A stretch of 64,000 nucleotides of DNA, taken from assembly GCA_016795365.1 (NCBI GenBank), contig JAEUHN010000040.1:124001-188000 (forward strand), read 5' to 3'. The DNA comes from Verrucomicrobiaceae bacterium (lineage in GTDB: Bacteria; Verrucomicrobiota; Verrucomicrobiia; Verrucomicrobiales; Verrucomicrobiaceae). The notes below the pieces were generated by a model. The model did no database searches. It was given only the letters and a program-made list of their open reading frames with translations, and was not told where the DNA came from. Below, piece after piece: positions 1-64,000 of the stretch. A program made the position numbers and the translations under genes. How positions within the stretch are numbered: position 1 is the stretch's first letter; each line of letters begins with the position of its first letter.

Positions 1-219
1 ATCAAAGCCAACCATCTCGCACTCGGCGATGCGGAAGACGCGCAACAACTTCGTAAAGCCCTGGAACGCCATCTGCATCAAGCGCAGACCGATGCGGCGA
101 GCCGTGGCAGCAGGCAAAATCGGACGCAGCACCGCTGCAATCACGAGGAACGAGAAGCCCCCCACCCCCCAGTAAACGGCACTAGCCACCGCAGCCGCCC
201 ATGGACGAACGTGCTTCAT
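1..219 (-). CDS. Lysophospholipid acyltransferase family protein, N-terminal part (cut by window edge)
   Basis: Only the first 73 codons are in the window, and the frame stays open to the left edge. The N-terminus has a charged start (MKHVRPW), a hydrophobic segment at about residues 10-35, then a basic amphipathic stretch ending in CEMVGFD. This layout is typical of PlsC-like acyltransferases, just before the first catalytic HxxxxD block, which would lie outside the window. It is divergent from a FabZ-like dehydratase 61 bp away, and such pairs occur in lipid and aryl-polyene-type gene groups. The catalytic motif is not visible, so the family call is an inference. Confidence 0.5.
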   Translation of the reverse strand, partial: MKHVRPWAAAVASAVYWGVGGFSFLVIAAVLRPILPAATARRIGLRLMQMAFQGFTKLLRVFRIAECEMVGFD

Positions 220-280
220 CCTGGCAGCCGTGCAGGAGGTTGTCGTTTGCCGCGCCCGCGCATCATGCGTATGGCCGAGT

Positions 281-721
281 ATGTCTCACGAGATCACTCT
301 TTTCCAAGCGCTTTCCAGCCTGCCGCACGGCCCTGAATTTCGATTTATCGACGCTGTGACAGAACTCGATCCCGGAGTCTCGGCTAAGGCCATGTGGACG
401 CTCAAAGGCACCGAAGAATTCCTGCGCGGGCACTTCCCAGGTTCGCCCCTGTTACCCGGCGTCATCATGATCGAGGCCCTGGCCCAGCTCGGCGGCATCC
501 TCGCTCAAACCCGCCCTGGCATCGCCCCTATGAGCAACCTCCGCCTCACCGCCGTGCGCCAGTTCAAAATCCTCGGCAGCATCACACCGGGACAAAGCCT
601 TGTGCTTGAAGCCAAGATCGAAGGCGCACTCGATGGCGTGGTGCAGGTGAGCGGATCAGTGCTGGATGACCAGGGCAACAAGCTGGCCATGGGCGGCGTG
701 CTGCTCGCCGGCCAGCTGTGA
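281..721 (+). CDS. FabZ-like 3-hydroxyacyl-ACP dehydratase (hotdog fold)
   Basis: The 146-residue protein has the length and signature of the FabZ family: LPHGPEFRFID near the start, then GHFPGSPLLPGV with the expected catalytic His at residue 51, and the helix MIEALAQLGG with the catalytic Glu at residue 65. The family dehydrates 3-hydroxyacyl-ACP to trans-2-enoyl-ACP in the cytoplasm. The frame is open upstream to a GTG at 230, but ATG 281 (MSHEITLF) fits the family N-terminus. The divergent acyltransferase suggests specialised lipid or polyene synthesis rather than housekeeping fabZ, which would normally sit beside lpx genes. Here lpxA lies far away at 33981. Confidence 0.85.
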   Translation: MSHEITLFQALSSLPHGPEFRFIDAVTELDPGVSAKAMWTLKGTEEFLRGHFPGSPLLPGVIMIEALAQLGGILAQTRPGIAPMSNLRLTAVRQFKILGSITPGQSLVLEAKIEGALDGVVQVSGSVLDDQGNKLAMGGVLLAGQL

Positions 722-725
722 TCCG

Positions 726-3236
726 CTACAACCGCCGCAGCAAGATGCTGCCCAGCAGCGCTGCGAGGGCCGTCAGGTAACTCCACGATTGCACCGGCAC
801 CGGATACGTAACGGCGGCGAGTCCCTCGGTGGGCTTGGCAGCATCGAAGGCATTCGCTTTGGCAAGGACAGGCGCGGGATCGACGCCGAGCTGATACTCG
901 TTCGGATACGGCGCGCGGTAGTGCTTCACGATGAGCTTGTTGTGCAGCGTGTCGTGCAGACGAACGGTGAAGGCGGATCGTCCGGCGAGCGGGATGGCGA
1001 CTTCGTAACGCCCGAGGCCCGACTCATTGACGGTGAGCTTTTCGGATGCGCCGTTCTCATCGGCAATCGCTGCGTCCCAAGGGATCGCGCTGAGCGGACT
1101 GCCGCTCGTATCGGTGCGGTCGATGCGCAGATGCCAGATGTTGTTCGCGATGGTGGACTTCACATCCACGCCTTCCACATCGGCCTTACGCGCCGCGCCG
1201 CGAAGGACCTGAGCCCAGAACGACCCGCACGACTCCCAGCCCAACCACTCCGCTCCCCATTTGTCCGTGAGGTCGCTGGTGAAGCACAAGCCGGTGCCCA
1301 AGCCAAACCTGCCCACCGAGAGCAGCGGATCGCCGGTTTCCAGCGAGAGCACGGTCTGCGCCGTCGGCTTCGCCTGCGTCATCACAAAACCTAGCACCGC
1401 GGGCAACGCATCCTGACGCACGCCGCTGATCAGCGGATGCTCCATCGACACGATGGGCGGAAACAAGTCTTCCTGAATCGCGCTCTTGCTCGCCTGCATC
1501 GTCTCGCGCGTGAAGATCTGCGGCACATTCGCGGGATCAGCCGTTTCGTAATAGCGACCACGCCCTGCCTCGGCGATCTGCGACAAGATTTCGCGCGCCG
1601 CTCCATCACCCAGTGCCACGCAGGACACGGTCACACCTTCATCCACCAGCCGTTGCGTGAGCCCGAGGAAGTCCGATTCCTGCGACACACCATCTGTGAG
1701 CAGGATCATGTGTTTCACCTTGGCTGAGGCATTGCGTAGCATCTCGCCGCCAATGTCCATGCCTGGATACATGTTCGTGCCGCCACCAGCCTCCAGGGAA
1801 TCAATCGCTGCCTGAATGCTGCCTACATCGCTCGCAGGCGTCATCTCGCAGATCGTCTGCGCTTCAGAGTCAAAGCCAACCACCGCGACCTGATCGCGAC
1901 CCGTGAGCAGCTCGACCGCCATCTTCGCCGCCTGCCGCGCCAACTGAATCGGCACGCCCGACATCGAGCCCGACTTGTCCATCACCAGCGCGAGCGCCAT
2001 CGACGGCTTTTCCTTCTCCTTCTCGAAGCGCGACACGAGCGGCAGCACTTCCTCAACGGGCGTCTTGTAGTAACCACCGAGACCAAAGCTGTTCTCACTG
2101 CCTAGCATGATCAAGCCGCCACCAAGGTCGCTGACATACTGACGGATGAGTTCCATCTGCCGCATCGTCATGTCACTAGCGGCAATGTTCGACAGCATCA
2201 CCGCGTCGAAGGCGCTGAGTTCATCGAGCGACACGGGCAGCCCGCGCTTGCCACGCACATCGACCTCGAACTGCTGACTGCGCAGCGACTGCGCGAACGT
2301 GCGCATGTCCTTCGGGTCATGGTGAATGACCAGCACGCGCGGCTTGCCCTCCACCTTGATGACCGTCTCCGCGTGGTTGTTGATCGGGAAGTGATCCTTG
2401 TCGGGCACGATCTCCACGCCCCACACGCTCGCGCCGCTCGTCGCCATCGGCGCATCGAAGGTCACGGGCAGCTCCTTGTTCGCCTCCAGCGTGACCGGCT
2501 TCTCCGTCATTGCCACGCCCTTATGAATCAGCCGCACCTTGGCCCGCATCGCCGTATTCGCCTTCACCCGCGCCGTGAGCCGCACGACCTCGCTCTCGAA
2601 GGCGCTGCTCGATGACGACTCCAGACTCGCCACGCTCGCCTCAGGATCGCTCAGCGGCTTGATCGAGCGGAAGCAAAGATCCACCGCCTCGTCCTTCAGT
2701 TGCTTCATCGCCGCATCGAGATTCGCATCCGTCTCCACGCCATCGCTGCACACGATCAGTCGCCGCGCCTTGCCACCTGGGAAGCTCAAGCGCGATGCCA
2801 GCATCCCATCCGCCAGTCGCGTGTGCGCACGAAAGGCATCGTCGCTCACGCCCTTGCTCCACTTCTCGATCATCGCGCGGAAGTCCGCGAGGCTCATTGC
2901 CCGGATGCCATCGCCCAAGGCATACAGCGTGAACGAGTCGGACGCGCCGAGCTGCTTCGTCGCCTTCTCAATGTCGTCGATCACCGGCTTGAGCGCATCA
3001 AGCTGCACCGAGGCCGAGACATCGACGAGGAAGTTGAGATGCGCATCGCGTCGCTCCCGGCTGAGGAACGGCTGAGCCAGCCCCATTACCAGCAGCATCA
3101 ATCCCAGTGCGCGCAGCGCGAACGACGCCCATTTCAATTTCGCCGGCCGATCCACCAACGATGTCCACAGCCCCCACGCCAGCGGTGCAAGCAGCAGGAG
3201 CCAGAGGAAGGCGTGGTTGTCAGTGAAGTCAGGCAT
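726..3236 (-). CDS. Membrane-anchored VWA-domain protein with glutamine-amidotransferase-like domain
   Basis: The product has 836 residues if it starts at ATG 3236 (MPDFTDNHAF). The frame runs further upstream, but that part is antisense to the toxin gene. Two transmembrane helices (about 10-27 and 35-57) precede a VWA-like region with DVSAS at 72-76. An alpha/beta domain of the class-I-glutamine-amidotransferase-like kind follows (PRVLVIHHDP, then GGGLIMLGSENSFG). A second VWA with a complete MIDAS motif, DKSGS at 420-424, comes next, then a beta-rich tail and a C-terminal helix. Such proteins end the MoxR/DUF58/BatA operons of PVC bacteria and probably form a metal-dependent envelope complex; the substrate is unknown. 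Its own promoter would have to lie around the inserted toxin-antitoxin pair. Confidence 0.8.
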   Translation of the reverse strand: MPDFTDNHAFLWLLLLAPLAWGLWTSLVDRPAKLKWASFALRALGLMLLVMGLAQPFLSRERRDAHLNFLVDVSASVQLDALKPVIDDIEKATKQLGASDSFTLYALGDGIRAMSLADFRAMIEKWSKGVSDDAFRAHTRLADGMLASRLSFPGGKARRLIVCSDGVETDANLDAAMKQLKDEAVDLCFRSIKPLSDPEASVASLESSSSSAFESEVVRLTARVKANTAMRAKVRLIHKGVAMTEKPVTLEANKELPVTFDAPMATSGASVWGVEIVPDKDHFPINNHAETVIKVEGKPRVLVIHHDPKDMRTFAQSLRSQQFEVDVRGKRGLPVSLDELSAFDAVMLSNIAASDMTMRQMELIRQYVSDLGGGLIMLGSENSFGLGGYYKTPVEEVLPLVSRFEKEKEKPSMALALVMDKSGSMSGVPIQLARQAAKMAVELLTGRDQVAVVGFDSEAQTICEMTPASDVGSIQAAIDSLEAGGGTNMYPGMDIGGEMLRNASAKVKHMILLTDGVSQESDFLGLTQRLVDEGVTVSCVALGDGAAREILSQIAEAGRGRYYETADPANVPQIFTRETMQASKSAIQEDLFPPIVSMEHPLISGVRQDALPAVLGFVMTQAKPTAQTVLSLETGDPLLSVGRFGLGTGLCFTSDLTDKWGAEWLGWESCGSFWAQVLRGAARKADVEGVDVKSTIANNIWHLRIDRTDTSGSPLSAIPWDAAIADENGASEKLTVNESGLGRYEVAIPLAGRSAFTVRLHDTLHNKLIVKHYRAPYPNEYQLGVDPAPVLAKANAFDAAKPTEGLAAVTYPVPVQSWSYLTALAALLGSILLRRL

Positions 3237-3284
3237 CACTAGTTGAGAGTTGAGGCCCTGAAGCGTTTGTGCCAATAATGGCCC

Positions 3285-3503
3285 ATGATCCTTGAGCGGT
3301 TTCCAGAAATAATGGCCTTCAGCATCGAGCAAAAGCGAGCGCTGGCAGATGAGCTTTGGGAAGAGATCGACAAAAGCGAAGGCGTCTCGGAAGTCGATCT
3401 GGCGATCGGCGAATTGCTTGACCAGCGTTTTGCCGAATATGAAAAAGACCCATCGACCGCTGTTCGGTGGGAGGATCTGAAAAAGCGGATGGGCAAGGCA
3501 TGA
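3285..3503 (+). CDS. Addiction-module antitoxin (RelB/unstable-antitoxin family)
   Basis: The 72-residue acidic protein has the layout of the addiction-module component family: a helix with SIEQKRALADELWEEID, then FAEYEKDPSTAVRWEDLKKR. In this family the N-terminal helices dimerise and the C-terminal tail (AVRWEDLKK) wraps the toxin. An alternative start is ATG 3312 (MAFSIEQ). Its TGA stop overlaps the toxin ATG (ATGA at 3500-3503), so translation is probably coupled. The pair is on the plus strand between two minus-strand VWA genes, only 48 bp from one of them, and looks inserted. Autorepression is usual for such modules, but no operator could be identified here. Confidence 0.85.
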   Translation: MILERFPEIMAFSIEQKRALADELWEEIDKSEGVSEVDLAIGELLDQRFAEYEKDPSTAVRWEDLKKRMGKA

Positions 3504-3790
3504 AGCCTTACGATGTCGTCCTCTTGCAGATTGCCGAAGCAGACTATTTCGACGGCATCGTTCGATACGGAGACCGCTTCGAGCACTCGGTAGATGAGGC
3601 ACTCGACCTCCTTTCCAAGTTCCCGGAATTGGGGCCCGTTTTTCTGCGCAATCACCGGCGGCTGATCATTCGCCGGATCAACTTTGCGATCTACTACACC
3701 CTCACCGGGCAACGAGTCATGGTCGGAGGTATTCTGCACCTTCGTCAGAACCCCAAGCGCATTCGAGAGAGATTGAAGAAGCTTGGCTGA
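3500..3790 (+). CDS. RelE/ParE-superfamily toxin
   Basis: This 96-residue basic protein begins at ATG 3500, which overlaps the antitoxin stop. The sequence DYFDGIVRYGDRFEHSVDE, the segment FPELGPVFLRNHRRLIIRR, and the strand INFAIYYTLTGQRVMVGGILHLRQNPKRI match the RelE/ParE fold, with the usual C-terminal IxHxRxNP-like block (ILHLRQNP). RelE members cleave mRNA at the ribosome, whereas ParE members poison gyrase; motifs alone do not separate the two. The stop at 3788-3790 is two bases from the convergent stop of the BatA-like gene. Confidence 0.85.
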   Translation: MKPYDVVLLQIAEADYFDGIVRYGDRFEHSVDEALDLLSKFPELGPVFLRNHRRLIIRRINFAIYYTLTGQRVMVGGILHLRQNPKRIRERLKKLG

Positions 3791-3792
3791 CA

Positions 3793-5487
3793 TCATCCCA
3801 CCTTCCTCCGGTGATACAGCAACGACTCCGCCGTCACGAGTCCGAGAGCCACCAGCGCGAGCCAGTAGGACCAGGGGCGGCCTTGCGAGAGGGGTTGCGT
3901 GGTTTCTTTGAGCGTTGCATTGTCGAGGGTCGACTCGGCTTCGTTGAAGAGGGATACGCCAGTGACCCACAGCGGATCGTTGTTGAAAAAGAAGCCAGCA
4001 CTGCTCGCGATGCCGGATGGCAGAGATCCGCCCGTGGCGATGATCGAGGGCAGATCATCCTCGCGACCGCCCAGCACGCGTGCAGCGTTGTTCACCAGGA
4101 CGGGGAACCACGCGGACAGGTAGAACGACGACTCCGCAGGATCGAGGTTGATCACGACCGACGATTTGTCCGGCTGGCGCGCGAGGTAGATCAGTGGCAG
4201 GCCTTCTTCACTCTCCACCAACACGAGCGAGCCGGGAGGCGCTTTGAGTTGTCGAGCACCGGTGAAGTCCATGCCTTCTGCATCGAGGAAGCGTGCGAGC
4301 GGGTGCGTGCGGTTCTTCCAGCGCGGCACGATGGCTTCCTTCACCACGTCGCCAAGATCGGTCCACCAGTCACTCTTGCCTTCGGGCTGGAAGACGATCG
4401 TGCGTGGTTGCTTCGGTGCGCTGCGAGTGCCGATGACGATGTCGGCTTTCGACTCGTCGTCGATGAGTTGCAGCGATTGATCGCCTTGCTCAAAGGCGCG
4501 CACGGCCTGCGAGTAGAAGAACGGCTCGCTGCTCGACACCGCCACCGTGATCGGCTCCGGCTGCGGCATCACCAGCCACGCGCGGTTGTCGAGATCGAGC
4601 GCATCCTTCAGCGTCAACTCCGCGAGGTAGCGGCCCGCAGGCGCATCGGCGAGATCGACGGTGACGGGCGTCTCCGCATTCGGCCTCAACTCGAGCGGGA
4701 TCACCTTCGCGAGCGCCTTGGTGTCTTCGTGCGTGAGGTTGAGTTCCGTCTTCACCACCTCGCTGAAACTCGACCGCAGGCGGAGGAACAAGCGCAGGCC
4801 GATCACGTCGCCCGTCGCCTTACGCAGGTCACCGGCGACGATGCCGACATTGGATTGCGTGCTGCCCACGCGCAGGATTTCGCAGGACTTTGGCAGCCGC
4901 TCCATGCTGGCCGAGCAGCCATCGGTGATGAAGAGCACGCGCGAGTTTTGCTGCACGCTGCCGGTGGCGATGAAGCTCGCGAGCGCGCCGACATCGAGCG
5001 GCATGTCGCTGACCTTCAGCGCATCGACGGCCTCCAGCAGCGAGCGCTGATGTCGTGTCAGATGCGCCGCGAAGCTCAAGTCGTGCGCGATGCCCGCCAC
5101 GGAAGCCTGCTGCGATCCACGCAGGCCGCGAATCACATCACGAGCACGTTGCTGCGCGAGTTCATAGCGCGTCTGCGTGCCCTCGCGCGCCTGCATGGAC
5201 GCACTTTGATCAAGGATGAGCACGAGGTTCTTGCGTTCATCACCCGTGAGTTCCGGCTCGGACAAGGCGAGCGCAACCAAACCAAATGCCAGCGCCGTGA
5301 GCAGCAGCGAGAAGATGTCGCGCAGCCGCTGGAACAACGCGCTACGCCGATCCGGTGTGATGACCCTTTGCCACAGAAAGAAGGCCGTCGTCGGCTTCTT
5401 CCGCGGCCGCACCTTCAGCAGGTAGATCAACGCCAGCGGGATCAGCGCGGCGAAGGTCCAGAGGAAGATGGGAGCGAGGAGGGTCAC
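3793..5487 (-). CDS. BatA-like VWA membrane protein
   Basis: The 564-residue product opens with the BatA N-terminal signature: a hydrophobic helix (residues 3-24), KVRPRKKP, then FFLWQRV. A second helix (about 57-77) and a VWA domain with DQSAS at 93-97 follow. Beta-rich domains fill the rest, with a final helix before the basic tail (SLLYHRRKVG). The GTG start at 5487 overlaps the TGA stop of the DUF58 gene by four bases, which suggests translational coupling. In MoxR/DUF58/VWA operons these proteins are thought to form envelope complexes activated by the MoxR ATPase. The final MIDAS residues are degenerate, so metal binding is uncertain. Confidence 0.8.
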   Translation of the reverse strand: MTLLAPIFLWTFAALIPLALIYLLKVRPRKKPTTAFFLWQRVITPDRRSALFQRLRDIFSLLLTALAFGLVALALSEPELTGDERKNLVLILDQSASMQAREGTQTRYELAQQRARDVIRGLRGSQQASVAGIAHDLSFAAHLTRHQRSLLEAVDALKVSDMPLDVGALASFIATGSVQQNSRVLFITDGCSASMERLPKSCEILRVGSTQSNVGIVAGDLRKATGDVIGLRLFLRLRSSFSEVVKTELNLTHEDTKALAKVIPLELRPNAETPVTVDLADAPAGRYLAELTLKDALDLDNRAWLVMPQPEPITVAVSSSEPFFYSQAVRAFEQGDQSLQLIDDESKADIVIGTRSAPKQPRTIVFQPEGKSDWWTDLGDVVKEAIVPRWKNRTHPLARFLDAEGMDFTGARQLKAPPGSLVLVESEEGLPLIYLARQPDKSSVVINLDPAESSFYLSAWFPVLVNNAARVLGGREDDLPSIIATGGSLPSGIASSAGFFFNNDPLWVTGVSLFNEAESTLDNATLKETTQPLSQGRPWSYWLALVALGLVTAESLLYHRRKVG

Positions 5488-6353
5488 GATGCCACGAGCC
5501 CTCCTCGACGAAGAATGTCTCGCACGACCACATCACTCGGCAAATCGTTCAGCGTGCTCGCGAGTCCGATGCCACGCTTCTTGCAGGAGCGCACGAGGTC
5601 ATCGTTCCACTCAGCGACAGCGGCTTCGAAGCGTCTTGCGTCTTCGGGTGTGATCGTCAGGCGGCGATACTCATTGCTCTCGATACAAGTTAGATCGCAG
5701 TCGCCGACGAAGTCCCACTTCAGATCGCTGGGTGCGAGCGTTTGCAGGCAGAAGACATCGTGGTTGTGCCATTGCAGGAAACTCAGCCCGTCGTCGAAGC
5801 CGCCGGGAAACAAGAAGTCCGAGATCACGATCACCACGCCACGACGACGATGTCGCGCCTGGAACTGACGGCAGCACGACGTGAAGTCCGTGGCGTTGCC
5901 AAAGGTCGGCGCAGTCTCCAGCGCTCGCAGGAAGGGGAAGAGCTTCGCCTTGCCGCGCGTCGGTTCGAGCAAGGGCTTCAGCGTGTCCGCCAACGCATAC
6001 GTCGCGAGCCGGTCGTGCGTGTTGAGTGCGATGTAACCGAGCGCGGCGGCCAGCTCACGAGCCTGTTGGAGCTTGGCCTGCATCGACGGACTGGTATCGA
6101 CGAGCAGGTAGATGGTCGCGTCTTCTTCCAGTTCAAAGAGCTTGATCAGCAGCGACTCAAACCGCGCAAACACTCGCCAGTCGATCGCCCGGTAGTCGTC
6201 GCCCGGATTGTATTCCGCATAGTCCGCGAACGTGATGCCCGAGCCCTTCTTGATGCTCCGCCGATCCGCCTGCAACGAGCCCCCCAGCACTTTGCGAGCA
6301 AGCAGGTGCAAGGACTCCAGCTTTTGAAGGAACTCTGGGGAGGTGAGGGTCAT
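5484..6353 (-). CDS. DUF58 domain protein
   Basis: The 289-residue protein carries the DUF58 hallmark near residues 46-63 (FADYAEYNPGDDYRAIDW), followed by a VWA-like strand YLLVDTSPSMQ and the helix GVVIVISDFL. DUF58 proteins are VWA-related partners encoded beside MoxR AAA ATPases and probably act in assembling or activating membrane complexes. There is no signal peptide or membrane helix, so it should be cytoplasmic. The C-terminus reads RRGGLVAS, and the stop overlaps the next gene's start. Between it and MoxR lies an extra 153-codon gene, which is unusual because the two are normally adjacent. Confidence 0.9.
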   Translation of the reverse strand: MTLTSPEFLQKLESLHLLARKVLGGSLQADRRSIKKGSGITFADYAEYNPGDDYRAIDWRVFARFESLLIKLFELEEDATIYLLVDTSPSMQAKLQQARELAAALGYIALNTHDRLATYALADTLKPLLEPTRGKAKLFPFLRALETAPTFGNATDFTSCCRQFQARHRRRGVVIVISDFLFPGGFDDGLSFLQWHNHDVFCLQTLAPSDLKWDFVGDCDLTCIESNEYRRLTITPEDARRFEAAVAEWNDDLVRSCKKRGIGLASTLNDLPSDVVVRDILRRGGLVAS

Positions 6354-6365
6354 GGGCTCTTAGAT

Positions 6366-6827
6366 TTATCGTGCGCTCCACGCCACAAAGGCCTTCGACA
6401 GCTTTTCATCATATCCGACGGATATGCCGCCCCCGTTTGATTGCCGCTTCTCGTAAAAAACTCCCGCCATCACTTCGGCCTCAGGATCTGCTTCACGGAA
6501 CAAATCGAACTCCTTCGACTCCTTTGGAAGGTATCGTATGAACCGATCCACATAGAATGGGCGCACAATGGGACGAAGCTGCCACTGCTGCGATATAGCA
6601 AAGGTCTGCAAGGCTTCAGCAGTGATTCGGAACTCATAGGCCTCCACGCTTCTCGCCCGAAAGTAGCAGACGTCCGAAGCTGTCGGGGGAAGCCATTCCA
6701 CCTTGTCGCGGTGAACTCCGAACGTCGGATTCTCGGGCAGAAAAATCCAACCGAACGCCAACGTGAAGAAGGCCAAACAGCACAAACCCGCGAGAAGAAG
6801 AGAGATGGAGGTGCTTTTCTTTTTCAT
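6366..6827 (-). CDS. Hypothetical single-pass membrane protein
   Basis: I do not recognise a family. From ATG 6827 the 153-residue protein has a basic start (MKKKSTS), a hydrophobic segment at about 8-30 (signal anchor), then a soluble domain with VEWLPPTASDVCYFRARS and EAYEFRITAEALQTFA. It sits between moxR and the DUF58 gene on the same strand, with gaps of 39 and 12 bp, so it is probably co-transcribed. The A/T-richer codons and the position inside an otherwise conserved block suggest an accessory insertion. ATG 6851 is possible but would add eight residues before the basic start. Confidence 0.6.
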   Translation of the reverse strand: MKKKSTSISLLLAGLCCLAFFTLAFGWIFLPENPTFGVHRDKVEWLPPTASDVCYFRARSVEAYEFRITAEALQTFAISQQWQLRPIVRPFYVDRFIRYLPKESKEFDLFREADPEAEVMAGVFYEKRQSNGGGISVGYDEKLSKAFVAWSAR

Positions 6828-6866
6828 GCAGCGATCACTCGGTTCGAGCATTCACGACACTGAGAA

Positions 6867-7847
6867 TTAACCCACCTTGTTCAACAACTCCGCCAAGATG
6901 CCGTCTGCCTTCACACCATCCGCTTCGCCTTCGAAGCTGAGGATCACGCGATGTCGGAGAGCGGGCAGAAGCGAGGCGCGGATGTCGTCTTTGGCGACGT
7001 GAAAGCGGCCGTCGAGCAGGGCCTTCACGCGGGCGGCGGCGAGGGTGGCCTGGGCTCCGCGAGGGCTGGCACCGTGGCGGAGGTATTTCTTCACGAGGTC
7101 GGTGGCATCGCCCGAGTCGGGGTGCGTGGCGCGGACGAGGCGGACGAGCCAGGCTTGGATGTCTTTGTCGATGGGCACTTCGCGCGCGACAGCTCCCATT
7201 TGCAGGATGTCGTCACCAGTGGCGACGGCGTCGATCTGTGGGCGCTTGCTGCCGGTGGTGCGGTCGAGGATGCCCATCCATTCATCGTGGCCGGGGACCT
7301 CGACGAAGAGCTTGAAGAAGAAGCGGTCGAGCTGCGCCTCGGGCAGCGGGTAGGTGCCGTCGTGCTCGATGGGATTCTGCGTGGCGAGCACGAAGAATGG
7401 CATGTCCAGCGGATGCGTGCGGCCAGCGACAGTGACCGTTTTTTCCTGCATCGTTTCGAGCAGCGCGGACTGCGTCTTCGGTGTGGCGCGATTGATTTCA
7501 TCGGCGAGCAGCACGTTGCAGAAGACGGGTCCCTGCTGGAACTCGAGCACGCGGCTGCCGCCTTTGTCCGTGAGCACCTGGGTGCCCACGATGTCAGCGG
7601 GCAGCAGGTCGGGCGTGAACTGGATGCGCTGGTATTTGAGATGCAGCGCGTTGGCGAGGGTGTGGACGAGGGTCGTCTTGCCAAGGCCGGGCACACCTTC
7701 GAGTAGAACGTGGCCACCGCAGACAATGGAGGTGAGCACGTTGTCGATAATGTCTTTTTGGCCGACGATGTATTTCGCGATCTCGGCGCGGAGTTTGTCG
7801 AAGGTGGCTCTGAAGTGCTGAGCATGGGATTCGGGAGAGGAAGTCAT
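6867..7847 (-). CDS. MoxR-family AAA+ ATPase
   Basis: The 326-residue protein has Walker A GVPGLGKT at 51-58, Walker B LLADEINRA, the PKTQSALLETMQE sensor region and FVLATQNPIEHDGTYPLPEAQ. All are typical of MoxR ATPases, as are the lid signature PSDSG-like ATHPDSGDATDL and the segment RHGASPRGAQATL. These enzymes use ATP to remodel or activate VWA-containing partners, and the DUF58 and VWA genes downstream fit that role. It is cytoplasmic. Nothing visible is missing. Confidence 0.95.
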   Translation of the reverse strand: MTSSPESHAQHFRATFDKLRAEIAKYIVGQKDIIDNVLTSIVCGGHVLLEGVPGLGKTTLVHTLANALHLKYQRIQFTPDLLPADIVGTQVLTDKGGSRVLEFQQGPVFCNVLLADEINRATPKTQSALLETMQEKTVTVAGRTHPLDMPFFVLATQNPIEHDGTYPLPEAQLDRFFFKLFVEVPGHDEWMGILDRTTGSKRPQIDAVATGDDILQMGAVAREVPIDKDIQAWLVRLVRATHPDSGDATDLVKKYLRHGASPRGAQATLAAARVKALLDGRFHVAKDDIRASLLPALRHRVILSFEGEADGVKADGILAELLNKVG

Positions 7848-7892
7848 GAGGGATGTGAGTCAGGGGCGATGCGGAGTGTGAGCTGAAGCAGC

Positions 7893-8399
7893 ATTGAAAA
7901 TTGGAAAATGAGAATTTGAGATTGGAAAGAGGGCCTGGGTTAGCGGAAGTCGCCACGGTTGGTTTTGGCGGTTTTGATCGAGGCCGCAATGATGTGGCAG
8001 AGCTGGTTGCACTCATCGAGCACGGGCAACATCCGACGATCGGGAAGTATCTTGCCGCGAACGATCATCTTGAGCCAGATGCGCGTCTCACGGAGTTCTT
8101 TGAAGACGACGCCGAGCTTGTGGATGAAGTCGTTCGTGCTTTCGCCGGCATCGGCTTCTCCGTAGTTGGGGGCGGGCGATGTTCCGCAGCGGATAATCTG
8201 GCTGGCGATGTGTTTGCCGAGCTTGCTCGCAGGCAACGCTTCAGCGACCGCACCCACTCGCAGAGCGAAATCAATCATGCGATCCTCCAGTTCTTCGGCC
8301 TTCCGCTGGCTGCTCTTATTGTCATCATCCGACTTCATAAACCCGACTTCCAAAGTTCCCGGACCACACCTTTCCAATTTCAAGTTTCCAATTTTCAAT
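7893..8399. repeat. Inverted-repeat pair flanking the four-helix-bundle gene
   Basis: The 15-base segment ATTGAAAATTGGAAA at 7893-7907 is the exact reverse complement of 8385-8399. A second block just inside also matches in inverted orientation (TTGAGATTGGAAAG on the left, TTGAAATTGGAAAG reading the right arm backward). The repeats enclose one small gene almost exactly. The AT-rich arms contrast with the GC-rich surroundings. No transposase is present, so this would be a passive cassette or a regulatory pair of stem arms. Confidence 0.6.
7940..8338 (-). CDS. Four-helix-bundle protein (23S rRNA intervening-sequence type)
   Basis: The 132-residue protein from ATG 8338 (MKSDDDN) has the family signature: SKLGKHIASQIIRCGTSPAP, NYGEADAGES, DFIHKLGVVFKELRETRIWL. 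Members were first found encoded within 23S rRNA intervening sequences and also occur as stand-alone genes; their molecular role is not established. An upstream ATG at 8398 lies inside the flanking inverted repeat and is unlikely. The gene is in the same orientation as moxR, 92 bp away, but its flanking repeats mark it as an insertion into the operon. Confidence 0.85.
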   Translation of the reverse strand: MKSDDDNKSSQRKAEELEDRMIDFALRVGAVAEALPASKLGKHIASQIIRCGTSPAPNYGEADAGESTNDFIHKLGVVFKELRETRIWLKMIVRGKILPDRRMLPVLDECNQLCHIIAASIKTAKTNRGDFR

Positions 8400-8429
8400 T
8401 TCCAATGAAGCTCATTCGAAGACTGGCTT

Positions 8430-10085
8430 TCAGCCCACCGCCTTCTTCGCTTCCGAAGCTTCCTCCTTCTTCGGCTCCGGCTTCGCCGGAACAGGCACAG
8501 GCAAGGGCTTGTCTTCGGGCTTGTCCTGGATGGTCCTGAAGTAGTTTTTCACGCCTTCCTTCACTTCGGCGGGGACGTCTTCGCGATGCACGAAGGACTC
8601 GGCTTGCTTCTGGTAGGTGCGCTCGCGGGTGCCGCCGCTTCGGGAACCGGTGCGGTCGCCGGAGTCGGCGGCTTCGGTGATCTTGTCGCTAGGGCCTTGT
8701 CCCTTTTGGCCTTGGATCTGCATGGTCTCGGTGGTGAAAGGGAGCGGATCGCTGCCATCGCGACGCGATTCGACCGTGCCATTGCCTGCTTTCTTGCCCC
8801 CAGGCTTGGTGCCGGGTTTGTTGCACTGGCCGTTGAGGCAGCCCTGGCACTGGCTGAGGCATTGACTGAGCTTGCTCAGGCTCTGGGAGGCACTGCGACA
8901 CTGACCGAGTTTGTTGAGGTTGTTGCACAGCTTGTTGAGCTGGCTCTGGCACTGGCTGCTAGCGCTCTTGCACTGGCTCTGACTTTGCTGTTGCTGCTGC
9001 TGACTGGCGTTCTGCTTCTGCTGTTGCTGAGCCTGCTTGAGCGCGTCGTCCATCTTGCGCACGGCGTCTTCCAGCGAGGCCATGTTCTGCGCGAGCGAGT
9101 TGTCGGAAGACTGGCCACTGGCACCTGACTTCGACTTCCGCTGCATCGCTTCCTTGGCCACCTGGCCCATGCGTTGCGCAGCGTTGCGCAGCTTCTCCAT
9201 GTCCTGGCGTTGCTGCTCGGGGCTCTGGCCTTCGCCCTGCGGTTGCATGGAGGCGAGTTGCTTCGCGGCGTCGGCGAACTGCTTGTTCGCGAGTTGCTGA
9301 CCGAGCTGACGGTTCGCGGGGTCTTGTTGAAGCGCTTCACCGGCCTGGCGTGCGAGTTCTTCCTGATCGCGGCGATGCATCTTCTGCTCGGCCTCAGCGA
9401 TGCGACGTTCGAGCGCAGCATACTGCCGCATGGCTTCCTTCAGGTCTTTGGTCTGGCGAAGCTCCTGCTCCCACTTCTTGAAGTCGTCTTTCGAGATGAG
9501 GTCATTGTCGTCGCCGAGCGCCTTCTTGAGTTCCTCGAGCTGCTTCTTCACCTCCTCGTTCAGCTCAGCGGTGAGTTGATGCGTCTCGGCCTCCTGCTTC
9601 CAGCGGGCGACGACTTCCGGCGATGGACTGCGGAAGCTGAGGCTGAATCCGGCGAGCACCAGCACGGTGCCGAGCGCAAGCATCCGCTTCGGGGCGGGCA
9701 AGGCGATGCCCTCGGGCTTCACGCGTGCGGCCGTGGCCACAGCTTGCTGATTGATCAAATCGAAGAACTCGCCGCTGCGGCCCTCGCGCTGGAAGTGCAG
9801 ATCGGAGGTCAGCGTGTCCTTCAGATCGAAATACTCATCTGCCAATCTGGCCGCATCGTCCTCGGACGCTCGACGACGCAGGTAGAGGCTCGTGAACGTC
9901 AGCGCACCGGAGAGCGCCGTCACAGCCCAGCACCACCAAAGCAACGGATAGCCTTGGAGCACACAAGCGAGACCGCTGATTAGCAGCACGCCTCCGCCGA
10001 TGGCGAGGCTCCAGGCCAGGGCTTGCAGCATGGCGGCTCGATTGAGACGAGCACGAATCGAGAGGAGCACGTCAGAAGTTTTCAT
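8430..10085 (-). CDS. Large coiled-coil membrane protein heading the MoxR/VWA operon (DUF4175-like)
   Basis: The 551-residue protein has two N-terminal transmembrane helices (about 21-43 and 46-67), a third near 130-150, then a long charged coiled coil (about 165-300). A low-complexity segment (about 325-410) rich in Gln, Ser and Cys has recurring SQC, LSQCQ and NKL units. A soluble tail with FVHREDVPAEVKEGVKNYF follows. Similar three-helix proteins with Gln-rich coils precede moxR in PVC and Bacteroidetes operons; the DUF4175 label is a guess from architecture. The Cys-rich stretch (about ten Cys in 70 residues) is unusual for a bacterial envelope protein. Confidence 0.7.
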   Translation of the reverse strand: MKTSDVLLSIRARLNRAAMLQALAWSLAIGGGVLLISGLACVLQGYPLLWWCWAVTALSGALTFTSLYLRRRASEDDAARLADEYFDLKDTLTSDLHFQREGRSGEFFDLINQQAVATAARVKPEGIALPAPKRMLALGTVLVLAGFSLSFRSPSPEVVARWKQEAETHQLTAELNEEVKKQLEELKKALGDDNDLISKDDFKKWEQELRQTKDLKEAMRQYAALERRIAEAEQKMHRRDQEELARQAGEALQQDPANRQLGQQLANKQFADAAKQLASMQPQGEGQSPEQQRQDMEKLRNAAQRMGQVAKEAMQRKSKSGASGQSSDNSLAQNMASLEDAVRKMDDALKQAQQQQKQNASQQQQQQSQSQCKSASSQCQSQLNKLCNNLNKLGQCRSASQSLSKLSQCLSQCQGCLNGQCNKPGTKPGGKKAGNGTVESRRDGSDPLPFTTETMQIQGQKGQGPSDKITEAADSGDRTGSRSGGTRERTYQKQAESFVHREDVPAEVKEGVKNYFRTIQDKPEDKPLPVPVPAKPEPKKEEASEAKKAVG

Positions 10086-10177
10086 GGTGATCTAGGAAGC
10101 AAACCAGATCTGCTTCCAAAAAGCACGCACGAAATGCTAAGTGGCCACAGCAATTCCCGAAGGCTTGCCTGCGCCCA

Positions 10178-11587
10178 TCAGCGGCGAGCATTCTTGCCTT
10201 TGCCCGCTCCCTTGCTCGGCGTCGGGGGCGACCACTCGGCTGGCTGGGGCTTGTCAACGGTGAGCGGCACCTTGTCATCAAAGGCTTTCGCCTGTTCCTC
10301 AAGAACCGACTTCATCTTCGCCAGCGTGACGGCATGCTCAGGCTTGTCGGCGAGGTTGGTGATTTCGAAGGGATCAGCCTCGAGGTCAAAGAGCTGCGTC
10401 TTGTCCACTTGCGGGTAGCGGATCAACTTCCAGCGATCATCCCGCACGGCACGCATCACCTGACGGTAGCCGAAGAGCATCGTCGTGCGCGCAGCCTTCG
10501 ACGGATCGAGCAGCGTTGGCGAAAGGTCGATGCCTTCACTGGAGGCCGGGCCCTTCACGTGGCAGAGGGCACCGAGCGTGGGCAGCACATCGAAGAGATA
10601 GCACATCGCCTTGGTTCGCTGATCGGATGGAATACCGGGTCCGCTCACGATCAGCGGCACACGCATCGAGTGCTCATACACATTCTGTTTGCCGATCAGA
10701 CCGTGACTGCCGCGGGCAACACCCGAGTCGGCGGCGAAGACGACGATGGTGTTCTTCGCATGAGGTGAGGCCGCCAGCGCATCCAGCACGCGGCCGATCT
10801 GTGAATCAAGATACGAGATGTAGCGATAATACTCCGCGATCATCGCACGCACTCCCTGCTCCGGGCGTGGCCAGGGCAGCAGGGCCTCATCGCGAATGAC
10901 CATCTCGCCATTGTTCCACGGATGCTGAGGCAGGAAGTTGGGTGGCAGAGGGATGTTAGCCTCATCATAGCGAACGGGAAAGTCGGCGGGCACGATGTGA
11001 GGATCGTGAGGTGCATCGAAGGGCACGTAGGCGAAGAAGGGCTGGGTGTGCTCGCCTTGAAGGAAGGCGATGGCTTCATCGGCAAAGACCTCGCACGCGT
11101 GCTTCGGGCTGAGTTGGGGCGGTGCCAGTTTTCCCTCGACCATGTTGCTCAGCTTCGCCTTCAGCGGGTCCGTCATGCCACCAGCGAAGATGCCACGAGC
11201 GAGCTGGAAGCTCGCTGCGAGAGAGGGCTGGCCATTATGCCACTTGCCGCTGACAAAGGTGGTATAGCCCGCCTTGCCAAACTCTGCAGGCCAAGTCGAA
11301 TCACTCATCAGCTTCTCATCCACTCGAAACAACGACTTGCCGGACAGCAGCATCGCTCGCGAGGGCACGCAGGTGGCGCCTTGCATGCCGCCCATCATGT
11401 AAGCACGGTCGAATGAGACACCACCACGCACCAGGCGGTCCAGCGCTGGCGTCTTGATGACGGGATTGCCCAGGGCTGCGATGGTGTCCGCACGCTGATC
11501 GTCGGCGAAGATCACGAGGACATTGGGTCGCGCAGCCTGAAGAACCGAAGTGCCGAGCAGAAGCGAGAGCAGGAAACGAAGAAGCAT
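10178..11587 (-). CDS. Secreted sulfatase (formylglycine type)
   Basis: The 469-residue protein starts at ATG 11587 with a signal peptide (MLLRFLLSLLLG, cleavage near AAR at 18-20). The metal-binding pair DD at 29-30 opens the alkaline-phosphatase-like fold, and CVPSR at 73-77 is the CxPSR site whose Cys becomes formylglycine. Later blocks include APHDPHIVPADFP and SDQ-like DSGVARGSHGLIGKQNVYEHS. Such enzymes remove sulfate from polysaccharides or related esters in the periplasm or outside the cell. The tail (KGAGKGKNARR) is basic. It is divergent from a secreted hydrolase, with 91 bp between the starts. Confidence 0.92.
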   Translation of the reverse strand: MLLRFLLSLLLGTSVLQAARPNVLVIFADDQRADTIAALGNPVIKTPALDRLVRGGVSFDRAYMMGGMQGATCVPSRAMLLSGKSLFRVDEKLMSDSTWPAEFGKAGYTTFVSGKWHNGQPSLAASFQLARGIFAGGMTDPLKAKLSNMVEGKLAPPQLSPKHACEVFADEAIAFLQGEHTQPFFAYVPFDAPHDPHIVPADFPVRYDEANIPLPPNFLPQHPWNNGEMVIRDEALLPWPRPEQGVRAMIAEYYRYISYLDSQIGRVLDALAASPHAKNTIVVFAADSGVARGSHGLIGKQNVYEHSMRVPLIVSGPGIPSDQRTKAMCYLFDVLPTLGALCHVKGPASSEGIDLSPTLLDPSKAARTTMLFGYRQVMRAVRDDRWKLIRYPQVDKTQLFDLEADPFEITNLADKPEHAVTLAKMKSVLEEQAKAFDDKVPLTVDKPQPAEWSPPTPSKGAGKGKNARR

Positions 11588-11678
11588 GGTTCTCCGAACG
11601 CACCTCGCCTCTGAGTGTTTCACTTGGCAGCGAAGGTTCGCGAAGGACCATCGAGCGATGACTCGTTACTGTGCGCCC

Positions 11679-12722
11679 ATGAAATTGATCTTCGCCGCCG
11701 CACTCTTCATCAGCACCTGTGCTTTCGCCGCACCGGCCTACAACGATCCCAAGCCTCAACGCTACGACTTGAAGGCCCGCGCCAGTGTGATCGATCCGAA
11801 GGCGAAGGAGCATCCGGAAATCGAGTTCGTCTTCGAAAAGAAGGGCAAGCCCAGCGACGAGGAGCACGCGATGGTGGACACGCGTGTGGCCCCGCAGGGC
11901 AAGCTGGTCGTCTGGCTCATGGGCTACAGCGCACCCTTGTTCGAACGCGTGAGCAGCTATGGTCTTCACGCCATCCAGGTGCATTACGCGAACAGCTGGT
12001 TCGGCAAGTTTGGCAACGATTCACCGGGCAGTGACGGCATGTTGCTCGGCAAGATTCGTCTGGAAGCCGCTACTGGCGAAGACGTGAGCAACCTCGTCAG
12101 CATCCCCAAGCCCGATGGCATGATGGAACGTGCACACCAGTTCGTGAAGTGGCTGGCCAAAGAGAACCCACAGGCGCACTGGGAGCAGTTCCTCGCCGCC
12201 GATGGCAAAGGCCTCGACTGGACCAAGGTGATCATCTCCGGCAGTTCGCATGGCTCCACCACGTCGGCACGATTTGCCAAGCAAGTGCGTGTAGATCGCG
12301 TGGTCATGTTTTGCGGTCCTCGCGATCAATACGAAACCTGGCAGGGCCTGCCCTCCGCGACGCCGGAGAATCGTTTCTTCGGCTTCAGCCATGTGCTCGA
12401 TGGCGGCTGGAGCGGCGACCACTACTGCCGCTCCTGGCAGTTGCTCGGACTGAGCAAGTTCGGACCCATCGTGAATGTCGATCAGGCTAAGCCACCCTAT
12501 GGTAACACCCGCCGCCTCATCACCGATGCCGATGTGAAGAAGGACGACAAGCGCGCCCACAGCTCCGTCGTGCCCGGCGGTGCCGCTGTGAAGACCGCCG
12601 ACGGCAAGTTCATCCACGAAGATGTCTGGCGCTACCTCTTCACCCAACCCGTGGATCAAGTCGGCGAGCCCGTGCCTGCGGATGAAGACTGCACCATGGA
12701 CCTGCGAGCGAAAGCGAAGTGA
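11679..12722 (+). CDS. Secreted alpha/beta-hydrolase-like protein
   Basis: The 347-residue protein begins at ATG 11679 with a clear signal peptide (MKLIFAAALFISTCAFAAPA). The core has a nucleophile elbow, ISGSSHGST, with Ser190 in GxSxG geometry, after HAIQVHYANSW and before VDRVVMFCGPRDQ. This is the order expected of an alpha/beta hydrolase, and the late HEDVWRYLF may supply the His. The substrate is unknown. The next gene's ATG overlaps its stop (TGATG at 12720-12724), so it is translationally coupled to the archaemetzincin lipoprotein. An upstream extension to 11550 would run into the sulfatase gene. Confidence 0.75.
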   Translation: MKLIFAAALFISTCAFAAPAYNDPKPQRYDLKARASVIDPKAKEHPEIEFVFEKKGKPSDEEHAMVDTRVAPQGKLVVWLMGYSAPLFERVSSYGLHAIQVHYANSWFGKFGNDSPGSDGMLLGKIRLEAATGEDVSNLVSIPKPDGMMERAHQFVKWLAKENPQAHWEQFLAADGKGLDWTKVIISGSSHGSTTSARFAKQVRVDRVVMFCGPRDQYETWQGLPSATPENRFFGFSHVLDGGWSGDHYCRSWQLLGLSKFGPIVNVDQAKPPYGNTRRLITDADVKKDDKRAHSSVVPGGAAVKTADGKFIHEDVWRYLFTQPVDQVGEPVPADEDCTMDLRAKAK

Positions 12723-13348
12723 TGCCGTGGCTCTACACCCAGATGCTGCTTGTGATCACCCTTTCCATCGGGTGTTCAACCCAGCACAACGACATCCGCA
12801 TCGCGGTCATGGCACTGGGTCCAGTTTCAGATCGGCAAATCGATGCAGTGGTGGATGGAGTGCAAAAAGTCCACCACCTCAGAGCCACCATTCTCCCTGG
12901 CAAGTCGATGCCTTCATCAGCTTACGTCCGGTCGCGAGATCGCTACGATGGGAATGCAGTTCTCGCAGATCTGTCCAGCATCCAAGTCCGCGATTTCGAC
13001 AAGGTCATCGGCGTTACAAACTTTGACATCGGTATCAATCGAGATGGCGAGCGAGCATCGGGAATCATGGGTATCGCAGAACTCGATGGCCGCGCTGCAC
13101 TGGTGTCCACGCATCGCCTGAGCTTTGGAGGCGTATCACCAAGCAAACAGATGGAACGCCTCAGCCGGGTGGCTGCCCACGAGTGCGGTCACACTCTCGG
13201 GTTACCCCATTGCGCGCGGAAGGGGTGCCTTATGAACGACGCCCGAGGAGCCATTGCCACCATCGACGCCACCTCCGGCAGACTTTGTGTTTCGTGTCGC
13301 TTCTATCGACCATTCAGGCTGAAGGACGATGCTTTGGTGAATCCCTAA
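12722..13348 (+). CDS. Archaemetzincin-type zinc metalloprotease, predicted lipoprotein
   Basis: The 208-residue protein contains the full archaemetzincin motif: HECGHTLGLPHC from His153 (zinc ligands 153, 157, 163), then Cys164-x4-Cys-x-Met, 17 residues, and CxxC (CVSC). This spacing matches the published family pattern HExxHxxGx3Cx4CxMx17CxxC. The N-terminus is a hydrophobic stretch ending LSIGC with Cys at 18, a lipobox, so the protein is probably anchored to a membrane outside the cytoplasm. Family peptidase activity is broad and poorly defined. The ATG overlaps the upstream stop; a GTG at 12719 would add one residue. Confidence 0.88.
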   Translation: MPWLYTQMLLVITLSIGCSTQHNDIRIAVMALGPVSDRQIDAVVDGVQKVHHLRATILPGKSMPSSAYVRSRDRYDGNAVLADLSSIQVRDFDKVIGVTNFDIGINRDGERASGIMGIAELDGRAALVSTHRLSFGGVSPSKQMERLSRVAAHECGHTLGLPHCARKGCLMNDARGAIATIDATSGRLCVSCRFYRPFRLKDDALVNP

Positions 13349-13397
13349 TCTCGACCGCCATCGCGAGAGTCGCGCCATCGACTCCGTAGTGCTGGCC

Positions 13398-16385
13398 ATG
13401 CATCGCATTGCTCTTGGCCTGGCTTTGATCGCCTCTGCTGCTCTGGCTGATTCGATTCCCAAGGAACGACCTCGGGCACGTCCAGCGTCGGCGCTCACGG
13501 AGATTGCCCACTGGGAAAAGGGCAATGAGTTGCTCAAGAAGTTGAACGTGCCGTATGCCAAGATCCTCACGCCTGAGGAGGAGATGGCCACGTTCAAGCT
13601 CGCGCCCGGCTACCGCATCGAACTCGTCGCGGCCGAGCCGATGGTGCAAAAGCCGATCTTCTTCGAGTTCGATCCGCAGGGCCGGCTCTGGTGCCTCGAA
13701 TACCAGGGCTACATGCGCGACCTCGCAGGCAGCAACGAAGGCGATCCGATCTGCCGCTTCGTCGTGCTCGAAGACACCGATCACGATGGCAAGATGGACA
13801 AGCAAACGGTCTATCTCGACAAGCTCGTGATGCCCCGCTCGTTCGCCTTCGTGAAAGGCGGCGTGTTGCTGCAGGAGCCGCCGAAGCTCTGGTTCTGCGA
13901 GGACACCGACGGCGATCTGAAGTGCGACAAACGCACCGAAGTCGGCACCATGGGCGTGCCCGGCAATCCGCAACACACCGCCAACGGCCTGCGCTACGGC
14001 ATCGACAACTGGCTGCACTGCTCCGACTGGGCGAAGGACTACCAATGGAAGGACGGCAAGCTCATCGAGCGCGACACGATTCATCGCGGGCAGTTCGGAC
14101 AGACGTTTGATGAAACGGGCCGCTTCTTCTCCTGCTACGAAAACAAAGCGCTGCACGCCGACCTCATTCCCGCCGAGTTGCTCGTGAACAAACCGCTGCC
14201 TCGCGATCTGCTCTCGCAAGTCGTCAACGTAAGCGTCTGCGGCAACGCCCAGGAAGTCTTTCCCATCCGCGTCACGCCTGCGGTCACACTCGGCGCACTC
14301 GAACTCCGCGACGATGGCCGACTGCGCACTTACACCATCGTGAGCGGCATCTGCTGCTACGACGGCTATCAGTTCCCCGACGACGCGCGCGGCAACATGT
14401 TCATCCCCGAGTCTGGCGGCCATCTCATCGGTCGCCTCAAGCTCAAAGACGGCATCGTCCCCGAAGCCTCACGCTTCTATCCGCCGGAACAGGAATTCAT
14501 CGCCAGCACCGACGAACGCTTCCGCCCCGTGAACGCCCGCGTCGGCCCTGATGGCGCGCTCTACGTGGCCGACATGTATCACGGCATCATCGAGCACGTC
14601 ATCTTCATGGTCCCCTGGCTCACCGAGCAAATCAAAGCCCGCGGTCTCGACCAAGGCCAGGACCTCGGCCGCCTCTGGCGCATCGTCTCGACGGAGAAGC
14701 CGCTGAGTCGCGAGCCCGTGAATCTCGACGCGATGAAGTCAGACGAACTCGTGAAGCTGCTCGATCATCCGAACGGCTGGCATCGGCTGACGGCGCAGCG
14801 CTTGTTGATCGAGCGCGGCGATGCGGCGGTGGTGAAAGCATTCAAGCCAGCGACGGCGCTCGGCAAGTTGCAGCATCTGTGGACATCGGATGCGCTCGCC
14901 AGTGCATCGATCTCGATGATTCAGGCTGCTCTGGTTGATACAGATCCAAGAGTCCGCACTGCCGCCTGCCAACTGTCCGAAGGACGCATTGCAACTGAGT
15001 CACTGCTGCAAGTAGCAATGAGCGATGTGAACGAGCAAGTGCGTCTTGCTGCTGCTCTCAGTCATGGACATGCGTCGTTGAGCGTTATGGAGCAACTAGG
15101 CATCTTGGGGGCGAATCCCTTGGCACCATTCGAAGTGGTTGCGGTCAGCAGTCTCGCAGGGCACGAACTGGAGACGATAGAGTTGTGCCTGCGGAGGTGG
15201 ACAGTTGGCCTGCCTCCAATTGTTGGTTCGGGCAATTCGTCGCCGAAGTGGCCGTTGTCCAACGAGCGCACTGAGCATCTCATCGTGGTCTTGCTGCGAG
15301 CAGTCTTGGAACGAGGTGACACCAGTGAACTGATCTCGCTGGTAAAGCAGGCGGAGAGTAGCAATCTGATCGCTCGTGCCATCGCTACGCACGCTCGCAA
15401 GCCGATTCAGCTTCAGCAAGAGCCCGCCTTCGTGATGAAACTCATGCGCAGCACCGACGCGAAGAATCGCGATCTCGGCTTCCGCCTTGCCTCGGTGCTC
15501 ACGTGGCCGGGAGCGAAGGGAACATCGGCGTTCGTTTCGGCTGAAGCCGAAGCCACTCTGTCGCCCGCGCAACTCAAGCAACTCGACGACGGCCAGCGCA
15601 TCTACCAGCAGGTGTGCGCCGCTTGCCATCAACCGCATGGCATGGGCGCGGCGAATCTCGCGCCGCCGCTCGCAGGCAGCGATTGGGTCGCGGGTCCGCC
15701 CGAGCGCATCGCGCGAGTGGTGCTGCACGGCCTCTACGGTCCCGTGCAAGTCAGCGGTAACACCTTCAACCTCGTCATGCCCGGCATTGGCATGAGCGGA
15801 GTGTTGAACGACGATCAGATCGCCGCCGCGCTCAGCTACGTGCGCCGCGCGTGGGGCAACAACGCCTCTCTCGTCGATGCGTCACTCATCACGAAGGTGC
15901 GCGAGGACACGAAAGGCCGCACGCTGCCATGGACTGCGGACGAACTGCTCAACGTGAAGAGCGACACGAAGATCATCGCCATCAAAGCCGATGCGAAGGG
16001 CGACTTCATCCTACCGGCAAGCCAAGCCACAACGTTTGGTCAGAAGCTCGCGTATCGTCCGGCGCTCGATGTGCTGGCGCCGTGGCGCATCGCCAACGAT
16101 GTGGCCGAGTGGCACGTCGATGTCGCCAGCGAAGACGACTACGAAGTCACAGTGACACTCGCTGCCGACGATGCGTCCGCAGGCGACAAGTTCGCCCTCG
16201 AAGCCGAAAGCAGCCGCACCATTGGCACTGTGATCTCCAGTGGCGACTACGAGCACTTCGTCGAGGCATCGGCAGGCAGCATCCATTTGAAGGCTGGTGT
16301 GAATCGCCTTCTGCTCAAAGCCGAAGGGCCGCTCAAGCAAGAACTGGCCGATGTGCGCGCGGTGAGGTTGAAACGCGCGCGCTAG
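13398..16385 (+). CDS. PVC-type haem-binding CxxCH protein (beta-propeller, HEAT-like, cytochrome c)
   Basis: The 995-residue secreted protein starts at ATG 13398 (MHRIALGLALIASAALADS). Residues about 50-430 form a propeller like sugar or NHL dehydrogenases (GYRIELVAAEPMVQKP, FEFDPQGRLWCLEYQGY, NARVGPDGALYVADMYHG). A helical HEAT-like stretch follows (about 440-690), then a cytochrome c with CAACH at 740-744 and a likely Met ligand in PGIGMSG. The last ~130 residues look like a beta-sandwich. These large fusions are typical of Planctomycetes and Verrucomicrobia and are presumed periplasmic oxidoreductases; the substrate is unknown. Its TAG stop and that of the convergent lactonase gene interlock in one CTAG. 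Confidence 0.9.
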   Translation: MHRIALGLALIASAALADSIPKERPRARPASALTEIAHWEKGNELLKKLNVPYAKILTPEEEMATFKLAPGYRIELVAAEPMVQKPIFFEFDPQGRLWCLEYQGYMRDLAGSNEGDPICRFVVLEDTDHDGKMDKQTVYLDKLVMPRSFAFVKGGVLLQEPPKLWFCEDTDGDLKCDKRTEVGTMGVPGNPQHTANGLRYGIDNWLHCSDWAKDYQWKDGKLIERDTIHRGQFGQTFDETGRFFSCYENKALHADLIPAELLVNKPLPRDLLSQVVNVSVCGNAQEVFPIRVTPAVTLGALELRDDGRLRTYTIVSGICCYDGYQFPDDARGNMFIPESGGHLIGRLKLKDGIVPEASRFYPPEQEFIASTDERFRPVNARVGPDGALYVADMYHGIIEHVIFMVPWLTEQIKARGLDQGQDLGRLWRIVSTEKPLSREPVNLDAMKSDELVKLLDHPNGWHRLTAQRLLIERGDAAVVKAFKPATALGKLQHLWTSDALASASISMIQAALVDTDPRVRTAACQLSEGRIATESLLQVAMSDVNEQVRLAAALSHGHASLSVMEQLGILGANPLAPFEVVAVSSLAGHELETIELCLRRWTVGLPPIVGSGNSSPKWPLSNERTEHLIVVLLRAVLERGDTSELISLVKQAESSNLIARAIATHARKPIQLQQEPAFVMKLMRSTDAKNRDLGFRLASVLTWPGAKGTSAFVSAEAEATLSPAQLKQLDDGQRIYQQVCAACHQPHGMGAANLAPPLAGSDWVAGPPERIARVVLHGLYGPVQVSGNTFNLVMPGIGMSGVLNDDQIAAALSYVRRAWGNNASLVDASLITKVREDTKGRTLPWTADELLNVKSDTKIIAIKADAKGDFILPASQATTFGQKLAYRPALDVLAPWRIANDVAEWHVDVASEDDYEVTVTLAADDASAGDKFALEAESSRTIGTVISSGDYEHFVEASAGSIHLKAGVNRLLLKAEGPLKQELADVRAVRLKRAR

Positions 16386-17233
16386 CCCGCGAACGCATCA
16401 CTCGGCACACCCTTCGCACCGGGACGGCAGACGAAGAGACGACCGGCGAGCGGTTCTTCCAGCCCAGGCTTCAGACCCGTGGTGATGTAGAGATCGCCGA
16501 GGTCATCGCCGCCGAAGGCACACGCGGTCGTCTCAATGCAGGGGAAGTCTATCTGCTCCTGCACCTTGCGCGAGGCAGGATCGAAGCACACCACTTTCGC
16601 ACCATGGCAAAAGGCGATCCACAGGCGGTTTTCGCTGTCGATTGTCATGCCATCGGGCGACGAGGGATCGTCGCTGGTGTCCCAGATCACGCGTTCGTTC
16701 GTGATGGCGCTCGTCGCCTTGTCGAAGTCGAACGCGCGGATCTTCTTCGAAGGCGTGTCGATGTAGAACATCGTGCTCGCGTCCTTGCTCCAGATGATGC
16801 CGTTCGAGTTGGTGACGGGGCCGAACTTCTTCTCCACACGAAGGTCCGTGTGCAGGCAGTAGAGAGAACCTTCCGCTCGCTTCTTCAGGCAGATCGTGCC
16901 CGCCCAAAGGCGGCCCGCCGGATCGCACTTGCCGTCGTTGAAGCGATTGTCCGGCAGGTCCGGCTCTGGGTCGGCGATCTTCGTGCTCGCGCCGGTGGCC
17001 TCATCCAAGAAGAAGAAGCCATCATCGCCAGCCCACACGAGGCCGCCCGTCGCACGCGGCACCACGGTCCCCACACGCTGGCCGACGTTCCAGATCGTCT
17101 CGGCTCCCGACTTCGGATCGAACGCGAGGATCTTGTGCGCTTCGATATCCACGTAGAGGAGACGATTGGCATGCCAGAGGGGGCCTTCGCCCCAGACGGA
17201 GACGTGGTTGCTGATGGGTTCAGGTGTGATCAT
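16382..17233 (-). CDS. SMP-30/gluconolactonase/LRE family protein
   Basis: The 283-residue protein from ATG 17233 (MITPEPISNHVSVWGEGPLW) shows the six-bladed propeller signatures of SMP-30 lactonases: metal-ligand Glu in WGEGPLW, DNRFNDGKCDPAGRLWAGT, VTNSNGIIWS, and SPDGMTID with the expected Asn and Asp ligands. The family hydrolyses sugar lactones with a divalent metal in the cytoplasm. The frame continues upstream to 17314, but the added residues are not family-like. The nearby glucuronate isomerase and sulfatase are consistent with sugar-acid catabolism. Confidence 0.9.
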   Translation of the reverse strand: MITPEPISNHVSVWGEGPLWHANRLLYVDIEAHKILAFDPKSGAETIWNVGQRVGTVVPRATGGLVWAGDDGFFFLDEATGASTKIADPEPDLPDNRFNDGKCDPAGRLWAGTICLKKRAEGSLYCLHTDLRVEKKFGPVTNSNGIIWSKDASTMFYIDTPSKKIRAFDFDKATSAITNERVIWDTSDDPSSPDGMTIDSENRLWIAFCHGAKVVCFDPASRKVQEQIDFPCIETTACAFGGDDLGDLYITTGLKPGLEEPLAGRLFVCRPGAKGVPSDAFAG

Positions 17234-17530
17234 GAGATGAAAGGGAGAGCTAGAGGGTGATCGAAGAGAGGCAACTGGAAAGCCTTCCACCCCCATAATC
17301 CTATGAAAGCACACGAGTGGCCATGGACGCTCGAGGTATCGCTGACAGGCATCGAGCCATCATAATACAGTGATCTATTAAAAAGACTGTTCATTCGAGT
17401 CGGTTTGTTCTAGCCTGCATGGAAGCCGGACCTTTCCGGCTGCTTCCCTCGGTCCGTCCATCCTCACTGGCGCGCCCAGTGAGGGCAGATCTGGATCGGT
17501 CATCCATCCCTCAAACCTGACACCCTGATC
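17234..17530. promoter_or_regulatory. Divergent intergenic region with two hairpins before the caspase gene
   Basis: This 297-bp gap separates the lactonase (minus) from the caspase operon (plus). The stretch around 17365-17415 is A/T-rich and could hold the plus-strand promoter, although no box pair is convincing. Two stem-loops follow: AGCCGGA 17424-17430 with TCCGGCT 17435-17441, and a perfect 9-bp stem CCTCACTGG 17462-17470 with CCAGTGAGG 17476-17484. Neither has a T-run, so they look like 5'-UTR structures or a protein-binding palindrome rather than terminators. Confidence 0.45.
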
Positions 17531-18355
17531 ATGAGCAAAGGCATCTCACTGCACATCGGATTGAACAAGGTCGATCCCAAACACTACGGCGGACCGCAGA
17601 CTCTCGCGGGCTGCGAGAACGACGCGAAGGCCATGGAAAAGCTGGCCAAGACGCAAGGCTTCACTCCCTTGCGACTGCTCTCCAAGCAAGCCACTTCGAC
17701 AGCTGTGATGGACGCCATCACCAAGGCATCCGCCGAGCTAGTCGCAGGTGATGCCTTCTTCATCACCTATGCCGGACACGGCGGTCAGGTGCCCGACACC
17801 AACGGTGATGAGAACGACAAGTGGGATGAAACGTGGTGCCTCTACGATCGCGAACTGGTGGACGACGAACTCGCCGCCGCGTGGTCGAAGTTCGCCGCAG
17901 GCGTGCGCATCATCATGCTCTCCGACAGCTGCCACAGCGGCACCGTCAGCCGCCTCGCCAATCGCCCAGGAACGCCATCCGTCGGCAAGAAGGGCAAACG
18001 CTACCGCCTGCTACCGCCGGACGTGAACATGCGCACCTACCGCCACAACAAAGCGCTCTACGATGGCATCCAGGAGAAGTTCCGTGCGGGCAACAAGGTG
18101 AAGATCAAGGCTTCGGTGCTGCTCATCTCTGGCTGTCAGGACAATCAACTTTCCCAGGACGGCGACAAGAACGGCCTCTTCACCGAGACCATGCTCGAGG
18201 TGTGGGATTCGGGTTCGTTTGGTGGCGGCTATGTGTCCTTCCACAAGGAAGTTGTATCGTTCATGCCGCCGGATCAAACGCCTAACTACTCAGTGATCGG
18301 CAAAAAGAATGCATCGTTTGAAAAGCAAAAGCCCTTCACGCTCGCGGCTCCCTGA
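17531..18355 (+). CDS. Caspase-family (peptidase C14) protease, orthocaspase/metacaspase-like
   Basis: The 274-residue protein is little more than a single p20-like caspase domain. The early block LAGCENDAKAMEKLA is typical; the catalytic His is in TYAGHGGQ (His83) and the catalytic Cys in SDSCHSGT (Cys134). The acidic insert DTNGDENDKWDE between them resembles metacaspases, which often need Ca2+ and cleave after Arg or Lys. A second region (RTYRHNKALYDGIQEK) lies between the Cys and the later strand ASVLLISGCQDNQ. There is no signal peptide. It is the first gene of an apparent three-gene operon with SIR2 and STAND genes, which suggests an executioner or signalling protease controlled by the NTPase. 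Confidence 0.93.
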   Translation: MSKGISLHIGLNKVDPKHYGGPQTLAGCENDAKAMEKLAKTQGFTPLRLLSKQATSTAVMDAITKASAELVAGDAFFITYAGHGGQVPDTNGDENDKWDETWCLYDRELVDDELAAAWSKFAAGVRIIMLSDSCHSGTVSRLANRPGTPSVGKKGKRYRLLPPDVNMRTYRHNKALYDGIQEKFRAGNKVKIKASVLLISGCQDNQLSQDGDKNGLFTETMLEVWDSGSFGGGYVSFHKEVVSFMPPDQTPNYSVIGKKNASFEKQKPFTLAAP

Positions 18356-18370
18356 TCTGATTCGATCGCG

Positions 18371-18409
18371 GATGGCAGATGCCCCACGGTGAGCCAGGGC
18401 ACTGCCATC
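18371..18409. promoter_or_regulatory. Strong hairpin between caspase and SIR2 genes
   Basis: GATGGCAG (18371-18378), one bulged A, and TGCCC (18380-18384) pair with GGGCA (18397-18401) and CTGCCATC (18402-18409). This gives a 13-bp stem with a 12-nt loop. No T-run follows, so a classical terminator is unlikely. It could be a processing or attenuation element setting caspase against SIR2/STAND levels. Confidence 0.5.
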
Positions 18410-18458
18410 TGTCTTGAGCCCGCCTCGTGCTATCACCCGTTCTATTCCTCTTCCTCCC

Positions 18459-19622
18459 ATGCCTGTTCCTGCCGCACCCACTCCCGCTCACTACACGACG
18501 CTGGCTAACATTTGTTCGTCGGGCAACTTCGTTTTCTTCCTGGGCGCAGGCGTGAACTACGCGCAGCGTCAGGGCGGCAGCAAAAACTACCTGCCCACGG
18601 GAGCCGAGCTGGCGGTGAAGCTCGCTCAGGACTACGGCTTCCCGGATACGCAGACCGTGCTCAACTGGAAGACTCAGTGGCAGACGGTCAAAGGCAAACT
18701 TCAGGCGGCCATCGCCGCCCAGGATTGGTCGATCGTGGAGCAGGCCGCCGACCTCGCGTCCAAGCTTGTGTTTCCCAATCTCGCCCGGGTGAGCCAGTTT
18801 GCCGACACTATGCGACCGCCCTCTGCAACGACGCTGCAGGAAGCGCTGCACAACTTGTTCAGCCAGAGATACGAGCCCACCGACCTTCACGAAGTGCTCG
18901 CTCACATTCCCTCCCTGGTGACCTCGGTGAACCGTAAGCCGATCTTCATCACCACGAATTATGACACAGTGCTGGAGCACGCTCTCGCCGAGCGCAACGA
19001 GCCCTTCGATGTCGTCTATTATCGCGAGCCGCCCAATGCGGACGTGCCTTGCTACCGGCACTGGAAGAATGCTCACAAGCACTTCCGGGGCGAAGAGCGG
19101 TCGTTCTCCTCGACTCACACCGAGATCACGCCTTTGCAAAGCTATGCCGATCTGCCTCTCGGGGCCGATGAGGCGCTTCGCCCGGCGTCAGACCCCAAGT
19201 GCGCCCGCGTCATCATCGTCAAGATTCACGGCACGGTGGCTCCCGATGCATTTGATGAGAGCGGCTTCGTCATCACCAGCGATCACTATGTGAATTTCCT
19301 CCGTCGCGTGGAAGTGAGCAATCCCCTGCCCAAGTTCCTCGCCTCACGAATGATCCACTGCCACTTCCTCTTCCTGGGCTATGGATTGCAGGACGTTAAC
19401 ATCCTCGTGATTTGCCAGAATCTCTGGGGACAGCGCACCAAGAAGACGCTGAACAACTGGGCGGTAAAAGTGAATGCGACGGAGTTCGACGAGAAATACT
19501 GGGCCTCCGAAGAGCATGGCAAAGTGACCATGTTCAACTGCGACCTCACCGCTTATGCGCAAGCCCTCAAAGCAGCTCTGCCGCCTGATCCGCTGGCTGT
19601 GCCACCCACTCCCATCAGTTGA
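18459..19622 (+). CDS. SIR2-like domain protein (predicted NADase effector)
   Basis: The 387-residue protein carries the SIR2-like fold: FFLGAG at 26-31 (NAD phosphate loop), ITTNYD at 164-169 with the expected Asn167, KIHGT with His257 as the likely catalytic His, and FLFLGYGLQD near 303-312. Members of this branch in phage defence hydrolyse NAD+ rather than deacetylate proteins. No second recognisable domain was seen; the N-terminal 20 residues are Pro/Ala rich. ATG 18459 (MPVPAAP) is chosen because the upstream frame would enter the hairpin. The stop is six bases before the STAND gene, a strong sign of co-transcription. Confidence 0.9.
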   Translation: MPVPAAPTPAHYTTLANICSSGNFVFFLGAGVNYAQRQGGSKNYLPTGAELAVKLAQDYGFPDTQTVLNWKTQWQTVKGKLQAAIAAQDWSIVEQAADLASKLVFPNLARVSQFADTMRPPSATTLQEALHNLFSQRYEPTDLHEVLAHIPSLVTSVNRKPIFITTNYDTVLEHALAERNEPFDVVYYREPPNADVPCYRHWKNAHKHFRGEERSFSSTHTEITPLQSYADLPLGADEALRPASDPKCARVIIVKIHGTVAPDAFDESGFVITSDHYVNFLRRVEVSNPLPKFLASRMIHCHFLFLGYGLQDVNILVICQNLWGQRTKKTLNNWAVKVNATEFDEKYWASEEHGKVTMFNCDLTAYAQALKAALPPDPLAVPPTPIS

Positions 19623-19628
19623 TCGCCC

Positions 19629-22600
19629 ATGAGCACCTCTGAAGCCACACCCCTTTGCCCATACGTCGGCCTCGCTCCATTTCGCCCCGAGCATGCACCC
19701 TACTTCTGTGGGCGTGAGACGGAGACAGAAGTCCTCGTCGCCAATGCCAGCGTCTCCTCCGTGACGATCCTCTACGGCCCCTCGGGTTGTGGGAAGTCAT
19801 CGCTGCTGGGCGCAGGTCTCATCCCCCGCATTCACGCCGCACCACTCGAAGCAGAGTCGTCGGGTGCATTGCCCGCGCACCCTGTCGTTGTCATGGCACG
19901 CGACTGGTCCAATGATCCGCTCAAGAGCCTGGAACGTGCCGTCAAACGTGCCCTCAAGCCCTGGCCGGAGTGTGAAGGCCTGGAGTGGCCGCAGGCGTGG
20001 TTCGCACGCCACCCATCAGCACCTCAGCTCATCCTCGCGATGGATCAGGTGGAGGAACTGTTCGTCCAGCATCCCGAACTGGCCGAGGCCAGCGCCGCGC
20101 AGATCATTCGCACCGCAGACGCCTATGCCAAAAGCACTGCCATGCCCGAGCCATCATCGGCCGCCTTGCGCTGGGCGGGGCTCATCACAGCTTTCATTCG
20201 CGATCCGCGCTGCGGCGTGAACACGGTCCTCAGCCTGCGCGAAGACTGCCTCGCGGATCTCGATGTGATCAAGGCGGCGCTGCCCCGCTTGTTCGACACC
20301 ATGATCCGCGTGGACAGCCTGGATGAAGCCGCCACCGAGCGCGCCATCCGCGAGCCTCTGCTGCGCTTCAATCAACTGATGCGACCACCGCAGCCCGTGG
20401 AGATCCACGACGAACTCGTGAAAGCCCTCCTCGCGGATGCCGACCTGCGACTTGATCCTCCCTCCGCTCAACGTTCGTCCGCGAGCACGGTCACCCGTTA
20501 CGCCACGCCTTTCCTTCAGCTCTCTCTGGAGCGCCTTTGGAAGGAAGACATCGATACCGCGAAGGGCACTGCACTTACCTTCGGCACCTTCAAGGATCAC
20601 GGCTTCGCCGCAGGCATCCGGCGCCAGCATGTCAATGGCGCTCTCGAAGCCGCCTTCAAAGACCGCCCCGACTATCGACAGGTCTTTGCACGCGCCAGCA
20701 CCGAACTGGTCACTCGCACCCAAAAGATCTCGTGGCTCGCCTCCGAACTTGCCGAGAAGCTCAACAAAACCCGTGGTCCTGATCCGGCCAATCCTGAGGT
20801 CCAGCAGGTCAAGGTGGAGCCGGCAGAACTAGCGGCATTCTTCCGGTCGCTCGAACAGCCGACTCGCATCATGCGGGAGATGTTCTACCCCGATGCGCAG
20901 CTCCTTCCCGACACCGAAAGCGCCAAGGAGACAAGGGACGGGTTGTTCCAGATCGCCCACGACAGGCTCATTGCCGACATCCTCGCGTGGCGGGAAACCT
21001 ACGACAAAGAGGAGGCTGCCAAAGCGGCAGCCGTGAAAGCCCGACTCGATGCACAGCAGGATTGGATCAATGAACAAAAGAAGCTGAGCGACGAGAAAGA
21101 GACTGCACGTCGTCGCCTGAAGTATGGCGGCATCGGTGCCGGACTCGCGCTGCTGGCCGTGGGCATTCTTGCTGGGGTGTTTTACAATGCAAACCTCGCC
21201 TCCCAATCTCAGACCCAGAAACTGAAAGGCAGGGTGGATGAACTCGATGACACGATCAAAGAGACGACCGAACAACGAACGCTCACCCAATCGAGCATCA
21301 CTCAGATCTTCCAACAGGAGTCGCCGGCTTCAGCCTCGACGTCAGCTGCGCCCACCACGGTGCTTGCGTCACCCGAAGCGACGAGCAAGCTGGACAGCAC
21401 CAGTGCTCAACTCGTTGCCCAGGTAGCCGCTCAGGCCGCCGACACCGAGCGCCTCCAGGCTGAACTCGACAAGCTCGCGAGCGTTCGACTTCAGCAGGAA
21501 CTCGTGACCGCTCAGCAGCGTGTGGACGATGCCTATCAATGGCTGTTCTTCAAAAGCTCGGATGCGGAGCTGGCGCGACGCATTACCAAGTCCCTCGAAG
21601 CATCAAAGGCTAGCATCGAGTCCATCAAGCTGCCCACGGGTGAAGGCGGTGATCAAGAAGATACAGATCGACTGGCACTCGAGAAGGAGCGTGAAGCGCG
21701 GCTGGGATTCATCGTCTCCGCCATCAAGTCGCTGGAGCAAAAGCTGGCACCCGTGCTGACGGCCGCACCCGTGACGGATGAAGCGCTTGCGGTGCTTCCT
21801 CATGGCGATCAAGTGTGGTCCGTGCAGTTCGCTCCGCAAATGATCGCAAATCTGGGATCGCCCAGCAGCAGCACGGTGAAAGGCCAGCTCCTCACCGCTG
21901 GCAGCGATGGCAAGGTGAGGCTGTGGACGCCCGATGGTAAGGCACCTGGCGGCGTGAGTGATCCAGTGCTGTTCTTTGCCAAGGAAGGTTTTTCAATGGC
22001 GACCTTCAATCGTGATGGGACGAAGATCGCCGCCGCAGGGAATGACAGCAATGTGTATCGCTTTGACGTCAAAGCCTGGAAGCTGCTGCCTGGCTACACC
22101 TACCACACCGATGTGGTGACATGCGTCGCGATCAGTCCCTCACTCGACAAACCACGGCTCGCTTCGACCAGTGCGGACCGTCGTTGCCGCGGGGTTTCCT
22201 GGGATTCCAACTTCACCAAACTCAAGAGCGGTCAGTATGGTGTGATGACGTGGTGCGCCTTTGACAACATCCCTGATGATAAACTGTCCATCATTGTGTC
22301 GTGCGACGATGGCATGCTGCGGCTTTACGATTTCGATGATCACTACATCCGATGGCAGCATAGCCTTGGAGAACCGATTCGCCGCGCCTCATTCAGCCCG
22401 CGTGATGGGCTCGTGGTTGCCGCCGCTGGCAGTCGTGCCTTCATCATCAATGCCAACGGCCCGGAGAAGGGATCGGTCAGCATCACTCCTCAACCGCTCT
22501 CACCTGGGCTGCAAACACCCGTGTGGTTCGCCAGCTTCCGTCCACGCCCCGCCGATGGCCCGACCAATACGACCGGCGGTGAGGTAGAAACCTTTGTTCT

Positions 22601-22970
22601 GTGCTGTGGCGACGGCAGCGCCCGCATCGGCACTGTCAGCGACGCTGGCACGGCACTCACCGTGCAAGAAACAGGCAAGCTCGTGCGACCCGACGGGAAG
22701 CCCTTGCACACGGCCGCGATTCGCGACGCTGCGTGGTGGCGTCCCGCCGACTTGACCAACAAGACGACGTTGCTCGCACTCGCATCAGAGGACGGCACCG
22801 CGAGTGTTTGGAACGTCACGAATCCCGCAGCACCCAAGCTGGTTCACCACCTTCGCGGCCACCAGGGCCGCATCTGGCGAATCGCCTGGAACGAAGAAGG
22901 CACGCGCATCGCAACCGCCAGCGAGGACAAGACCGCGCGTCTCTGGCAGTTTGATCCCACAGGGCTCTGA
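19629..22970 (+). CDS. Membrane-spanning STAND NTPase (nSTAND1-like) with C-terminal WD40 repeats
   Basis: The 1113-residue protein opens with the nSTAND1 signature CPYVGLAPFRPEHAPYFCGRE, Walker A GPSGCGKSS at 50-58 and Walker B LILAMDQVEELF at 134-145. A helical region leads to a charged coiled coil (about 455-492), one transmembrane helix (about 499-520), a second coiled, Thr/Ser/Gln-rich stalk (about 525-680), and WD40-type blades from about 722 to the end (VWSVQFAPQ, then GRIWRIAWNEEGTRIATASE and TARLWQF). STAND proteins switch from ADP- to ATP-bound oligomers on ligand sensing. Arg-rich residues before the helix predict a cytoplasmic NTPase and a periplasmic propeller. It probably acts as the sensor for the caspase and SIR2 effectors. 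Confidence 0.9.
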   Translation: MSTSEATPLCPYVGLAPFRPEHAPYFCGRETETEVLVANASVSSVTILYGPSGCGKSSLLGAGLIPRIHAAPLEAESSGALPAHPVVVMARDWSNDPLKSLERAVKRALKPWPECEGLEWPQAWFARHPSAPQLILAMDQVEELFVQHPELAEASAAQIIRTADAYAKSTAMPEPSSAALRWAGLITAFIRDPRCGVNTVLSLREDCLADLDVIKAALPRLFDTMIRVDSLDEAATERAIREPLLRFNQLMRPPQPVEIHDELVKALLADADLRLDPPSAQRSSASTVTRYATPFLQLSLERLWKEDIDTAKGTALTFGTFKDHGFAAGIRRQHVNGALEAAFKDRPDYRQVFARASTELVTRTQKISWLASELAEKLNKTRGPDPANPEVQQVKVEPAELAAFFRSLEQPTRIMREMFYPDAQLLPDTESAKETRDGLFQIAHDRLIADILAWRETYDKEEAAKAAAVKARLDAQQDWINEQKKLSDEKETARRRLKYGGIGAGLALLAVGILAGVFYNANLASQSQTQKLKGRVDELDDTIKETTEQRTLTQSSITQIFQQESPASASTSAAPTTVLASPEATSKLDSTSAQLVAQVAAQAADTERLQAELDKLASVRLQQELVTAQQRVDDAYQWLFFKSSDAELARRITKSLEASKASIESIKLPTGEGGDQEDTDRLALEKEREARLGFIVSAIKSLEQKLAPVLTAAPVTDEALAVLPHGDQVWSVQFAPQMIANLGSPSSSTVKGQLLTAGSDGKVRLWTPDGKAPGGVSDPVLFFAKEGFSMATFNRDGTKIAAAGNDSNVYRFDVKAWKLLPGYTYHTDVVTCVAISPSLDKPRLASTSADRRCRGVSWDSNFTKLKSGQYGVMTWCAFDNIPDDKLSIIVSCDDGMLRLYDFDDHYIRWQHSLGEPIRRASFSPRDGLVVAAAGSRAFIINANGPEKGSVSITPQPLSPGLQTPVWFASFRPRPADGPTNTTGGEVETFVLCCGDGSARIGTVSDAGTALTVQETGKLVRPDGKPLHTAAIRDAAWWRPADLTNKTTLLALASEDGTASVWNVTNPAAPKLVHHLRGHQGRIWRIAWNEEGTRIATASEDKTARLWQFDPTGL

Positions 22971-22983
22971 GACCGAGAAGTGG

Positions 22984-24819
22984 CTATGCCTCGGTCAGCC
23001 GGAAATATGGGCTGCCGTAATGCTGATAGGCACCCCAGGTGGAGGTGCCACCTTTTGCGTTCGCCGAACAAAGCCTGCCCCTGATCATGGCCTGACGGAT
23101 TTCGCCTCCTTCCAGCAGCACCTTGTAAAATCCAATCGCGAATGCCCTCGCGGCCTCTGAGCCCACCGGCCATCCGGTGCAGACATAGTTGCGAGCGCCG
23201 AGCTTGAAAAATGCCTCCGCCAGTCCCGCTGCTACCAGCGTATTTGGCGCTGCATTCACAGCGATGCCACCACTGGTGCATGAGTTCGAAACCACCAAAG
23301 GAGGTATTCTCGGCAGCCGTGAGAGAAGGGCGGGATTCAACCACAAGTCCTGTCCTTTGCTGAACAGCCACCCAGACCGCGTGGGATCACTTTCATTGAA
23401 GTCACTGTGCCCGGCGAAGTGCAGCACATCATACCGCTCGCGCATGAGGCGGCTGATGACGATCGGCAGCCGTGCGCGGGTTGGTCCCAGAAGCGCCACC
23501 ACCTCAATGTCCCCCTGAGCCGCCAGCAGCGCTTTCAATTCCTCACCTTCTTTCCGGGCATCGGCCAATGGCGCGTCGCTGGCCGGGTCTGCCACGATGA
23601 GAACGCGCAGGCTCTTCCTCTGCGTCACGCGCGTCTGCAATACCGGCACATTCTGGCTGCGGAACTGCCTTGTGATGCCGCGCTGGTCACTCAAGGCGAC
23701 GAAGTTCTCCGCCCATGCGGACGCATCACTCGCACCATCGACCGCCTTCCCTTCCTCAGTCACCGGTGATGCTGCGAAACCCTGATCCGGCACGGCAAGC
23801 AGCTCCCATGGCAGCCTGGCCGCAGCGGCATCCAGCGTCAGCACCACGGGCGCTGCACTCTTGAAGAGATGCCCCTCCAAGTCGCATGGGATCAGCAACT
23901 GACGCAGCACCTGGCACCACTCCTTCTGCTCATCCGAGTCGCCATGGAGACCGGCATTCTCACTCACCATGCGAAGCACCGAGGGATCGATTGCCACCTG
24001 TCTTTCGGGGATGGAGGCACTGTCCGTCAACGCGGCAAAAGTCAGGCCTGCGGCGCTCGTCGATACCATGATGCGAGTCGGCGCACCTTTGTTGCTGGAG
24101 GTCTTCGAAGGCGGCAGGCGTTTTTTGCGAACGATCTCACTCGCCTTCTTCCTCAATGCTGCGGCCACCTTCGCCGCAGCATCGCTCACTTGTTTCTCGT
24201 CAGCCGGGACGATGGAAAGGTTCTTGCGCGGTGATGGTCCCATCTCGCCAAGCTCCTCACGGATCATGAGGAACCGCTCAGGATCATACTCCACAATCGT
24301 CACACGCTGCAGCCATTCGCTGCTGGACATCGACATCTTGTAGATGCCTGCCAGCCATGCATCCAAGGCCATCGAGAGACTCATGTTGCCCTCACCACTG
24401 CCGATGAGCACCGTGGCGAGATGCCGTCTCTTGCTCTGGCTCAGCGACCAGCAAAAGTTCTTCACCATGGTCTCGAGCTGCGAGGGGCCCAGACTGCCAA
24501 AATCTCCAAGCCCGGCAATCGAAGCCCAGCATCCATTCGTGAACGGAAGGGTGTAGGGCTCACCCAGCCCCAGGTTCAAAAGCCCTCGGCGTGTCATGCG
24601 GCCAATCACACCCACGTTGCCATCCTTCATCGGACTGCCAATGTCCTTGCTGATGGCTTCGTCGAGATACCATTCCGCGCTTTGCGGCTCGACCCCGGTG
24701 TAGTGCCCGGCTGCAACGACATCCACCGGCGGATTGCCCTTGCCCTGCATGCGGGTCACATCACCCCACTCGACTGCGACCTCAATGACCGGTGGGGCTT
24801 TGGCAGAAGGCTTGCTCAT
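22984..24819 (-). CDS. CHAT-domain protease with macro/M17-N-like N-terminal domain
   Basis: The 611-residue protein ends in a CHAT (caspase-like) domain: YDVLHFAGHSDF with His471 and PPLVVSNSCTSGG with Cys514 form the expected dyad, followed by FFKLGARNYVCTGWPV. Residues about 10-160 (VDVVAAGHYTGVEPQSAEW, TRRGLLNLGLGEPYTLPF, HLATVLIGSGEGNMSLSMAL) resemble the macro-like N-terminal domain of M17 leucyl aminopeptidases; this match is by eye. The middle (about 190-330) is unassigned. The gene converges on the STAND gene with a 13-bp gap and starts 81 bp after uxaC, so it could have its own promoter. It is plausibly a second protease arm of the same system. Confidence 0.88.
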   Translation of the reverse strand: MSKPSAKAPPVIEVAVEWGDVTRMQGKGNPPVDVVAAGHYTGVEPQSAEWYLDEAISKDIGSPMKDGNVGVIGRMTRRGLLNLGLGEPYTLPFTNGCWASIAGLGDFGSLGPSQLETMVKNFCWSLSQSKRRHLATVLIGSGEGNMSLSMALDAWLAGIYKMSMSSSEWLQRVTIVEYDPERFLMIREELGEMGPSPRKNLSIVPADEKQVSDAAAKVAAALRKKASEIVRKKRLPPSKTSSNKGAPTRIMVSTSAAGLTFAALTDSASIPERQVAIDPSVLRMVSENAGLHGDSDEQKEWCQVLRQLLIPCDLEGHLFKSAAPVVLTLDAAAARLPWELLAVPDQGFAASPVTEEGKAVDGASDASAWAENFVALSDQRGITRQFRSQNVPVLQTRVTQRKSLRVLIVADPASDAPLADARKEGEELKALLAAQGDIEVVALLGPTRARLPIVISRLMRERYDVLHFAGHSDFNESDPTRSGWLFSKGQDLWLNPALLSRLPRIPPLVVSNSCTSGGIAVNAAPNTLVAAGLAEAFFKLGARNYVCTGWPVGSEAARAFAIGFYKVLLEGGEIRQAMIRGRLCSANAKGGTSTWGAYQHYGSPYFRLTEA

Positions 24820-24900
24820 GCCGCGAGTATTTCAAACTCGCGCATGAGCATCAACGCCTAAGTTCTGCGCCTCAAGGAAATCGTGTGAGGCAAATCCTTG

Positions 24901-26307
24901 TCACGCTGTCTTCAAGCCGAGGTAAGCTTTGGCGTTGGCGAAGCAGATGTTGCGAACCATGGAGCCGACCATGTCGTAGTCGGCGGGAACCTCGCCACTC
25001 TCGATGTCCTTGCCGATGAGGTTGCACAGCGTGCGGCGGAAGTATTCGTGGCGCGGGAAGCTCATGAAACTGCGTGAGTCCGTCAGCATGCCGATGAAGC
25101 GGCTGAGCAGGCCAAGATTGCTGAGCGCATTCATCTGCCACTCCATCGCTTCCTTTTGATCGAGGAACCACCAGCCGCTGCCGAACTGAATCTTCCCCGG
25201 AATGGTGCCGTCCATGAAATTGCCGATCATCGTCGCGAAGACGTAGTTCAGCCCTGGGTTCACGTTGTAGAGCACGGTCTTTGGCAGCGCGTTCTCGGTG
25301 TCGAGCGTGTCGAGGAATCTCGACAATGGCTCTGCCTGCGGCCAGTCACCAATGCTGTCCACACCCACGTCGGCACCAATCTGCTTGGCGAGTCGTGTGT
25401 TGTTATTGCGGATCGGTCCGATGTGAAGCTGCATCGTCCAGCCCTTCGCCGCGTTCAGGCGGCCGACGTGGAGCATGATGTTGCTGGCAAACTGATCCAT
25501 CTCAGCCAGCGAAGCCGCCGTGCCGCTCCTTGCCTTCGCGAAGATGCGCTCGGCCTCCGCGTCGCTGACCGGGTTCGCATGAGCCACATTCAGACCATGA
25601 TCGCTGAGACGACCTCCGATCGCATGGAAATCATCGTGACGCTTCGCCAGCGCGGCGAGGAGCTGCCCATAGCTGGAGACCTCAATGCCGCTGGTCGCAC
25701 TCAGCTTGTCGCACCACGCATTCCACGCCTCGGGCTGATGCACGCTGTAGCTCTTGTCCGGACGGAAGGTGGGATACACGCCGATCTCAAAGCCATCCTT
25801 CGCGCACTGCTCGTGCCAGGGCAGCGGGTCGGCAGGATCGTCGGTCGTGCAGAGGGCTTTCACCTTTTGGGAACGCAGGATGTTCTTTGCGCTCATTTCG
25901 GGCTTGGCTAATGCGGCTTCGGTTTGTTCCCAGATGGCAGCGGCGGTGCTTTCGTTTAGCAGCGTGTCGATGCCGAAGTAGCGCTTCAGCTCGATGTGGG
26001 TCCAGTGGTAGAGTGGATTGCGCAACGTGTGTGGCACCGTCTTCGCCCAGGCCATGAACTTGTCGCGCGGGCTCGCCTTGCCGGTGATGAGATCCTCGGG
26101 CACACCATTGCAGCGCATCGCACGCCACTTGTAGTGATCGCCTTCCAGCCAGATTTCGAAAAGGTTCTTGAACTGACGATCCTGCGCGATGTCCTTCGGC
26201 GGCAGGTGATTGTGGTAATCGAGGATGGGCTCGTCCTTAGCGAACTCATGGTAGAGGCGGCGGGCAGCTTGATTGGAAAGAAGGAAGTCGTCGTGGATGA
26301 AGGACAT
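24901..26307 (-). CDS. uxaC: Glucuronate isomerase
   Basis: The 468-residue protein matches UxaC along its length: ILDYHNHLPPKDIAQDRQF with the metal-binding HxH, FEIWLEGDHYKWRAMR, WTHIELKRYFGI, LCTTDDPADPLPWH, and the C-terminal block DSRSFMSFPRHEYFRR. It isomerises D-glucuronate to D-fructuronate (or galacturonate to tagaturonate) in the cytoplasm. ATG 26307 (MSFIHDDFLL) is the family start. The other uronate-pathway genes are not in the window. Together with the SMP-30 lactonase and sulfatase it suggests use of uronic-acid-rich, sulfated polysaccharides. Confidence 0.95.
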   Translation of the reverse strand: MSFIHDDFLLSNQAARRLYHEFAKDEPILDYHNHLPPKDIAQDRQFKNLFEIWLEGDHYKWRAMRCNGVPEDLITGKASPRDKFMAWAKTVPHTLRNPLYHWTHIELKRYFGIDTLLNESTAAAIWEQTEAALAKPEMSAKNILRSQKVKALCTTDDPADPLPWHEQCAKDGFEIGVYPTFRPDKSYSVHQPEAWNAWCDKLSATSGIEVSSYGQLLAALAKRHDDFHAIGGRLSDHGLNVAHANPVSDAEAERIFAKARSGTAASLAEMDQFASNIMLHVGRLNAAKGWTMQLHIGPIRNNNTRLAKQIGADVGVDSIGDWPQAEPLSRFLDTLDTENALPKTVLYNVNPGLNYVFATMIGNFMDGTIPGKIQFGSGWWFLDQKEAMEWQMNALSNLGLLSRFIGMLTDSRSFMSFPRHEYFRRTLCNLIGKDIESGEVPADYDMVGSMVRNICFANAKAYLGLKTA

Positions 26308-26456
26308 GGCGCGCATTGTGCGCACTCCGGCCACGATGCCAAGAGCCTTTGCATTTCCCCTGAACGATCAGGCCTGCGGAGCATCCAAGGAAGGGCGGCG
26401 GACGGGATTTCCATGTTGCCCGGCCCGTCGATTCCTGCCTATAACCGAGCGCTCTC

Positions 26457-29400
26457 ATGAAGTTGCCTGTCACTCTCTCACTGCTCGCAATCGTCCTACA
26501 GGCATGGCCCGCGCAAGCGCAGCAGAGCTACACGGGAGGCTTGCTCCAGCAGGATTTTAACTCGCTCCCAATGGCGGGCGCGTTCGACTTCATGGATGTG
26601 GGCCTGAGCAATTTGAAAGGCCCGGTGCAACTGGCCGCATCGCCAGTCACTGCCACGAACGCAGCAGGCTGGAGCATGTATGCGCGCGTGGGTTCTCCCA
26701 TGCAGTTGCGGATCGACAATGGCAACAGCACCACGGCGAGCGCCTACTCGTATGGCCCTGTGGCAGGGGTGGATCGTGCCTTGGGCTCACTCGGAGGCTC
26801 GCACGTTGCGAACCTGGGCTGGCGGCTGATCAACAACACCGGGCAAACGATCACGCAGTTCACCCTCACTTATCGAGGCGAGCAGTGGCGCAATGGTGGC
26901 AGCCTGAACGTGAACAAGCTCGACTTCGCCTATCGCATCACTTCCACCGTAACGACGGACATCGACAACTCGAGTTCCTACACCTTGGTGCCAGCTCTCG
27001 ATTTCACATCGCCTGTATCACTGGCCAATGGCTTCGCCTTGAATGGCAACTCTAGCGCGAATCGCACGGAGATCTCCGCCACCATCTCGGGCATCAACTG
27101 GGCTAATGGACAGCTCCTGATCCTTCGCTGGCGTGATACGGACGAGACCGGCTCCGATGATGGTCTCGCACTCGACGACGTCATGTTCTTCGCTCCCACA
27201 ACCGCCAGCCTGCCAGCAGTCGTCTCGATCACCCCAGCCCATGCGAGCACTCGCGTGCTACCGACTTCGCCCGTCATCGTCAGCTTCAATCAACCAGTTA
27301 CCGTCTCAGGTTCGTGGTTTGAGATCACGGGAAGTGTGAGTGGCGGCATGACCGCGACCGTCACCAACGCAGGCCCGATGCGCTACACGATCACTCCTTC
27401 CGTTCCCTTCGTGGCGGGTGAAACGATCACCGTGCGCGTCATCTCCACGCAGGTGACCAATGCCAGCGCTCAACCCATGACCGCGGATGTGACGAGCGCC
27501 TTCGCCATCCAACCCTCATCGGCGAGCATCACCGCCATTCACGACATTCAGAGCAGCGATGGCCACAGCCCGCTCGCCAGCGCCGAGGTGACAGTGCAGG
27601 GTGTGGTGGTGGGCGATTTTCAGGGTGCGTCGCCAGCACTGGGCGGCTTCTTTTTGCAAGAGGAGGATGGCGATGCTGATGCCGATCCACTGACCTCCGA
27701 AGGCCTCTGGATCACCGACCAAGGCAATCCTCTCGCTGTGGATGTCGCCGTGGGCGATCTCGTGCAGGTCACAGGCATTGCCTCGGAGTCCGGCAGCCTC
27801 ACTCAGCTGCTCAATCTCACTGCCGTGACGAATCTTGGCCCGTCGGCATTGCCTACCGCAACGATGGTCAACCTGCCTGCCACCAGCACCGTGATGATGG
27901 AGCGCTTCGAGGGCATGAGAGTGGAGTTCCCCCAGACCCTGAGCGTCACGAGCAACAGCGGTAGCAATGGCTCCACCGATACGTTCGCCCGATTTGGCGA
28001 GTTGCTGCTGAGTGCGAACGGACCGCTCGTTAGCCCCACGGAGGTGATCGACCCCAATGATTCGCCCGCGACCGGCACGAGCATCACAGGACGTTCGAAT
28101 GTGCCAGCGATTCGCGCCTTGGAGAGCACTCAAACTCTGCGCATGATCGCTCTCGATGACGCCTCCACTGCTGACACACCGGATCCCACGCCCTTCCTCA
28201 ATGCTCAAGGCACACGACGTGTGGGTGATACAGTGACCGGGCTCGCGGGCATCCTCACTTACAGCAATGGAGCCTACCGTGTGCAGCCCACAGGCGCGGT
28301 GCCTTTTCTGGATGCCAATCCACGACCAGCAGCTCCACCGATGATTACTGGCAGACTGAAAGTGGCGTCGATGAACGTGCTGAACTACTTCACGACTTTC
28401 GGAGGGGCGAATGATCGCGGAGCCAGCAACGGCGATGAGTTCCAGCGGCAGAAGGACAAGGTCATCGCTGCACTCGTCGGTCTGGATGCCGACATTCTCG
28501 GACTCATTGAGATCCAAAACACCAGCATCGCAGTGAACGACATCCTCAGCGCGCTCAATGCTGCCATGGGCAGCTCGGTTTACGCTGTGGTGGCTGATCC
28601 GGCCACGCCTGCATCCGGCGATTTCATCCGCACCGTGCTGCTCTACCGCCCTTCCAAGGTGAGCCTTTTTGGTCCCTGCTACGCCGACTCCGATGCCGTC
28701 TGGAACACTCCCAATCCGCTGCGCAATCCGATCGCTCAGGTGTTCATCGAAAACAGCACAGGCGAACGTTTCATTGCCTGCCTCAACCATTGGAAGTCAA
28801 AGTCATCCACGGGAGCCACGGGTCTGAACAACGACCAGAACGACGGCCAGTCAGCCTTTAACGAGCAGCGCAAACAACAAGCGAGCCGTGTGCTCACTTG
28901 GTTGCAAGGCATCTGCGCCACAGCGGGTGACTACGACGTGATCATCATGGGCGACCTCAACTCTCTGGGCCAGGAGGACCCTCTCGACGTGCTGCGCAAT
29001 GGTGGCTTCAGCGATCAGGGCGAGCGCTTTCAGCCAGGTGATTACAGCTATCGCCTGGGCGACACACGCGGGCGGCTGGACCATGCTTTTGCCTCATCAA
29101 CCATGGCCGCGCAGACCACAGACGCCCGCCACTGGCATATCAATGCCGACGAGCCTGCGTTCTACGACTACAACACCGAGGGCAAGACTGCTGCACAGCT
29201 GTTGATCAATGTCGGCACACCCTTTCGCAGCAGTGACCACGATCCAGTCTTGATCGGTGTCAGCCTTGCACCTCAACCAACCACCTTCGCGATGTGGACC
29301 GCGGCCAGCTCGGTCAGTGGCGCCGCAGCAGAAGCGGACAATGATCAGGATGGCATGCGGAATCTGATGGAGTTCGTCCTCGTCGCGAATCCTTCTCTTG

Positions 29401-29645
29401 CCGATCCGCAACGGCTCCCCGTCGCCACGCGCTCAGGCAATACCATGCATCTGGACTATCGCATGCGCACGAATGCCAGCGGCATCACGGTCACTCCGCA
29501 GTGGTCGGAAGACATGGCCACTTGGTATGACCTCATCGGCCAGTTCGTGACCACGGTGGATGCCGTGACAGCCAATCATCGCGCCTCAGTGGAAACCACC
29601 GGCAAGGGGCGCGTGTTCATGCGGTTGCGAGTCTCGATGCCGTAG
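26457..29645 (+). CDS. Secreted ExeM/NucH-like nuclease (endonuclease/exonuclease/phosphatase family)
   Basis: The 1062-residue protein has a signal peptide (MKLPVTLSLLAIVLQAWPAQA). A beta-rich N-domain (about 25-255) leads to an SbsA-type Ig-like domain (VVSITPAHASTRVLPTSPVI) and an OB-like segment (HDIQSSDGHSPLASAEVTVQ), as in ExeM/NucH extracellular DNases. The catalytic EEP domain follows (KVASMNVLNYFTT near 633, GLIEIQNT, IIMGDLNSLGQED, SSDHDPVLIG). The tail holds a DNDQDGMRNLMEF calcium-type element and a beta domain common in verrucomicrobial secreted proteins. It probably degrades extracellular DNA for nutrients. It is divergent from uxaC across 149 bp. Confidence 0.9.
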   Translation: MKLPVTLSLLAIVLQAWPAQAQQSYTGGLLQQDFNSLPMAGAFDFMDVGLSNLKGPVQLAASPVTATNAAGWSMYARVGSPMQLRIDNGNSTTASAYSYGPVAGVDRALGSLGGSHVANLGWRLINNTGQTITQFTLTYRGEQWRNGGSLNVNKLDFAYRITSTVTTDIDNSSSYTLVPALDFTSPVSLANGFALNGNSSANRTEISATISGINWANGQLLILRWRDTDETGSDDGLALDDVMFFAPTTASLPAVVSITPAHASTRVLPTSPVIVSFNQPVTVSGSWFEITGSVSGGMTATVTNAGPMRYTITPSVPFVAGETITVRVISTQVTNASAQPMTADVTSAFAIQPSSASITAIHDIQSSDGHSPLASAEVTVQGVVVGDFQGASPALGGFFLQEEDGDADADPLTSEGLWITDQGNPLAVDVAVGDLVQVTGIASESGSLTQLLNLTAVTNLGPSALPTATMVNLPATSTVMMERFEGMRVEFPQTLSVTSNSGSNGSTDTFARFGELLLSANGPLVSPTEVIDPNDSPATGTSITGRSNVPAIRALESTQTLRMIALDDASTADTPDPTPFLNAQGTRRVGDTVTGLAGILTYSNGAYRVQPTGAVPFLDANPRPAAPPMITGRLKVASMNVLNYFTTFGGANDRGASNGDEFQRQKDKVIAALVGLDADILGLIEIQNTSIAVNDILSALNAAMGSSVYAVVADPATPASGDFIRTVLLYRPSKVSLFGPCYADSDAVWNTPNPLRNPIAQVFIENSTGERFIACLNHWKSKSSTGATGLNNDQNDGQSAFNEQRKQQASRVLTWLQGICATAGDYDVIIMGDLNSLGQEDPLDVLRNGGFSDQGERFQPGDYSYRLGDTRGRLDHAFASSTMAAQTTDARHWHINADEPAFYDYNTEGKTAAQLLINVGTPFRSSDHDPVLIGVSLAPQPTTFAMWTAASSVSGAAAEADNDQDGMRNLMEFVLVANPSLADPQRLPVATRSGNTMHLDYRMRTNASGITVTPQWSEDMATWYDLIGQFVTTVDAVTANHRASVETTGKGRVFMRLRVSMP

Positions 29646-29646
29646 C

Positions 29647-30042
29647 TCAGCCTCGCCGACGCTTGCGCTTCACGATCACGAGATGCTCGGGAGCTGTCAC
29701 CACGATCTGAGGTTTTTCCTTGTAGAGCTTCACCACGCCCGAGATGCGCACGACGCGATCCAGGTAGGCACGCCATGACGATTCATCACTCTTCCGTGCC
29801 AATGGAAACGGCACCAAAGCGGTGAAGGCATGTTCGGGATAGATGCCGCCGAAGTTCAGAAACACTGAGCCCTTAGGACCAAAGCCAACATCTGTGACCA
29901 TGCCTTCCACACAGACATGCTCGCCCACGTAGGCAGCGGCTTCTTCGAAGGCAATGACCGGCAGATCCTCGCCATGCGCGAAGACCAGCGCCATCATCAG
30001 CATCACGAGCACGCGAAAAGTCACGCGCTGGTCATACCTCAA
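29647..30042 (-). CDS. Hypothetical secreted OB-fold-like protein
   Basis: The 131-residue protein begins with a signal peptide (MRYDQRVTFRVLVMLMMALVFAHG, split here by function: basic start then hydrophobic core). The mature part has YVGEHVCVEGMVTDVGFGPK, SVFLNFGGIYPEH, and VVRISGVVKLYKEKPQIVV. This is the strand pattern of small OB-fold nucleic-acid-binding proteins annotated beside nucleases. The tail is very basic (VKRKRRRG). It converges with the nuclease gene with one base between the stops. An OB fold next to an extracellular DNase suggests, without proving, DNA handling outside the cytoplasm. Confidence 0.65.
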   Translation of the reverse strand: MRYDQRVTFRVLVMLMMALVFAHGEDLPVIAFEEAAAYVGEHVCVEGMVTDVGFGPKGSVFLNFGGIYPEHAFTALVPFPLARKSDESSWRAYLDRVVRISGVVKLYKEKPQIVVTAPEHLVIVKRKRRRG

Positions 30043-30088
30043 GCATCGCTCTCAGGACAAGCCTTTTCAGGCTCCGCAGGCCGTCCGA

Positions 30089-31081
30089 TCAGATCGTCTT
30101 CCACGAGTGATCCAGCTTCTTCTCGAAAGCATGAATCTGTTTCGCATTCGCATCCAGGTGACGCACGATCAGGCGCTGAGGATTGATTTGCAGATGGCTG
30201 AAACCATAGACCGCAGTGCCGAAGGGCATCTTGCGCGTCTTGTTCGGCAGCTCACGCACGCGCGCACCACCACCACCGGAGAGCACGAAGGATGTCTTGA
30301 GGCCTTCGAGTTCCAGGTGCTGGAGATCGTGGTCGTGACCGCAGAGATAAAGATGCACACCTGAATTCTGGAGCATCGGGGCCAAGGTTTTTACCAGTTC
30401 CTTGGAGTCACCATGCAGACCGTTCGAATACACCGGATGATGACCCACCACGATCGTGTAGGGCGCACGAGGTTTGGCGAGCTCCTGGTTCAGCCAGGTC
30501 CACTGAGCGGCTTCTTCTTCGGCGGTGAGGCTGTTCTTTTTCACCACCTGTCCATCCTTGTTCTTCGAGCTGCCGCTGACGCTGCGCAGATTCGTGTCGA
30601 GGAAGAGGAAGGTCACGAGAGAGCCGAGGTCCTGGCGATACCACTTGGCCGGCATGGTCCAGCGTGTGCCGCCTTGCTTGGCGTAAGCGAGCTGCACCTG
30701 TTCGCCTCCAGCGTTGTCATGGTAGTCGTGATTGCCGAGCACAGCAGGGCATGGGCCAGGGAAAACCGAGGCCGGATACATGTCCTCGAAGCCCGTCTTC
30801 CAGCGTGGCGACTTCAGTCCTCCGGGCATCGGCTTGTAGAAGTTGTCGCCCAGGAGCAGCAGCCATTCGGGCTTCACCTTGAGCCGATCAATGTAGCCCT
30901 TCATGCCATTGGCCACGGCCTGCTGCGGAGGTTCCATGCTGCCGAAGTCGCCAATCATGAAGAGGTGCTGGTCTTCGCTTTCCGCAGCCTCAAGGATCGA
31001 GGGACGAAGATTGAGCGACAAGGCGGCGCTGGAGCAAAAAACGGTTTTGAGGAGACGACGACGGGAAAGGAGACTGGCCAT
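30089..31081 (-). CDS. Metallophosphoesterase, purple-acid-phosphatase-like, Tat-type signal
   Basis: The 330-residue protein has SRRRLLK near its start, which resembles a twin-arginine signal, then the calcineurin-like motifs in order: GDFGS (44-48), GDNFY, GNHDYH, GHHPVYS and GHDHD. The arrangement fits the two-metal purple acid phosphatase/TRAP-like family. The folded, metal-loaded enzyme would be exported to the periplasm to cleave phosphate esters. ATG 31081 leaves seven bases after the upstream methyltransferase stop; a longer start would overlap that gene. The pair is probably co-transcribed. Confidence 0.88.
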   Translation of the reverse strand: MASLLSRRRLLKTVFCSSAALSLNLRPSILEAAESEDQHLFMIGDFGSMEPPQQAVANGMKGYIDRLKVKPEWLLLLGDNFYKPMPGGLKSPRWKTGFEDMYPASVFPGPCPAVLGNHDYHDNAGGEQVQLAYAKQGGTRWTMPAKWYRQDLGSLVTFLFLDTNLRSVSGSSKNKDGQVVKKNSLTAEEEAAQWTWLNQELAKPRAPYTIVVGHHPVYSNGLHGDSKELVKTLAPMLQNSGVHLYLCGHDHDLQHLELEGLKTSFVLSGGGGARVRELPNKTRKMPFGTAVYGFSHLQINPQRLIVRHLDANAKQIHAFEKKLDHSWKTI

Positions 31082-31088
31082 GGCAACT

Positions 31089-32102
31089 TCAACGATACGA
31101 TCGCCGATCAGCTTGCGGTGCTTTGCCATGCCCTTCGATGCCATTGAAACCCAGGTGAACGCGGATGTCGTCGAGCCCTGCTTCCTCAAACCACTGCTGC
31201 AAAGTCTTCACCGTTTGCGGTTGGTCGTAGTAGGCCGAGAGCAAATCGAACGTGTCCAGGATCGCCCACTCCTTGAGCATCTCCTCGCTCAAATCGAAGT
31301 GCCCGCGATAGTCGGCCACCAGCAGCGCGAGATTGATGTGCATGCCCAGCGGCAGCTTGTTGATCTGCGTCGCGAGCGGCCACATCAAGCGGACGTAACG
31401 ATTGACCAGAGCGTAGAGCAGATGCGGCGGCAGATGGCGAGTGAGCGGGCGAATCCAGCGGCCCTTCACCAGCAGCTCCACCCACCAGACCTTCTTCGAA
31501 TACACATCGACGCACAGGTCTCCACCGGGCTTGAGCATGGGTGGCAGGCTCAGGAAGGAACGCCTCACATCAGGCGTGTGCTGGAGCACGCCGAAGCAGT
31601 AGAGCTTGTCGAAGAAGCCACGCCGCAAAGGCATCTTCAAAAGGTCAGCCTGCACGATGAGGACGTTCGCCTTGTGACCATTTGAAGCGTAGTTCGCCTC
31701 GACGGCAAAGCTGAAATCGAACGACACGACCATCGCACCGGTCTTCGCCGCCTGTTCGGTGAAACGTCCTGATCCACTACCAACCTCCAGGATGTGCTCG
31801 CCCACGAGATCACGCGGCCAGCCGGTTTCCTTGAAGAAACGATCTTCACTCACGGTCGCTCCAGAGTGGCTGTCATACTGCGTGCGAGCATGTCGGGTCC
31901 ATTCCAGCCCGAAGTTGCGCGCATAGTTGTCCGATGAAACGAAGCGCGGGATGTGATCGATGATCGGGAAGGCCGCGTGACAAGACACACACGTCAGCGT
32001 GCCTGAACAAATGCGGTCGCCATCACCGGGCTTGGTCTGCGAGAGAGCCAGGGAAGCCTGGCACTCGGGGCAAACCAGCAGTGACAGGTGGCACTCTCGC
32101 AT
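31089..32102 (-). CDS. Class I SAM-dependent methyltransferase with Trm112-like zinc ribbon
   Basis: The 337-residue protein starts with a zinc ribbon (CPEC at 11-14, CVSC at 38-41), followed by FPIIDHIPRFV as in Trm112-like N-domains. The Rossmann methyltransferase motif I is ILEVGSGSGRFTE (near 103), and CFGVLQHTPDV follows. The C-terminal third has helices resembling membrane-associated segments (LLYALVNRYVRLMWPLA) seen in methyltransferases of glycan or lipid pathways. The acceptor is unknown. Gaps to its neighbours are 7 and 16 bp, so it is likely co-transcribed downstream of argS. Confidence 0.82.
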   Translation of the reverse strand: MRECHLSLLVCPECQASLALSQTKPGDGDRICSGTLTCVSCHAAFPIIDHIPRFVSSDNYARNFGLEWTRHARTQYDSHSGATVSEDRFFKETGWPRDLVGEHILEVGSGSGRFTEQAAKTGAMVVSFDFSFAVEANYASNGHKANVLIVQADLLKMPLRRGFFDKLYCFGVLQHTPDVRRSFLSLPPMLKPGGDLCVDVYSKKVWWVELLVKGRWIRPLTRHLPPHLLYALVNRYVRLMWPLATQINKLPLGMHINLALLVADYRGHFDLSEEMLKEWAILDTFDLLSAYYDQPQTVKTLQQWFEEAGLDDIRVHLGFNGIEGHGKAPQADRRSYR

Positions 32103-32118
32103 GATCGTGGGGAAGGGA

Positions 32119-33927
32119 TTACATCCGCTCGGTCGTCTTGATACCGAGGAGGTCTAGCCCCTGCTTCAGCACACGACTAGTCGCCTCACACAGCAGCAGA
32201 CGCGTGTTGCGCACCGTGCCCTCGCTGTTCAGCACATGGCAGGCCTCGTAGAAGCTATGATAGGTGTTTGCCAACTCGTAGAGGTAGGTAGCGAGCACGT
32301 TCGGACGATGATCACTCAGCACATCGTGCGTGGCCTCAGCGAACTGCGCGAGCTTCGTGGCCAAAGTGATCTCGGCGGGCTCGGTGAGCGCACAGTCATT
32401 TGTTAGGCTGATGCTGTCGCCCAGCTTGCGGAAGATGGAACGCGTGCGGACATAGGCATTGATCAGGTAGGGTGCAGTGTTGCCCTTGAGCGAGAGCATC
32501 TTGTCCCAGCTGAACTTGTAGTCGGTGAGCCGGTTCTGGCTCAGCTCCGCATACTTCACTGCGCCGCTGCCGATGGTCTGGGCAATGCTGTCCTTTTCTT
32601 CCGGTGTGAAGCCCTGCTCCTTCTCGTCAGCGGCAGCCCGCGCGCGGTCGATGGCCTCCTCGATCACTTCGAGCAGGCCCACTGTCTCGCCGCTGCGAGT
32701 CTTGAACATCTTGCCATCCTCCCCAAGGATGCTGCCAAAAGCGATGTGGATGAGCTTCGTCGTATGGCCCATGCGCGCCGCCGCATCGATCACCTGACGG
32801 AAGTGCAGCGCCTGCGGTGCGCCCACGACATACCAGATCTCGTCCGCCTTCCATTCGTTCACGCGGTAGTTGATCGTCGCGAGGTCGGTGGTGGCGTAGA
32901 GGAAGCCGCCGTCGCCCTTGCGCACGATGGCAGGCGTGGGCTTCCAGGCATCGCCTTCCTTGATCAGGAAAGGATCGTTCTCAGGTGCCTTCGTGCCATC
33001 GGAAGCAATGATGACTGCGCCTTCGCTCACGACGGCGATTCCGCGAGCGAGCAGATCGTCCACCAGCGGCGCGAGGGCGTCATTGAAGTAGCTCTCACCG
33101 AGGGTGTAATCGAAATGAATGCCTAGCGTGCCATAGACCTTGTCGAGCTGTTCCATGGTCAGACGCACGCATTCCTTCCAGATGGCGAGGTTGTCAGCAT
33201 CGCCCTGCTGGAGCTTCACCAGCTCGCCCTTGCAGGTCTCGTGCAGAGCCTGGGCCTTGGCCACCACATCGGGAGGGAGCGGCACTTCATTGCCCTGCTC
33301 GTCCTTCTTGCTCACCGCGCACGCGCTGTTGACCGCCTTGTAGCAGCGGACCAACTCATGAATCGCATCAGCCTTGAGCGCTTCTTGATCGAGCAACGTC
33401 TTCCAGCCGTGGATGATCATGCCGAACTGAGTGCCCCAGTCACCAATGTGATTGTCGGTGATCACCTTGTGCCCGACGAACCTCGCCACGCGGGCCAGGC
33501 AATCGCCGATGAAGGTGCTGCGGATGTGGCCCACATGCATGGGCTTGGCCACGTTCGGAGCGGAGAAGTCGATGACGACAGTCCTCGGCGCACCTGTCTT
33601 CGCGACATCACACGCCTCGCCACTAACGATGGCGTTGACCTTGCTGGCGAGCGCCGCAGGGCTGATGCGGAAATTGAGGAAGCCGGGGCCTGCGATGCTG
33701 ACCTCGCTGCACAGACCTTCCACGTTGAGCGCGCCTTTGATCTGCTCGGCGAGTGCCCGTGGATTCGTCTTGAGCTGCTTGGCCAGCGTCATGGCCGCAT
33801 TGCTCTGGTAGTCACCGAAGCGCGTGTCGGAAGCGAGTTCGACGGCTACGCTGAAGCCTTCCGGCAAGGTGATGCCAGCCGCAGTGAAAGCGGCCTGGAG
33901 TTGGATGGTGAGCAGGGAACGATACAT
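32119..33927 (-). CDS. argS: Arginine--tRNA ligase
   Basis: The 602-residue protein aligns by eye with bacterial ArgRS: N-terminal additional domain (SVAVELASDTRFGDYQSNAA), FSAPNVAKPMHVGH at 121-134 (HIGH-type signature), the insert YATTDLATINYR, KTRSGETV in place of KMSKS, and the anticodon-binding end ...LGIKTTERM. It charges tRNA-Arg in the cytoplasm. ATG 33927 (MYRSLLTIQLQAA) is chosen over 33939 because it matches the family start. It appears complete. Confidence 0.96.
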   Translation of the reverse strand: MYRSLLTIQLQAAFTAAGITLPEGFSVAVELASDTRFGDYQSNAAMTLAKQLKTNPRALAEQIKGALNVEGLCSEVSIAGPGFLNFRISPAALASKVNAIVSGEACDVAKTGAPRTVVIDFSAPNVAKPMHVGHIRSTFIGDCLARVARFVGHKVITDNHIGDWGTQFGMIIHGWKTLLDQEALKADAIHELVRCYKAVNSACAVSKKDEQGNEVPLPPDVVAKAQALHETCKGELVKLQQGDADNLAIWKECVRLTMEQLDKVYGTLGIHFDYTLGESYFNDALAPLVDDLLARGIAVVSEGAVIIASDGTKAPENDPFLIKEGDAWKPTPAIVRKGDGGFLYATTDLATINYRVNEWKADEIWYVVGAPQALHFRQVIDAAARMGHTTKLIHIAFGSILGEDGKMFKTRSGETVGLLEVIEEAIDRARAAADEKEQGFTPEEKDSIAQTIGSGAVKYAELSQNRLTDYKFSWDKMLSLKGNTAPYLINAYVRTRSIFRKLGDSISLTNDCALTEPAEITLATKLAQFAEATHDVLSDHRPNVLATYLYELANTYHSFYEACHVLNSEGTVRNTRLLLCEATSRVLKQGLDLLGIKTTERM

Positions 33928-33980
33928 AACAAATGACAAAGAGAAGTGTCCCGAAACGGGGAGAACAGGGAGCCAGGAGC

Positions 33981-34772
33981 TTACTCGCCCTTGCGTCCCG
34001 TGGTGACGATGCCGCGCTGCGATCCTTCGACGAAGGAGATAAACTGCTCCACCTCGGCGGACATCGGCTTGCTGCGAATCGCCTCAATGGCCTGCGAGTT
34101 GTTCAGGCCCTTGCGATACAGCGTGCGGTAGGCGGAGTTGAGCGCCTTGATTTGCTCCTCACTGAAGCCAGCGCGACGCAGACCCACGAGGTTCAATCCC
34201 CGAGCACGCCCTGGATTGCCATCCACCACGGTGAAGGGCGGCACGTCCTGCACGATCTTTGAGCAGCCGCCAGTGATCACCCGCTGGCCGATGCGGCAGA
34301 ACTGATGCACCGCCGTGAGCCCGCTGATGATGACGTGGTCCTCCACGGTTACATGCCCGGCGAGCGTGCCGTTGTTGGAAAAGATGCAGTGATTCCCCAC
34401 CACGCAGTCGTGCGCGATGTGTGCGTAGCTGAGGAAGTGATTGTGGCTGCCGATGATCGTCTTGTTCCCCACGGAGGTGGCGCGATGCACGGTGACGAAC
34501 TCGCGGAAATTGTTGTCGTCGCCGATCTCGAGGAAGGTCGGCTCGCCCGCGTATTTGAGGTCCTGCGTCTGCTGGCCAATGCTGCCGTAGGCGTGGAAGC
34601 GATTGCGTGCGCCGATCTTCGAAGGTCCCAGGATTGTAACGTGGTGCTGCAACCAGCACTCATCGCCCAGTTCCACACCGGCCCCGATGATGCAATACGG
34701 CCCCACGGTCACGCCTTGTCCGAGCTTGGCGCTCGGGTCGATGATGGCGGTGGGATGAATCTGGGCAGACAT
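33981..34772 (-). CDS. lpxA: Acyl-ACP--UDP-N-acetylglucosamine O-acyltransferase
   Basis: The 263-residue protein shows the left-handed beta-helix hexapeptide pattern (HPTAIIDPSAKLGQGVTVGP, CIIGAGVELGD) and the LpxA landmarks HAYGSIGQQTQDLKYAG, NHFLSYAHIAHDC with the catalytic His, and GLTAVHQFCRIG. It carries out the first step of lipid A synthesis in the cytoplasm. Its presence indicates an LPS-bearing outer membrane. The rest of the lpx/fab set is absent nearby, so lpxA is isolated here. It is upstream of argS by 53 bp on the same strand. Confidence 0.96.
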   Translation of the reverse strand: MSAQIHPTAIIDPSAKLGQGVTVGPYCIIGAGVELGDECWLQHHVTILGPSKIGARNRFHAYGSIGQQTQDLKYAGEPTFLEIGDDNNFREFVTVHRATSVGNKTIIGSHNHFLSYAHIAHDCVVGNHCIFSNNGTLAGHVTVEDHVIISGLTAVHQFCRIGQRVITGGCSKIVQDVPPFTVVDGNPGRARGLNLVGLRRAGFSEEQIKALNSAYRTLYRKGLNNSQAIEAIRSKPMSAEVEQFISFVEGSQRGIVTTGRKGE

Positions 34773-34825
34773 GGAGCCTGGGCTCATAGCGAGAAGTTGG
34801 CCGCGATCAAATGCTCAGGACGCCC

Positions 34826-34859
34826 AAGAAAAAAGCGGAACCGGCAGCCGGTTCCGCTT
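34826..34859 (-). terminator. Rho-independent terminator of the metal-binding-domain gene
   Basis: A perfect 12-bp stem (AAGCGGAACCGG 34833-34844 with CCGGTTCCGCTT 34848-34859, loop CAG) is followed, reading the minus strand, by a run of T (the A-run at 34829-34834). It lies 30 bases after the stop of the gene at 34889-35242 and upstream of lpxA. It is the clearest intrinsic terminator in the window. Confidence 0.9.
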
Positions 34860-34888
34860 CGATCAGGGGCAATGGCGAGCCGCAGCGG

Positions 34889-35242
34889 CTACTGCTTCAC
34901 CTGCGAAATGTAGATGTCGGGCGAGGAGTCGAACTTGGCCTTGGCCGCGGCATCCTTAAACGCCACCTCACGGGAATAAACGCTGCTCTTGCCAGCGACG
35001 GAAGACTTGTTGCTCAGCGGGCACTGACCTTTGCGAGCCTTCTGAATCGCCGGCATGTAAGCCTTGGGCGAGGCGTCGAACTGGGCTTTGCACTTGCCAC
35101 AGCAGAACTCGATCGTCTTGCTGTAGGTGGTCTTGATGGCTGGGTTGGCTGCCTCATGGGTGATGGGGCACTTGGTGTTGAGCGGCTCGGCGGCAAAGGC
35201 AGCGGACGCGGTGAGGACGAGGGCGGCGAGGATTCGAGTCAT
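34889..35242 (-). CDS. Secreted protein with tandem YHS/TRASH-like metal-binding domains
   Basis: The 117-residue protein has a signal peptide (MTRILAALVLTASAAFAAEP) and two similar ~45-residue units. The first (CPITHEAANPAIKTTY, FCCGKCKAQFDASPKAY) keeps the Cys pattern of YHS/TRASH-type metal-binding domains. The second (CPLSNKSSVAGKSSVYSREV, KAKFDSSPDIY) has lost the CC-x-x-C, so it is probably structural. It may handle copper or another metal in the periplasm. A strong terminator follows, so it looks monocistronic. It is divergent from the dihydroorotase gene. Confidence 0.78.
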   Translation of the reverse strand: MTRILAALVLTASAAFAAEPLNTKCPITHEAANPAIKTTYSKTIEFCCGKCKAQFDASPKAYMPAIQKARKGQCPLSNKSSVAGKSSVYSREVAFKDAAAKAKFDSSPDIYISQVKQ

Positions 35243-35358
35243 GGTCAGTTTTGGGTTCAAGGGTTCCAAGCGCGTAGATACGAACCGGTTGGCGGATTGG
35301 CAACTGTGATTCGATGCCGCCTTGCCTCCGCGCCGAACACGGCCATGATCGCGCTTCG

Positions 35359-36630
35359 ATGAAACGCCTCTACCGCAACGGCCAGATTGCCTCCGAAGAC
35401 TCCCCGAAACTCACCGCCGCTGATGTGCTCGTCGAAGACGGCCGCATCCTCGGCGTGGGGCTACGGATTCAAGCCGAGGGTGCCGAGGTCATCGACTGCA
35501 CGGGGCGAATCTTGTTGCCCGCCTTGTTCGACCTCCACGTCCACGCCCGCGAGCCCGGCAGCGAGAACAAGGAAACCATCGCCACCTGCGCCGAGGCCGC
35601 GATCAATGGCGGCATCACCGGCATCGTGATGCAATCCAACACCAGCCCCGCGATCGACACCTCCGGCCTCGTCCGCGCCGTCCTCGATCTGGGACGCAAG
35701 ACCAAGATCGCCGTTCACACCGCCGGTGCGATCACCAAGGGCCGCAAGAGCGAAGAACTCGCCCCCATCGGAGCCATGAAGGCCGCCGGAGCCATCATGA
35801 TCACGGACAACGACGTCCCCGTGCACAACGCCCAGCTTCTCCGCATCGCCATGGAGTATGCGCGGAACTTCGACCTCCCTCTCGCCAGTCATTGCGAGGT
35901 GAAGGAACTCTCCGCCGGTGGTGTCATGCACGAAGGCAGCGTGAGCTATTCCCTTGGCCTCGGCGGCATCCCCGCGTGCAGCGAAGAGATCTGCCTGGAG
36001 CGCGACCTCCGCCTCGCGCAGTTCACGGGTGCCCGTCTGCACATCCAGCACGTCTCGACCAAGATCGGGATCAATGCCATCCGCCGTGCCAAGAAGGACG
36101 GCGTGCGCGTCACCTGCGAGGTCGCCCCGCATCATCTGCTGTTCGATCACACCCACGTCGGCAGCTACGACACGAACTACAAGATGAACCCGCCGCTGCG
36201 CACCCCCGAGGACAACGCCGCTCTGCTTGAGGCCCTCATCGACGGCACCTTCGATGTGATCACCAGCGACCACGCACCGCACACCGAGTTCGAAAAGAAC
36301 AACGACTTCGCCAGCGCCCCCTTCGGCATCACCGGCCTGGAAACCGCGCTGCCCTCCCTCTTCGATCACTTCATCTCGAAAGGCGTCTTCGGCTGGGACC
36401 TCATCGTCAAACGCTACAGCGCCGAGCCCCGCCGCCTGTTCAAGTTCGATCCCGTGCCCATCCAGAAAGGCGGCACCGCCGAGTTCATCGTCTTCAATCC
36501 CGCCGCCACGAGCACCTTCACGCGCGACTTCATGAAGTCGAAGAGCATCAACACGCCCTTCCTCAACAAGACCCTGCAAGGCCTCGTCGAACGCGTCATC
36601 CGCAACGGCGAAGAGATCTTGTCACGCTAG
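35359..36630 (+). CDS. pyrC: Dihydroorotase, class I type
   Basis: The 423-residue amidohydrolase shows ALFDLHVHAREPG with metal ligands His60 and His62, ITDNDVPVHN, SHCEVKELS, LHIQHVSTK, CEVAPHHLL and TSDHAPHTEFEK, ending with a composite-domain tail. The order and length match class I dihydroorotases, which close carbamoyl-aspartate to dihydroorotate in pyrimidine synthesis. The usual aspartate carbamoyltransferase partner is not adjacent. An allantoinase or other cyclic amidohydrolase is possible but less likely given the PPLR block (KMNPPLRTPEDN). Confidence 0.9.
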   Translation: MKRLYRNGQIASEDSPKLTAADVLVEDGRILGVGLRIQAEGAEVIDCTGRILLPALFDLHVHAREPGSENKETIATCAEAAINGGITGIVMQSNTSPAIDTSGLVRAVLDLGRKTKIAVHTAGAITKGRKSEELAPIGAMKAAGAIMITDNDVPVHNAQLLRIAMEYARNFDLPLASHCEVKELSAGGVMHEGSVSYSLGLGGIPACSEEICLERDLRLAQFTGARLHIQHVSTKIGINAIRRAKKDGVRVTCEVAPHHLLFDHTHVGSYDTNYKMNPPLRTPEDNAALLEALIDGTFDVITSDHAPHTEFEKNNDFASAPFGITGLETALPSLFDHFISKGVFGWDLIVKRYSAEPRRLFKFDPVPIQKGGTAEFIVFNPAATSTFTRDFMKSKSINTPFLNKTLQGLVERVIRNGEEILSR

Positions 36631-36633
36631 CGA

Positions 36634-37395
36634 TCACAGCCCCTTCAGCCGAACCCGCACCAGCAGATCGTTCAGCGCCGCCCGCGTCTCCTCCGACGGC
36701 ATCTCGCGCAGTGATGAAGCGTCATGCGCGGCCTGCAGCTCCGCCCGCAGCCGCTCGTATTCGCCTTGGTGAAACGCCATGTCCGCATCGTCGAGCGTGC
36801 CCTGTTCTGGTCCCGCGAGCTTGCGCGCTACCAGCTCGTCGATGAACGGCAGCTTGAACGTCTGATTCAGCGTTACCACGTTCGCCTCGATCTCACCCGT
36901 GCGCATCAGCCAGATGCCCGTGAGCAGCACGCGATACACATACAGCAGCGGCTTCACCCGACGCGGCGACTCCTTGGCGAACAGGTTCCACTGCGTCTCC
37001 ACGAAGCCGAAGTAATGATGCGAGTGGTGCTTCGTGATGCACCCCTTCGCGATCGCCTTCAGCTCCTCATGCTCCGGCGTCGTCTGCACGATCAGCGGCG
37101 AGAACAACTGCTCCAGCACATAGCCATTCTTCTTCAGCAGCAGGTGGAAAAACTTCCGCACATCATGGCTCACAATGTCCATCTCCAGCCCCTCAATGAC
37201 GCGCTCGTCCTGCACCGTCTCATCCACCACATCGAGTCCCACCACCTTCGACAGCGGCAACACATGCACACCACGCAAATCCACATCAGAGTCCGCCGAA
37301 GGAAACCCATACAAATGCGCACCGCTGATCGTGGCGAAGAGCAGTGGGTAAGGCTGTGCGGCGGTGATGCGATGGAGGCGGGGGTCGATGGTCAT
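36634..37395 (-). CDS. RlaP-like nucleotidyltransferase (pol-beta superfamily), copy 1
   Basis: The 253-residue protein has the pol-beta nucleotidyltransferase core GAHLYGFPSADSDVDLRG with the catalytic Asp pair at 37 and 39. The family pattern for RlaP-type enzymes continues with VHVLPLSKVVGL, EMDIVSHDVRKFFHLLLKKN, and GYVLEQLFSPL. RlaP members are often encoded with RNA ligases, but many are solitary and of unknown substrate. ATG 37395 is favoured. It lies 55 bp downstream of an HD hydrolase and shares its strand with a second paralog. It converges with pyrC with three bases between the stops. Confidence 0.82.
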   Translation of the reverse strand: MTIDPRLHRITAAQPYPLLFATISGAHLYGFPSADSDVDLRGVHVLPLSKVVGLDVVDETVQDERVIEGLEMDIVSHDVRKFFHLLLKKNGYVLEQLFSPLIVQTTPEHEELKAIAKGCITKHHSHHYFGFVETQWNLFAKESPRRVKPLLYVYRVLLTGIWLMRTGEIEANVVTLNQTFKLPFIDELVARKLAGPEQGTLDDADMAFHQGEYERLRAELQAAHDASSLREMPSEETRAALNDLLVRVRLKGL

Positions 37396-37450
37396 CGATG
37401 ATGCTGGGGACTTGGTTTTGATACTGGAACCCAACTCGAGATTTCTCGTC

Positions 37451-38080
37451 TCAGGAATGGCCAGACATACGAGCGACCATTCTTGCCAAGTTCGCCCTCG
37501 CTGGCTGCTCGAAGCGCTCGCGCATCTGATCGGTGACGAAGATTTGATCTCGGTTCAAAAACCCCCGCAAGACCTCAGCGCGCTTCTCGCGATAGACCTC
37601 GCTAGGCACCCAGGAATACTCAAAGCGAATCTGTTCCTCGTATTGATCGAAGCGCTCAACGCTCTGCCCGAGGATAGCGAGATCGATATCGATGAGAAGA
37701 CCATCGTCCACCTCCTCGCCTGCATGATGCGTCTTGGTGAGCATGATCAGGCGTCGAACACTCTGAACCACGGAGTCTGACAGGCCCAGGTCACTGAGGG
37801 CTTCAGCAGCCATGCTTGCGCTTCGTTCTTCGTTGTCGCCCGCCTTTGGATCATAGACCGCATCGTGGAACCACAGAGCCATCTCAACAACAGACGGCTG
37901 GGTGCAACGGGAGCTGTCGAGTAGGTCCAGACACTCCTCCAGATGTTGGAGTGTGTGATAAGCGCGCTGTGGTTCAGACCAAGCTGCGAGCAATCGTGTG
38001 TGCCAACCATCCGTGTCCCTGCGAGTCGCTCCGAGCGATTCACAACAGCGATGCCAGCGGACGAAGTCGATGCGCTTCAT
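37451..38080 (-). CDS. HD-domain metal-dependent phosphohydrolase
   Basis: The 209-residue protein has the HD-type ligand set: YHTLQHLEECL (His42, His46), WFHDAVYD (His72, Asp73), then ERSA and LIDIDLAILG with the distal Asp. It resembles small predicted metal-dependent HD hydrolases of the YbgA/YpgQ kind. The substrate is unknown. Its ATG overlaps the upstream nucleotidyltransferase stop by four bases (38077-38080), indicating coupling, so it may act on products or substrates of that enzyme. Confidence 0.85.
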   Translation of the reverse strand: MKRIDFVRWHRCCESLGATRRDTDGWHTRLLAAWSEPQRAYHTLQHLEECLDLLDSSRCTQPSVVEMALWFHDAVYDPKAGDNEERSASMAAEALSDLGLSDSVVQSVRRLIMLTKTHHAGEEVDDGLLIDIDLAILGQSVERFDQYEEQIRFEYSWVPSEVYREKRAEVLRGFLNRDQIFVTDQMRERFEQPARANLARMVARMSGHS

Positions 38081-38997
38081 GGCTTCACGGCATGCCGCCG
38101 CGCTTCAATCAACAACCCATTCGCCGTCTCATAATCCGGTCGCTCCGGCAACTTCGTCTCGGCGAGCGCCTGCTCGAAGTCGCGGTGCAAGGCGAGCCGC
38201 CAGGCATCGACTTGCTCCCACGTGCGTTCGCCGTGTTTCACGGCGAGGAGTTCATCGCGGTGCTGCTCGACGCGCACGGGGACGCGATGCTCACGCAAGG
38301 TGGCGGCGCCGGTGATGAGCAGGCGCAGGAGGTGCATGGCATGCTTCCATTTGACCTGGCCTAGGTTGCGGAGGTCTTGCTCGATCTTCTTGAACTGACT
38401 GAGCGCGTAGCCGTTGAAGGTCTGGAAGATCATCTGCGAGAGGAAGCTCTCACGGACCCGCAACAGCTCGTCAGCGATAGGCGTGGTCTTCTCGACGAGG
38501 GGCGAGTAGAGGCACTCCAGGATGTTCGGGTTCGCGCGCAGCGCCATGACAATGAACTTCTGCAACTCCCAGTAACAAGACTGCGTGGCGTTGTCCTCGA
38601 ACTGCTCGGGCGCGCCGAAGAGCGACCACTGCATCTCGGCTGGAGCGAGATAAATGCCCCGCAAATCGGTGTCGGATGCATCCGTTTCCAATCCATAAGC
38701 GCGCGAGCCAACGATGCAGCGGTAGATGACGTGTGGTTCCAAATCGAAGCCCTCGGCAGCCGGGCCGTCGCCGAGCCGTTCCTTGAACTGCTTGAGCACC
38801 TCGAACTGCTCTTTGATGAGCGATGCCTCGAAGCCATCCGGGAAGCGCACGAGGTAATGCGTCTCATGCCCGCACGGCGTCCGCGTGATGATGCCCACCG
38901 CACCGCGTGGATGCACGCACGCGCCTTGCGAGCCACGGATCTCGAGGCGGCTGACAACTTGGGTTCCGGCGGGGATAATGGGCGGAAGGTCTTGCAC
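38077..38997 (-). CDS. RlaP-like nucleotidyltransferase, copy 2 with N-terminal beta domain
   Basis: The 306-residue protein has an N-terminal barrel-like segment of about 65 residues (GTQVVSRLEIRG, GAVGIITRTPCGHETHYLV, FPDGFEASLI). The nucleotidyltransferase core follows: CIVGSRAYGLETDASDTDLR with Asp109 and Asp111. Later blocks (LQKFIVMALRANPNILECLY, SPLVEKTTP) correspond to those in copy 1. It is the first gene of an apparent three-gene unit ending at 36634. The extra N-domain could bind RNA or a partner. The shared layout with copy 1 shows a paralogous pair. Confidence 0.82.
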   Translation of the reverse strand: MQDLPPIIPAGTQVVSRLEIRGSQGACVHPRGAVGIITRTPCGHETHYLVRFPDGFEASLIKEQFEVLKQFKERLGDGPAAEGFDLEPHVIYRCIVGSRAYGLETDASDTDLRGIYLAPAEMQWSLFGAPEQFEDNATQSCYWELQKFIVMALRANPNILECLYSPLVEKTTPIADELLRVRESFLSQMIFQTFNGYALSQFKKIEQDLRNLGQVKWKHAMHLLRLLITGAATLREHRVPVRVEQHRDELLAVKHGERTWEQVDAWRLALHRDFEQALAETKLPERPDYETANGLLIEARRHAVKP

Positions 38998-39036
38998 AGG
39001 ACGACTAACCGCTGCGAATGGAGCAGGCTCAAGCCC

Positions 39037-41238
39037 TCACTTCGTCCACTGCTTCACAAACTCATACGTGCCCACGCCGTGGATCATGTGCGGGCCGTCG
39101 AAGTGCTCGATGGTGGTGCGGTCGCCGATGAGCAGCTTGTTATACAGGCGGCGAACCTTGGCATACTCGTAGTTCACCCACTCGTCAGTTCCCACGCCGT
39201 CGTTGTGACCACGCTCGACCATGAAGGGGCGCGGCGCGATGAGCGCGGCCATCTCGGCATAGTTGAACGTGCGGCCCATGTTCCACTCCCAGATCTCATA
39301 CTCGTGGGTGTGGATGTAGCTCATCGGCATGTCAGTGCTCACGCACTTGCGGACCCACTCGTTGAAGTCGCCGGAGCAGATGCTGAGGCAGTAATCGGTG
39401 AGGATCGCGGGGATGCGCATGGCGCTCTTGCCACCGTAGCTGAGGCCGTAGAAGGCGATGCGCTTCGAGTCGGTGAACGGCTGTGTTTTGAGCCATTCGA
39501 GGATCCGCTGGTGCTGGCCGATGATGACGCTGAACAAGGTCTTGCCCAGAGGGTTCAACTTCCGCTGCAAGGTGCGGAAGGCGTCCATGCCGCGATACGG
39601 ATTGTGCGGCGCGAAGGTCACAAATCCCTGCTCCGCGAGGCGCAGCGCAAAGGCTTGATAAGGCTTGAATGCCTTTGATTCAGGATCGGCGTTGAAGACA
39701 TCTTCCGGGATGCCTTCGAGTCCATGCTGACACACGACGATGGGTCGCTTCTCGCCGGGCTTGAGATCCTTCGGCAACGCCAGCCAGCCCCACGCGAACA
39801 CATCCTGCCACACATCGAGCGTGACCTCGTAGATCGTTACCTTGTCGGTCTCTTTGACCAGGCGGCTCTTCGCGTTCATCGGCACATTCGGATTGGGAAG
39901 GCGACCGATGGTGCCGTTCCAGAAACGCTCGCGCTCGCTGGCGGTGCGCTTCTCGAAATCGGCGATGCTGCTCAGTGGCAATGGCTTCCAGAAGGTCGCG
40001 TTGCGCTCGGCTTCGGTATCGACGAGCTGGCGCTGGGTGAACTTCTCCAGCTCACGCACCTGACGCTCCTGGCGTGTGGTGTCGATGGCAGCGCGCTGCT
40101 CGTTCTTCTGTGGCATGATAGGATTGATCGCCGTGACGATTTGCTCGGCGACTTCGGGTAGCAGATGACCTACGACTTCTTTCAAGCCGCCGTCTTCGCC
40201 GTAGAGCTTGATCCAGTCGCCAGGGACGATCTGCTGAGCGCGAGCGACTTCTGCCTTCATCTCATCGAGTGATGGCTTCACGATCTTGCCCGGCGCGGCG
40301 ATAGCTCGCTGGCCTTGTGTTGCTGCGGGCGGGCCTTGCACGTTCGGATAGCCGAGATGCTGCACGACGAGATGACGCGGCGCGACGAGCGAGGCGATCT
40401 CGGCATCGCCGAACTCATTGAGCAGGCCAAAGAGGTTGCGATAGATCGGCTCTGACCACAGGGCCTCGCGCGCTGCGAAGTAGCCCCAGACATAGACCGA
40501 GCTGATGCGCGTATCGAGCGCACCTGCATACAGCGCGATCATGCCGCCTTCGCCGAGTCCAGCGACCAGCAGCGGCACCTGGTCTTTCTGCGTGCGGGTC
40601 CAGTCCACCAGTTGAAGCACCTTCTGCACTTCGTAGCCGATGATGTGCCTGCCCAGTTCGAAGGACTGGCGATAGATCCATTCGCGGTGTGGCACGTTGG
40701 TCTTCACGCCAAAGCGATCATTGGTGCTGAACTCGCTGCCACGGCTGACCAGCGCGGGAATGATGATCTCGCAGCCGCTGTAGGCCAGCATCGCATCGTT
40801 CGCCAGCTTCTCGGGATCGGTGTTGCAGTCGGGAAGGTAGATGACGCGCGCGAGCACCTTGCCCTTGGGTTGAATGAGAATGCCTTCGCCAAGCACGCCA
40901 TCGAAGACCGGCCAGCGCACGCGCGAGATGCGAGCCTTGTCCGTCTCGGCGAGCAGAGCTGGTGTGTCGGTGTCGCCCACGAGTTCAAGCGCGGTGATGG
41001 GCAAACGTTTGTCGATGGCTCCGATGATCGTCTTGAGATGCTCGCGATGCGTGGCGGCATCGCCGGGCCACAGGGCTGCGCGTGCAGCCTTCGCCTTCGC
41101 CGTGAGATCGAGCACGAACTTGTCGATGCCTGCGACCATTGTCGCGGAGAAGTCAGCGTTGGGCGCGAGCGGTTGTGTGTTGGGGAGTTGCGCTTGCACG
41201 ACACTGGCAAGGCAAAACAAGGCGAGGAGCGACTTCAT
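39037..41238 (-). CDS. Secreted two-domain alpha/beta hydrolase (esterase-like)
   Basis: The 733-residue protein begins with a signal peptide (MKSLLALFCLASVVQA). It appears to hold two hydrolase folds. In the first, about 60-330, the nucleophile elbow reads GLGEGGM: Gly occupies the Ser position, so this domain is probably inactive. The second, about 430-730, has FYGLSYGGKSA with an intact Ser, FAPHNPYRGMDAF and a late ERGHNDGV/EHFDGPHMIHG that could give Asp and His. The closest general type is acetyl-xylan-esterase/dienelactone-hydrolase-like. It may be a carbohydrate esterase, in keeping with the sulfatase and uronate genes. Confidence 0.75.
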   Translation of the reverse strand: MKSLLALFCLASVVQAQLPNTQPLAPNADFSATMVAGIDKFVLDLTAKAKAARAALWPGDAATHREHLKTIIGAIDKRLPITALELVGDTDTPALLAETDKARISRVRWPVFDGVLGEGILIQPKGKVLARVIYLPDCNTDPEKLANDAMLAYSGCEIIIPALVSRGSEFSTNDRFGVKTNVPHREWIYRQSFELGRHIIGYEVQKVLQLVDWTRTQKDQVPLLVAGLGEGGMIALYAGALDTRISSVYVWGYFAAREALWSEPIYRNLFGLLNEFGDAEIASLVAPRHLVVQHLGYPNVQGPPAATQGQRAIAAPGKIVKPSLDEMKAEVARAQQIVPGDWIKLYGEDGGLKEVVGHLLPEVAEQIVTAINPIMPQKNEQRAAIDTTRQERQVRELEKFTQRQLVDTEAERNATFWKPLPLSSIADFEKRTASERERFWNGTIGRLPNPNVPMNAKSRLVKETDKVTIYEVTLDVWQDVFAWGWLALPKDLKPGEKRPIVVCQHGLEGIPEDVFNADPESKAFKPYQAFALRLAEQGFVTFAPHNPYRGMDAFRTLQRKLNPLGKTLFSVIIGQHQRILEWLKTQPFTDSKRIAFYGLSYGGKSAMRIPAILTDYCLSICSGDFNEWVRKCVSTDMPMSYIHTHEYEIWEWNMGRTFNYAEMAALIAPRPFMVERGHNDGVGTDEWVNYEYAKVRRLYNKLLIGDRTTIEHFDGPHMIHGVGTYEFVKQWTK

Positions 41239-41268
41239 GGTGCTAGCAATACGCTGGCACCATGCGAT

Positions 41269-42705
41269 TCACGCGGGCAGTTCCATCACCGCCTGTGCGC
41301 CGCCTTCAGGACGATTGGTGAGCGTGAGTGTGCCGCCGTGGAGTTCGGCGGTCTCCTTCGCGAAGCACAGGCCGAGGCCACTGCCTTTGCGGCCGGTTTG
41401 CTTGTGCTTGAGCGAGTAGAAGCGCTCGAACAACCGTGGCAGAGCGTAGTCGGGAATGCCGGGGCCTTGATCGGCGATGCTGATCGTGTAACGACCATCG
41501 TGAGTGGTGAGCGTGATCTGCACGACGCCGTTCGCGGGCGAGAAGTCGAGCGCGTTTTCGATGAGGTTCATCATCGCGCGATGCAGCAGCGATTCGTCAC
41601 CGGTGAGTGTGCATGATGCCTCGGGCAGCTCAGTGTGGAAGGTCGCGCCCTTCGCTTCGGCCATGCTGGCGAGTTCACTGAGCGCGTGCTGAATGACGTG
41701 GCGAAGATCGACTTCGCGGCGGGTTTGCAGCGTCTTCTGGCGTTCGACTTCGGCGAGTCGCAGGAGCTGGCGAATAAGGTGCTCGGTGCGCTCGCATTCA
41801 TTGCGCAGAGCATCGGCGAACTTCTTCCGCTGTGCCTCGTCCATGTTGTTCTCCGCGAGCAACTCAGAGGTCGCGCGAATCGCAGCGAGCGGACTCTTCA
41901 GCTCGTGCGTGAGGGTTTGCACGAAGGTGGCAGCGTAGTCACGTCCTTCGAGTTCCTCGCGCATCTCTTCCAGCGCGGCAGCCAGCGTGTTCACGTCGGA
42001 GTTCGCTTTCAGTTCAGGCGCGGGCGGACGTTCACCGCGTTTGATCGCGAGCACATACTCGGTGAGCTGGCGCAGTGGTTGCAGCACCCAGTAGATCACT
42101 AAGCCGATGAACAAGGCGATGCCAGTGCCGATGAGGATGGTGCTGAGCTGGATGTTCGATCGCTTCTGCTGGACGAAGAACCACTGGTCGAGCTTCGGCT
42201 TCCGCACTGACAGCACGCCGATGATGTCCTTGCCATCGTAGATCGGGGCTCCGACGAAGAGCGTGCTGGTGCTGGAGTCGTTCTTCACCGTGCGCGACGA
42301 GCGCGCGCCATACTTGCCTTGCAGCGTGAGGCGCACATCGTTGAACGTGCTCATGTCCATGCCGGTGTGCAGGTCGTTGTCCGAGTCGTAGAGCACAATG
42401 CCCTTGGCGTCGGTGACATACACATGCGCGGAGAGCTTGGTCTTGTGCAGGTCAAAGATGAGCGCGTCGAACTTCTGATCGAGCGCCTTCGGGTAGCCAT
42501 CGCGCAGCATGCTAGCGTCGATCTTGTGGTCTTTGATCCCGGCCTCGACGACACCCGCGAGCACATGCGCCATATCGACCATGACTTCCTCGGTGGCCTG
42601 GAAGGTTTCGTGCTCCGTGTTGCGCATCAGCGTGTCCGTGAGCAGCAGAAATCCGCCCGCCACGATGAGCGTGACGGCGAGGAGTGAGAAGCGCGTGGCC
42701 CTCAT
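41269..42705 (-). CDS. creC: Sensor histidine kinase, CreC-like
   Basis: The 478-residue membrane kinase has TM1 at about 8-24, a periplasmic CreC-type sensor (TFQATEEVMVDMAHVLA, VYVTDAKGIVLYDS, FNDVRLTLQGKYGARS, GAPIYDGKDIIGVLSV), TM2 at about 187-207, a HAMP-like linker, the H-box THELKSPLAAIR (His267) and the ATP-binding ADQGPGIPDYALPRLFERFYS. These blocks match enterobacterial CreC unusually well. CreC responds to carbon or fermentation status in enterics; the signal here is unknown. Its start follows the creB stop by one base, so the two are coupled. The creA and creD genes are absent. Confidence 0.87.
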   Translation of the reverse strand: MRATRFSLLAVTLIVAGGFLLLTDTLMRNTEHETFQATEEVMVDMAHVLAGVVEAGIKDHKIDASMLRDGYPKALDQKFDALIFDLHKTKLSAHVYVTDAKGIVLYDSDNDLHTGMDMSTFNDVRLTLQGKYGARSSRTVKNDSSTSTLFVGAPIYDGKDIIGVLSVRKPKLDQWFFVQQKRSNIQLSTILIGTGIALFIGLVIYWVLQPLRQLTEYVLAIKRGERPPAPELKANSDVNTLAAALEEMREELEGRDYAATFVQTLTHELKSPLAAIRATSELLAENNMDEAQRKKFADALRNECERTEHLIRQLLRLAEVERQKTLQTRREVDLRHVIQHALSELASMAEAKGATFHTELPEASCTLTGDESLLHRAMMNLIENALDFSPANGVVQITLTTHDGRYTISIADQGPGIPDYALPRLFERFYSLKHKQTGRKGSGLGLCFAKETAELHGGTLTLTNRPEGGAQAVMELPA

Positions 42706-42706
42706 C

Positions 42707-43402
42707 TCACGCCTCCTTCAGCGCGTAGCCGAGACCGCGGCGCGTTTCGATCGGGTCAAAGTCGGGCACCGCGTCGCGGATCTTCGCGCGCAGACTTTTG
42801 ATGTGCGCGTCCACCGTGCGATCGGTGACGGAACCCGGATCAGGCCAGGCAAGATCGAGCAGTTCCTCGCGGCTCAGCACGCGACCCGGATGCTTCATGA
42901 AGGTGAGCAGCAGCGTGTATTCGTTGCGCGACAGATCGAGCGCCTTGCCGTGGCAGTGAATGACTTTGCGGCGCTCGTCGTGATGCAGTGGATCACTCGG
43001 CGCGAGCTTCGTGGTCAGTGTTTCTGTCTTCGGCGAAGCAGGTGCGCGGCGCAGGATAGCACGCACGCGGGCGACGAGTTCGCGCGGGCTGAAAGGCTTC
43101 GGCACGTAGTCGTCACCGCCGATTTCAAGACCGAGCACACGATCAATCTCGCCATCGCGCGCGGTGAGAAAAATGACCGGCACCTGCGAGTGCTGACGCA
43201 GCCGCTGGCACACATCGAAGCCGCTGATGTCAGGCAGGCCCACGTCCAGGATCACGCAGTCGAACGACTCCATCGTGAGTGCTGCGAGCGCATCGTTGCC
43301 GGTTTCGTGATGCACTGCATCGAACAGTTCAGTGCGCAGGGCGTAGAGGATGGTTTCGGCGATGGAAGGTTCGTCTTCGACGACGAGGACTCGGCGTTGC
43401 AT
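42707..43402 (-). CDS. creB: Response regulator, CreB-like (OmpR/PhoB family)
   Basis: The 231-residue regulator has a receiver with VVEDEPSIAET, ILDVGLPDISGFDVC (phospho-acceptor Asp53), FLTARDGEIDRVLGLEIGGD and KPFSPRELVARVRAILRR. A winged-helix DNA-binding domain follows (LSRNEYTLLLTFMKHPGRVL, TDRTVDAHIKSLRAKI, RRGLGYALKEA). The receiver corresponds closely to CreB. ATG 43402 (MQRRVLVVEDE) is used; longer frames upstream are antisense to the PSD1 gene region. It regulates unknown targets, and its divergent neighbour PSD1 gene is one candidate. Confidence 0.88.
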   Translation of the reverse strand: MQRRVLVVEDEPSIAETILYALRTELFDAVHHETGNDALAALTMESFDCVILDVGLPDISGFDVCQRLRQHSQVPVIFLTARDGEIDRVLGLEIGGDDYVPKPFSPRELVARVRAILRRAPASPKTETLTTKLAPSDPLHHDERRKVIHCHGKALDLSRNEYTLLLTFMKHPGRVLSREELLDLAWPDPGSVTDRTVDAHIKSLRAKIRDAVPDFDPIETRRGLGYALKEA

Positions 43403-43479
43403 GGCGCGATGGTGAACGGGGCCACCGGCAAAGCCAAGCGGAAAGCACGAGCACGCTCGCATCGTATCGGAAGCCCGCC

Positions 43480-45990
43480 ATGTCACGCCTCGCGCCCTTG
43501 CTTTGTCTTCTCGCCACGACTGCCTCCAGTCGTGTGCCTGACTTCTCGCGCGAGATTCTGCCGATCTTGTCGGACAACTGCTTCCAGTGCCACGGCACCG
43601 ATGCAAAGGCACGAAAAGGCGAGCTTCGTCTCGATGTGGAAGCCGATGCCAAGCGCGTGAAGGATGGCGTGGCCGCGATCAAGCCAGGCAACGCGGACGC
43701 GAGCGAAGCCATCAAGCGCATCGTGAGCACCGACAAAGACGAGCACATGCCGCCCGCGAAGAGCCACAAGAACGTGACGCCCGCGCAGCTCGAGCTTTTG
43801 AAGCAATGGATCAACGGCGGCGCGAAGTGGGGCCAGCACTGGGCGTTCACGCGCATTGAGAAGCCGAAGACCGGCAACGGCATCGATGACTTCGTGGCTG
43901 CCAAGTTGAAGGAGCACGGTCTCGCCTTCTCGCCCGAGGCAGCGCCGGAGACGCTGTGCCGTCGGCTGTATTTGGATCTCGTGGGATTGCCGCCAACTCC
44001 GCAAGAGGTGGCTGAGTTCGTGAAGGTGGCGAATGGAACTGCCAAAGCCTACGAGACGCTGGTGGATAAACTCTTGTCCGATCCCCGCCACGGCGAGCGC
44101 TGGGTTTGGGAATGGTTGGATGCCTCGCGTTACGCGGACACAAATGGCTACCAGGGCGACCTGGAGCGCACGGCGTGGCCTTGGCGTGACTGGGTGATCA
44201 AGGCGATCAACGACAACCTGCCGTATGATCAGTTCACCGTGTGGCAGCTCGCAGGCGATCTGCTGCCGAACGCGACGAAGGAGCAAAAGCTCGCGACGGC
44301 TTTCGTGCGCAATCACATGATCAATGGCGAGGGCGGTCGCATCGCGGAGGAGAACCGCATCGAGTATCTCTTCGATCAGGTCGAGACGGTCGGCACCGTG
44401 TGGCTGGGCCTCACTTTCCAGTGCACGCGCTGCCATGATCACAAGTTCGATCCGCTCACGATGGTGGATTACTACTCGATGATGGCCTTCTTCAACGCGA
44501 CCCAGGTCGATGGTGGCGGACGCAGTGGCCAGACCGCGCCGGTGCTGGACATGAGCACGCCGACGGAGGAAGCGAAGAGCCAGCAGGCACAGCAGCGTGT
44601 AAATCAGATCGCGAAGGAAGTGGAGGCCTTCGAGTTGAAGAAGTGGCCGCGTCCGGAAGGCAAGGGGCTGGAGGAATCCGAAGCCGCGAAGCTTCCTGGC
44701 AATCTGCCTGCGACGCTGGCGAAGACAGTGCCATCGAAGCGCGGTGTGGATGCGCTGCTGGAGTCGATCAACTACTTCAAGGACAAGGACAAAGCCTATG
44801 TCGCAGTGCTGCAGAAGCTGCTCAACGCTGTTCGCCAACGCGATGCCGCGAAGAGCAACATCACGAAGGTGATGGTCATGGAGGAACGCAAGGAAGGACC
44901 GCGCGACACCTTCCTGCTAGTGAAGGGCGCGTATGACAACGTAACGACCACGAAGGCCAGCATGGCCACGCCTGCAAAACTGCCACCGATGCCCGCCAAC
45001 GCCCCGCGCAATCGACTAGGCCTCGCGCAGTGGCTGGTCTCACGCGACAACCCGCTGACTGCACGCGTGACGGTGAACCGCTACTGGCAGAGCTTCTTCG
45101 GCACCGGCCTGGTGAAGACGGCGGAGGACTTCGGCCTGCAAGGAGAACGCCCCGTGCACATGGACCTGCTCGACTGGCTGGCCGCTGACTTCATGGATCA
45201 CGGCTGGGATGTGAAGCGACTGCTCAAGATGATCGTGACGAGCCGGACGTATCGGCAGGCGGGTGGAGCTAAGAGCGAAGAGCTAAGGGCAAAGAGTGGC
45301 GAACAGGCTCTTCAGAATCCGGGGGAACTCTATGCTCTTCGCGCTTCGCTCTACGCTCAGTTCCCGCGCTTTCGCATGCCCAGCTTCATGCTGCGCGATC
45401 AGGCGCTGGCGATCAGTGGCCTGCTCTCGCCGAAGGTGGGTGGTCCGGCGGTAAAGCCTTATCAACCGGACGGCATCTGGGAGGAGGCAACCTTCGGCAA
45501 AGTGAAATACACGCCCGACACCGGTGACGCCTTGTATCGTCGCAGCCTTTACACGTTCTGGCGTCGCATCGTGGGACCCACGATGTTCTTCGACACCGCG
45601 CCACGACAGTTCTGCGTGGTGAAGGCGACGCGCACGAACACACCGCTGCAAGCGCTCGTGACGATGAACGAGACGACCTACGTCGAAGCCGCGCGCGCGA
45701 TGGCGCAGCGCTTGTTGCTTGATGCCTCGCTAAAGGACGACACTGCACGGCTGACGCAGGCATGGCGGCTGGCGACGGCGCGAGCACCGAAGGCTGGCGA
45801 GGTGACGACGATGCTGACGTCGTTACAGAAACTGAAAGCCAAGTTTGCCGCCGATGCCGAAGGTGCGAAGACGCTGCTCGGCGTTGGTGACTCGAAGCGC
45901 GACGAGCACCTCAACGCCACCGAGCACGCCGCGTGGACCAGCCTTTGCCTGATGGTGCTGAATCTCGACGAAGTGCTGACGAAGGAGTGA
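43480..45990 (+). CDS. PSD1 and planctomycete cytochrome C domain protein (DUF1549/DUF1553)
   Basis: The 836-residue secreted protein has a signal peptide ([17 protein letters not shown]), a planctomycete-type cytochrome C block CFQCH (Cys34, Cys37, His38), DUF1549 (about 130-330: [50 protein letters not shown]), and DUF1553 (about 500-790: [40 protein letters not shown]). Usual DUF1553 proteins go from TYRQ to PRFR in roughly 25 residues. Here the gap is over 40 and corresponds to a 93-bp palindromic element at 45266-45358, a multiple of three, so the frame is kept. Function is unknown; the haem suggests redox activity. Confidence 0.9.
45266..45358. repeat. In-frame palindromic element inside the PSD1 gene
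   Basis: Two 32-nt arms (45266-45297 and 45327-45358) are imperfect reverse complements around a 29-nt loop. In the outer block GAGCTAAGAGCGAAG matches the reversed right arm at 13 of 15 positions; the inner block matches at 13 of 16. The arms are rich in GAGC/GAAG repeats unlike the flanking codons. The element encodes about 31 residues ([20 protein letters not shown] and more) without a stop in the used frame. Confidence 0.7.
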
Positions 45991-46034
45991 GTTCGTCTTG
46001 AGAACTGCGTGGTTGCTCGCGTTCTTTGGCGACT

Positions 46035-47357
46035 ATGCCTTACACGTTTCCCAAGTCCGCCGAACTCTTCGCACGCGCTCAGAACAGCATCGCCGCCGGT
46101 ATCAACAGCGGCATCCGCAAGATGGAAGTGCCGGTGCCGCTCTACTTCGATCACGGCAAGGGCAGCCGCTTGTTCGATGTCGATGGCAATGAATACATCG
46201 ACTTCCAGATTGGTCAGGGGGCGATCCTTTACGGCCACGCGCCAGAAGGCATGGCGAACGCGATCGCCGAGCAGGCGAAGAAGGGCACGCATTGGGCCGC
46301 GCAGAGTGTGCTGGAGATCGAGGTCGCTGAGCGTCTGCAAGCGATGATCCCCGGCGCGGACCTCGTGCGCTTCAACAACTCGGCCACCGAGGTCGTGCTC
46401 AGTGCGCTCAGACTCGCGCGAGCGCACACGGGCCGTCGTTTGATCCTGAAGTTCGAAGGTCACTACCACGGCTGGGCTGACGAAGGCCTCGTAGGCTTTG
46501 CGCCGCCGCCCGATCAGTGGGGCAGCGAGGATGAGCCGACGCGCCTGCATCCGAGCAAGGGCGTCATTCCCGAGGTGCTGGAGCAATTCGTCGTCGCGCG
46601 CTGGAACGATCCCGCGCATCTGCGTCAGCGCGTGGATCAGTATCGCGGTCAGATCGCGGCGATCATCTTCGAGCCCGTGCTGTGCAACACCGGCTGCATG
46701 GTGCCCGTGCCCGGCATGATCGAGACGATTCGCGAGCTATGCGACCGCGACGGCATGTTGATGATCGCGGACGAAACCATCACCGGCTTCCGCTTCGGCG
46801 CCGGCTGCGCGCAGAAGCATCTCGGCTTCGTGCCTGACCTCACGATCCTCGGCAAGGCCATCGGCGGCGGTGTGCCGTTTGCGGCTTTGGTGGGCAAGAA
46901 AGAAGCCTTCGCCAAGATCATCAGCGGCGAGGTCGTCCACGCTGGCACGCTCAATGCGAACCCGCTCTGCCTTGCGGCCGCGAAGTGGTGTCTCGACGAA
47001 GTCATCGCGCTCGGCGACTCGCATCCGGCCAACGCGATCCGCCTGGGCAACAAGCTCATGGCCGGACTGCGCGCGCTCGCCGACCAGCATGGCATTCCGC
47101 TTCGCCCGCAGGGCCCCGGCTTGGTCTTCCACTGTGCGGTGCTGAAAGCTGGCGCAGCCGAAGGCCCGATCACCAGCTACCGCGACTACGTGCAGCGCCA
47201 TGATGCCCCGCGCTGGGCGACGATCCGTCGCGCGTTGCTCGAAGAAGGCGTGCGCGCCATCGAGCGCGGCCTCTGGTTCATCAGCCTCGCGCACACCGAT
47301 GCGGACATCGACGAAGCCCTCGAGAAAGCGGCGCGTGCGTTTGCGCGGCTAGGCTAG
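46035..47357 (+). CDS. Class III PLP-dependent aminotransferase (glutamate-1-semialdehyde-mutase-like)
   Basis: The 440-residue enzyme shows the class III fold: RLFDVDGNEYIDFQIGQGAI, LVRFNNSATEVVLSALRLAR, FEGHYHGWADEG, LMIADETITGFRFG, and LTILGKAIGGGVPFAA with the likely PLP lysine Lys274. It resembles glutamate-1-semialdehyde aminotransferase, but no hem genes are adjacent, so it could be another aspartate-aminotransferase-family member using an amino acid donor. The frame opens upstream at TTG 46026, but ATG 46035 (MPYTFPKSAELF) is a better start. It overlaps the convergent M32 gene by nine bases. Confidence 0.85.
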   Translation: MPYTFPKSAELFARAQNSIAAGINSGIRKMEVPVPLYFDHGKGSRLFDVDGNEYIDFQIGQGAILYGHAPEGMANAIAEQAKKGTHWAAQSVLEIEVAERLQAMIPGADLVRFNNSATEVVLSALRLARAHTGRRLILKFEGHYHGWADEGLVGFAPPPDQWGSEDEPTRLHPSKGVIPEVLEQFVVARWNDPAHLRQRVDQYRGQIAAIIFEPVLCNTGCMVPVPGMIETIRELCDRDGMLMIADETITGFRFGAGCAQKHLGFVPDLTILGKAIGGGVPFAALVGKKEAFAKIISGEVVHAGTLNANPLCLAAAKWCLDEVIALGDSHPANAIRLGNKLMAGLRALADQHGIPLRPQGPGLVFHCAVLKAGAAEGPITSYRDYVQRHDAPRWATIRRALLEEGVRAIERGLWFISLAHTDADIDEALEKAARAFARLG

Positions 47358-48821
47358 GAACCTCGCTTTGAGATGCTCGAGATGCCAGCGGGCATCGGTG
47401 GGCTCACCGGTGGCGGCTTTCATGAGTTCACGGGGTGAAAGCACCGAGCCATGGGCATGAACATGAGTGCGGAGCCATTGCAGCAATGAGGCGTAATCGG
47501 CGTGGTCGATGTCCTTGGCGATGGCGGCACTCTGGCGTGCAGCGCGGAAGAGCTGGGCAGCGTTGAGATTGCCGAGAGTGTAGGTGGGGAAGTAGCCCAT
47601 CCCGCCCATGCTCCAGTGAATATCCTGGAGGCAGCCACGGGCCGCGTCTGGAGGCGTCATGCCGAACAGGGCAGTGAACTCTTCGTTCCACGCGGCAGGC
47701 ACATCCTTGACCTTCAGTTCGCGGTTCAGGAGGCGGCGTTCCATATTGAAGCGCAGCATGATATGAAGGTCGTAAGTGGCTTCGTCGGCCTCGACGCGGA
47801 TGAAGGAAAACTCGGCTCGGTTCACCGCGGCGACCATCTCGTCGATCGAGAGGCTCAGGCCAGGGAAGATCTCCTTCGCGCGAGGCAACCACTTTTCCCA
47901 AAAGGCTCGTGAGCGGCCCACGTGATTCTCCCACAGGCGCGATTGCGATTCATGAATCCCAAGAGACACCGCTGTGCCGGAAGGAAGGCCGTAGTCATCG
48001 GCGGGCAGCCCTTGTTCATACATGCCGTGACCAGCCTCATGCAGCACGCCGAAGAGCGATGAAGTGAAGTCCTTCTCGTCGTAGCGCGTGGTGAGACGTT
48101 GATCGCGCGGCCCGAGACGAGTGCAAAACGGATGGGCCGTGGTGTCGATGCGACCGCCTTCGAAGTTGAAGCCCACGCTCTCGGCGATCTCGCGGTTGAG
48201 CTGCTGCTGCTTCTCGATGGGATAATCGCCCGCGAGGATATCGGCGGGGATCGCAGCGCTGCGGGCGACGGCTTCCTTCGCGAGACTCGAAAGCTGCGGA
48301 CGCAAAGTGTCGAACAAGGTGCTGATCTCGGCGGCGGTGGCAGCGGGCTCATACTCGTCGAGCAAGGCATCGTAGGCCTCGCCCGCGTAGCCCCAGCGCT
48401 CGGCGCGTTTCAGCGTGAGCTTGAGCAGCTTGTCGAGATGCGGCGCGAAGGCTTTGAAGTTCGAGTCCTTCCGCGCATCAGCCCAGGCCGACTTGGCGTG
48501 CGTGGTGACCTCACTGAATTCTTCCACCAGCTTGCGCGAGAGCTTGATCGCACGGTTCAACTGACGCCGCCATTCGCGCACGTTGGCCTGGGCGACAGGT
48601 GACAAGTCTTCGCCCTCGGCCTGATCTAGGAGCAGCCGGAATTTCTTCGATGTGAAGAGGGAATACGCCTTGCCGCTAAGGTAGCCGAGTTGCTTCGCGC
48701 GATAATCCAGCGCAGCGGGTGGCATATAAGTCTCCTGATCCCAGCCAAGCGTGGCGGAGGTGGAGTCGAGGAGCGCGATCTCGCCAGCGAGATCGCAGAG
48801 TTGGGGATAGGCAGCAGGCAT
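47349..48821 (-). CDS. Carboxypeptidase M32 (Taq type)
   Basis: The 490-residue protein has the zinc motif HEAGH at 261-265, preceded by THPF-like HPFCTRLGPRDQRLTTRYD and followed by the Glu ligand in GIHESQSRLWENHVGRS. Later landmarks (LHIMLRFNMERRLLNRELKV, WSMGGMGYFPTYTLGNLNAA) are classical M32 blocks. It is a cytoplasmic metallocarboxypeptidase of broad specificity. It follows the ParE-like toxin gene by ten bases on the same strand, the last gene of a run beginning with ribD. Confidence 0.94.
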   Translation of the reverse strand: MPAAYPQLCDLAGEIALLDSTSATLGWDQETYMPPAALDYRAKQLGYLSGKAYSLFTSKKFRLLLDQAEGEDLSPVAQANVREWRRQLNRAIKLSRKLVEEFSEVTTHAKSAWADARKDSNFKAFAPHLDKLLKLTLKRAERWGYAGEAYDALLDEYEPAATAAEISTLFDTLRPQLSSLAKEAVARSAAIPADILAGDYPIEKQQQLNREIAESVGFNFEGGRIDTTAHPFCTRLGPRDQRLTTRYDEKDFTSSLFGVLHEAGHGMYEQGLPADDYGLPSGTAVSLGIHESQSRLWENHVGRSRAFWEKWLPRAKEIFPGLSLSIDEMVAAVNRAEFSFIRVEADEATYDLHIMLRFNMERRLLNRELKVKDVPAAWNEEFTALFGMTPPDAARGCLQDIHWSMGGMGYFPTYTLGNLNAAQLFRAARQSAAIAKDIDHADYASLLQWLRTHVHAHGSVLSPRELMKAATGEPTDARWHLEHLKARFLA

Positions 48822-48831
48822 GGGGAGTGGG

Positions 48832-49083
48832 TCAGGAGTCGCGGCGGATGTCGAGGATGCGCAGTTCGTTCACGGGGGCGTCTTCCCAGTAGCTGATTCG
48901 CCAGTGGCCGATGGTTTGATGATGAATGACTCGTCCGGTGTTGTCGCGTGTGGTGACGGAACTGGCAATCGAAGTCGTGTCAGCCATCATCTTGAGCAAG
49001 CGTGACACCTGTAGGCACTGTGGCTTGCGCAACTGGCAGAGGTATTCGCTGACCGAGTAGTCGAGAACGAGTTTTCTGAGCAT
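48832..49083 (-). CDS. ParE/RelE-like toxin (type II module 2)
   Basis: The 83-residue protein resembles the small plasmid-stabilisation/RelE fold: RKLVLDYSVSEYLCQLRKP at the start and the C-terminal strand pair GHWRISYWEDAPVNELRILD with the final IRR. The usual IxxRRxxY-type tail is shortened. The gene follows its antitoxin by two bases. Its target, ribosome or gyrase, cannot be told from sequence. Confidence is lower than for the module at 3285-3790. Confidence 0.68.
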   Translation of the reverse strand: MLRKLVLDYSVSEYLCQLRKPQCLQVSRLLKMMADTTSIASSVTTRDNTGRVIHHQTIGHWRISYWEDAPVNELRILDIRRDS

Positions 49084-49085
49084 CG

Positions 49086-49292
49086 CTACTCCAGTTCATC
49101 AGCAGCGATGCCTGCCTTGGCTAGGAACTCCTCAAAGGACACCTTTCGACCTTCGTCCATGGCTTTCATCCGGCTCGAGATGAGCTGGTTGAATTCCTCG
49201 TCAGTCTCCAGACTGACCAAGTAGCGCTCCAACTCCCGCCGTTGTTCAAACGGCAGGAGGGAGACTTGCAACTTGAGGTCAGCCAAGCTCAT
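49086..49292 (-). CDS. Antitoxin of type II module 2
   Basis: The 68-residue acidic protein (LKLQVSLLPFEQRRELERYL, VSLETDEEFNQLISSRMKAM, EGRKVSFEEFLAKAGI) resembles small RelB-like addiction antitoxins, with a helical N-terminus and a toxin-wrapping VSFEEF segment. It lies 15 bases after the clpP stop and two bases before the toxin on the same strand. Antitoxins of this kind are typically unstable and degraded by Lon or Clp proteases, so sitting directly behind clpP is notable. No DNA-binding domain is obvious. Confidence 0.72.
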   Translation of the reverse strand: MSLADLKLQVSLLPFEQRRELERYLVSLETDEEFNQLISSRMKAMDEGRKVSFEEFLAKAGIAADELE

Positions 49293-49307
49293 GGCGGCGC
49301 AACGGGA

Positions 49308-49958
49308 CTACTTGGCTTCGATAGCGTCAGGGAGCTGCTTCTTGTTTTCCAGCACCTTGTCCACAAGGCCGTATTCAGCGGCTTGCGCGGCGCTCATGTA
49401 ATTGTCGCGGTCGGCATCCTTGGCGATCTGGTCAACTGACTTGCCAGTGTGATGAGCAAGAATCTTGTTCAGGCGCTTCTCGAGGTTGAACATGTATTCG
49501 ACCGTCGCACGCACATCGGAGGCGGTGCCGCGAGCACCACCAGAGACCTGATGGATCATGATGTCCGAGTTCGGCAAAGCGTAGCGCTTGCCCTTGGTGC
49601 CAGCGCAGAGGAGCACGGAACCCATGCTGGCCACGAGGCCGATGGAGTAGGTGCAGACGTCGCAGGTGAGGAACTGCATCGTGTCGTAGATCGCAAGGCC
49701 TGCGGTGACGCTGCCGCCCGGGCTGTTGATGTAGATGTGGATGTCTTTCTTCGGGTCCTGCATCTGGAGGAACAGAAGCTGGGCGATGATGATGTTGGCG
49801 ACGTGATCGTCGATGGCGGTGCCAAGGAAAATGATGCGGTCCTTCAGCAGGCGCGAATAGATGTCATATGCGCGCTCCACACGGCCTTCCGATTCGATGA
49901 CGGTCGGCACGATGTAGTTGTTCTGCGGGACGATGATTTTGGGGTCGTGGTTGAACAT
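49308..49958 (-). CDS. clpP: ATP-dependent Clp protease proteolytic subunit
   Basis: The 216-residue protease has the full ClpP catalytic set: [11 protein letters not shown] with Ser111, MIHQ with His136, and DRDNYMSA with Asp185, within the [17 protein letters not shown] framework. It forms a tetradecameric degradation chamber in the cytoplasm fed by ClpX, ClpA or ClpC. None of those ATPases is adjacent; ribD lies 24 bp upstream and a toxin-antitoxin pair follows. Length and motifs are normal. Confidence 0.96.
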
Positions 49959-49982
49959 GGTGGGTAATCAACGAGCGGGGTT

Positions 49983-51095
49983 CTAGCTTGTCAATACGTG
50001 GGCTGCGGGCACGGGGACTCCAGCGGATGCAGCTTCAGGCCCGGGAGGCTGGGTGAAGACGGGAGTGCCCATGAAGCACACGTTGTCCCCGAGCGTCAGC
50101 ACTTTGACGGGCTTGAGTTCGACGGAGGCAGGCAGAGGCAGACCCGCGATGCTGGGGCGACCGCCGCCGCAGAGTCGAGGGGCGACATACCAGGCGACTT
50201 CATCGACCATCTGGGTGGCGAAGGCACGACCGAGAATGATGCCGCCGCCTTCGACGAGCACGGAGGTGACACCACGATTGCCGAGTTCGCGCAGCACATC
50301 GGGAAAGTCGAGACCGCGCAGCACGATGGTGCGGTCCTTGAATTCATCGGTGAACAAATGGGAGTCCTGCGGCAGCACACCGGAGCGCGTCATCACCACG
50401 CGCCAGGGCTGAATCTTGCCCGCACTCACGTTCGCCTCGCGCAGCGTCAGCCGTGGATTGTCGCGGCGCACCGTCTCAGCACCGACGATGATGGCATCCA
50501 CCCGACTGCGAATGCGCAGGGCATGGCCGCGTGCGGCATCGCTGGTGATCCATTGCGATTCACCTGCGGGACGCGTGATGCGGCCATCCAGGCTTTGTCC
50601 TGCCTTGGCGATCACGTAAGGCGTGCCAGTGGTGATCCACTTGGTGAAGGCCTTGATCACTTCCTTGCACTCGTCCTCCATCACGCCCCAGCTCACCTTG
50701 ATCCTGGCGGCTTCGAGCACGTCATCGGCCCGACCTTGATGACGAGGATTCGGATCGCGAGTGCCATAGACCACGCGAGCGATGCGGGCGTTCTTGATCG
50801 CATCCGTGCACGGCGGTGTGCGCCCCGCCGTGCAGCAGGGTTCCAGCGTCACATACAAGGTGGAACCCGGCAGCAACTTGGGGAATCGCGTCACTGCATC
50901 GTGGATCGCCTCCACCTCGGCATGGGCCTCGCCGGCCTTCTTGTGATAGCCCCAGCCAATGATCATATCGTCCTTCACCACCACGGCACCAACGGGAGGG
51001 TTTGGGCTGGTCAAACCGATGCCCCGTTTAGCCTGATCGAGGGCGGCCGACATCCATCGGACGTCGGCAAGGTGTTGGTCGTGAGCAGAAGCCAT
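49983..51095 (-). CDS. ribD: Bifunctional riboflavin biosynthesis deaminase/reductase
   Basis: The 370-residue protein starts at ATG 51095 (MASAHDQHLADVRWMSAALD). The deaminase domain has the zinc site HAE (His58, Glu60) and EPCCTAGRTPPC (Cys87, Cys96), with SPNPPVGAVVV before it. The reductase domain follows: VIAKAGQSLDGRIT, IRSRVDAIIVGAETVRRDNP, LVEGGGIILGRAF. It performs the second and third steps from GTP to riboflavin. Other rib genes are not nearby. The tail is Pro/Ala-rich (QPPGPEAASAGVPVP). Confidence 0.95.
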   Translation of the reverse strand: MASAHDQHLADVRWMSAALDQAKRGIGLTSPNPPVGAVVVKDDMIIGWGYHKKAGEAHAEVEAIHDAVTRFPKLLPGSTLYVTLEPCCTAGRTPPCTDAIKNARIARVVYGTRDPNPRHQGRADDVLEAARIKVSWGVMEDECKEVIKAFTKWITTGTPYVIAKAGQSLDGRITRPAGESQWITSDAARGHALRIRSRVDAIIVGAETVRRDNPRLTLREANVSAGKIQPWRVVMTRSGVLPQDSHLFTDEFKDRTIVLRGLDFPDVLRELGNRGVTSVLVEGGGIILGRAFATQMVDEVAWYVAPRLCGGGRPSIAGLPLPASVELKPVKVLTLGDNVCFMGTPVFTQPPGPEAASAGVPVPAAHVLTS

Positions 51096-51189
51096 GAGGG
51101 AGGGAGAAAGGCGGCGCAGTGTGCTGCATCGGTCGTGATGCGCAAGTTTACGCTCGCCGCAATCGCACAGGCACGCGAAGTTTCCTGCC

Positions 51190-52206
51190 ATGAGCATGAA
51201 CGTGAGTGACAAGGCGAGGATGTATCGCGAGCTGGGGAAGCTTTTCAGCGCCAGCTTCCCGATGGACAAGTCCATCGCCATGCTCCTGGACCAAAGCCCG
51301 CGCGGTGCACGCCGCGAGTTCCTGGAGGGGCTCGATCGCGGCCTCGCCCACCGTCTTGGCTTCGCCGACGCCATGACCACCTACAACCATGCGCTCACCT
51401 CCGACCTCGAGCGCAGCCTCGTCACCAGCGGCGAACGCAGCGGACGGCTGGCCGAGGCATGCGAGCATCTGGCACACTACTTCACCACCTGGCACAAAGG
51501 CATCCGCGATGCGCGCAGCGCCATGGTTTACCCCTTGATCCTGCTGCACGCTGGCGTGGTGCTGCCGGAGGTCTCGCGCTTCATGCTGATGAGCAACATG
51601 CCCGGTGCTGATGCCAAGGACATGCACCTGTGGCCCGCGATCCTCTGGCGTCTGGGGCTGTTCTGGCTGGCGCTTCTAATCCTGTGGCAACTCTGGCGCT
51701 GGATGAGCCGCGCGTCTGCGCACTCCGAAGCCATCGACCGCATCCTCAACATGGCACCGCTCATCGGCAGCGTGCGACGACACTGGGCGCTGGCGCGTTT
51801 TTGCCAGGTCTTTCACTCCGCACTGCTCGCCTCCATGCGCATCACCGAGTGCCTGCGCATGGCGGGTGATGCCTCGCAAAGCGGCATCGTGCGCAACGGT
51901 GCCGAGATCGCAGCCAAGGAAGTCGGCACGGGTGAATCGCTCGCGGCCAGTCTGGTGAAGTCCAAGCGCTTCCCCCGCCCGTTCACGAATGCGGTGCAGA
52001 CCTCCGAAGCCTCCGGCGTGCTCGACATTGAGTTCATGCGCTGGGCGCAGGCCGAGACCGACATGGCCGAGGAGGCCCAGCGCAGTGCCGCTGAATGGTA
52101 TCCCAAGGCGCTCTACTTTCTCGTGCTCGGCTACATCGCCGTGCGCATTGTTGGCTTCGCCTCGGACTACTTCGGCACGATGCTGAACCCCGACAAGTTC
52201 ATGTGA
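51190..52206 (+). CDS. GspF/PilC-like type II secretion family membrane protein
   Basis: The 338-residue protein has two T2SF-type cytoplasmic helical domains: MYRELGKLFSASFPMDKSI... to YFTTWHKGIRDARS, and FCQVFHSALLASMRITECLR to TSEASGVLDIEFMRW. Each is followed by hydrophobic helices (about 112-130, 153-170, 312-330). It is the inner-membrane platform component of type II secretion or pilus machines. No gspE, gspD or pilin genes lie nearby, so it may be an orphan acting with a system elsewhere. It is divergent from ribD across 94 bp. Confidence 0.82.
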   Translation: MSMNVSDKARMYRELGKLFSASFPMDKSIAMLLDQSPRGARREFLEGLDRGLAHRLGFADAMTTYNHALTSDLERSLVTSGERSGRLAEACEHLAHYFTTWHKGIRDARSAMVYPLILLHAGVVLPEVSRFMLMSNMPGADAKDMHLWPAILWRLGLFWLALLILWQLWRWMSRASAHSEAIDRILNMAPLIGSVRRHWALARFCQVFHSALLASMRITECLRMAGDASQSGIVRNGAEIAAKEVGTGESLAASLVKSKRFPRPFTNAVQTSEASGVLDIEFMRWAQAETDMAEEAQRSAAEWYPKALYFLVLGYIAVRIVGFASDYFGTMLNPDKFM

Positions 52207-52313
52207 AAGGCCGGGTTCGAACCACAAGGATCATCGACCTGCCCTGAAGCACGAAATTAGCAGGCTCAACTTCTTGCCTGCCTGCTCGGAAGCCTGGACA
52301 GTCACCACCTCCC

Positions 52314-54224
52314 ATGTCCGCGCATTCCCCGCTCGATTCTCATTCCGTGATCCTCGTCTTCACCCTGATGAGCACGCTGGCGGCGATCTTCGGAACAGGC
52401 ACGATGCTGATGACAGGCATCCGCACCGACGCATCGCCGTGGACGAGACGCGCCGTCGAATTCGCTAGTGGTCTCGTGTTCATCACCAGCATCACAGCCA
52501 CCATCGTGCTCGGCCGCGTGTGCTACCTCACAGTGCTGCCTCTGATCCAGTTGGGGTTCATGGCGTATCAAGTGCGGCAAGGCCACCAAGCATGTGTCAG
52601 GGGCGCTGCTGACCCACATCGATGGACCCGAGACGAGATCCACTCGGTCGCGGGTCTGGCCCTCGGCACCCTCGCTTTCACCTCCTGGCATCAGGGCTGG
52701 TTGCTGGCCGGCGGAGAGCTGCGCTCCTTTCACAGCGACCTCGGTTACTTCATTCAGATGGTGGAGCAACTGCCCGAGGCGCGCATCGCCAATGGCTGGA
52801 CCGCTGTGCTGGGCGACCGTCTGCGCGAACTGCCTGGGCAGCACGACGTGTGGTATCACTGGGGGCCGATGTGGCTGGCCGTGGCCGTGAAGACGTGGCT
52901 GAGGGACTTGCCAGCCATCGAAGCACTTCTGATCATCGCGGGCAGCGCCTTGAACTTCGGCCTGCTGCTCGCCACCTCGGCCGTCGTCCAGACGCTCTGC
53001 AAAACCAGCCGCTGGCGCAGTCTCACCGTCGCGGCGGCTTCGTTGGTCGCGGTGCAATGGCTGCGTGCGTATGGCCTGCTCTGGATCGCCAGCTGGTTCC
53101 CCTATGGTGTGGTGCAGCACCTGCGCTGGACGTTGACGACGATGTTCAGTTACAAGTTTGAGGGCTTGCTGGTGCTCACCACTCTCGCCGCGTGGCTCGA
53201 ACGAAGAACCCTGCTCGCCGTGCTGCTGCTCTTCTGGGCAGGCGTCAGCGCACCCCATACCGTCGGCGCTCTGGGAGCCATGGCGGGCACCCTGGGTCTC
53301 ATCGGTCTCGTGTTGAAAAGACCCGCCCTGTGGAAGACCGCTGGCACGATCATCGCCGTGCTGCTCACGGCCTGGATCGTGGTGACGCTGGTCTTCGGCT
53401 GCGGCATGCCGAAGGCTGATGGTCAGCAATTGCTCAGTCTCGACCTCGAAAACCTCCGCCGCAGTCTGCGAGCTGCCATGATCGACTCAGGCATCGGCTT
53501 GCTCGTCGGTGCTCTTTCGTTGCCCGGCATCCTTCACCTCATTCGCAGCCGCGATGAACGCGCCACCGAGGAAAGCCGCACTCTGGGGTGGATCGCCTTG
53601 TCCGCCCTCCTCGGCTCGTATGCAGCCTACAGCTTTCTTCATGCGATGGTGGACCGGTTTCACTTCATCACCCTCGCCCAGGCTCTTCTGGTGTTGCCCG
53701 CAGGCGTCTGGGGCGCTGCCCGCATGGCATGGTGGACGCGCCCGCCATGGCTGCGGTGGTGCGGCGTCGCCTTGATCGTGGTGACCACCGGCATGGGCGT
53801 GCATGACGTGATCTGGCTGCGCGCCACCGACACGCGCCTCCCTTGCACTCAGAGCAACGTGAGAGCCATCCGCCAGGTGCTTCAAGGCAGGCCCTTCGGC
53901 TTCTTCAGCAGCAACGACCGCCAGTGGTGGATCCCGAAGCACACCGTCATCGCCAGCTTGCTTGAGTCACGTTGCGTTCGGCTCAATGAAATCGAATCCA
54001 AGGACGCCTACTCGCGCTACTACGGGGCCGACCTCATTCATCAACTCGTGCCCCGTCAGACCCATGAATCCAACGAAGCCTGGTCCTTGCGCTTCGCCGC
54101 CCGCCTGGGTGTGAAGCATGTGCTGGAGCTGCCCGCCGATCCCCTGCCCGCCGCCATGAAACCCTTCGTCAAAGAAGTCGCTCAAGCGGGTGACCTCCGC
54201 CTCTTCGAGATCCTCACGCCATGA
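52314..54224 (+). CDS. Polytopic membrane protein, GT-C glycosyltransferase-like
   Basis: I recognise no named family. The 636-residue protein has about ten to twelve hydrophobic helices (for example 14-35, 50-75, 195-225, 260-290, 320-345, 430-480). A soluble loop near 125-175 holds FHSDLGYFIQMVEQLPEARI and GDRLRELPGQHDVWYHWGPM. A C-terminal soluble domain (about 510-636) includes SSNDRQWWIPKHTVIASLLE. The layout, helices with acidic loops near the start and a soluble C-terminus, resembles GT-C glycosyltransferases or related integral-membrane enzymes. Its stop overlaps the AlkD-like ATG by four bases. Confidence 0.6.
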   Translation: MSAHSPLDSHSVILVFTLMSTLAAIFGTGTMLMTGIRTDASPWTRRAVEFASGLVFITSITATIVLGRVCYLTVLPLIQLGFMAYQVRQGHQACVRGAADPHRWTRDEIHSVAGLALGTLAFTSWHQGWLLAGGELRSFHSDLGYFIQMVEQLPEARIANGWTAVLGDRLRELPGQHDVWYHWGPMWLAVAVKTWLRDLPAIEALLIIAGSALNFGLLLATSAVVQTLCKTSRWRSLTVAAASLVAVQWLRAYGLLWIASWFPYGVVQHLRWTLTTMFSYKFEGLLVLTTLAAWLERRTLLAVLLLFWAGVSAPHTVGALGAMAGTLGLIGLVLKRPALWKTAGTIIAVLLTAWIVVTLVFGCGMPKADGQQLLSLDLENLRRSLRAAMIDSGIGLLVGALSLPGILHLIRSRDERATEESRTLGWIALSALLGSYAAYSFLHAMVDRFHFITLAQALLVLPAGVWGAARMAWWTRPPWLRWCGVALIVVTTGMGVHDVIWLRATDTRLPCTQSNVRAIRQVLQGRPFGFFSSNDRQWWIPKHTVIASLLESRCVRLNEIESKDAYSRYYGADLIHQLVPRQTHESNEAWSLRFAARLGVKHVLELPADPLPAAMKPFVKEVAQAGDLRLFEILTP

Positions 54225-54925
54225 CCCTCGCCGCTCTCCGCAAGGAACTCCGTCACCAGGCCAGCGCCGAACGAGCCGCTGGCTCCCAACGCTTCTTCAA
54301 GACCGGGCCGGGCGAGTATGGCGAGGGCGATCAATTCCTCGGACTCTCCGTGCCGCAGACCCGTGCCTTGGTCCCGCAAACCGATGACCTGAGCCAGGAC
54401 GATGTGCTGTCCCTCCTGCACTCCGAGTGGCACGAGGAGCGCCTGATCGCGCTCTTCATTCTCATTCGTCGCTTTGGCAAAGCCCGCAAAAGCGATGCGG
54501 CACAGAAGCACCTGATCGACCTCTACCTCGCCAACACTCGTTGGATCAACAACTGGGACCTCGTGGACACCAGCGCCCCGCACCTCCTCGGTGCCTGGCT
54601 GCTGAAACGCGACCGCTCCGTCCTCGACCGGCTCGCGGCCTCGACATCCCTTTGGGAGCAACGCATCGCCGTGCTCACCACCCAGGCCTTCATCCGGGCT
54701 GGCGACTTCGCCGACACCCTCCGCCTTTGCCAACGCTTCCTCACCCACAAGCACGACCTCATGCACAAAGCCTGCGGCTGGATGCTCCGCGAAGTCGGCA
54801 ACCGCGACGAGCACGCGCTGCGCTCCTTCCTTGACGAGCACACTCCCCAGATGCCACGCACGATGCTGCGCTACGCCATTGAGAAACTGGCGGAGCAGGA
54901 TCGCAAGGGCTACCTGTCGAGGTAG
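54221..54925 (+). CDS. AlkD-like DNA alkylation repair glycosylase (HEAT-like)
   Basis: The 234-residue all-helical protein shows AlkD landmarks: QFLGLSVPQTRAL, HSEWHEERLIALFIL, WINNWDLVDTSAPHLLGAWL with the conserved Trp and Asp, SLWEQRIAVLTTQAFI, HDLMHKACGWMLREVGNRDE, and MPRTMLRYAIEKL. The family excises positively charged alkylated bases (N3- and N7-alkyl purines) without base flipping. Its ATG overlaps the stop of the membrane-protein gene (54221-54224), an odd translational coupling of unrelated functions. It seems complete. Confidence 0.92.
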   Translation: MTLAALRKELRHQASAERAAGSQRFFKTGPGEYGEGDQFLGLSVPQTRALVPQTDDLSQDDVLSLLHSEWHEERLIALFILIRRFGKARKSDAAQKHLIDLYLANTRWINNWDLVDTSAPHLLGAWLLKRDRSVLDRLAASTSLWEQRIAVLTTQAFIRAGDFADTLRLCQRFLTHKHDLMHKACGWMLREVGNRDEHALRSFLDEHTPQMPRTMLRYAIEKLAEQDRKGYLSR

Positions 54926-55267
54926 CAAGGCCAGAGCCTCTCTTCTCCCCGTAGCCAGCGGTCGGTTCGTGCTGTCTATGGCAGGCCGCACCCCCACGCC
55001 CCCAGGATGGCATCCCGCAGAATCTCCGCGCTTGATTTGGCTCAAGTAATGATCATCCAAAGCCTGATTTATCGGGACATGAGCGGGCGAATGCTACTGT
55101 GAGCCTGGCATTTTATTTTTTATTTGGGCTGTGACAGCGGAGTGGGCGAAGGCGGTTGGCCGCTGGCACTGACCATGCTTCGGATGTGCGGCGCCTGACG
55201 GCCATGCGGCCCGAGCCTCACCGCTGCACAGTCAGGCACGAACGTAGCAGCCACCTACCGGGAAGGA

Positions 55268-55401
55268 GGTAACTACACACAATGTCGCGGTAATGTGGCG
55301 AGGCTTTGCGAGCGAACAGTTGGCCGCCGGGTCCCGTTCGTAGCGCAGCGGAGGCGGGTGGCGGCCAACTGCACATTACTCCGCATTGTGTCGTAGTTAC
55401 C
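55268..55401. repeat. 134-bp interrupted palindrome
   Basis: Four nested arm pairs are exact reverse complements: GGTAACTAC 55268-55276 with 55393-55401; CACAATG 55278-55284 with 55384-55390; GTAATGTG 55290-55297 with 55372-55379; CAGTTGGCCGCC 55317-55328 with 55360-55371. Thirty-six base pairs close around a 31-nt loop, with small internal mismatches. It could fold as a long RNA hairpin or cruciform. Confidence 0.8.
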
Positions 55402-55407
55402 GTCTCG

Positions 55408-55555
55408 GGTGCGGAGCCGTGGAGCTTTGCGACACGCACTCGATGCGGTTGGTTCATCCGGGTGCGGAGCTGCGGCGTTACGGAAAGCCGCACTGTTCCT
55501 TGCGGCAGGGGTGGGAGCGGGCGGAGCAGTTCGGCGGCTGGCAACGGTGCGGAGC
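55408..55555. repeat. Three GGTGCGGAGC direct repeats
   Basis: The 10-mer GGTGCGGAGC occurs at 55408-55417, 55461-55470 and 55546-55555. It is followed by related text (CCGTGGAGCTTTGCGAC after the first copy, CCGAGGAGCTTGGCGAC after the third). The spacing (53 and 85) is uneven, so this is a dispersed repeat family rather than a tandem array. Confidence 0.6.
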
Positions 55556-55584
55556 CGAGGAGCTTGGCGACGAGCTGGAGTTGG

Positions 55585-56592
55585 TCAGCGTTGGGATGGG
55601 TCGGCTTCAAGATTCCGCGAACCTGGCTTCGGGTTGTGGTAGCCTTCAATAACTGTGAAGTAATCACCAAAAGCGATCATTTCGACTTTGATGCGAGCAA
55701 AGGTGTTGTCATCAAAACGCACGAAGTATGAGCGGCGCACCGAGTCAGACCACTGAGGACGTGGCAGAGTATCGTTCATGTCGATGACATCACTCTCCTT
55801 GTAGCCACTGGCGGGGGCTTCAAACTCGAAGACTTCGCCCGAAGGCTGCAACCCGCCGTTGACCGCTTTGACCTCAAACCTCCAAGAGTATCTGCCGTCT
55901 GGTGTCACCTTGTCCTCAGTTTTGCACGCAAGAGAGATGCGGTGCGCTCCTGCATCTAGGGCAACCTCGACAGCTTCACCGGTTCGGCTCAAACGACGCG
56001 AAGTGGATTTAAGTCGGGTCAGCGGCTCAATGGTCCCAGGTTTGAACAAGTGCAGGATGACGGGCTTGGACGCATCTGGTTTGTGGATTCCTCTTCCCAA
56101 GTCTTCGGCATAGTCGAAGCCATTTTCAGACACGAACCCCGGCATTTTGTCGGGGTAGATGTGGTAATAACCTGGCTTGTCCACAGTCACAAAGAAGCTC
56201 ATGCCTTTTGAGCTGAGCGTGAAGTTGCCGGAAGCATCGGTGGTCGTCGTGACCTTTGTTGAGTTACCACCCATGGAGACAGCAGCAGAGCCTCGGACAT
56301 TTGCCCCAACAACAGGATCTCCATTTTGATCAAGAACACGGCCATAGAACGTGATGGGCGTGGCGAACGCATTCAGCATCTTTTCGGCAAAACTTTGTCT
56401 GGAGCCGGGAGGACCGCTTGCAGTTGAGGAGGCTCCTGCATTGGGTGCATTCGTGACAACTTCGGGGGCTTCTTTTCCACTTTTGCTTTTCGCATTATTT
56501 CCGGCAGGAAGCGGCTCGCTGCTTGGCGTGAACAGCCACCAGCAAGTGCAAAGAATGAGAACAGCAGCGATGATGGCGGCGAGACGTTTCAT
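55585..56592 (-). CDS. Signal-anchored protein with carboxypeptidase-regulatory-like domain
   Basis: The 335-residue protein starts at ATG 56592 with a basic, hydrophobic N-terminus (MKRLAAIIAAVLILCTCWWL), probably a signal anchor or signal peptide. A Ser/Ala-rich spacer leads to a carboxypeptidase-regulatory-like beta domain (FYGRVLDQNGDPVVGANVRG, TTTDASGNFTLSS, FFVTVDKPGYYHI). A second beta region follows (about 195-320), ending YFVRFDDNTFARI. It lies five bases after the stop of the giant exoprotein gene, so the two are likely co-expressed. The C-terminal 20 residues reach the edge of the repeat-rich interval. Confidence 0.72.
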   Translation of the reverse strand: MKRLAAIIAAVLILCTCWWLFTPSSEPLPAGNNAKSKSGKEAPEVVTNAPNAGASSTASGPPGSRQSFAEKMLNAFATPITFYGRVLDQNGDPVVGANVRGSAAVSMGGNSTKVTTTTDASGNFTLSSKGMSFFVTVDKPGYYHIYPDKMPGFVSENGFDYAEDLGRGIHKPDASKPVILHLFKPGTIEPLTRLKSTSRRLSRTGEAVEVALDAGAHRISLACKTEDKVTPDGRYSWRFEVKAVNGGLQPSGEVFEFEAPASGYKESDVIDMNDTLPRPQWSDSVRRSYFVRFDDNTFARIKVEMIAFGDYFTVIEGYHNPKPGSRNLEADPSQR

Positions 56593-56597
56593 GGTGA

Positions 56598-59500
56598 TCA
56601 GTTGGGATGCGTGTCGATGCCAAACTGCCTGAGCAATCTCGTGTAACACTCAAAGCTTTTCTGAACCGAATAAACCCACTCGGCGCTATGCTCTTCGCCA
56701 AAACCATAGCCATCCATGCTTTCGGAAAACTGAACACTTCCTGCCGTGAAGCTCGTGTTGCCAGCCGGTTTCGAGCGCGATTGCGCCACATAGGCCATTG
56801 ATTCGGGTATCTTCGTTACTTGCCTTCCTCCAGTAAGACTGAGATTGCCTGCACCGCTGGCGTTTCCAGTTGTAATGTTATACCACATCTTCTGCCCGAT
56901 ACCGTCCAGTCCAGGCGGATAGGTGAGAGTGGAGCCATAAACATTGTGAGGGAAGTTTGGGAAGTAGGACCAGTATCGACCTGTGAAGAAGGTCGGTAGA
57001 TTTTCTGGTTTGTTCTGAGCATGGTTGAACTGCCAAGCTCCCATCGCAAAATCCTGAGTTAGATAGAAGTTAATGGCAGTGGTCGCCATCGGGTTGAACT
57101 TGTTGTGAAGCCCGAGGCTGTTGGTTTCAACATCCGACGCCGTGTCGGGTGTGGCGCGAGTCGGATATTCTCGCTGAGTTGTTCCGTAAGCCATATGTGC
57201 CATGGCGGCGTTGAACATTGCATAACGGGAGACGCCAGACATGCCCGCACGGAACGCGGAGCCTGCCACCACATTGCCCATGCTGTGCGCCATCACGTTT
57301 TTGGTGTAGCCAGATGGCAGCGAGTTCACATAACCAGCGAGAGCATTGCCAGACAACCAAGCTCGGTATTCACTGTCGTTGTAAGTTAGGCGGCCATTGA
57401 TCGGATTGAGCTCGGCCATGAGATCAGTTTCGGCGCTAAATGTGGGCCAGCGGAAGGCGGCGAACCTACCCTTGAAGCCATGATGCCACAGCCGTTTGAA
57501 TGTCGTCTGTGCCCAAGTCTGAGTTTCCGCATACTCCATGCGCCAGCCGTGAACATGAACGATGTATTGCTTGGCTTCGTCAGGATCGGCTTCGAATGGA
57601 TAGCCCCAAGGGTCGCTCGCGTGCGACAACACAGGATCAGGATCGTCACCCGTCACCCAAGCATCAGGAATGTCGTCTGGCTCTGCATAAGGAGCAGCGA
57701 CTTTTGCACGCTCAAACATACGCCTGACATCCATAATCTTGATCCACGGTCCTGGCGCGGACACCTCCTGGCTTGAACCAAGTTTGATCACAGTTGCTAG
57801 CCGTGCGGTTCCTTCTTCGCATCCCTCAAACAAGAAGCATCTTTTGCCGCCCTGAGACGTGGTGCCCTGCCAATAGGACGCAGGGAGATAAACAGCCTGC
57901 GTCCCCTTCACATCGGCAACCGACTGATAGTAGTCGCCAGAGCATTGCTCATTTCCTTTCTGCGGGTCAGTCAGATACTCCAGTCCACCAGCAGCATCCG
58001 CAGCTTTATAGAGGCGTATGCGTGGGCCACTGCCATCGACCCACTTGAAGCCAATTTGCGCTTCACCTGATGCGGCCTTTTGAACGATGTCGGCTGGCAA
58101 TGTCATGTGCAGCCTTGTGAAGTCCTCCAAGTCTCGAAGACCGTCGATGTGTCCAGATGTCGGAGCCGAACGCCAGTCTTCGAAATTGGGCGTCATCTCT
58201 TCATTTTCGGTCATCGCGCTTTCTACATCATCGCCAAGTGTGTTGGGATCATCGTCGTTGTTGATCCAAAACCTAAACGGCTTCGCTTGCGATGCTGTTT
58301 CTCCGCTGGTGATGGTGCCGTTTCTGTCTGCGTCGATGGCTAAGTCAACCGGGAGGAGGCGGAATTTCACCTCATCGGCGTCGATCCAGCGGTTGTTGAT
58401 GCGGACTTGGAGGGTGATCTTCTCGCCTTCCAGGTCACTCCCGCGCAGAGGTTTGATATACAGGCTGGTCAGGCTGTGAATATCGGGGAAAACGGTGTTG
58501 TAGGCATAGACCTCCCGGGACAGGGCGGTATCACGATAGACTTGAAACCGGCGCTCGGGGCCCGAACCAGGAGAGAAGGAGAGGCGGAAGGCAGGCTTGA
58601 GCAGGTCCTCATTGGGCATGGAGGTGGGGGCGATGGTGAGCTTGGCCACTTCCTCGGTCCGTGGCTGATGGCCAGGAATCGGGCTGTTCTCTTCATCAAA
58701 CGGGGACCTGAAGATGATGGCGGTTTTGTCGGGATCATCCTCTTCCCCATCATTGCGCTTCTCGGGCTTGGGATCGTCGTCAGGGCGTGGCAGGTAGATG
58801 TCGAGGTCAACCGGGAAATACGTCACCGTCCGCGTCACTCCGGGACTGGAAGGGAGGGGGGAGACGAACAGGCCTCTTGCAAATCCACTCGTCTCGGGGT
58901 CTCGAAGGCCGGAGGCGACCCGGAATCCGAACGATCCACCAGCGCCTCCCGAAGCTGACCACCCAAAGGCATTCGCCCAGCGATTGCCAGCGGGCACATA
59001 GAAGCTAAGCGTTGTCGTGGCCAGCAGGCTACTCCCTACTCGACCAGCGACGCTCGTGTCCATAAGGGCAATGGCGTTGAACACCCGGGGCTCATCGGCG
59101 AACTCCTCAGCGCGGGCTGTGACGATCGATGCAAAGCAAGCGCTGCGGCCGTAGCCCAAGCCTGAAATGGAATCCAAGCTGAGAAGTTGCCCTTGCCGAT
59201 ACTTTTCCTCTCGAATCCACTGTCCTATTGCCATGATGTTGCCCCAGCTTCCCGTTGTATCGTCATAGCCAAAAGGGACGGCCCGCAATTGTTCGAGGTA
59301 AATGTCTTCAAAGGCTTTCGCGTCGTTGTATTCAATCGTCGGCTCGTCGGAGAAGCTCCAATCGATCCCTAACCCTGGTCGAGTGAACTCGTGTTGACCA
59401 AAATACCTCGCTGAAGCTTCGTCCCACACATGACTGAAGTTATAAGTGAAGTAGGTCAATTTTTCGCCTGTGGCGACCTTCCATCCGAAGTCCTGGCTGT

Positions 59501-62500
59501 ATTCGGGTGGCCAGATCACGGGAGGCGGATCTCCTCCACCACCGCCTCCACCACCGCCTCCACCGCCTCCCGCGTCAAAAATATCGCTGGGGTGTTCAGG
59601 CATGGTGGTAAACTCCGGATGATCGGCGAGCGATGGCTTGACCTGAGGGTTAGTCGCCCCACCGGGCTGAGGGGACCAGAGAACTTCAACCCCATCATTC
59701 ACTCCATCTCCATCCGTGTCCTTGAGCGTCGGGTTGGTCGCAAGGTAATACTCCCAGAGATTCGAAAGGCCGTCTCGATCTGGGTCGCGACGAAGATTCT
59801 CGACGAGCGAGTAGTCGTTCTCCACATAACTGCCGGTGGTGCCTCCGTCCCGCCAATCCCGCCAATCAAAGTTGTAGTAGCCTTCCCAGGCGTTGGGCAG
59901 CCCGTCCCGGTCAATATCGTCAGACGCAGGCGGGTGGGCAGCAGGCTGGGTCTCCCGGGCCAATGGAGACAAGGCAGGGTATTTGTCGGCTCTCCACTTG
60001 TCGAATCCGTCTGGAACACCGACCGGCGGCGTATCAACATAGTTGATCCCCCAGGTGGTGACATCGATCACGGGGCAGCGCCACGTGATCCGTGAGTCCA
60101 TGACTAGATCTCGACTCACGGGAGAATGGGACCCGTAGTCGTAAAGGTAGAAAAGCTGGCCGAACCGAGAGTCCAGCACATTCAGCAACGCCTGGTCACC
60201 AGCGGAACTGGCGCGCTTCTTCTCCTCAATCAAGACACAGCCTTCGACAAAATCCCGATAGGCCTCATAGGAGTGCAACCTTTTCCATCCTGGATTCTGG
60301 GCAGCTAATGTTTGCGCCGCAGAGGCACCTGCCTGAGGTGAACCGGTCCCCCCCGACACGGGATACGCTTCCGCGAGCCATTGCCAGAGTCTCGACTCAT
60401 TCAGGTGGCCATTGTCCTGTTCCTGGCGCGCAGGATTGAGAATGAAGAACGCCGCGCCTGTGGTCACGGTTTTCAGTGTGCCGAGACGCTTATTCAACTG
60501 GAACTCAAACTGCAGTCCCAGTTCGGATGGTTGAGTGCCACCGCCGGCCAGATAACTGTCAGGAATGATTGAAGGCTTCGACCCAACTGCCGGAAACTTG
60601 GCCCTCAACGCAACGACCGACGTTTCCAGCTGGTTCGTCTCCGCCAGCCATCGAGTCCTGATGTTGATGGACCGCCGAATCTCCTCTCCGGTTAGCAGGC
60701 CATCGCCATCGGGGTCTTCAAAGGCATCGGCAAATCTGCTCTTGTTACAAAGCCCAGGCTTCTGTCGGTTCCAGTAGTCTTCTTCGATGTCCGTGATGCC
60801 ATCTCCATCTTTATCAGCCATCGACACCGCCACCGGACTCAGGCCTTCCATATAGGTCTGGAGATTGGTTTTGCCGTCGCTGTCCAAATCTCCCTGAGCA
60901 TCCATCGGATCCAACGGATTGAGCAGAGGAGCCCAGGCGGTCTCGTAGCTGTTGGGCATCCCGTCGCGGTCCCAATCCTGGTCATAGGGGAGATTCGTGG
61001 ACACTGATATCCACTCACTAGACGGCGTGGACACCAAGGGGTTGGTCTGATAAACGACGCTTTCTTCATAGTCGGTCGCCCCGTCTGAATCGGTATCCAC
61101 GTTCGTTGGATCGGTGTGCGTGGAGAAAACTTCTTCACCGTCCTTCAATCCGTCTCCGTCGCTATCTGGAACGAAAGCGCTGGTCCAATGTTCAGCTTCC
61201 TGGACGTCTGGCAAGCCATCGTTATCGGTATCCAAAGGCAATGAATCTTCGGAGTCAGAGACGCCGTCGCCGTCAGAATCCGGGGGAATCTCGGTTTCAT
61301 CGTTGAAGCCGTTGTTGTTCCAGTCGTTCCACAGTTGGGGATTGCCTGCGTGGGAATCTGCGTTGTCGTAGTAGCCATCACCGTCAGAGTCCCCGATCGC
61401 CATACTGGCCTTCCAACCTGGGGGAAGGTTGTCGGGATCAAGCCCCATCTGAATGGCAAGAGCTCTGTCCTCTGGTGAAAGGCCCTGGCTTTCCGTCGTA
61501 GAGGAGCCCGAATATGTAATCCCACCATAGCTCTCATCAGAATCGTTCACCCCATTGCGATTATGATCGCACCACAACATAGGGTTGCCAGGATCAGTAT
61601 CCGTCAAACTGTCAAACCCATCGCCGTCCTCATCAACTGCTGCGACCTGACCGTTGTCATTGCTACCGTCATTGTTCCAATCGCACCACAGTGCCAGGTT
61701 TTGAGGATGGGAGTCAGCGTTGTCAGCATAGCCGTCGCCGTCACTGTCTTGAACCCCGCTCTCCGTGTGGTCGTTCACGCCATTGCTGTTCCAATCACAC
61801 CACAGGGTGTTGTTGTTCGGATGACTGTCGGCACTATTGATGACGCCATCCCCATCGCTGTCTTCCTGATCGTCGTTCACGCCGTTGAGATTCCAATCGT
61901 TCGAGAGGAACACGTCATTGGGATTGGAGTCTGAATCATTCGCTACCCCATCTCCATCATTGTCGTTTGAGATCGAACCGCCTGCACCATTGGGCTCAAC
62001 ATCGTCATTCACTCCATTGCTGTTCCAATCGCTCCATACATAGGCGTTCCAGGGGCTGGAGTCCTGGGAATCGACGACGTAGTCGCCGTCCGTGTCCCAC
62101 TCATTGTTCACCGCATCGGTAGGATTGGGGTCATTGGGATCGGTGATGCCGTCGCCGTCCCAATCGTAAGGGGTAACACCATCGCCGAGGATCGTGGTGT
62201 CCACGGAAGTATTGCCATAGAACTCGTTGTAGTCGCTAATGCCGTCCGTATTGGTGTCTGAGGAAGTCGGGCTGGTTCCGGTGATGGTCACTTCATCGGC
62301 GTCGGTAATGCCATCGTAATCGGTGTCTGGATTATAGGCGCTGGTGCCGAGCACCATCTCGTCGGCATTGGTGATGTGGTCTCCATCCGAATCCTGAGTG
62401 CTGGTCTCCGTCGTGGTTAAAGTATCACTGGCAATCACCGAGCCAGGTGTCCCATCCCCAACAACCTCGTCATCAGCGCGAGAAGTGGGTGCAGGGGATG

Positions 62501-62612
62501 CAAGTATCAACTGTAGAAGCGCAAGCCACTGAACTAAGCGAGCTGACTGGCTCTGACGCAAATGAGCAAGGGTGGCTGAACCTAAATACCTACGGTGATG
62601 ATTGATGATCAT
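56598..62612 (-). CDS. Giant secreted protein: thrombospondin-type-3-like Ca-binding repeats plus lipase-like domain
   Basis: The 2004-residue protein has a signal-peptide-like N-terminus (about 1-46, ending SRADDE). Residues about 70-640 are rows of DxDxDG calcium-binding repeats (DSDGDHITNADE and many more), including a recurring unit of about 35 residues: DWNSNGVND, DSDGDG, ADSHP. A 13-Gly run at about 1015-1027 links to a large middle part (PVIWPPEYSQDFGWKVATGE onward). The C-terminal ~250 residues form an alpha/beta hydrolase with VHVHGWRMEYAETQTWAQTT, FAAFRWPTF, and KNVMAHSMGNVVAGSAF (Ser1777), similar to DUF900-type lipases. It is probably a cell-surface or released hydrolase stiffened by calcium. 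Confidence 0.8.
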   Translation of the reverse strand: MIINHHRRYLGSATLAHLRQSQSARLVQWLALLQLILASPAPTSRADDEVVGDGTPGSVIASDTLTTTETSTQDSDGDHITNADEMVLGTSAYNPDTDYDGITDADEVTITGTSPTSSDTNTDGISDYNEFYGNTSVDTTILGDGVTPYDWDGDGITDPNDPNPTDAVNNEWDTDGDYVVDSQDSSPWNAYVWSDWNSNGVNDDVEPNGAGGSISNDNDGDGVANDSDSNPNDVFLSNDWNLNGVNDDQEDSDGDGVINSADSHPNNNTLWCDWNSNGVNDHTESGVQDSDGDGYADNADSHPQNLALWCDWNNDGSNDNGQVAAVDEDGDGFDSLTDTDPGNPMLWCDHNRNGVNDSDESYGGITYSGSSTTESQGLSPEDRALAIQMGLDPDNLPPGWKASMAIGDSDGDGYYDNADSHAGNPQLWNDWNNNGFNDETEIPPDSDGDGVSDSEDSLPLDTDNDGLPDVQEAEHWTSAFVPDSDGDGLKDGEEVFSTHTDPTNVDTDSDGATDYEESVVYQTNPLVSTPSSEWISVSTNLPYDQDWDRDGMPNSYETAWAPLLNPLDPMDAQGDLDSDGKTNLQTYMEGLSPVAVSMADKDGDGITDIEEDYWNRQKPGLCNKSRFADAFEDPDGDGLLTGEEIRRSINIRTRWLAETNQLETSVVALRAKFPAVGSKPSIIPDSYLAGGGTQPSELGLQFEFQLNKRLGTLKTVTTGAAFFILNPARQEQDNGHLNESRLWQWLAEAYPVSGGTGSPQAGASAAQTLAAQNPGWKRLHSYEAYRDFVEGCVLIEEKKRASSAGDQALLNVLDSRFGQLFYLYDYGSHSPVSRDLVMDSRITWRCPVIDVTTWGINYVDTPPVGVPDGFDKWRADKYPALSPLARETQPAAHPPASDDIDRDGLPNAWEGYYNFDWRDWRDGGTTGSYVENDYSLVENLRRDPDRDGLSNLWEYYLATNPTLKDTDGDGVNDGVEVLWSPQPGGATNPQVKPSLADHPEFTTMPEHPSDIFDAGGGGGGGGGGGGGDPPPVIWPPEYSQDFGWKVATGEKLTYFTYNFSHVWDEASARYFGQHEFTRPGLGIDWSFSDEPTIEYNDAKAFEDIYLEQLRAVPFGYDDTTGSWGNIMAIGQWIREEKYRQGQLLSLDSISGLGYGRSACFASIVTARAEEFADEPRVFNAIALMDTSVAGRVGSSLLATTTLSFYVPAGNRWANAFGWSASGGAGGSFGFRVASGLRDPETSGFARGLFVSPLPSSPGVTRTVTYFPVDLDIYLPRPDDDPKPEKRNDGEEDDPDKTAIIFRSPFDEENSPIPGHQPRTEEVAKLTIAPTSMPNEDLLKPAFRLSFSPGSGPERRFQVYRDTALSREVYAYNTVFPDIHSLTSLYIKPLRGSDLEGEKITLQVRINNRWIDADEVKFRLLPVDLAIDADRNGTITSGETASQAKPFRFWINNDDDPNTLGDDVESAMTENEEMTPNFEDWRSAPTSGHIDGLRDLEDFTRLHMTLPADIVQKAASGEAQIGFKWVDGSGPRIRLYKAADAAGGLEYLTDPQKGNEQCSGDYYQSVADVKGTQAVYLPASYWQGTTSQGGKRCFLFEGCEEGTARLATVIKLGSSQEVSAPGPWIKIMDVRRMFERAKVAAPYAEPDDIPDAWVTGDDPDPVLSHASDPWGYPFEADPDEAKQYIVHVHGWRMEYAETQTWAQTTFKRLWHHGFKGRFAAFRWPTFSAETDLMAELNPINGRLTYNDSEYRAWLSGNALAGYVNSLPSGYTKNVMAHSMGNVVAGSAFRAGMSGVSRYAMFNAAMAHMAYGTTQREYPTRATPDTASDVETNSLGLHNKFNPMATTAINFYLTQDFAMGAWQFNHAQNKPENLPTFFTGRYWSYFPNFPHNVYGSTLTYPPGLDGIGQKMWYNITTGNASGAGNLSLTGGRQVTKIPESMAYVAQSRSKPAGNTSFTAGSVQFSESMDGYGFGEEHSAEWVYSVQKSFECYTRLLRQFGIDTHPN
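59532..59570 (-). repeat. Poly-glycine codon run in the giant exoprotein
   Basis: Thirteen consecutive Gly codons (mixed GGA/GGC/GGT, reading the minus strand) lie between DA and DPPP. The mixed codons make slippage less likely than in a pure run, but the trinucleotide repeat is still a plausible length-variable linker. Confidence 0.9.
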
Positions 62613-62857
62613 AGAGGTCGGTAGTTGGAAAATCCCGACTTTTTTAGTTAAAGCCGTCTGCTTTTACTAATTCCAACCTTGGTCCGTCAAGGAAAGTTTC
62701 CGTCGCCACACTTGAATCGGTGAGGACTCCGCCTTCGGCTCCCGTCCTGGGAGTCCAGCATGCCACGGGATGCAAACTCTTGCACCCGTCACTTCGATAG
62801 CCATGGGCGTGATTCCCGTAGCCGTTAGCACCGATGGGAGCGCTGTGGCAATGCGTG
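62613..62857. other. Intergenic interval upstream of the giant exoprotein gene
   Basis: This 245-bp gap carries no convincing gene. An 81-codon minus-strand frame (62644-62889) lacks an identifiable domain and overlaps the TPR gene's end. A short hairpin (CTCCC with GGGAG near 62741-62755) is visible. The promoter of the exoprotein gene should lie at its left side. Confidence 0.5.
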
Positions 62858-64000
62858 CTACTGCGCAGCGAGCGAGTCTTTCTGCTCAAGCTGCTGAATG
62901 ATAGACGGAAGTTTGGGATGCTGTGGTTGCAGCCTCAGCGCCTTGCGGAAGCACTCCAGAGCGGCAGTTGGCTGGTTTGTGGACTGGTAAAAGGCTCCCA
63001 AGGCAATGTGGGCATACAGGTGCTCCGGCTGTGTGGTCACAACGCGCTTGAGCCAGCCCGCGCCCTCATGCTCACGACCCACATTGATGAGGGCGATGGC
63101 GTATTGGTATTGGATGTCCACTGAGTGGCCAAACTGGGGAATCGCGGCGACGGTCTTCTCAATCGCTTGGATGGCATCTGGATGCCGCTTGAGCGCATTG
63201 AGCAAGGCAAAGCGATTGAGCTGACCGCGTGCAAAGAGCGGCTCCATCTCCACAGCTTTCTCAGTGCATCGGAGGGCTTCTTCATGCTCCTTTCTCTCGT
63301 AATGGGCAACGCCGAGATTCGCCCACACCCGATACTTGCCCGGGCTCTTGGCCGCCGTGTCCTGCCAGAGCGAGAGCTTGGTGCTCCAAACGTCGTTACG
63401 ATTCCATGTGGCAAGCCCGAGACCCAAAATGCTGACGGAGGCGGCGACAGGTGCCAGGTGCAGCAGGAACTCATGCTCCATGAACTGCTCCCGCACCCAG
63501 TTCAACGCCCAGGCCACCACGATGAAGAACCCGATGGAGGCCATGTAACTGCGATGCTCGGCCACGAGGTCGGGCAAGGGCACCGCACCCGACGAAGGGA
63601 AAAGGCAGATGAAGAACCAAAGCAGAAACACCAGCGGCACTCGATGCTGAGGCTGTCTGCCGTTTCGCCGCATGATCCACCACGCGGCCCCGAGGAGTGC
63701 TGAGAAGATGGCGATCGCACGCAGCACCGGCCCCTGGAACACATGATGGTAGAGAGGCCACTCAGGATCGATGTTCTGCCCAGTGGGCCAGACGAGCATT
63801 CGCAGGTAATGCAGCACGACCGTCAGCTGGGTGATGAAGTAGTGTGAGTGGTCCCAGGGCTGCTCCTTGAGGTTAGCCAGGTGGATGGCGGCCATCAGAC
63901 CAAAGTTGTCCGGGCTTTGTGCCCAGGCGACCAGCAGCATGAAACCCGGAATCACAGGCAGGCAGAGCAGCAATGGCAATGCTCTTTTCATGGCTTTGCC
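62858..64000 (-). CDS. TPR-containing polytopic membrane protein (cut by window edge)
   Basis: At least 380 residues are visible, and the frame is open to the right edge. An ATG at 63991 may be internal, because homologous architectures have more helices upstream. Hydrophobic helices (about 5-25, 85-110, 120-140, 155-175, 182-205 counting from that Met) precede TPR units: KYRVWANLGVAHYERKEHEE, YQYAIALINVGREHEGAGWL, LYAHIALGAFYQSTNQPTAA. The arrangement resembles bacterial TMTC-like or O-mannosyl/PMT-related proteins with C-terminal TPRs, possibly glycosyltransferases. The catalytic end, if any, is outside the window. Confidence 0.75.
   Translation of the reverse strand, partial: GKAMKRALPLLLCLPVIPGFMLLVAWAQSPDNFGLMAAIHLANLKEQPWDHSHYFITQLTVVLHYLRMLVWPTGQNIDPEWPLYHHVFQGPVLRAIAIFSALLGAAWWIMRRNGRQPQHRVPLVFLLWFFICLFPSSGAVPLPDLVAEHRSYMASIGFFIVVAWALNWVREQFMEHEFLLHLAPVAASVSILGLGLATWNRNDVWSTKLSLWQDTAAKSPGKYRVWANLGVAHYERKEHEEALRCTEKAVEMEPLFARGQLNRFALLNALKRHPDAIQAIEKTVAAIPQFGHSVDIQYQYAIALINVGREHEGAGWLKRVVTTQPEHLYAHIALGAFYQSTNQPTAALECFRKALRLQPQHPKLPSIIQQLEQKDSLAAQ

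What the first reader, a model, noticed from the sequence alone, without database searches (positions are those of the whole stretch)
22984..24819. CHAT protease fused to a macro/M17-N-like domain next to a SIR2 NADase
Residues about 10-160 of the CHAT protein look like the macro-fold N-terminal domain of leucyl aminopeptidases (HYTGVEPQSAEW, TRRGLLNLGLGEPYTLPF, LATVLIGSGEG). Macro domains often bind ADP-ribose derivatives. A SIR2 enzyme in the same locus could release ADP-ribose or a cyclic form. Inference: the N-domain might let the protease sense the NADase product, linking the two arms by a small molecule.
Basis: inference. Interest (0 to 1): 0.68.

Follow-up and report, generated by a model that had tools for sequence, protein, structure and literature searches.

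The report
Macro-fold CHAT protease beside SIR2 cassette
A bacterial self-destruct-type protease (a CHAT protein, relative of caspases) really does carry a domain folded like those that bind ADP-ribose, but the idea that it reads a signal made by the neighbouring NAD-cleaving SIR2 enzyme is unproven and weakened by a sister species that keeps the protease without that neighbour.

Summary
The ORF at 22984-24819(-) encodes 611 aa: a macro/M17-N-fold domain (residues ~9-199), a helical linker, and an intact CHAT protease (301-603; H471, C514 invariant in all 49 family members aligned). The fold claim is confirmed. AlphaFold2 of the domain alone (pLDDT 92) matches AF1521 macro (Z 17.9), macroH2A1.1 (17.1) and PepA M17-N (16.8). 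By sequence the family is M17-N-like. It also has conserved loops, GHYxGxxP and GxGxGN, at macro ligand-loop positions. Canonical ADP-ribose residues are not kept: the loop-1 Asn region is GHY, and the GDI-type Asp is in 26/48 rows.

Most relatives are longer: LCAT-like alpha/beta hydrolase-M17N-CHAT, in scattered phyla. A caspase is near 19 of 54. An NADase follows in 5 of 54: SIR2+nSTAND1 three times, TIR once, DUF4062 once.

The SIR2-to-protease signal is not shown. A STAND gene separates CHAT from SIR2, and CHAT is on the opposite strand. A congener keeps CHAT (89% identity, dN/dS ~0.1) at the same site without the caspase-SIR2-STAND block (17288-22930). Related SIR2-nSTAND1 cassettes occur without it. 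Best reading: a caspase-fold protease gated by a conserved pocket for an unidentified ligand, beside a separable caspase-SIR2-nSTAND1 cassette.

The parts
24223..24795 (-). M17-N/macro-fold N-terminal domain of the CHAT protein (residues ~9-199)
   Evidence: AF2 pLDDT 92 for residues 1-207; VIA-align AF1521 Z 17.9, PepA Z 16.8; M17_N over gathering cut-off in relatives
24685..24708 (-). conserved loop GHYxGxxP (residues 38-45), at the macro loop-1 position
   Evidence: G38 and Y40 48/48, G42 47/48, P45 45/48 rows
24385..24402 (-). conserved loop GxGxGN (residues 140-145), aligned with macro loop 2; no comparable conserved loop in the M17 aminopeptidases compared
   Evidence: G140 47/48, G142 44/48, G144 46/48, N145 40/48; aligned with macro loop 2 by hhalign, weak score
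22984..24819 (-). M17N-CHAT protein, 611 aa; CHAT protease domain residues 301-603 (His471, Cys514)
   Evidence: PF12770 E 1.9e-27; H471 and C514 in all 49 aligned members
17531..18355 (+). caspase-like peptidase (Peptidase_C14), YAGHG and DSCHSG motifs
   Evidence: PF00656 E 1.1e-20; motifs
18414..19622 (+). SIR2_2-family protein; GAG, TTNYD, KIHG and GYG motifs present
   Evidence: PF13289 E 6.2e-20; closest PADLOC model ThsA, E 3.9e-14; alignment with L009/L012/L055 SIR2
19629..22970 (+). nSTAND1 NTPase with C-terminal WD40 propeller
   Evidence: PF20703 E 2.6e-33, WD40 E 6.2e-22
17288..22930 (.). caspase-SIR2-STAND block present here and absent from the syntenic site of the congener L005/G001
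   Evidence: blastn: window 11630-17287 and 22931-30000 align to L005 across a gap of about 300 bp

Best explanation
This is a short member of an unnamed family of caspase-fold proteases whose usual layout is LCAT-like alpha/beta hydrolase - M17N/macro-fold domain - CHAT. Shown: domain content, macro fold, conserved loops at the macro ligand-site positions, invariant protease dyad, recurring caspase neighbours, and conservation of the gene in a congener without the SIR2 cassette. Inferred: the M17N/macro domain is a regulatory module that binds a ligand in a re-tooled macro-type pocket (loops GHYxGxxP, GMGxxGRF, GxGxGN) and gates or clusters the CHAT protease. Because the same loops are kept in members with no NADase nearby, the ligand is more likely a generally available nucleotide-like or stress metabolite than one made only by the adjacent SIR2. 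The neighbouring caspase-SIR2-nSTAND1 cassette is most likely its own effector unit: the WD40/nSTAND1 protein senses invasion or damage and switches on NAD-depleting SIR2 and the caspase. It works alongside the CHAT protease when both are present.
For: Domains; fold; conserved loops; invariant H471/C514 and intact SIR2 and caspase motifs; hydrolase extension in most relatives, 43 ORFs over 1000 aa of which 37 have the [AG]HS[ML]GG motif; caspase near 19 of 54 loci and near three further copies; CHAT kept without SIR2 in the congener with dN/dS 0.056/0.58; caspase-SIR2-nSTAND1 (L147) and SIR2-nSTAND1 pairs (L122) without M17N-CHAT in the same bacterial family.
Against: No ligand, activation or phage-defence data. 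Conserved glycines can be purely structural. SIR2+nSTAND1 directly follow the CHAT gene, same strand, in two phyla (L009, L012, L055), which argues that the two can form one functional unit.
Confidence: 0.5

Rival explanations
1. One reading: the SIR2 enzyme, when triggered by the STAND sensor, makes ADP-ribose or a cyclic or conjugated form that binds the macro domain and switches on the CHAT protease (analogous to Thoeris systems in which a TIR product is read by a macro-domain or caspase-like effector).
For: Macro fold; three NADase classes recur beside family members: SIR2 in L009/L012/L055, TIR in L017, DUF4062 in L033 (DUF4062 reported as a TIR-like NADase in PMC13174449). [quoted passage not shown] TIR-caspase defence exists (Rousset 2025, cited in PMC13174449; details from my own knowledge).
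Against: Congener keeps CHAT without SIR2 at the site, though it has SIR2-STAND pairs elsewhere in the genome; only 5 of 54 relatives have an adjacent NADase; canonical ADPR residues not conserved. SIR2 defence proteins more often deplete NAD than signal (own knowledge).
Confidence: 0.2
2. The M17N/macro domain is only a structural or oligomerisation module, as the N-domain is in hexameric M17 aminopeptidases (own knowledge), positioning CHAT and, in longer relatives, the hydrolase.
For: Sequence kinship is to M17-N rather than to ADPR-binding macro domains.
Against: The most conserved residues fall in strand-end loops corresponding to the macro ligand site; the M17 rows aligned here show no conserved GxGxGN-like loop.
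Confidence: 0.25
3. The CHAT gene and the caspase-SIR2-STAND cassette are unrelated neighbours: the cassette came in (or was lost in the congener) beside a pre-existing gene, as in a defence island, and they do not work together in this genome. (This concerns the locus, so it can hold together with any reading of the N-domain.)
For: Opposite strands; 5.6-kb presence/absence between congeners; cassettes with other partners in L147 and L122.
Against: Partner types that recur in operons with this CHAT family elsewhere (caspase, SIR2, nSTAND1) are just those in the cassette.
Confidence: 0.35

Closest known systems
CHAT/separase-type caspase-fold proteases (Craspase TPR-CHAT/Csx29, SAVED-CHAT)
   Same: CHAT catalytic domain with His/Cys dyad; structural matches to separase Z up to 23.6, Craspase TPR-CHAT Z 21.7, SAVED-CHAT Z 19.3. 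As in SAVED-CHAT, a sensor-like domain precedes CHAT.
   Different: The N-domain is M17N/macro fold, not TPR or SAVED; no CRISPR or CBASS genes were found among the genes examined.
Thoeris effectors (TM-macro ThsA; TIR-caspase type IV)
   Same: A macro-fold domain or a caspase-like protease acting downstream of an NADase is the proposed logic (PMC11204291; Rousset 2025).
   Different: No TIR domain in the four proteins of this locus; SIR2 instead; macro domain is M17-N-like and lacks the canonical ADPR residues; CHAT rather than C14 carries the macro fold.
Caspase plus alpha/beta-hydrolase pairs in bacterial ternary conflict systems (Kaur et al. 2020, PMC7159879)
   Same: Caspase and alpha/beta hydrolase repeatedly occur together; here hydrolase-M17N-CHAT lies next to a caspase in Nitrospira, Hymenobacter, Thermomicrobiales and others.
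   Different: The hydrolase is fused through an M17N domain to CHAT; no VMAP/MoxR core seen among the genes examined; hydrolase missing from the window copy. 'CHAT', 'M17' and 'SIR2' do not occur in that paper's main text.
M17 leucyl aminopeptidase N-terminal domain
   Same: Fold and sequence kinship.
   Different: No catalytic M17 domain; loops GHYxGxxP and GxGxGN are conserved here and not in the M17 rows compared.

Membership tests
CHAT domain (PF12770) | profile match over curated cut-off | tested here: met
   96.9 bits vs 24
CHAT domain (PF12770) | catalytic His and Cys | tested here: met
   H471 and C514 in all 49 aligned members
Peptidase_M17_N (PF02789) | profile match over curated cut-off | tested here: inconclusive
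   no hit for the window protein; relatives L043, L034, L038, L050 and L023 pass it
Macro fold | macro-type fold | tested here: met
   AF1521 Z 17.9, 2.4 A, 161 residues
ADP-ribose-binding macro domain (PF01661) | sequence profile | tested here: not met
   no PF01661 hit at E<=10; hhalign with 23 macro sequences prob 4%
ADP-ribose-binding macro domain (PF01661) | adenine-site Asp (GDI/GDIT) and loop-1 Asn | tested here: not met
   D20 present in the window but only 26/48 rows; the loop-1 Asn region is GHY; residue roles from own knowledge
ADP-ribose-binding macro domain (PF01661) | binding of ADP-ribose | not testable with these tools
   needs a binding assay
M17 leucyl aminopeptidase | C-terminal metallopeptidase domain | tested here: not met
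   only CHAT found C-terminally
Thoeris | TIR-domain ThsB partner | tested here: not met
   no TIR in the CHAT, caspase, SIR2 or STAND proteins; SIR2 has weak ThsA similarity only
SIR2_2 NADase | NAD-binding and catalytic motifs | tested here: met
   GAG, TTNYD, KIHG, GYG conserved with other SIR2_2; activity not tested

The most novel reading that the evidence does not exclude
A CHAT (separase/caspase-fold) protease family in which an M17N-derived macro-fold pocket directly senses an NAD-derived nucleotide produced by interchangeable NADases (SIR2, TIR or DUF4062), giving a small-molecule link from STAND/NADase sensing to proteolysis and, in full-length members, to lipid or ester hydrolysis.
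Probability: 0.18. Interest if true: 0.78.

Novelty: new variant of a known kind. Interest (0 to 1): 0.48.

Why it matters
It points to an apparently undescribed protease architecture (hydrolase-M17N/macro-CHAT, spread across Verrucomicrobiota, Acidobacteriota, Nitrospira, Chloroflexi, Hymenobacter and others) in which a metabolic-enzyme accessory domain has become the likely control module of a caspase-fold protease. It gives a testable question: what fills the conserved macro-type pocket, and does an NADase make it? The congener that keeps the protease without the SIR2 cassette is a natural control.

Tried and rejected
Direct Pfam, NCBIfam, PADLOC and PDB-sequence searches of the window protein gave only CHAT plus weak noise; the M17-N signal needed relatives. 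Hhalign to macro domains was not significant (prob 4%), to M17 73%, and supports only a loop-2 correspondence. Considered and rejected: that SIR2 is directly adjacent or co-transcribed with CHAT here (a STAND gene and opposite strand intervene); that NADase linkage is one inherited event (scattered on the tree, though the shuffles do not exclude chance); that the cassette is foreign by composition (GC 60.0% vs window 60.2%) or bounded by mobile-element repeats (no clear terminal repeats). The SIR2 row from G001 was read on the wrong strand and is disregarded. Literature searches found no paper describing M17N-CHAT, but the library lacks most subscription papers. Plasmid search found only weak CHAT relatives.

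Full report
What is there. The - strand ORF 22984-24819 encodes 611 aa. Pfam finds CHAT at 301-603 (E 1.9e-27) and nothing else. On the + strand lie a Peptidase_C14 caspase (17531-18355), a SIR2_2 protein (18414-19622) and an nSTAND1-WD40 protein (19629-22970), whose stop is 14 bp from the CHAT stop. The CHAT gene is thus convergent with the block, and a STAND gene separates it from SIR2.

The macro/M17-N claim. One genome scan gave 54 relatives. Eight were scanned with Pfam: Peptidase_M17_N is over the gathering score in L034, L043, L050, L038 and L023, below it in L012 and L024, and not reported in L055. A profile of 48 N-domains finds M17 aminopeptidases first among PDB sequences (2.5e-6) and macro domains only at 0.25-1.6. 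AlphaFold2 of the full protein gives pLDDT 82.5 and of residues 1-207 pLDDT 92.0, pTM 0.89. Against solved structures the domain matches AF1521 (Z 17.9, 2.4 A, 161 residues), macroH2A1.1 (17.1), P. putida LAP (17.1) and PepA (16.8), all roughly tied.

Is there a pocket? Of 48 rows, G38, Y40 and G103 are invariant; G42, P45, G105, G140, G142 and G144 are in 44-47; N145 in 40. These fall at the ends of strands 34-41, 97-106 and 133-136, where macro domains hold their ligand loops; hhalign puts GSGEGN on macro loop 2 (weak). The M17 rows compared do not conserve such a loop. But the Asp of the GDI motif is in only 26/48 rows and the loop-1 Asn region of ADPR binders is GHY. I conclude that a conserved ligand site is plausible and that ADP-ribose as the ligand is not indicated by sequence. 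No coordinates were available for a pocket calculation.

Family anatomy. Most relatives are 1040-1300 aa with an N-terminal LCAT-like alpha/beta hydrolase; 37 of 43 ORFs over 1000 aa have the [AG]HS[ML]GG motif. The window copy, its congener L005, and L038 and L023 start near the M17N domain (the L023 contig begins close upstream). In 387 genomes of the window's phylum the M17N profile matches 6, of which one (G169) is an M17-length ORF and one (G430) a partial match.

Neighbours. The window caspase matches 19 of 54 loci, usually just upstream on the same strand, and occurs near three further copies. SIR2_2 plus nSTAND1 directly follow the CHAT gene in L009, L012 and L055 (two phyla; gaps about 40-75 bp), a TIR gene plus a STAND-TPR gene follow in L017 (436 bp gap), and a DUF4062-TPR gene in L033 (DUF4062 was reported as a TIR-like NADase, PMC13174449). 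NADase proximity is therefore recurrent but a minority. On a quick tree it needs 4 changes (shuffled mean 5.6; 37 of 500 as low), so it is neither one clade nor strongly clustered. Several contigs end near the gene, so the counts are minima.

Decisive comparison. In the congener (G001/L005) window 11630-17287 and 22931-30000 align at 86-89%, but 17288-22930, that is caspase, SIR2 and nearly all of the STAND gene, is replaced by about 300 unrelated bases. CHAT is kept at 89% identity with dN 0.056, dS 0.58. A caspase homologue is not found in G001 (87% complete). G001 does hold two SIR2-nSTAND1 pairs elsewhere, so action in trans is not excluded. In the same bacterial family, L147 has caspase, SIR2, nSTAND1-WD40 and a second caspase without CHAT. 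The SIR2-STAND unit and the M17N-CHAT gene are thus separable modules.

Mechanism. Shown: domain content, fold, loop conservation, intact active-site motifs, modular neighbourhood. Inferred: the M17N domain gates CHAT through a ligand; nSTAND1-WD40 senses a trigger and activates SIR2 and the caspase; together they would form a cell-suicide or defence module. [quoted passage not shown]

Known relatives. Kaur et al. 2020 (PMC7159879) note that caspase domains in VMAP systems are always accompanied by an alpha/beta hydrolase; the pairing is echoed here. No paper found describes M17N-CHAT.

Noticed in passing
window 17288-22930 vs L005 9889-10191: Clean presence/absence of a caspase-SIR2-STAND block between two congeners, with no GC shift and no obvious mobile-element ends.
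   Followed up: partly
L147:2270-10538 (G039): Caspase protein with an uncharacterised N-terminal ~280 aa (begins MKIMFVHGIGF, hydrolase-like by eye, no Pfam hit) + SIR2 + nSTAND1-WD40 + second caspase in one direction: a related cassette without CHAT.
   Followed up: partly
L033:4061-11311: Patatin-TPR-S gene, then hydrolase-M17N-CHAT, then DUF4062-TPR in Nitrospira: phospholipase, protease and TIR-like NADase side by side.
   Followed up: no
L017:10596-16149: TIR protein followed by a 1453-aa ParA-like/NB-ARC-nSTAND-TPR protein downstream of hydrolase-M17N-CHAT.
   Followed up: no
L121:7435-11149 (own genome, G000:C44): Clostripain (C11) gene overlapping a second, divergent CHAT protein with a weak transglutaminase-core match: another paired caspase-fold protease locus.
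   Followed up: no
L050, L052-L054 (Hymenobacter): Caspase gene upstream of hydrolase-M17N-CHAT (fused to an Amidase_2 domain where tested, L050), with an ECF sigma factor and an outer-membrane barrel gene downstream (tested in L053).
   Followed up: no
L122:3118-11053 (G001:C43): Two SIR2-nSTAND1 pairs in tandem in the congener, one SIR2 45% identical to the window's.
   Followed up: partly
L026:3506-11555: Adenosine-deaminase-like 917-aa protein just upstream of a 1755-aa hydrolase-M17N-CHAT relative.
   Followed up: no

What the first reader, a model, noticed from the sequence alone, without database searches (positions are those of the whole stretch)
55268..55401. Large nested palindrome in a gene-free interval
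Four exact arm pairs (9, 7, 8 and 12 bp) nest in register over 134 bp, far more order than expected by chance. No gene lies inside. It may be the relic of a miniature inverted-repeat element, a structured RNA, or a recombination or chromosome-organisation site.
Basis: seen in the sequence. Interest (0 to 1): 0.55.

Follow-up and report, generated by a model that had tools for sequence, protein, structure and literature searches.

The report
Folded element behind toxin-like gene cassettes
The palindrome is the core of a conserved, foldable, gene-free DNA element that sits behind swappable giant-protein gene cassettes in Verrucomicrobia and appears to travel with them between species; its exact job is not yet known.

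Summary
The nested palindrome is real: it folds far better than shuffles (z -7, 0 of 200) and is the core of a larger non-coding element, about 55132-55584. It is single-copy in its own genome, but its right arm or whole fold occurs in 14 of 68 family genomes, in several genera, and in one genome of another family. The pairing is kept by selection: 11 of 46 pairs show two-sided compensatory changes, 5.5 expected, 0 of 500 shuffles as high. The element lies just behind genes that run toward it, typically a giant secreted RHS or TSP3-repeat protein followed by a small partner gene, a layout like polymorphic toxin cassettes. The genes before it differ while it recurs, and at one locus shared by two species cassette and element both differ, near-identity resuming about 170 bp past the element. 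Best reading: a structured 3' boundary module that travels with exchangeable cassettes. Whether the fold acts as RNA or single-stranded DNA is open. Tests argue against a MITE, a REP, an integron attC site and any Rfam family. Toxicity of the giants is inferred, not shown.

The parts
55132..55584 (+). whole conserved non-coding element (the left edge varies among copies, the right edge recurs at 55578-55584)
   Evidence: BLAST of relatives
55187..55232 (+). left module, conserved GGCGCCTGACGGCCATGCGGCC-like block
   Evidence: alignment; edges
55268..55401 (.). nested palindrome, core of the element
   Evidence: covariation
55268..55284 (.). outer left arms, nearly invariant in sequence
55384..55401 (.). 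outer right arms, nearly invariant in sequence (CATTGTGTCGTRGTTACC)
55317..55371 (.). inner hairpin with compensatory changes; lost in L068 and in L140/L097
55434..55584 (+). right module, adjoining the partner gene; also found without the palindrome
55408..55433 (+). repeated GGTGCGGAGC..GAGCTTTGCGA unit; a second copy at 55546-55571 and a partial one at 55459-55475
   Evidence: families D1 and D3
55585..56592 (-). partner gene, 335 aa, CarboxypepD_reg match; its stop codon is the first base triplet after the element
56598..62612 (-). giant gene, 2004 aa, TSP3 repeats

Best explanation
The palindrome is the folded core of a modular, non-coding 3' boundary element of exchangeable giant-protein cassettes: an RHS or TSP3 giant with a variable C-terminus, then a partner gene, then the element. 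SHOWN: position behind such genes, conservation of the fold, patchy distribution across genera, recurrence behind different genes, and one locus shared by two species where cassette and element differ while the flank beyond is nearly identical. INFERRED: the element travels with the cassette and offers the downstream stretch of homology through which cassettes are gained or replaced. INFERRED, less certain: the fold is kept because it works on the nucleic acid behind the partner's stop codon, most simply as a 3' end structure of the cassette transcript, otherwise as a single-stranded DNA hairpin during exchange.
For: Fold selected: 96.2% of 598 cells paired, 11 of 46 pairs with two-sided changes (5.5 in shuffles, 0 of 500), slid controls at most 3. 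Position: in 17 of 17 palindrome-bearing loci whose upstream side is visible, the nearest ORF not overlapping the element runs toward it (L069 and L087 start at a contig end). Of 35 loci, 22 have the stop of an ORF of at least 100 codons within 40 nt before the element (some of these ORFs may be mechanical), and 20 have a long ORF on that strand within 2.5 kb upstream, against 7 with one on either strand downstream. Giants: Rhs_assc_core over cut-off in 5 of 12 scanned; TSP3_bac over cut-off in the window's giant and in 4 of 9 scanned. Repetition behind successive genes in L139 and L067. Exchange: L068/L140, L066/L073 and L076/L130. Tree of 17 copies not clustered by genus.
Against: The shuffle control does not keep relatedness, and one of its measures, further pair types, is not raised (24 against 22.9; 145 of 500). 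Two short fragments, L132 and L079, do not follow the gene orientation, and L144 has no evident giant. Displacement arrays exist without the element (L187; L190), so it is not needed for displacement. The whole element folds only moderately well and not in every copy. Element genomes are not clearly richer in Rhs cores (median 3 against 2, p 0.09). The tree has only one well supported inner branch. At the L068/L140 locus fast divergence in place rather than a swap cannot be excluded; the two giants still share about 30% aa identity.
Confidence: 0.5

Rival explanations
1. A cis-acting RNA element only: a 3' UTR structure of the giant/partner mRNA (end, stabiliser or regulator), or an antisense RNA from the other strand. 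It lies in the cassette because it belongs to the transcription unit and plays no part in exchange.
For: Selection on base pairs, position directly behind stop codons and usual orientation.
Against: No transcript data; no Rfam match. High identity across genera and modular truncation exceed what an end structure needs. The strand could not be settled: 53 G-T against 17 A-C cells on the + strand, 35 of the 53 from three pairs, and 16 against 14 pairs affected.
Confidence: 0.28
2. A non-autonomous mobile element (for instance one moved by a Y1/RAYT transposase through its single-stranded hairpins) that tends to insert behind genes.
For: Patchy distribution and genus mixing; Y1_Tnp genes in 67 of 68 family genomes and near the element in 6 or 7 of 35 loci.
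Against: The RAYT genes examined carry their own inverted ends, unlike the element; one copy in this genome; left edges vary and no clean empty site was found; no strand-free insertion pattern.
Confidence: 0.13
3. An integron attC site of gene cassettes.
For: Integron-type integrase over its cut-off in 24 of 68 family genomes, this one included; attC sites also follow genes (recalled).
Against: In G028, which has the element, the repeats of about 100-155 bp upstream of the integrase do not resemble it, and the sequence upstream of ten integrase genes gave only 13-nt matches at E 0.85. The own genome's array is not visible (171 nt to the contig end). Association not significant: 8 of 14 against 16 of 54, p 0.067. 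The element is longer than those repeats.
Confidence: 0.03

Closest known systems
Rhs C-terminal displacement and polymorphic toxin cassettes (PMC2935791 and PMC3482391; passages read)
   Same: A giant gene with exchangeable C-terminus, a partner behind it, displaced tips in arrays, replacement by recombination
   Different: The passages read describe homology in the core and tip/immunity pairs; a conserved folded non-coding element behind the cassette was not mentioned in them
Integron attC sites (recalled; compared with repeats beside integrases)
   Same: A foldable site behind each gene, arrays of cassettes
   Different: No sequence likeness to the repeats of a genome that has both; several hairpins over about 450 bp
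GTAG/CGTC REPs and RAYT elements (PMC3733652; passages read)
   Same: Palindromes found behind genes, possibly RNA or DNA hairpins, RAYT genes nearby
   Different: REPs are 20-40 bp and repeated; this is about 450 bp and single here; nearby RAYTs have other ends
MITE
   Same: Inverted repeats without a gene
   Different: Arms internal to the conserved element, single copy here, no target duplication identified

Membership tests
Polymorphic toxin cassette locus (for the neighbouring genes) | giant secreted or RHS protein with conserved core and variable C-terminus | tested here: met
   RHS core or TSP3 domains; core shared and C-termini different, e.g. L187 against the window giant
Polymorphic toxin cassette locus (for the neighbouring genes) | arrays of displaced tips with partner genes | tested here: met
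   L190 in the own genome and L187 in the congener; not at the window locus itself
Polymorphic toxin cassette locus (for the neighbouring genes) | C-terminus is toxic and the partner gives immunity | not testable with these tools
   only weak alpha/beta-hydrolase matches in relatives; needs an assay
MITE | terminal inverted repeats | tested here: not met
   the arms lie 136 bp and 183 bp inside the conserved element
MITE | multiple copies in the genome | tested here: not met
   one place in the own genome
MITE | target site duplication | tested here: inconclusive
   left edge varies and no clean empty site was found
REP of the GTAG/CGTC kind | 20-40 bp palindrome in many copies | tested here: not met
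   134-bp palindrome, one copy
Integron attC | likeness to attC repeats of integrons in the same genomes | tested here: not met
   own array not visible
Known Rfam RNA | match above gathering score | tested here: not met
   0 matches in the window; two sub-threshold miRNA matches of 19.9 and 16.8 bits against 83
Structured nucleic acid element | compensatory changes in proposed pairs | tested here: met
Structured nucleic acid element | expressed as RNA | not testable with these tools
   no expression data

The most novel reading that the evidence does not exclude
A dedicated folded recombination site of polymorphic-toxin-like cassettes: its single-stranded hairpin is recognised by a cellular or mobile enzyme that adds or swaps giant-protein C-terminus/partner cassettes, an integron-like trade in toxin tips without an integron.
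Probability: 0.12. Interest if true: 0.85.

Novelty: new variant of a known kind. Interest (0 to 1): 0.55.

Why it matters
How bacteria exchange toxin tips together with the matching partner gene is explained, in the passages I read, by homology in the conserved core. A conserved folding element at the other end of the cassette could supply the second homology arm, would mark cassettes for genome mining in Verrucomicrobia, and would make the exchange mechanism testable.

Tried and rejected
MITE relic: not supported (internal arms, single copy).

Integron attC: integrases are common in the family, but repeats beside an integrase in a genome that also has the element do not resemble it.

RAYT-driven REP: RAYTs recur near the element, but those whose ends were examined have their own inverted ends.

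Known RNA family: no match above threshold. Plasmids, phages and viral contigs: no match (one search was an exact scan for one 20-base pattern).

Strand of the fold: left open. Rhs richness and integrase presence as predictors of the element: weak (p 0.09 and 0.067).

Rows left out: alignment A1 used 13 copies; L068, L140/L097, the second L139 copy, L075, L069, L066, L081/L157 and L158 were left out for deletions, truncation, a changed left arm, or because found later. One search used 17 rows of A3, leaving out the reverse-strand matches, L157 (same as L081), L069, L068, L140 and L097. The tree used 17 rows. Neighbour counts rest on 35 chosen loci, not on every match, which scored at most 9 candidates a genome. 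Among the 20 upstream long ORFs, that of L130 looks like a topoisomerase (my recognition, not searched) and L135 holds masked bases.

Papers: listings (open-licence PMC papers only) showed no description of this element; three papers were opened and only passages read (PMC2935791, PMC3482391, PMC3733652). That is no proof that it is not in print.

It was also badly formed. This version states the orientation exceptions L132 and L079, gives 35-40 of 40 where I had 36-40, and says that the L068 and L140 giants are distantly related rather than unrelated.

Full report
WHAT IS THERE. The window holds the nested palindrome at 55268-55401 as described. Its folding is far beyond chance (z -7.02, 0 of 200 shuffles). 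Relatives differ by indels that break any frame, so it is taken as non-coding. The exact arms are unique in the own genome (at zero mismatches).

THE LARGER ELEMENT. A 481-base query around it matched 33 of 68 whole genomes of the family at E <= 0.01, several matches being short, with at most 9 candidates scored a genome; the twenty best matches have 74-86% identity besides the window itself. On the window, matches run over about 55132-55584: the right edge recurs at 55578-55584, the left edge varies, and beyond the right edge the sequences differ in many copies, though some share the 3' end of a gene. The right module also occurs without the palindrome. The palindrome's right arm, with up to two mismatches, occurs in 13 of 68 family genomes. 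A covariance model found the fold in 13 of 386 genomes of the order, among them one more family genome, G062, and G104 of another family; together 14 of 68 family genomes. G005 and G006 among these have lost part of the palindrome. An exact scan of GTDB contigs for one 20-base pattern gave 17 stretches, all with Verrucomicrobia, Verrucomicrobiota, Verrucomicrobiaceae or Prosthecobacter in the title. No match in plasmids or phages, nor for the pattern in IMG/VR contigs.

THE FOLD IS SELECTED. In 13 aligned copies the consensus structure has 46 pairs. 96.2% of 598 cells pair; 11 pairs show two-sided changes against 5.5 in shuffles (0 of 500), and the slid controls give at most 3 (RNAalifold). 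One measure, further pair types, is not raised (24 against 22.9; 145 of 500), and the shuffles do not keep relatedness. Outer arms are nearly invariant; the inner stem changes in matched fashion (GTTGGCC/GGCCAAC, GTAGGCC/GGCCTAC, GCAGGCC/GGCCTGC). L068 lacks the inner hairpin, and L140/L097 lack it with part of the left arm. The functional strand is not settled: 53 G-T against 17 A-C cells on the + strand over 17 copies, 35 of the 53 from three pairs. As RNA the whole element folds moderately well in the window (z -2.50 on +, -2.24 on -), with a spread from -6.87 to +1.33 over 17 stretches and two strands (25 shuffles each).

WHERE IT SITS. In the window the element ends at the base before the stop codon of a minus-strand partner gene (55585-56592), which follows a 2004-aa TSP3-repeat giant (56598-62612). 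In one search the nearest ORF that does not overlap the element runs toward it in 17 of 17 palindrome-bearing loci with a visible upstream side; two short fragments without the palindrome, L132 and L079, do not follow this. Over 35 loci, 22 have a stop of an ORF of at least 100 codons within 40 nt before the element; 20 have a long ORF on that strand within 2.5 kb upstream, against 7 with one on either strand downstream. Two unrelated giant families share it: RHS proteins (Rhs_assc_core over cut-off in L139, L142, L145, L066, L067) and TSP3 proteins (over cut-off in the window, L143, L138, L129, L074). In L139 and L067 pieces of the element stand behind successive genes. This layout resembles polymorphic toxin cassettes (PMC3482391, passages) and Rhs C-terminal displacement (PMC2935791, passages). 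Displacement arrays without this element exist in the own genome (L190: a 1703-aa gene and five further core repeats with partner genes) and in the congener G003 (L187). Toxicity and immunity are inferred from layout only.

EXCHANGE AROUND THE ELEMENT. At one locus of two congeneric species (G007:C74, L068; G006:C98, L140) the downstream flank is 95% identical. Going toward the cassette, identity is 35-40 of 40 bases a window in the flank, drops about 170 bp past the element to 27-34 of 40, and is 21-38 of 40 in the element outside the deleted hairpin. The genes before it share only about 30% aa identity in the giants' C-terminal part. I read this as a cassette that came with its own element; faster divergence in place is not excluded. 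Between G024 and G028 a stretch of 1575 bp (tip, 3' sequence and the first ~137 nt of the element) is 93% identical (L066/L073). Within G019 two copies are 97% identical over 637 bp from the element onward while the sequence before differs (L076/L130). A tree of 17 copies is not clustered by host genus (7 changes; shuffled mean 6.8), but only 1 of 14 inner branches is well supported. In G013 a relative of the window's partner gene (80% DNA identity) has only about 25 bp of the element behind it.

WHAT IT IS NOT. MITE, REP, integron attC and Rfam families fail tests listed in the membership table. RAYT transposases recur nearby, those examined being separate elements with their own ends.

VERDICT. 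Association with such genes and selection on the fold are shown; travel with cassettes is supported by a few natural cases; the molecular role of the fold, RNA or single-stranded DNA, is inferred only.

Noticed in passing
L190 (G000:C13:63000-80000): The own genome holds an Rhs displaced-tip array: a 1703-aa gene followed by five further core repeats with tips and small partner genes.
   Followed up: partly
L129:7989-9164, L131:2323-3484, L140:2785-3950, L077 and single copies in L073, L134, L144: RAYT (Y1_Tnp) genes flanked by inverted GGGGTCAGGGTGCAACTGCTTGACAAA-like ends, with gene-free single copies of the ends nearby: a separate mobile family.
   Followed up: partly
L140:2714-2785 and 5730-5802; also L076, L132, L143: A further short hairpin unit (GCAGTCATCGGC..GCCGATGACT-like) directly before the element in several loci, once next to a RAYT insertion.
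   Followed up: no
L035, L045, L050, L051, L070, L080, L038 right flanks: Several partner genes before the element share a DNA-level conserved 3' end coding for a membrane tail like SSTPWSIIVVLIVAATGLLWLLLKKRK.
   Followed up: no
L175 (G028:C26:20500-40000): An integrase over the integron cut-off with repeats of about 100-155 bp upstream, like attC arrays; 24 of 68 family genomes have such an integrase over cut-off.
   Followed up: partly
L045 and L070 inside the element; also L129, L072: An alternative block rich in CGAGCGAG stands where the palindrome-bearing part would be, as if element modules were interchangeable.
   Followed up: no
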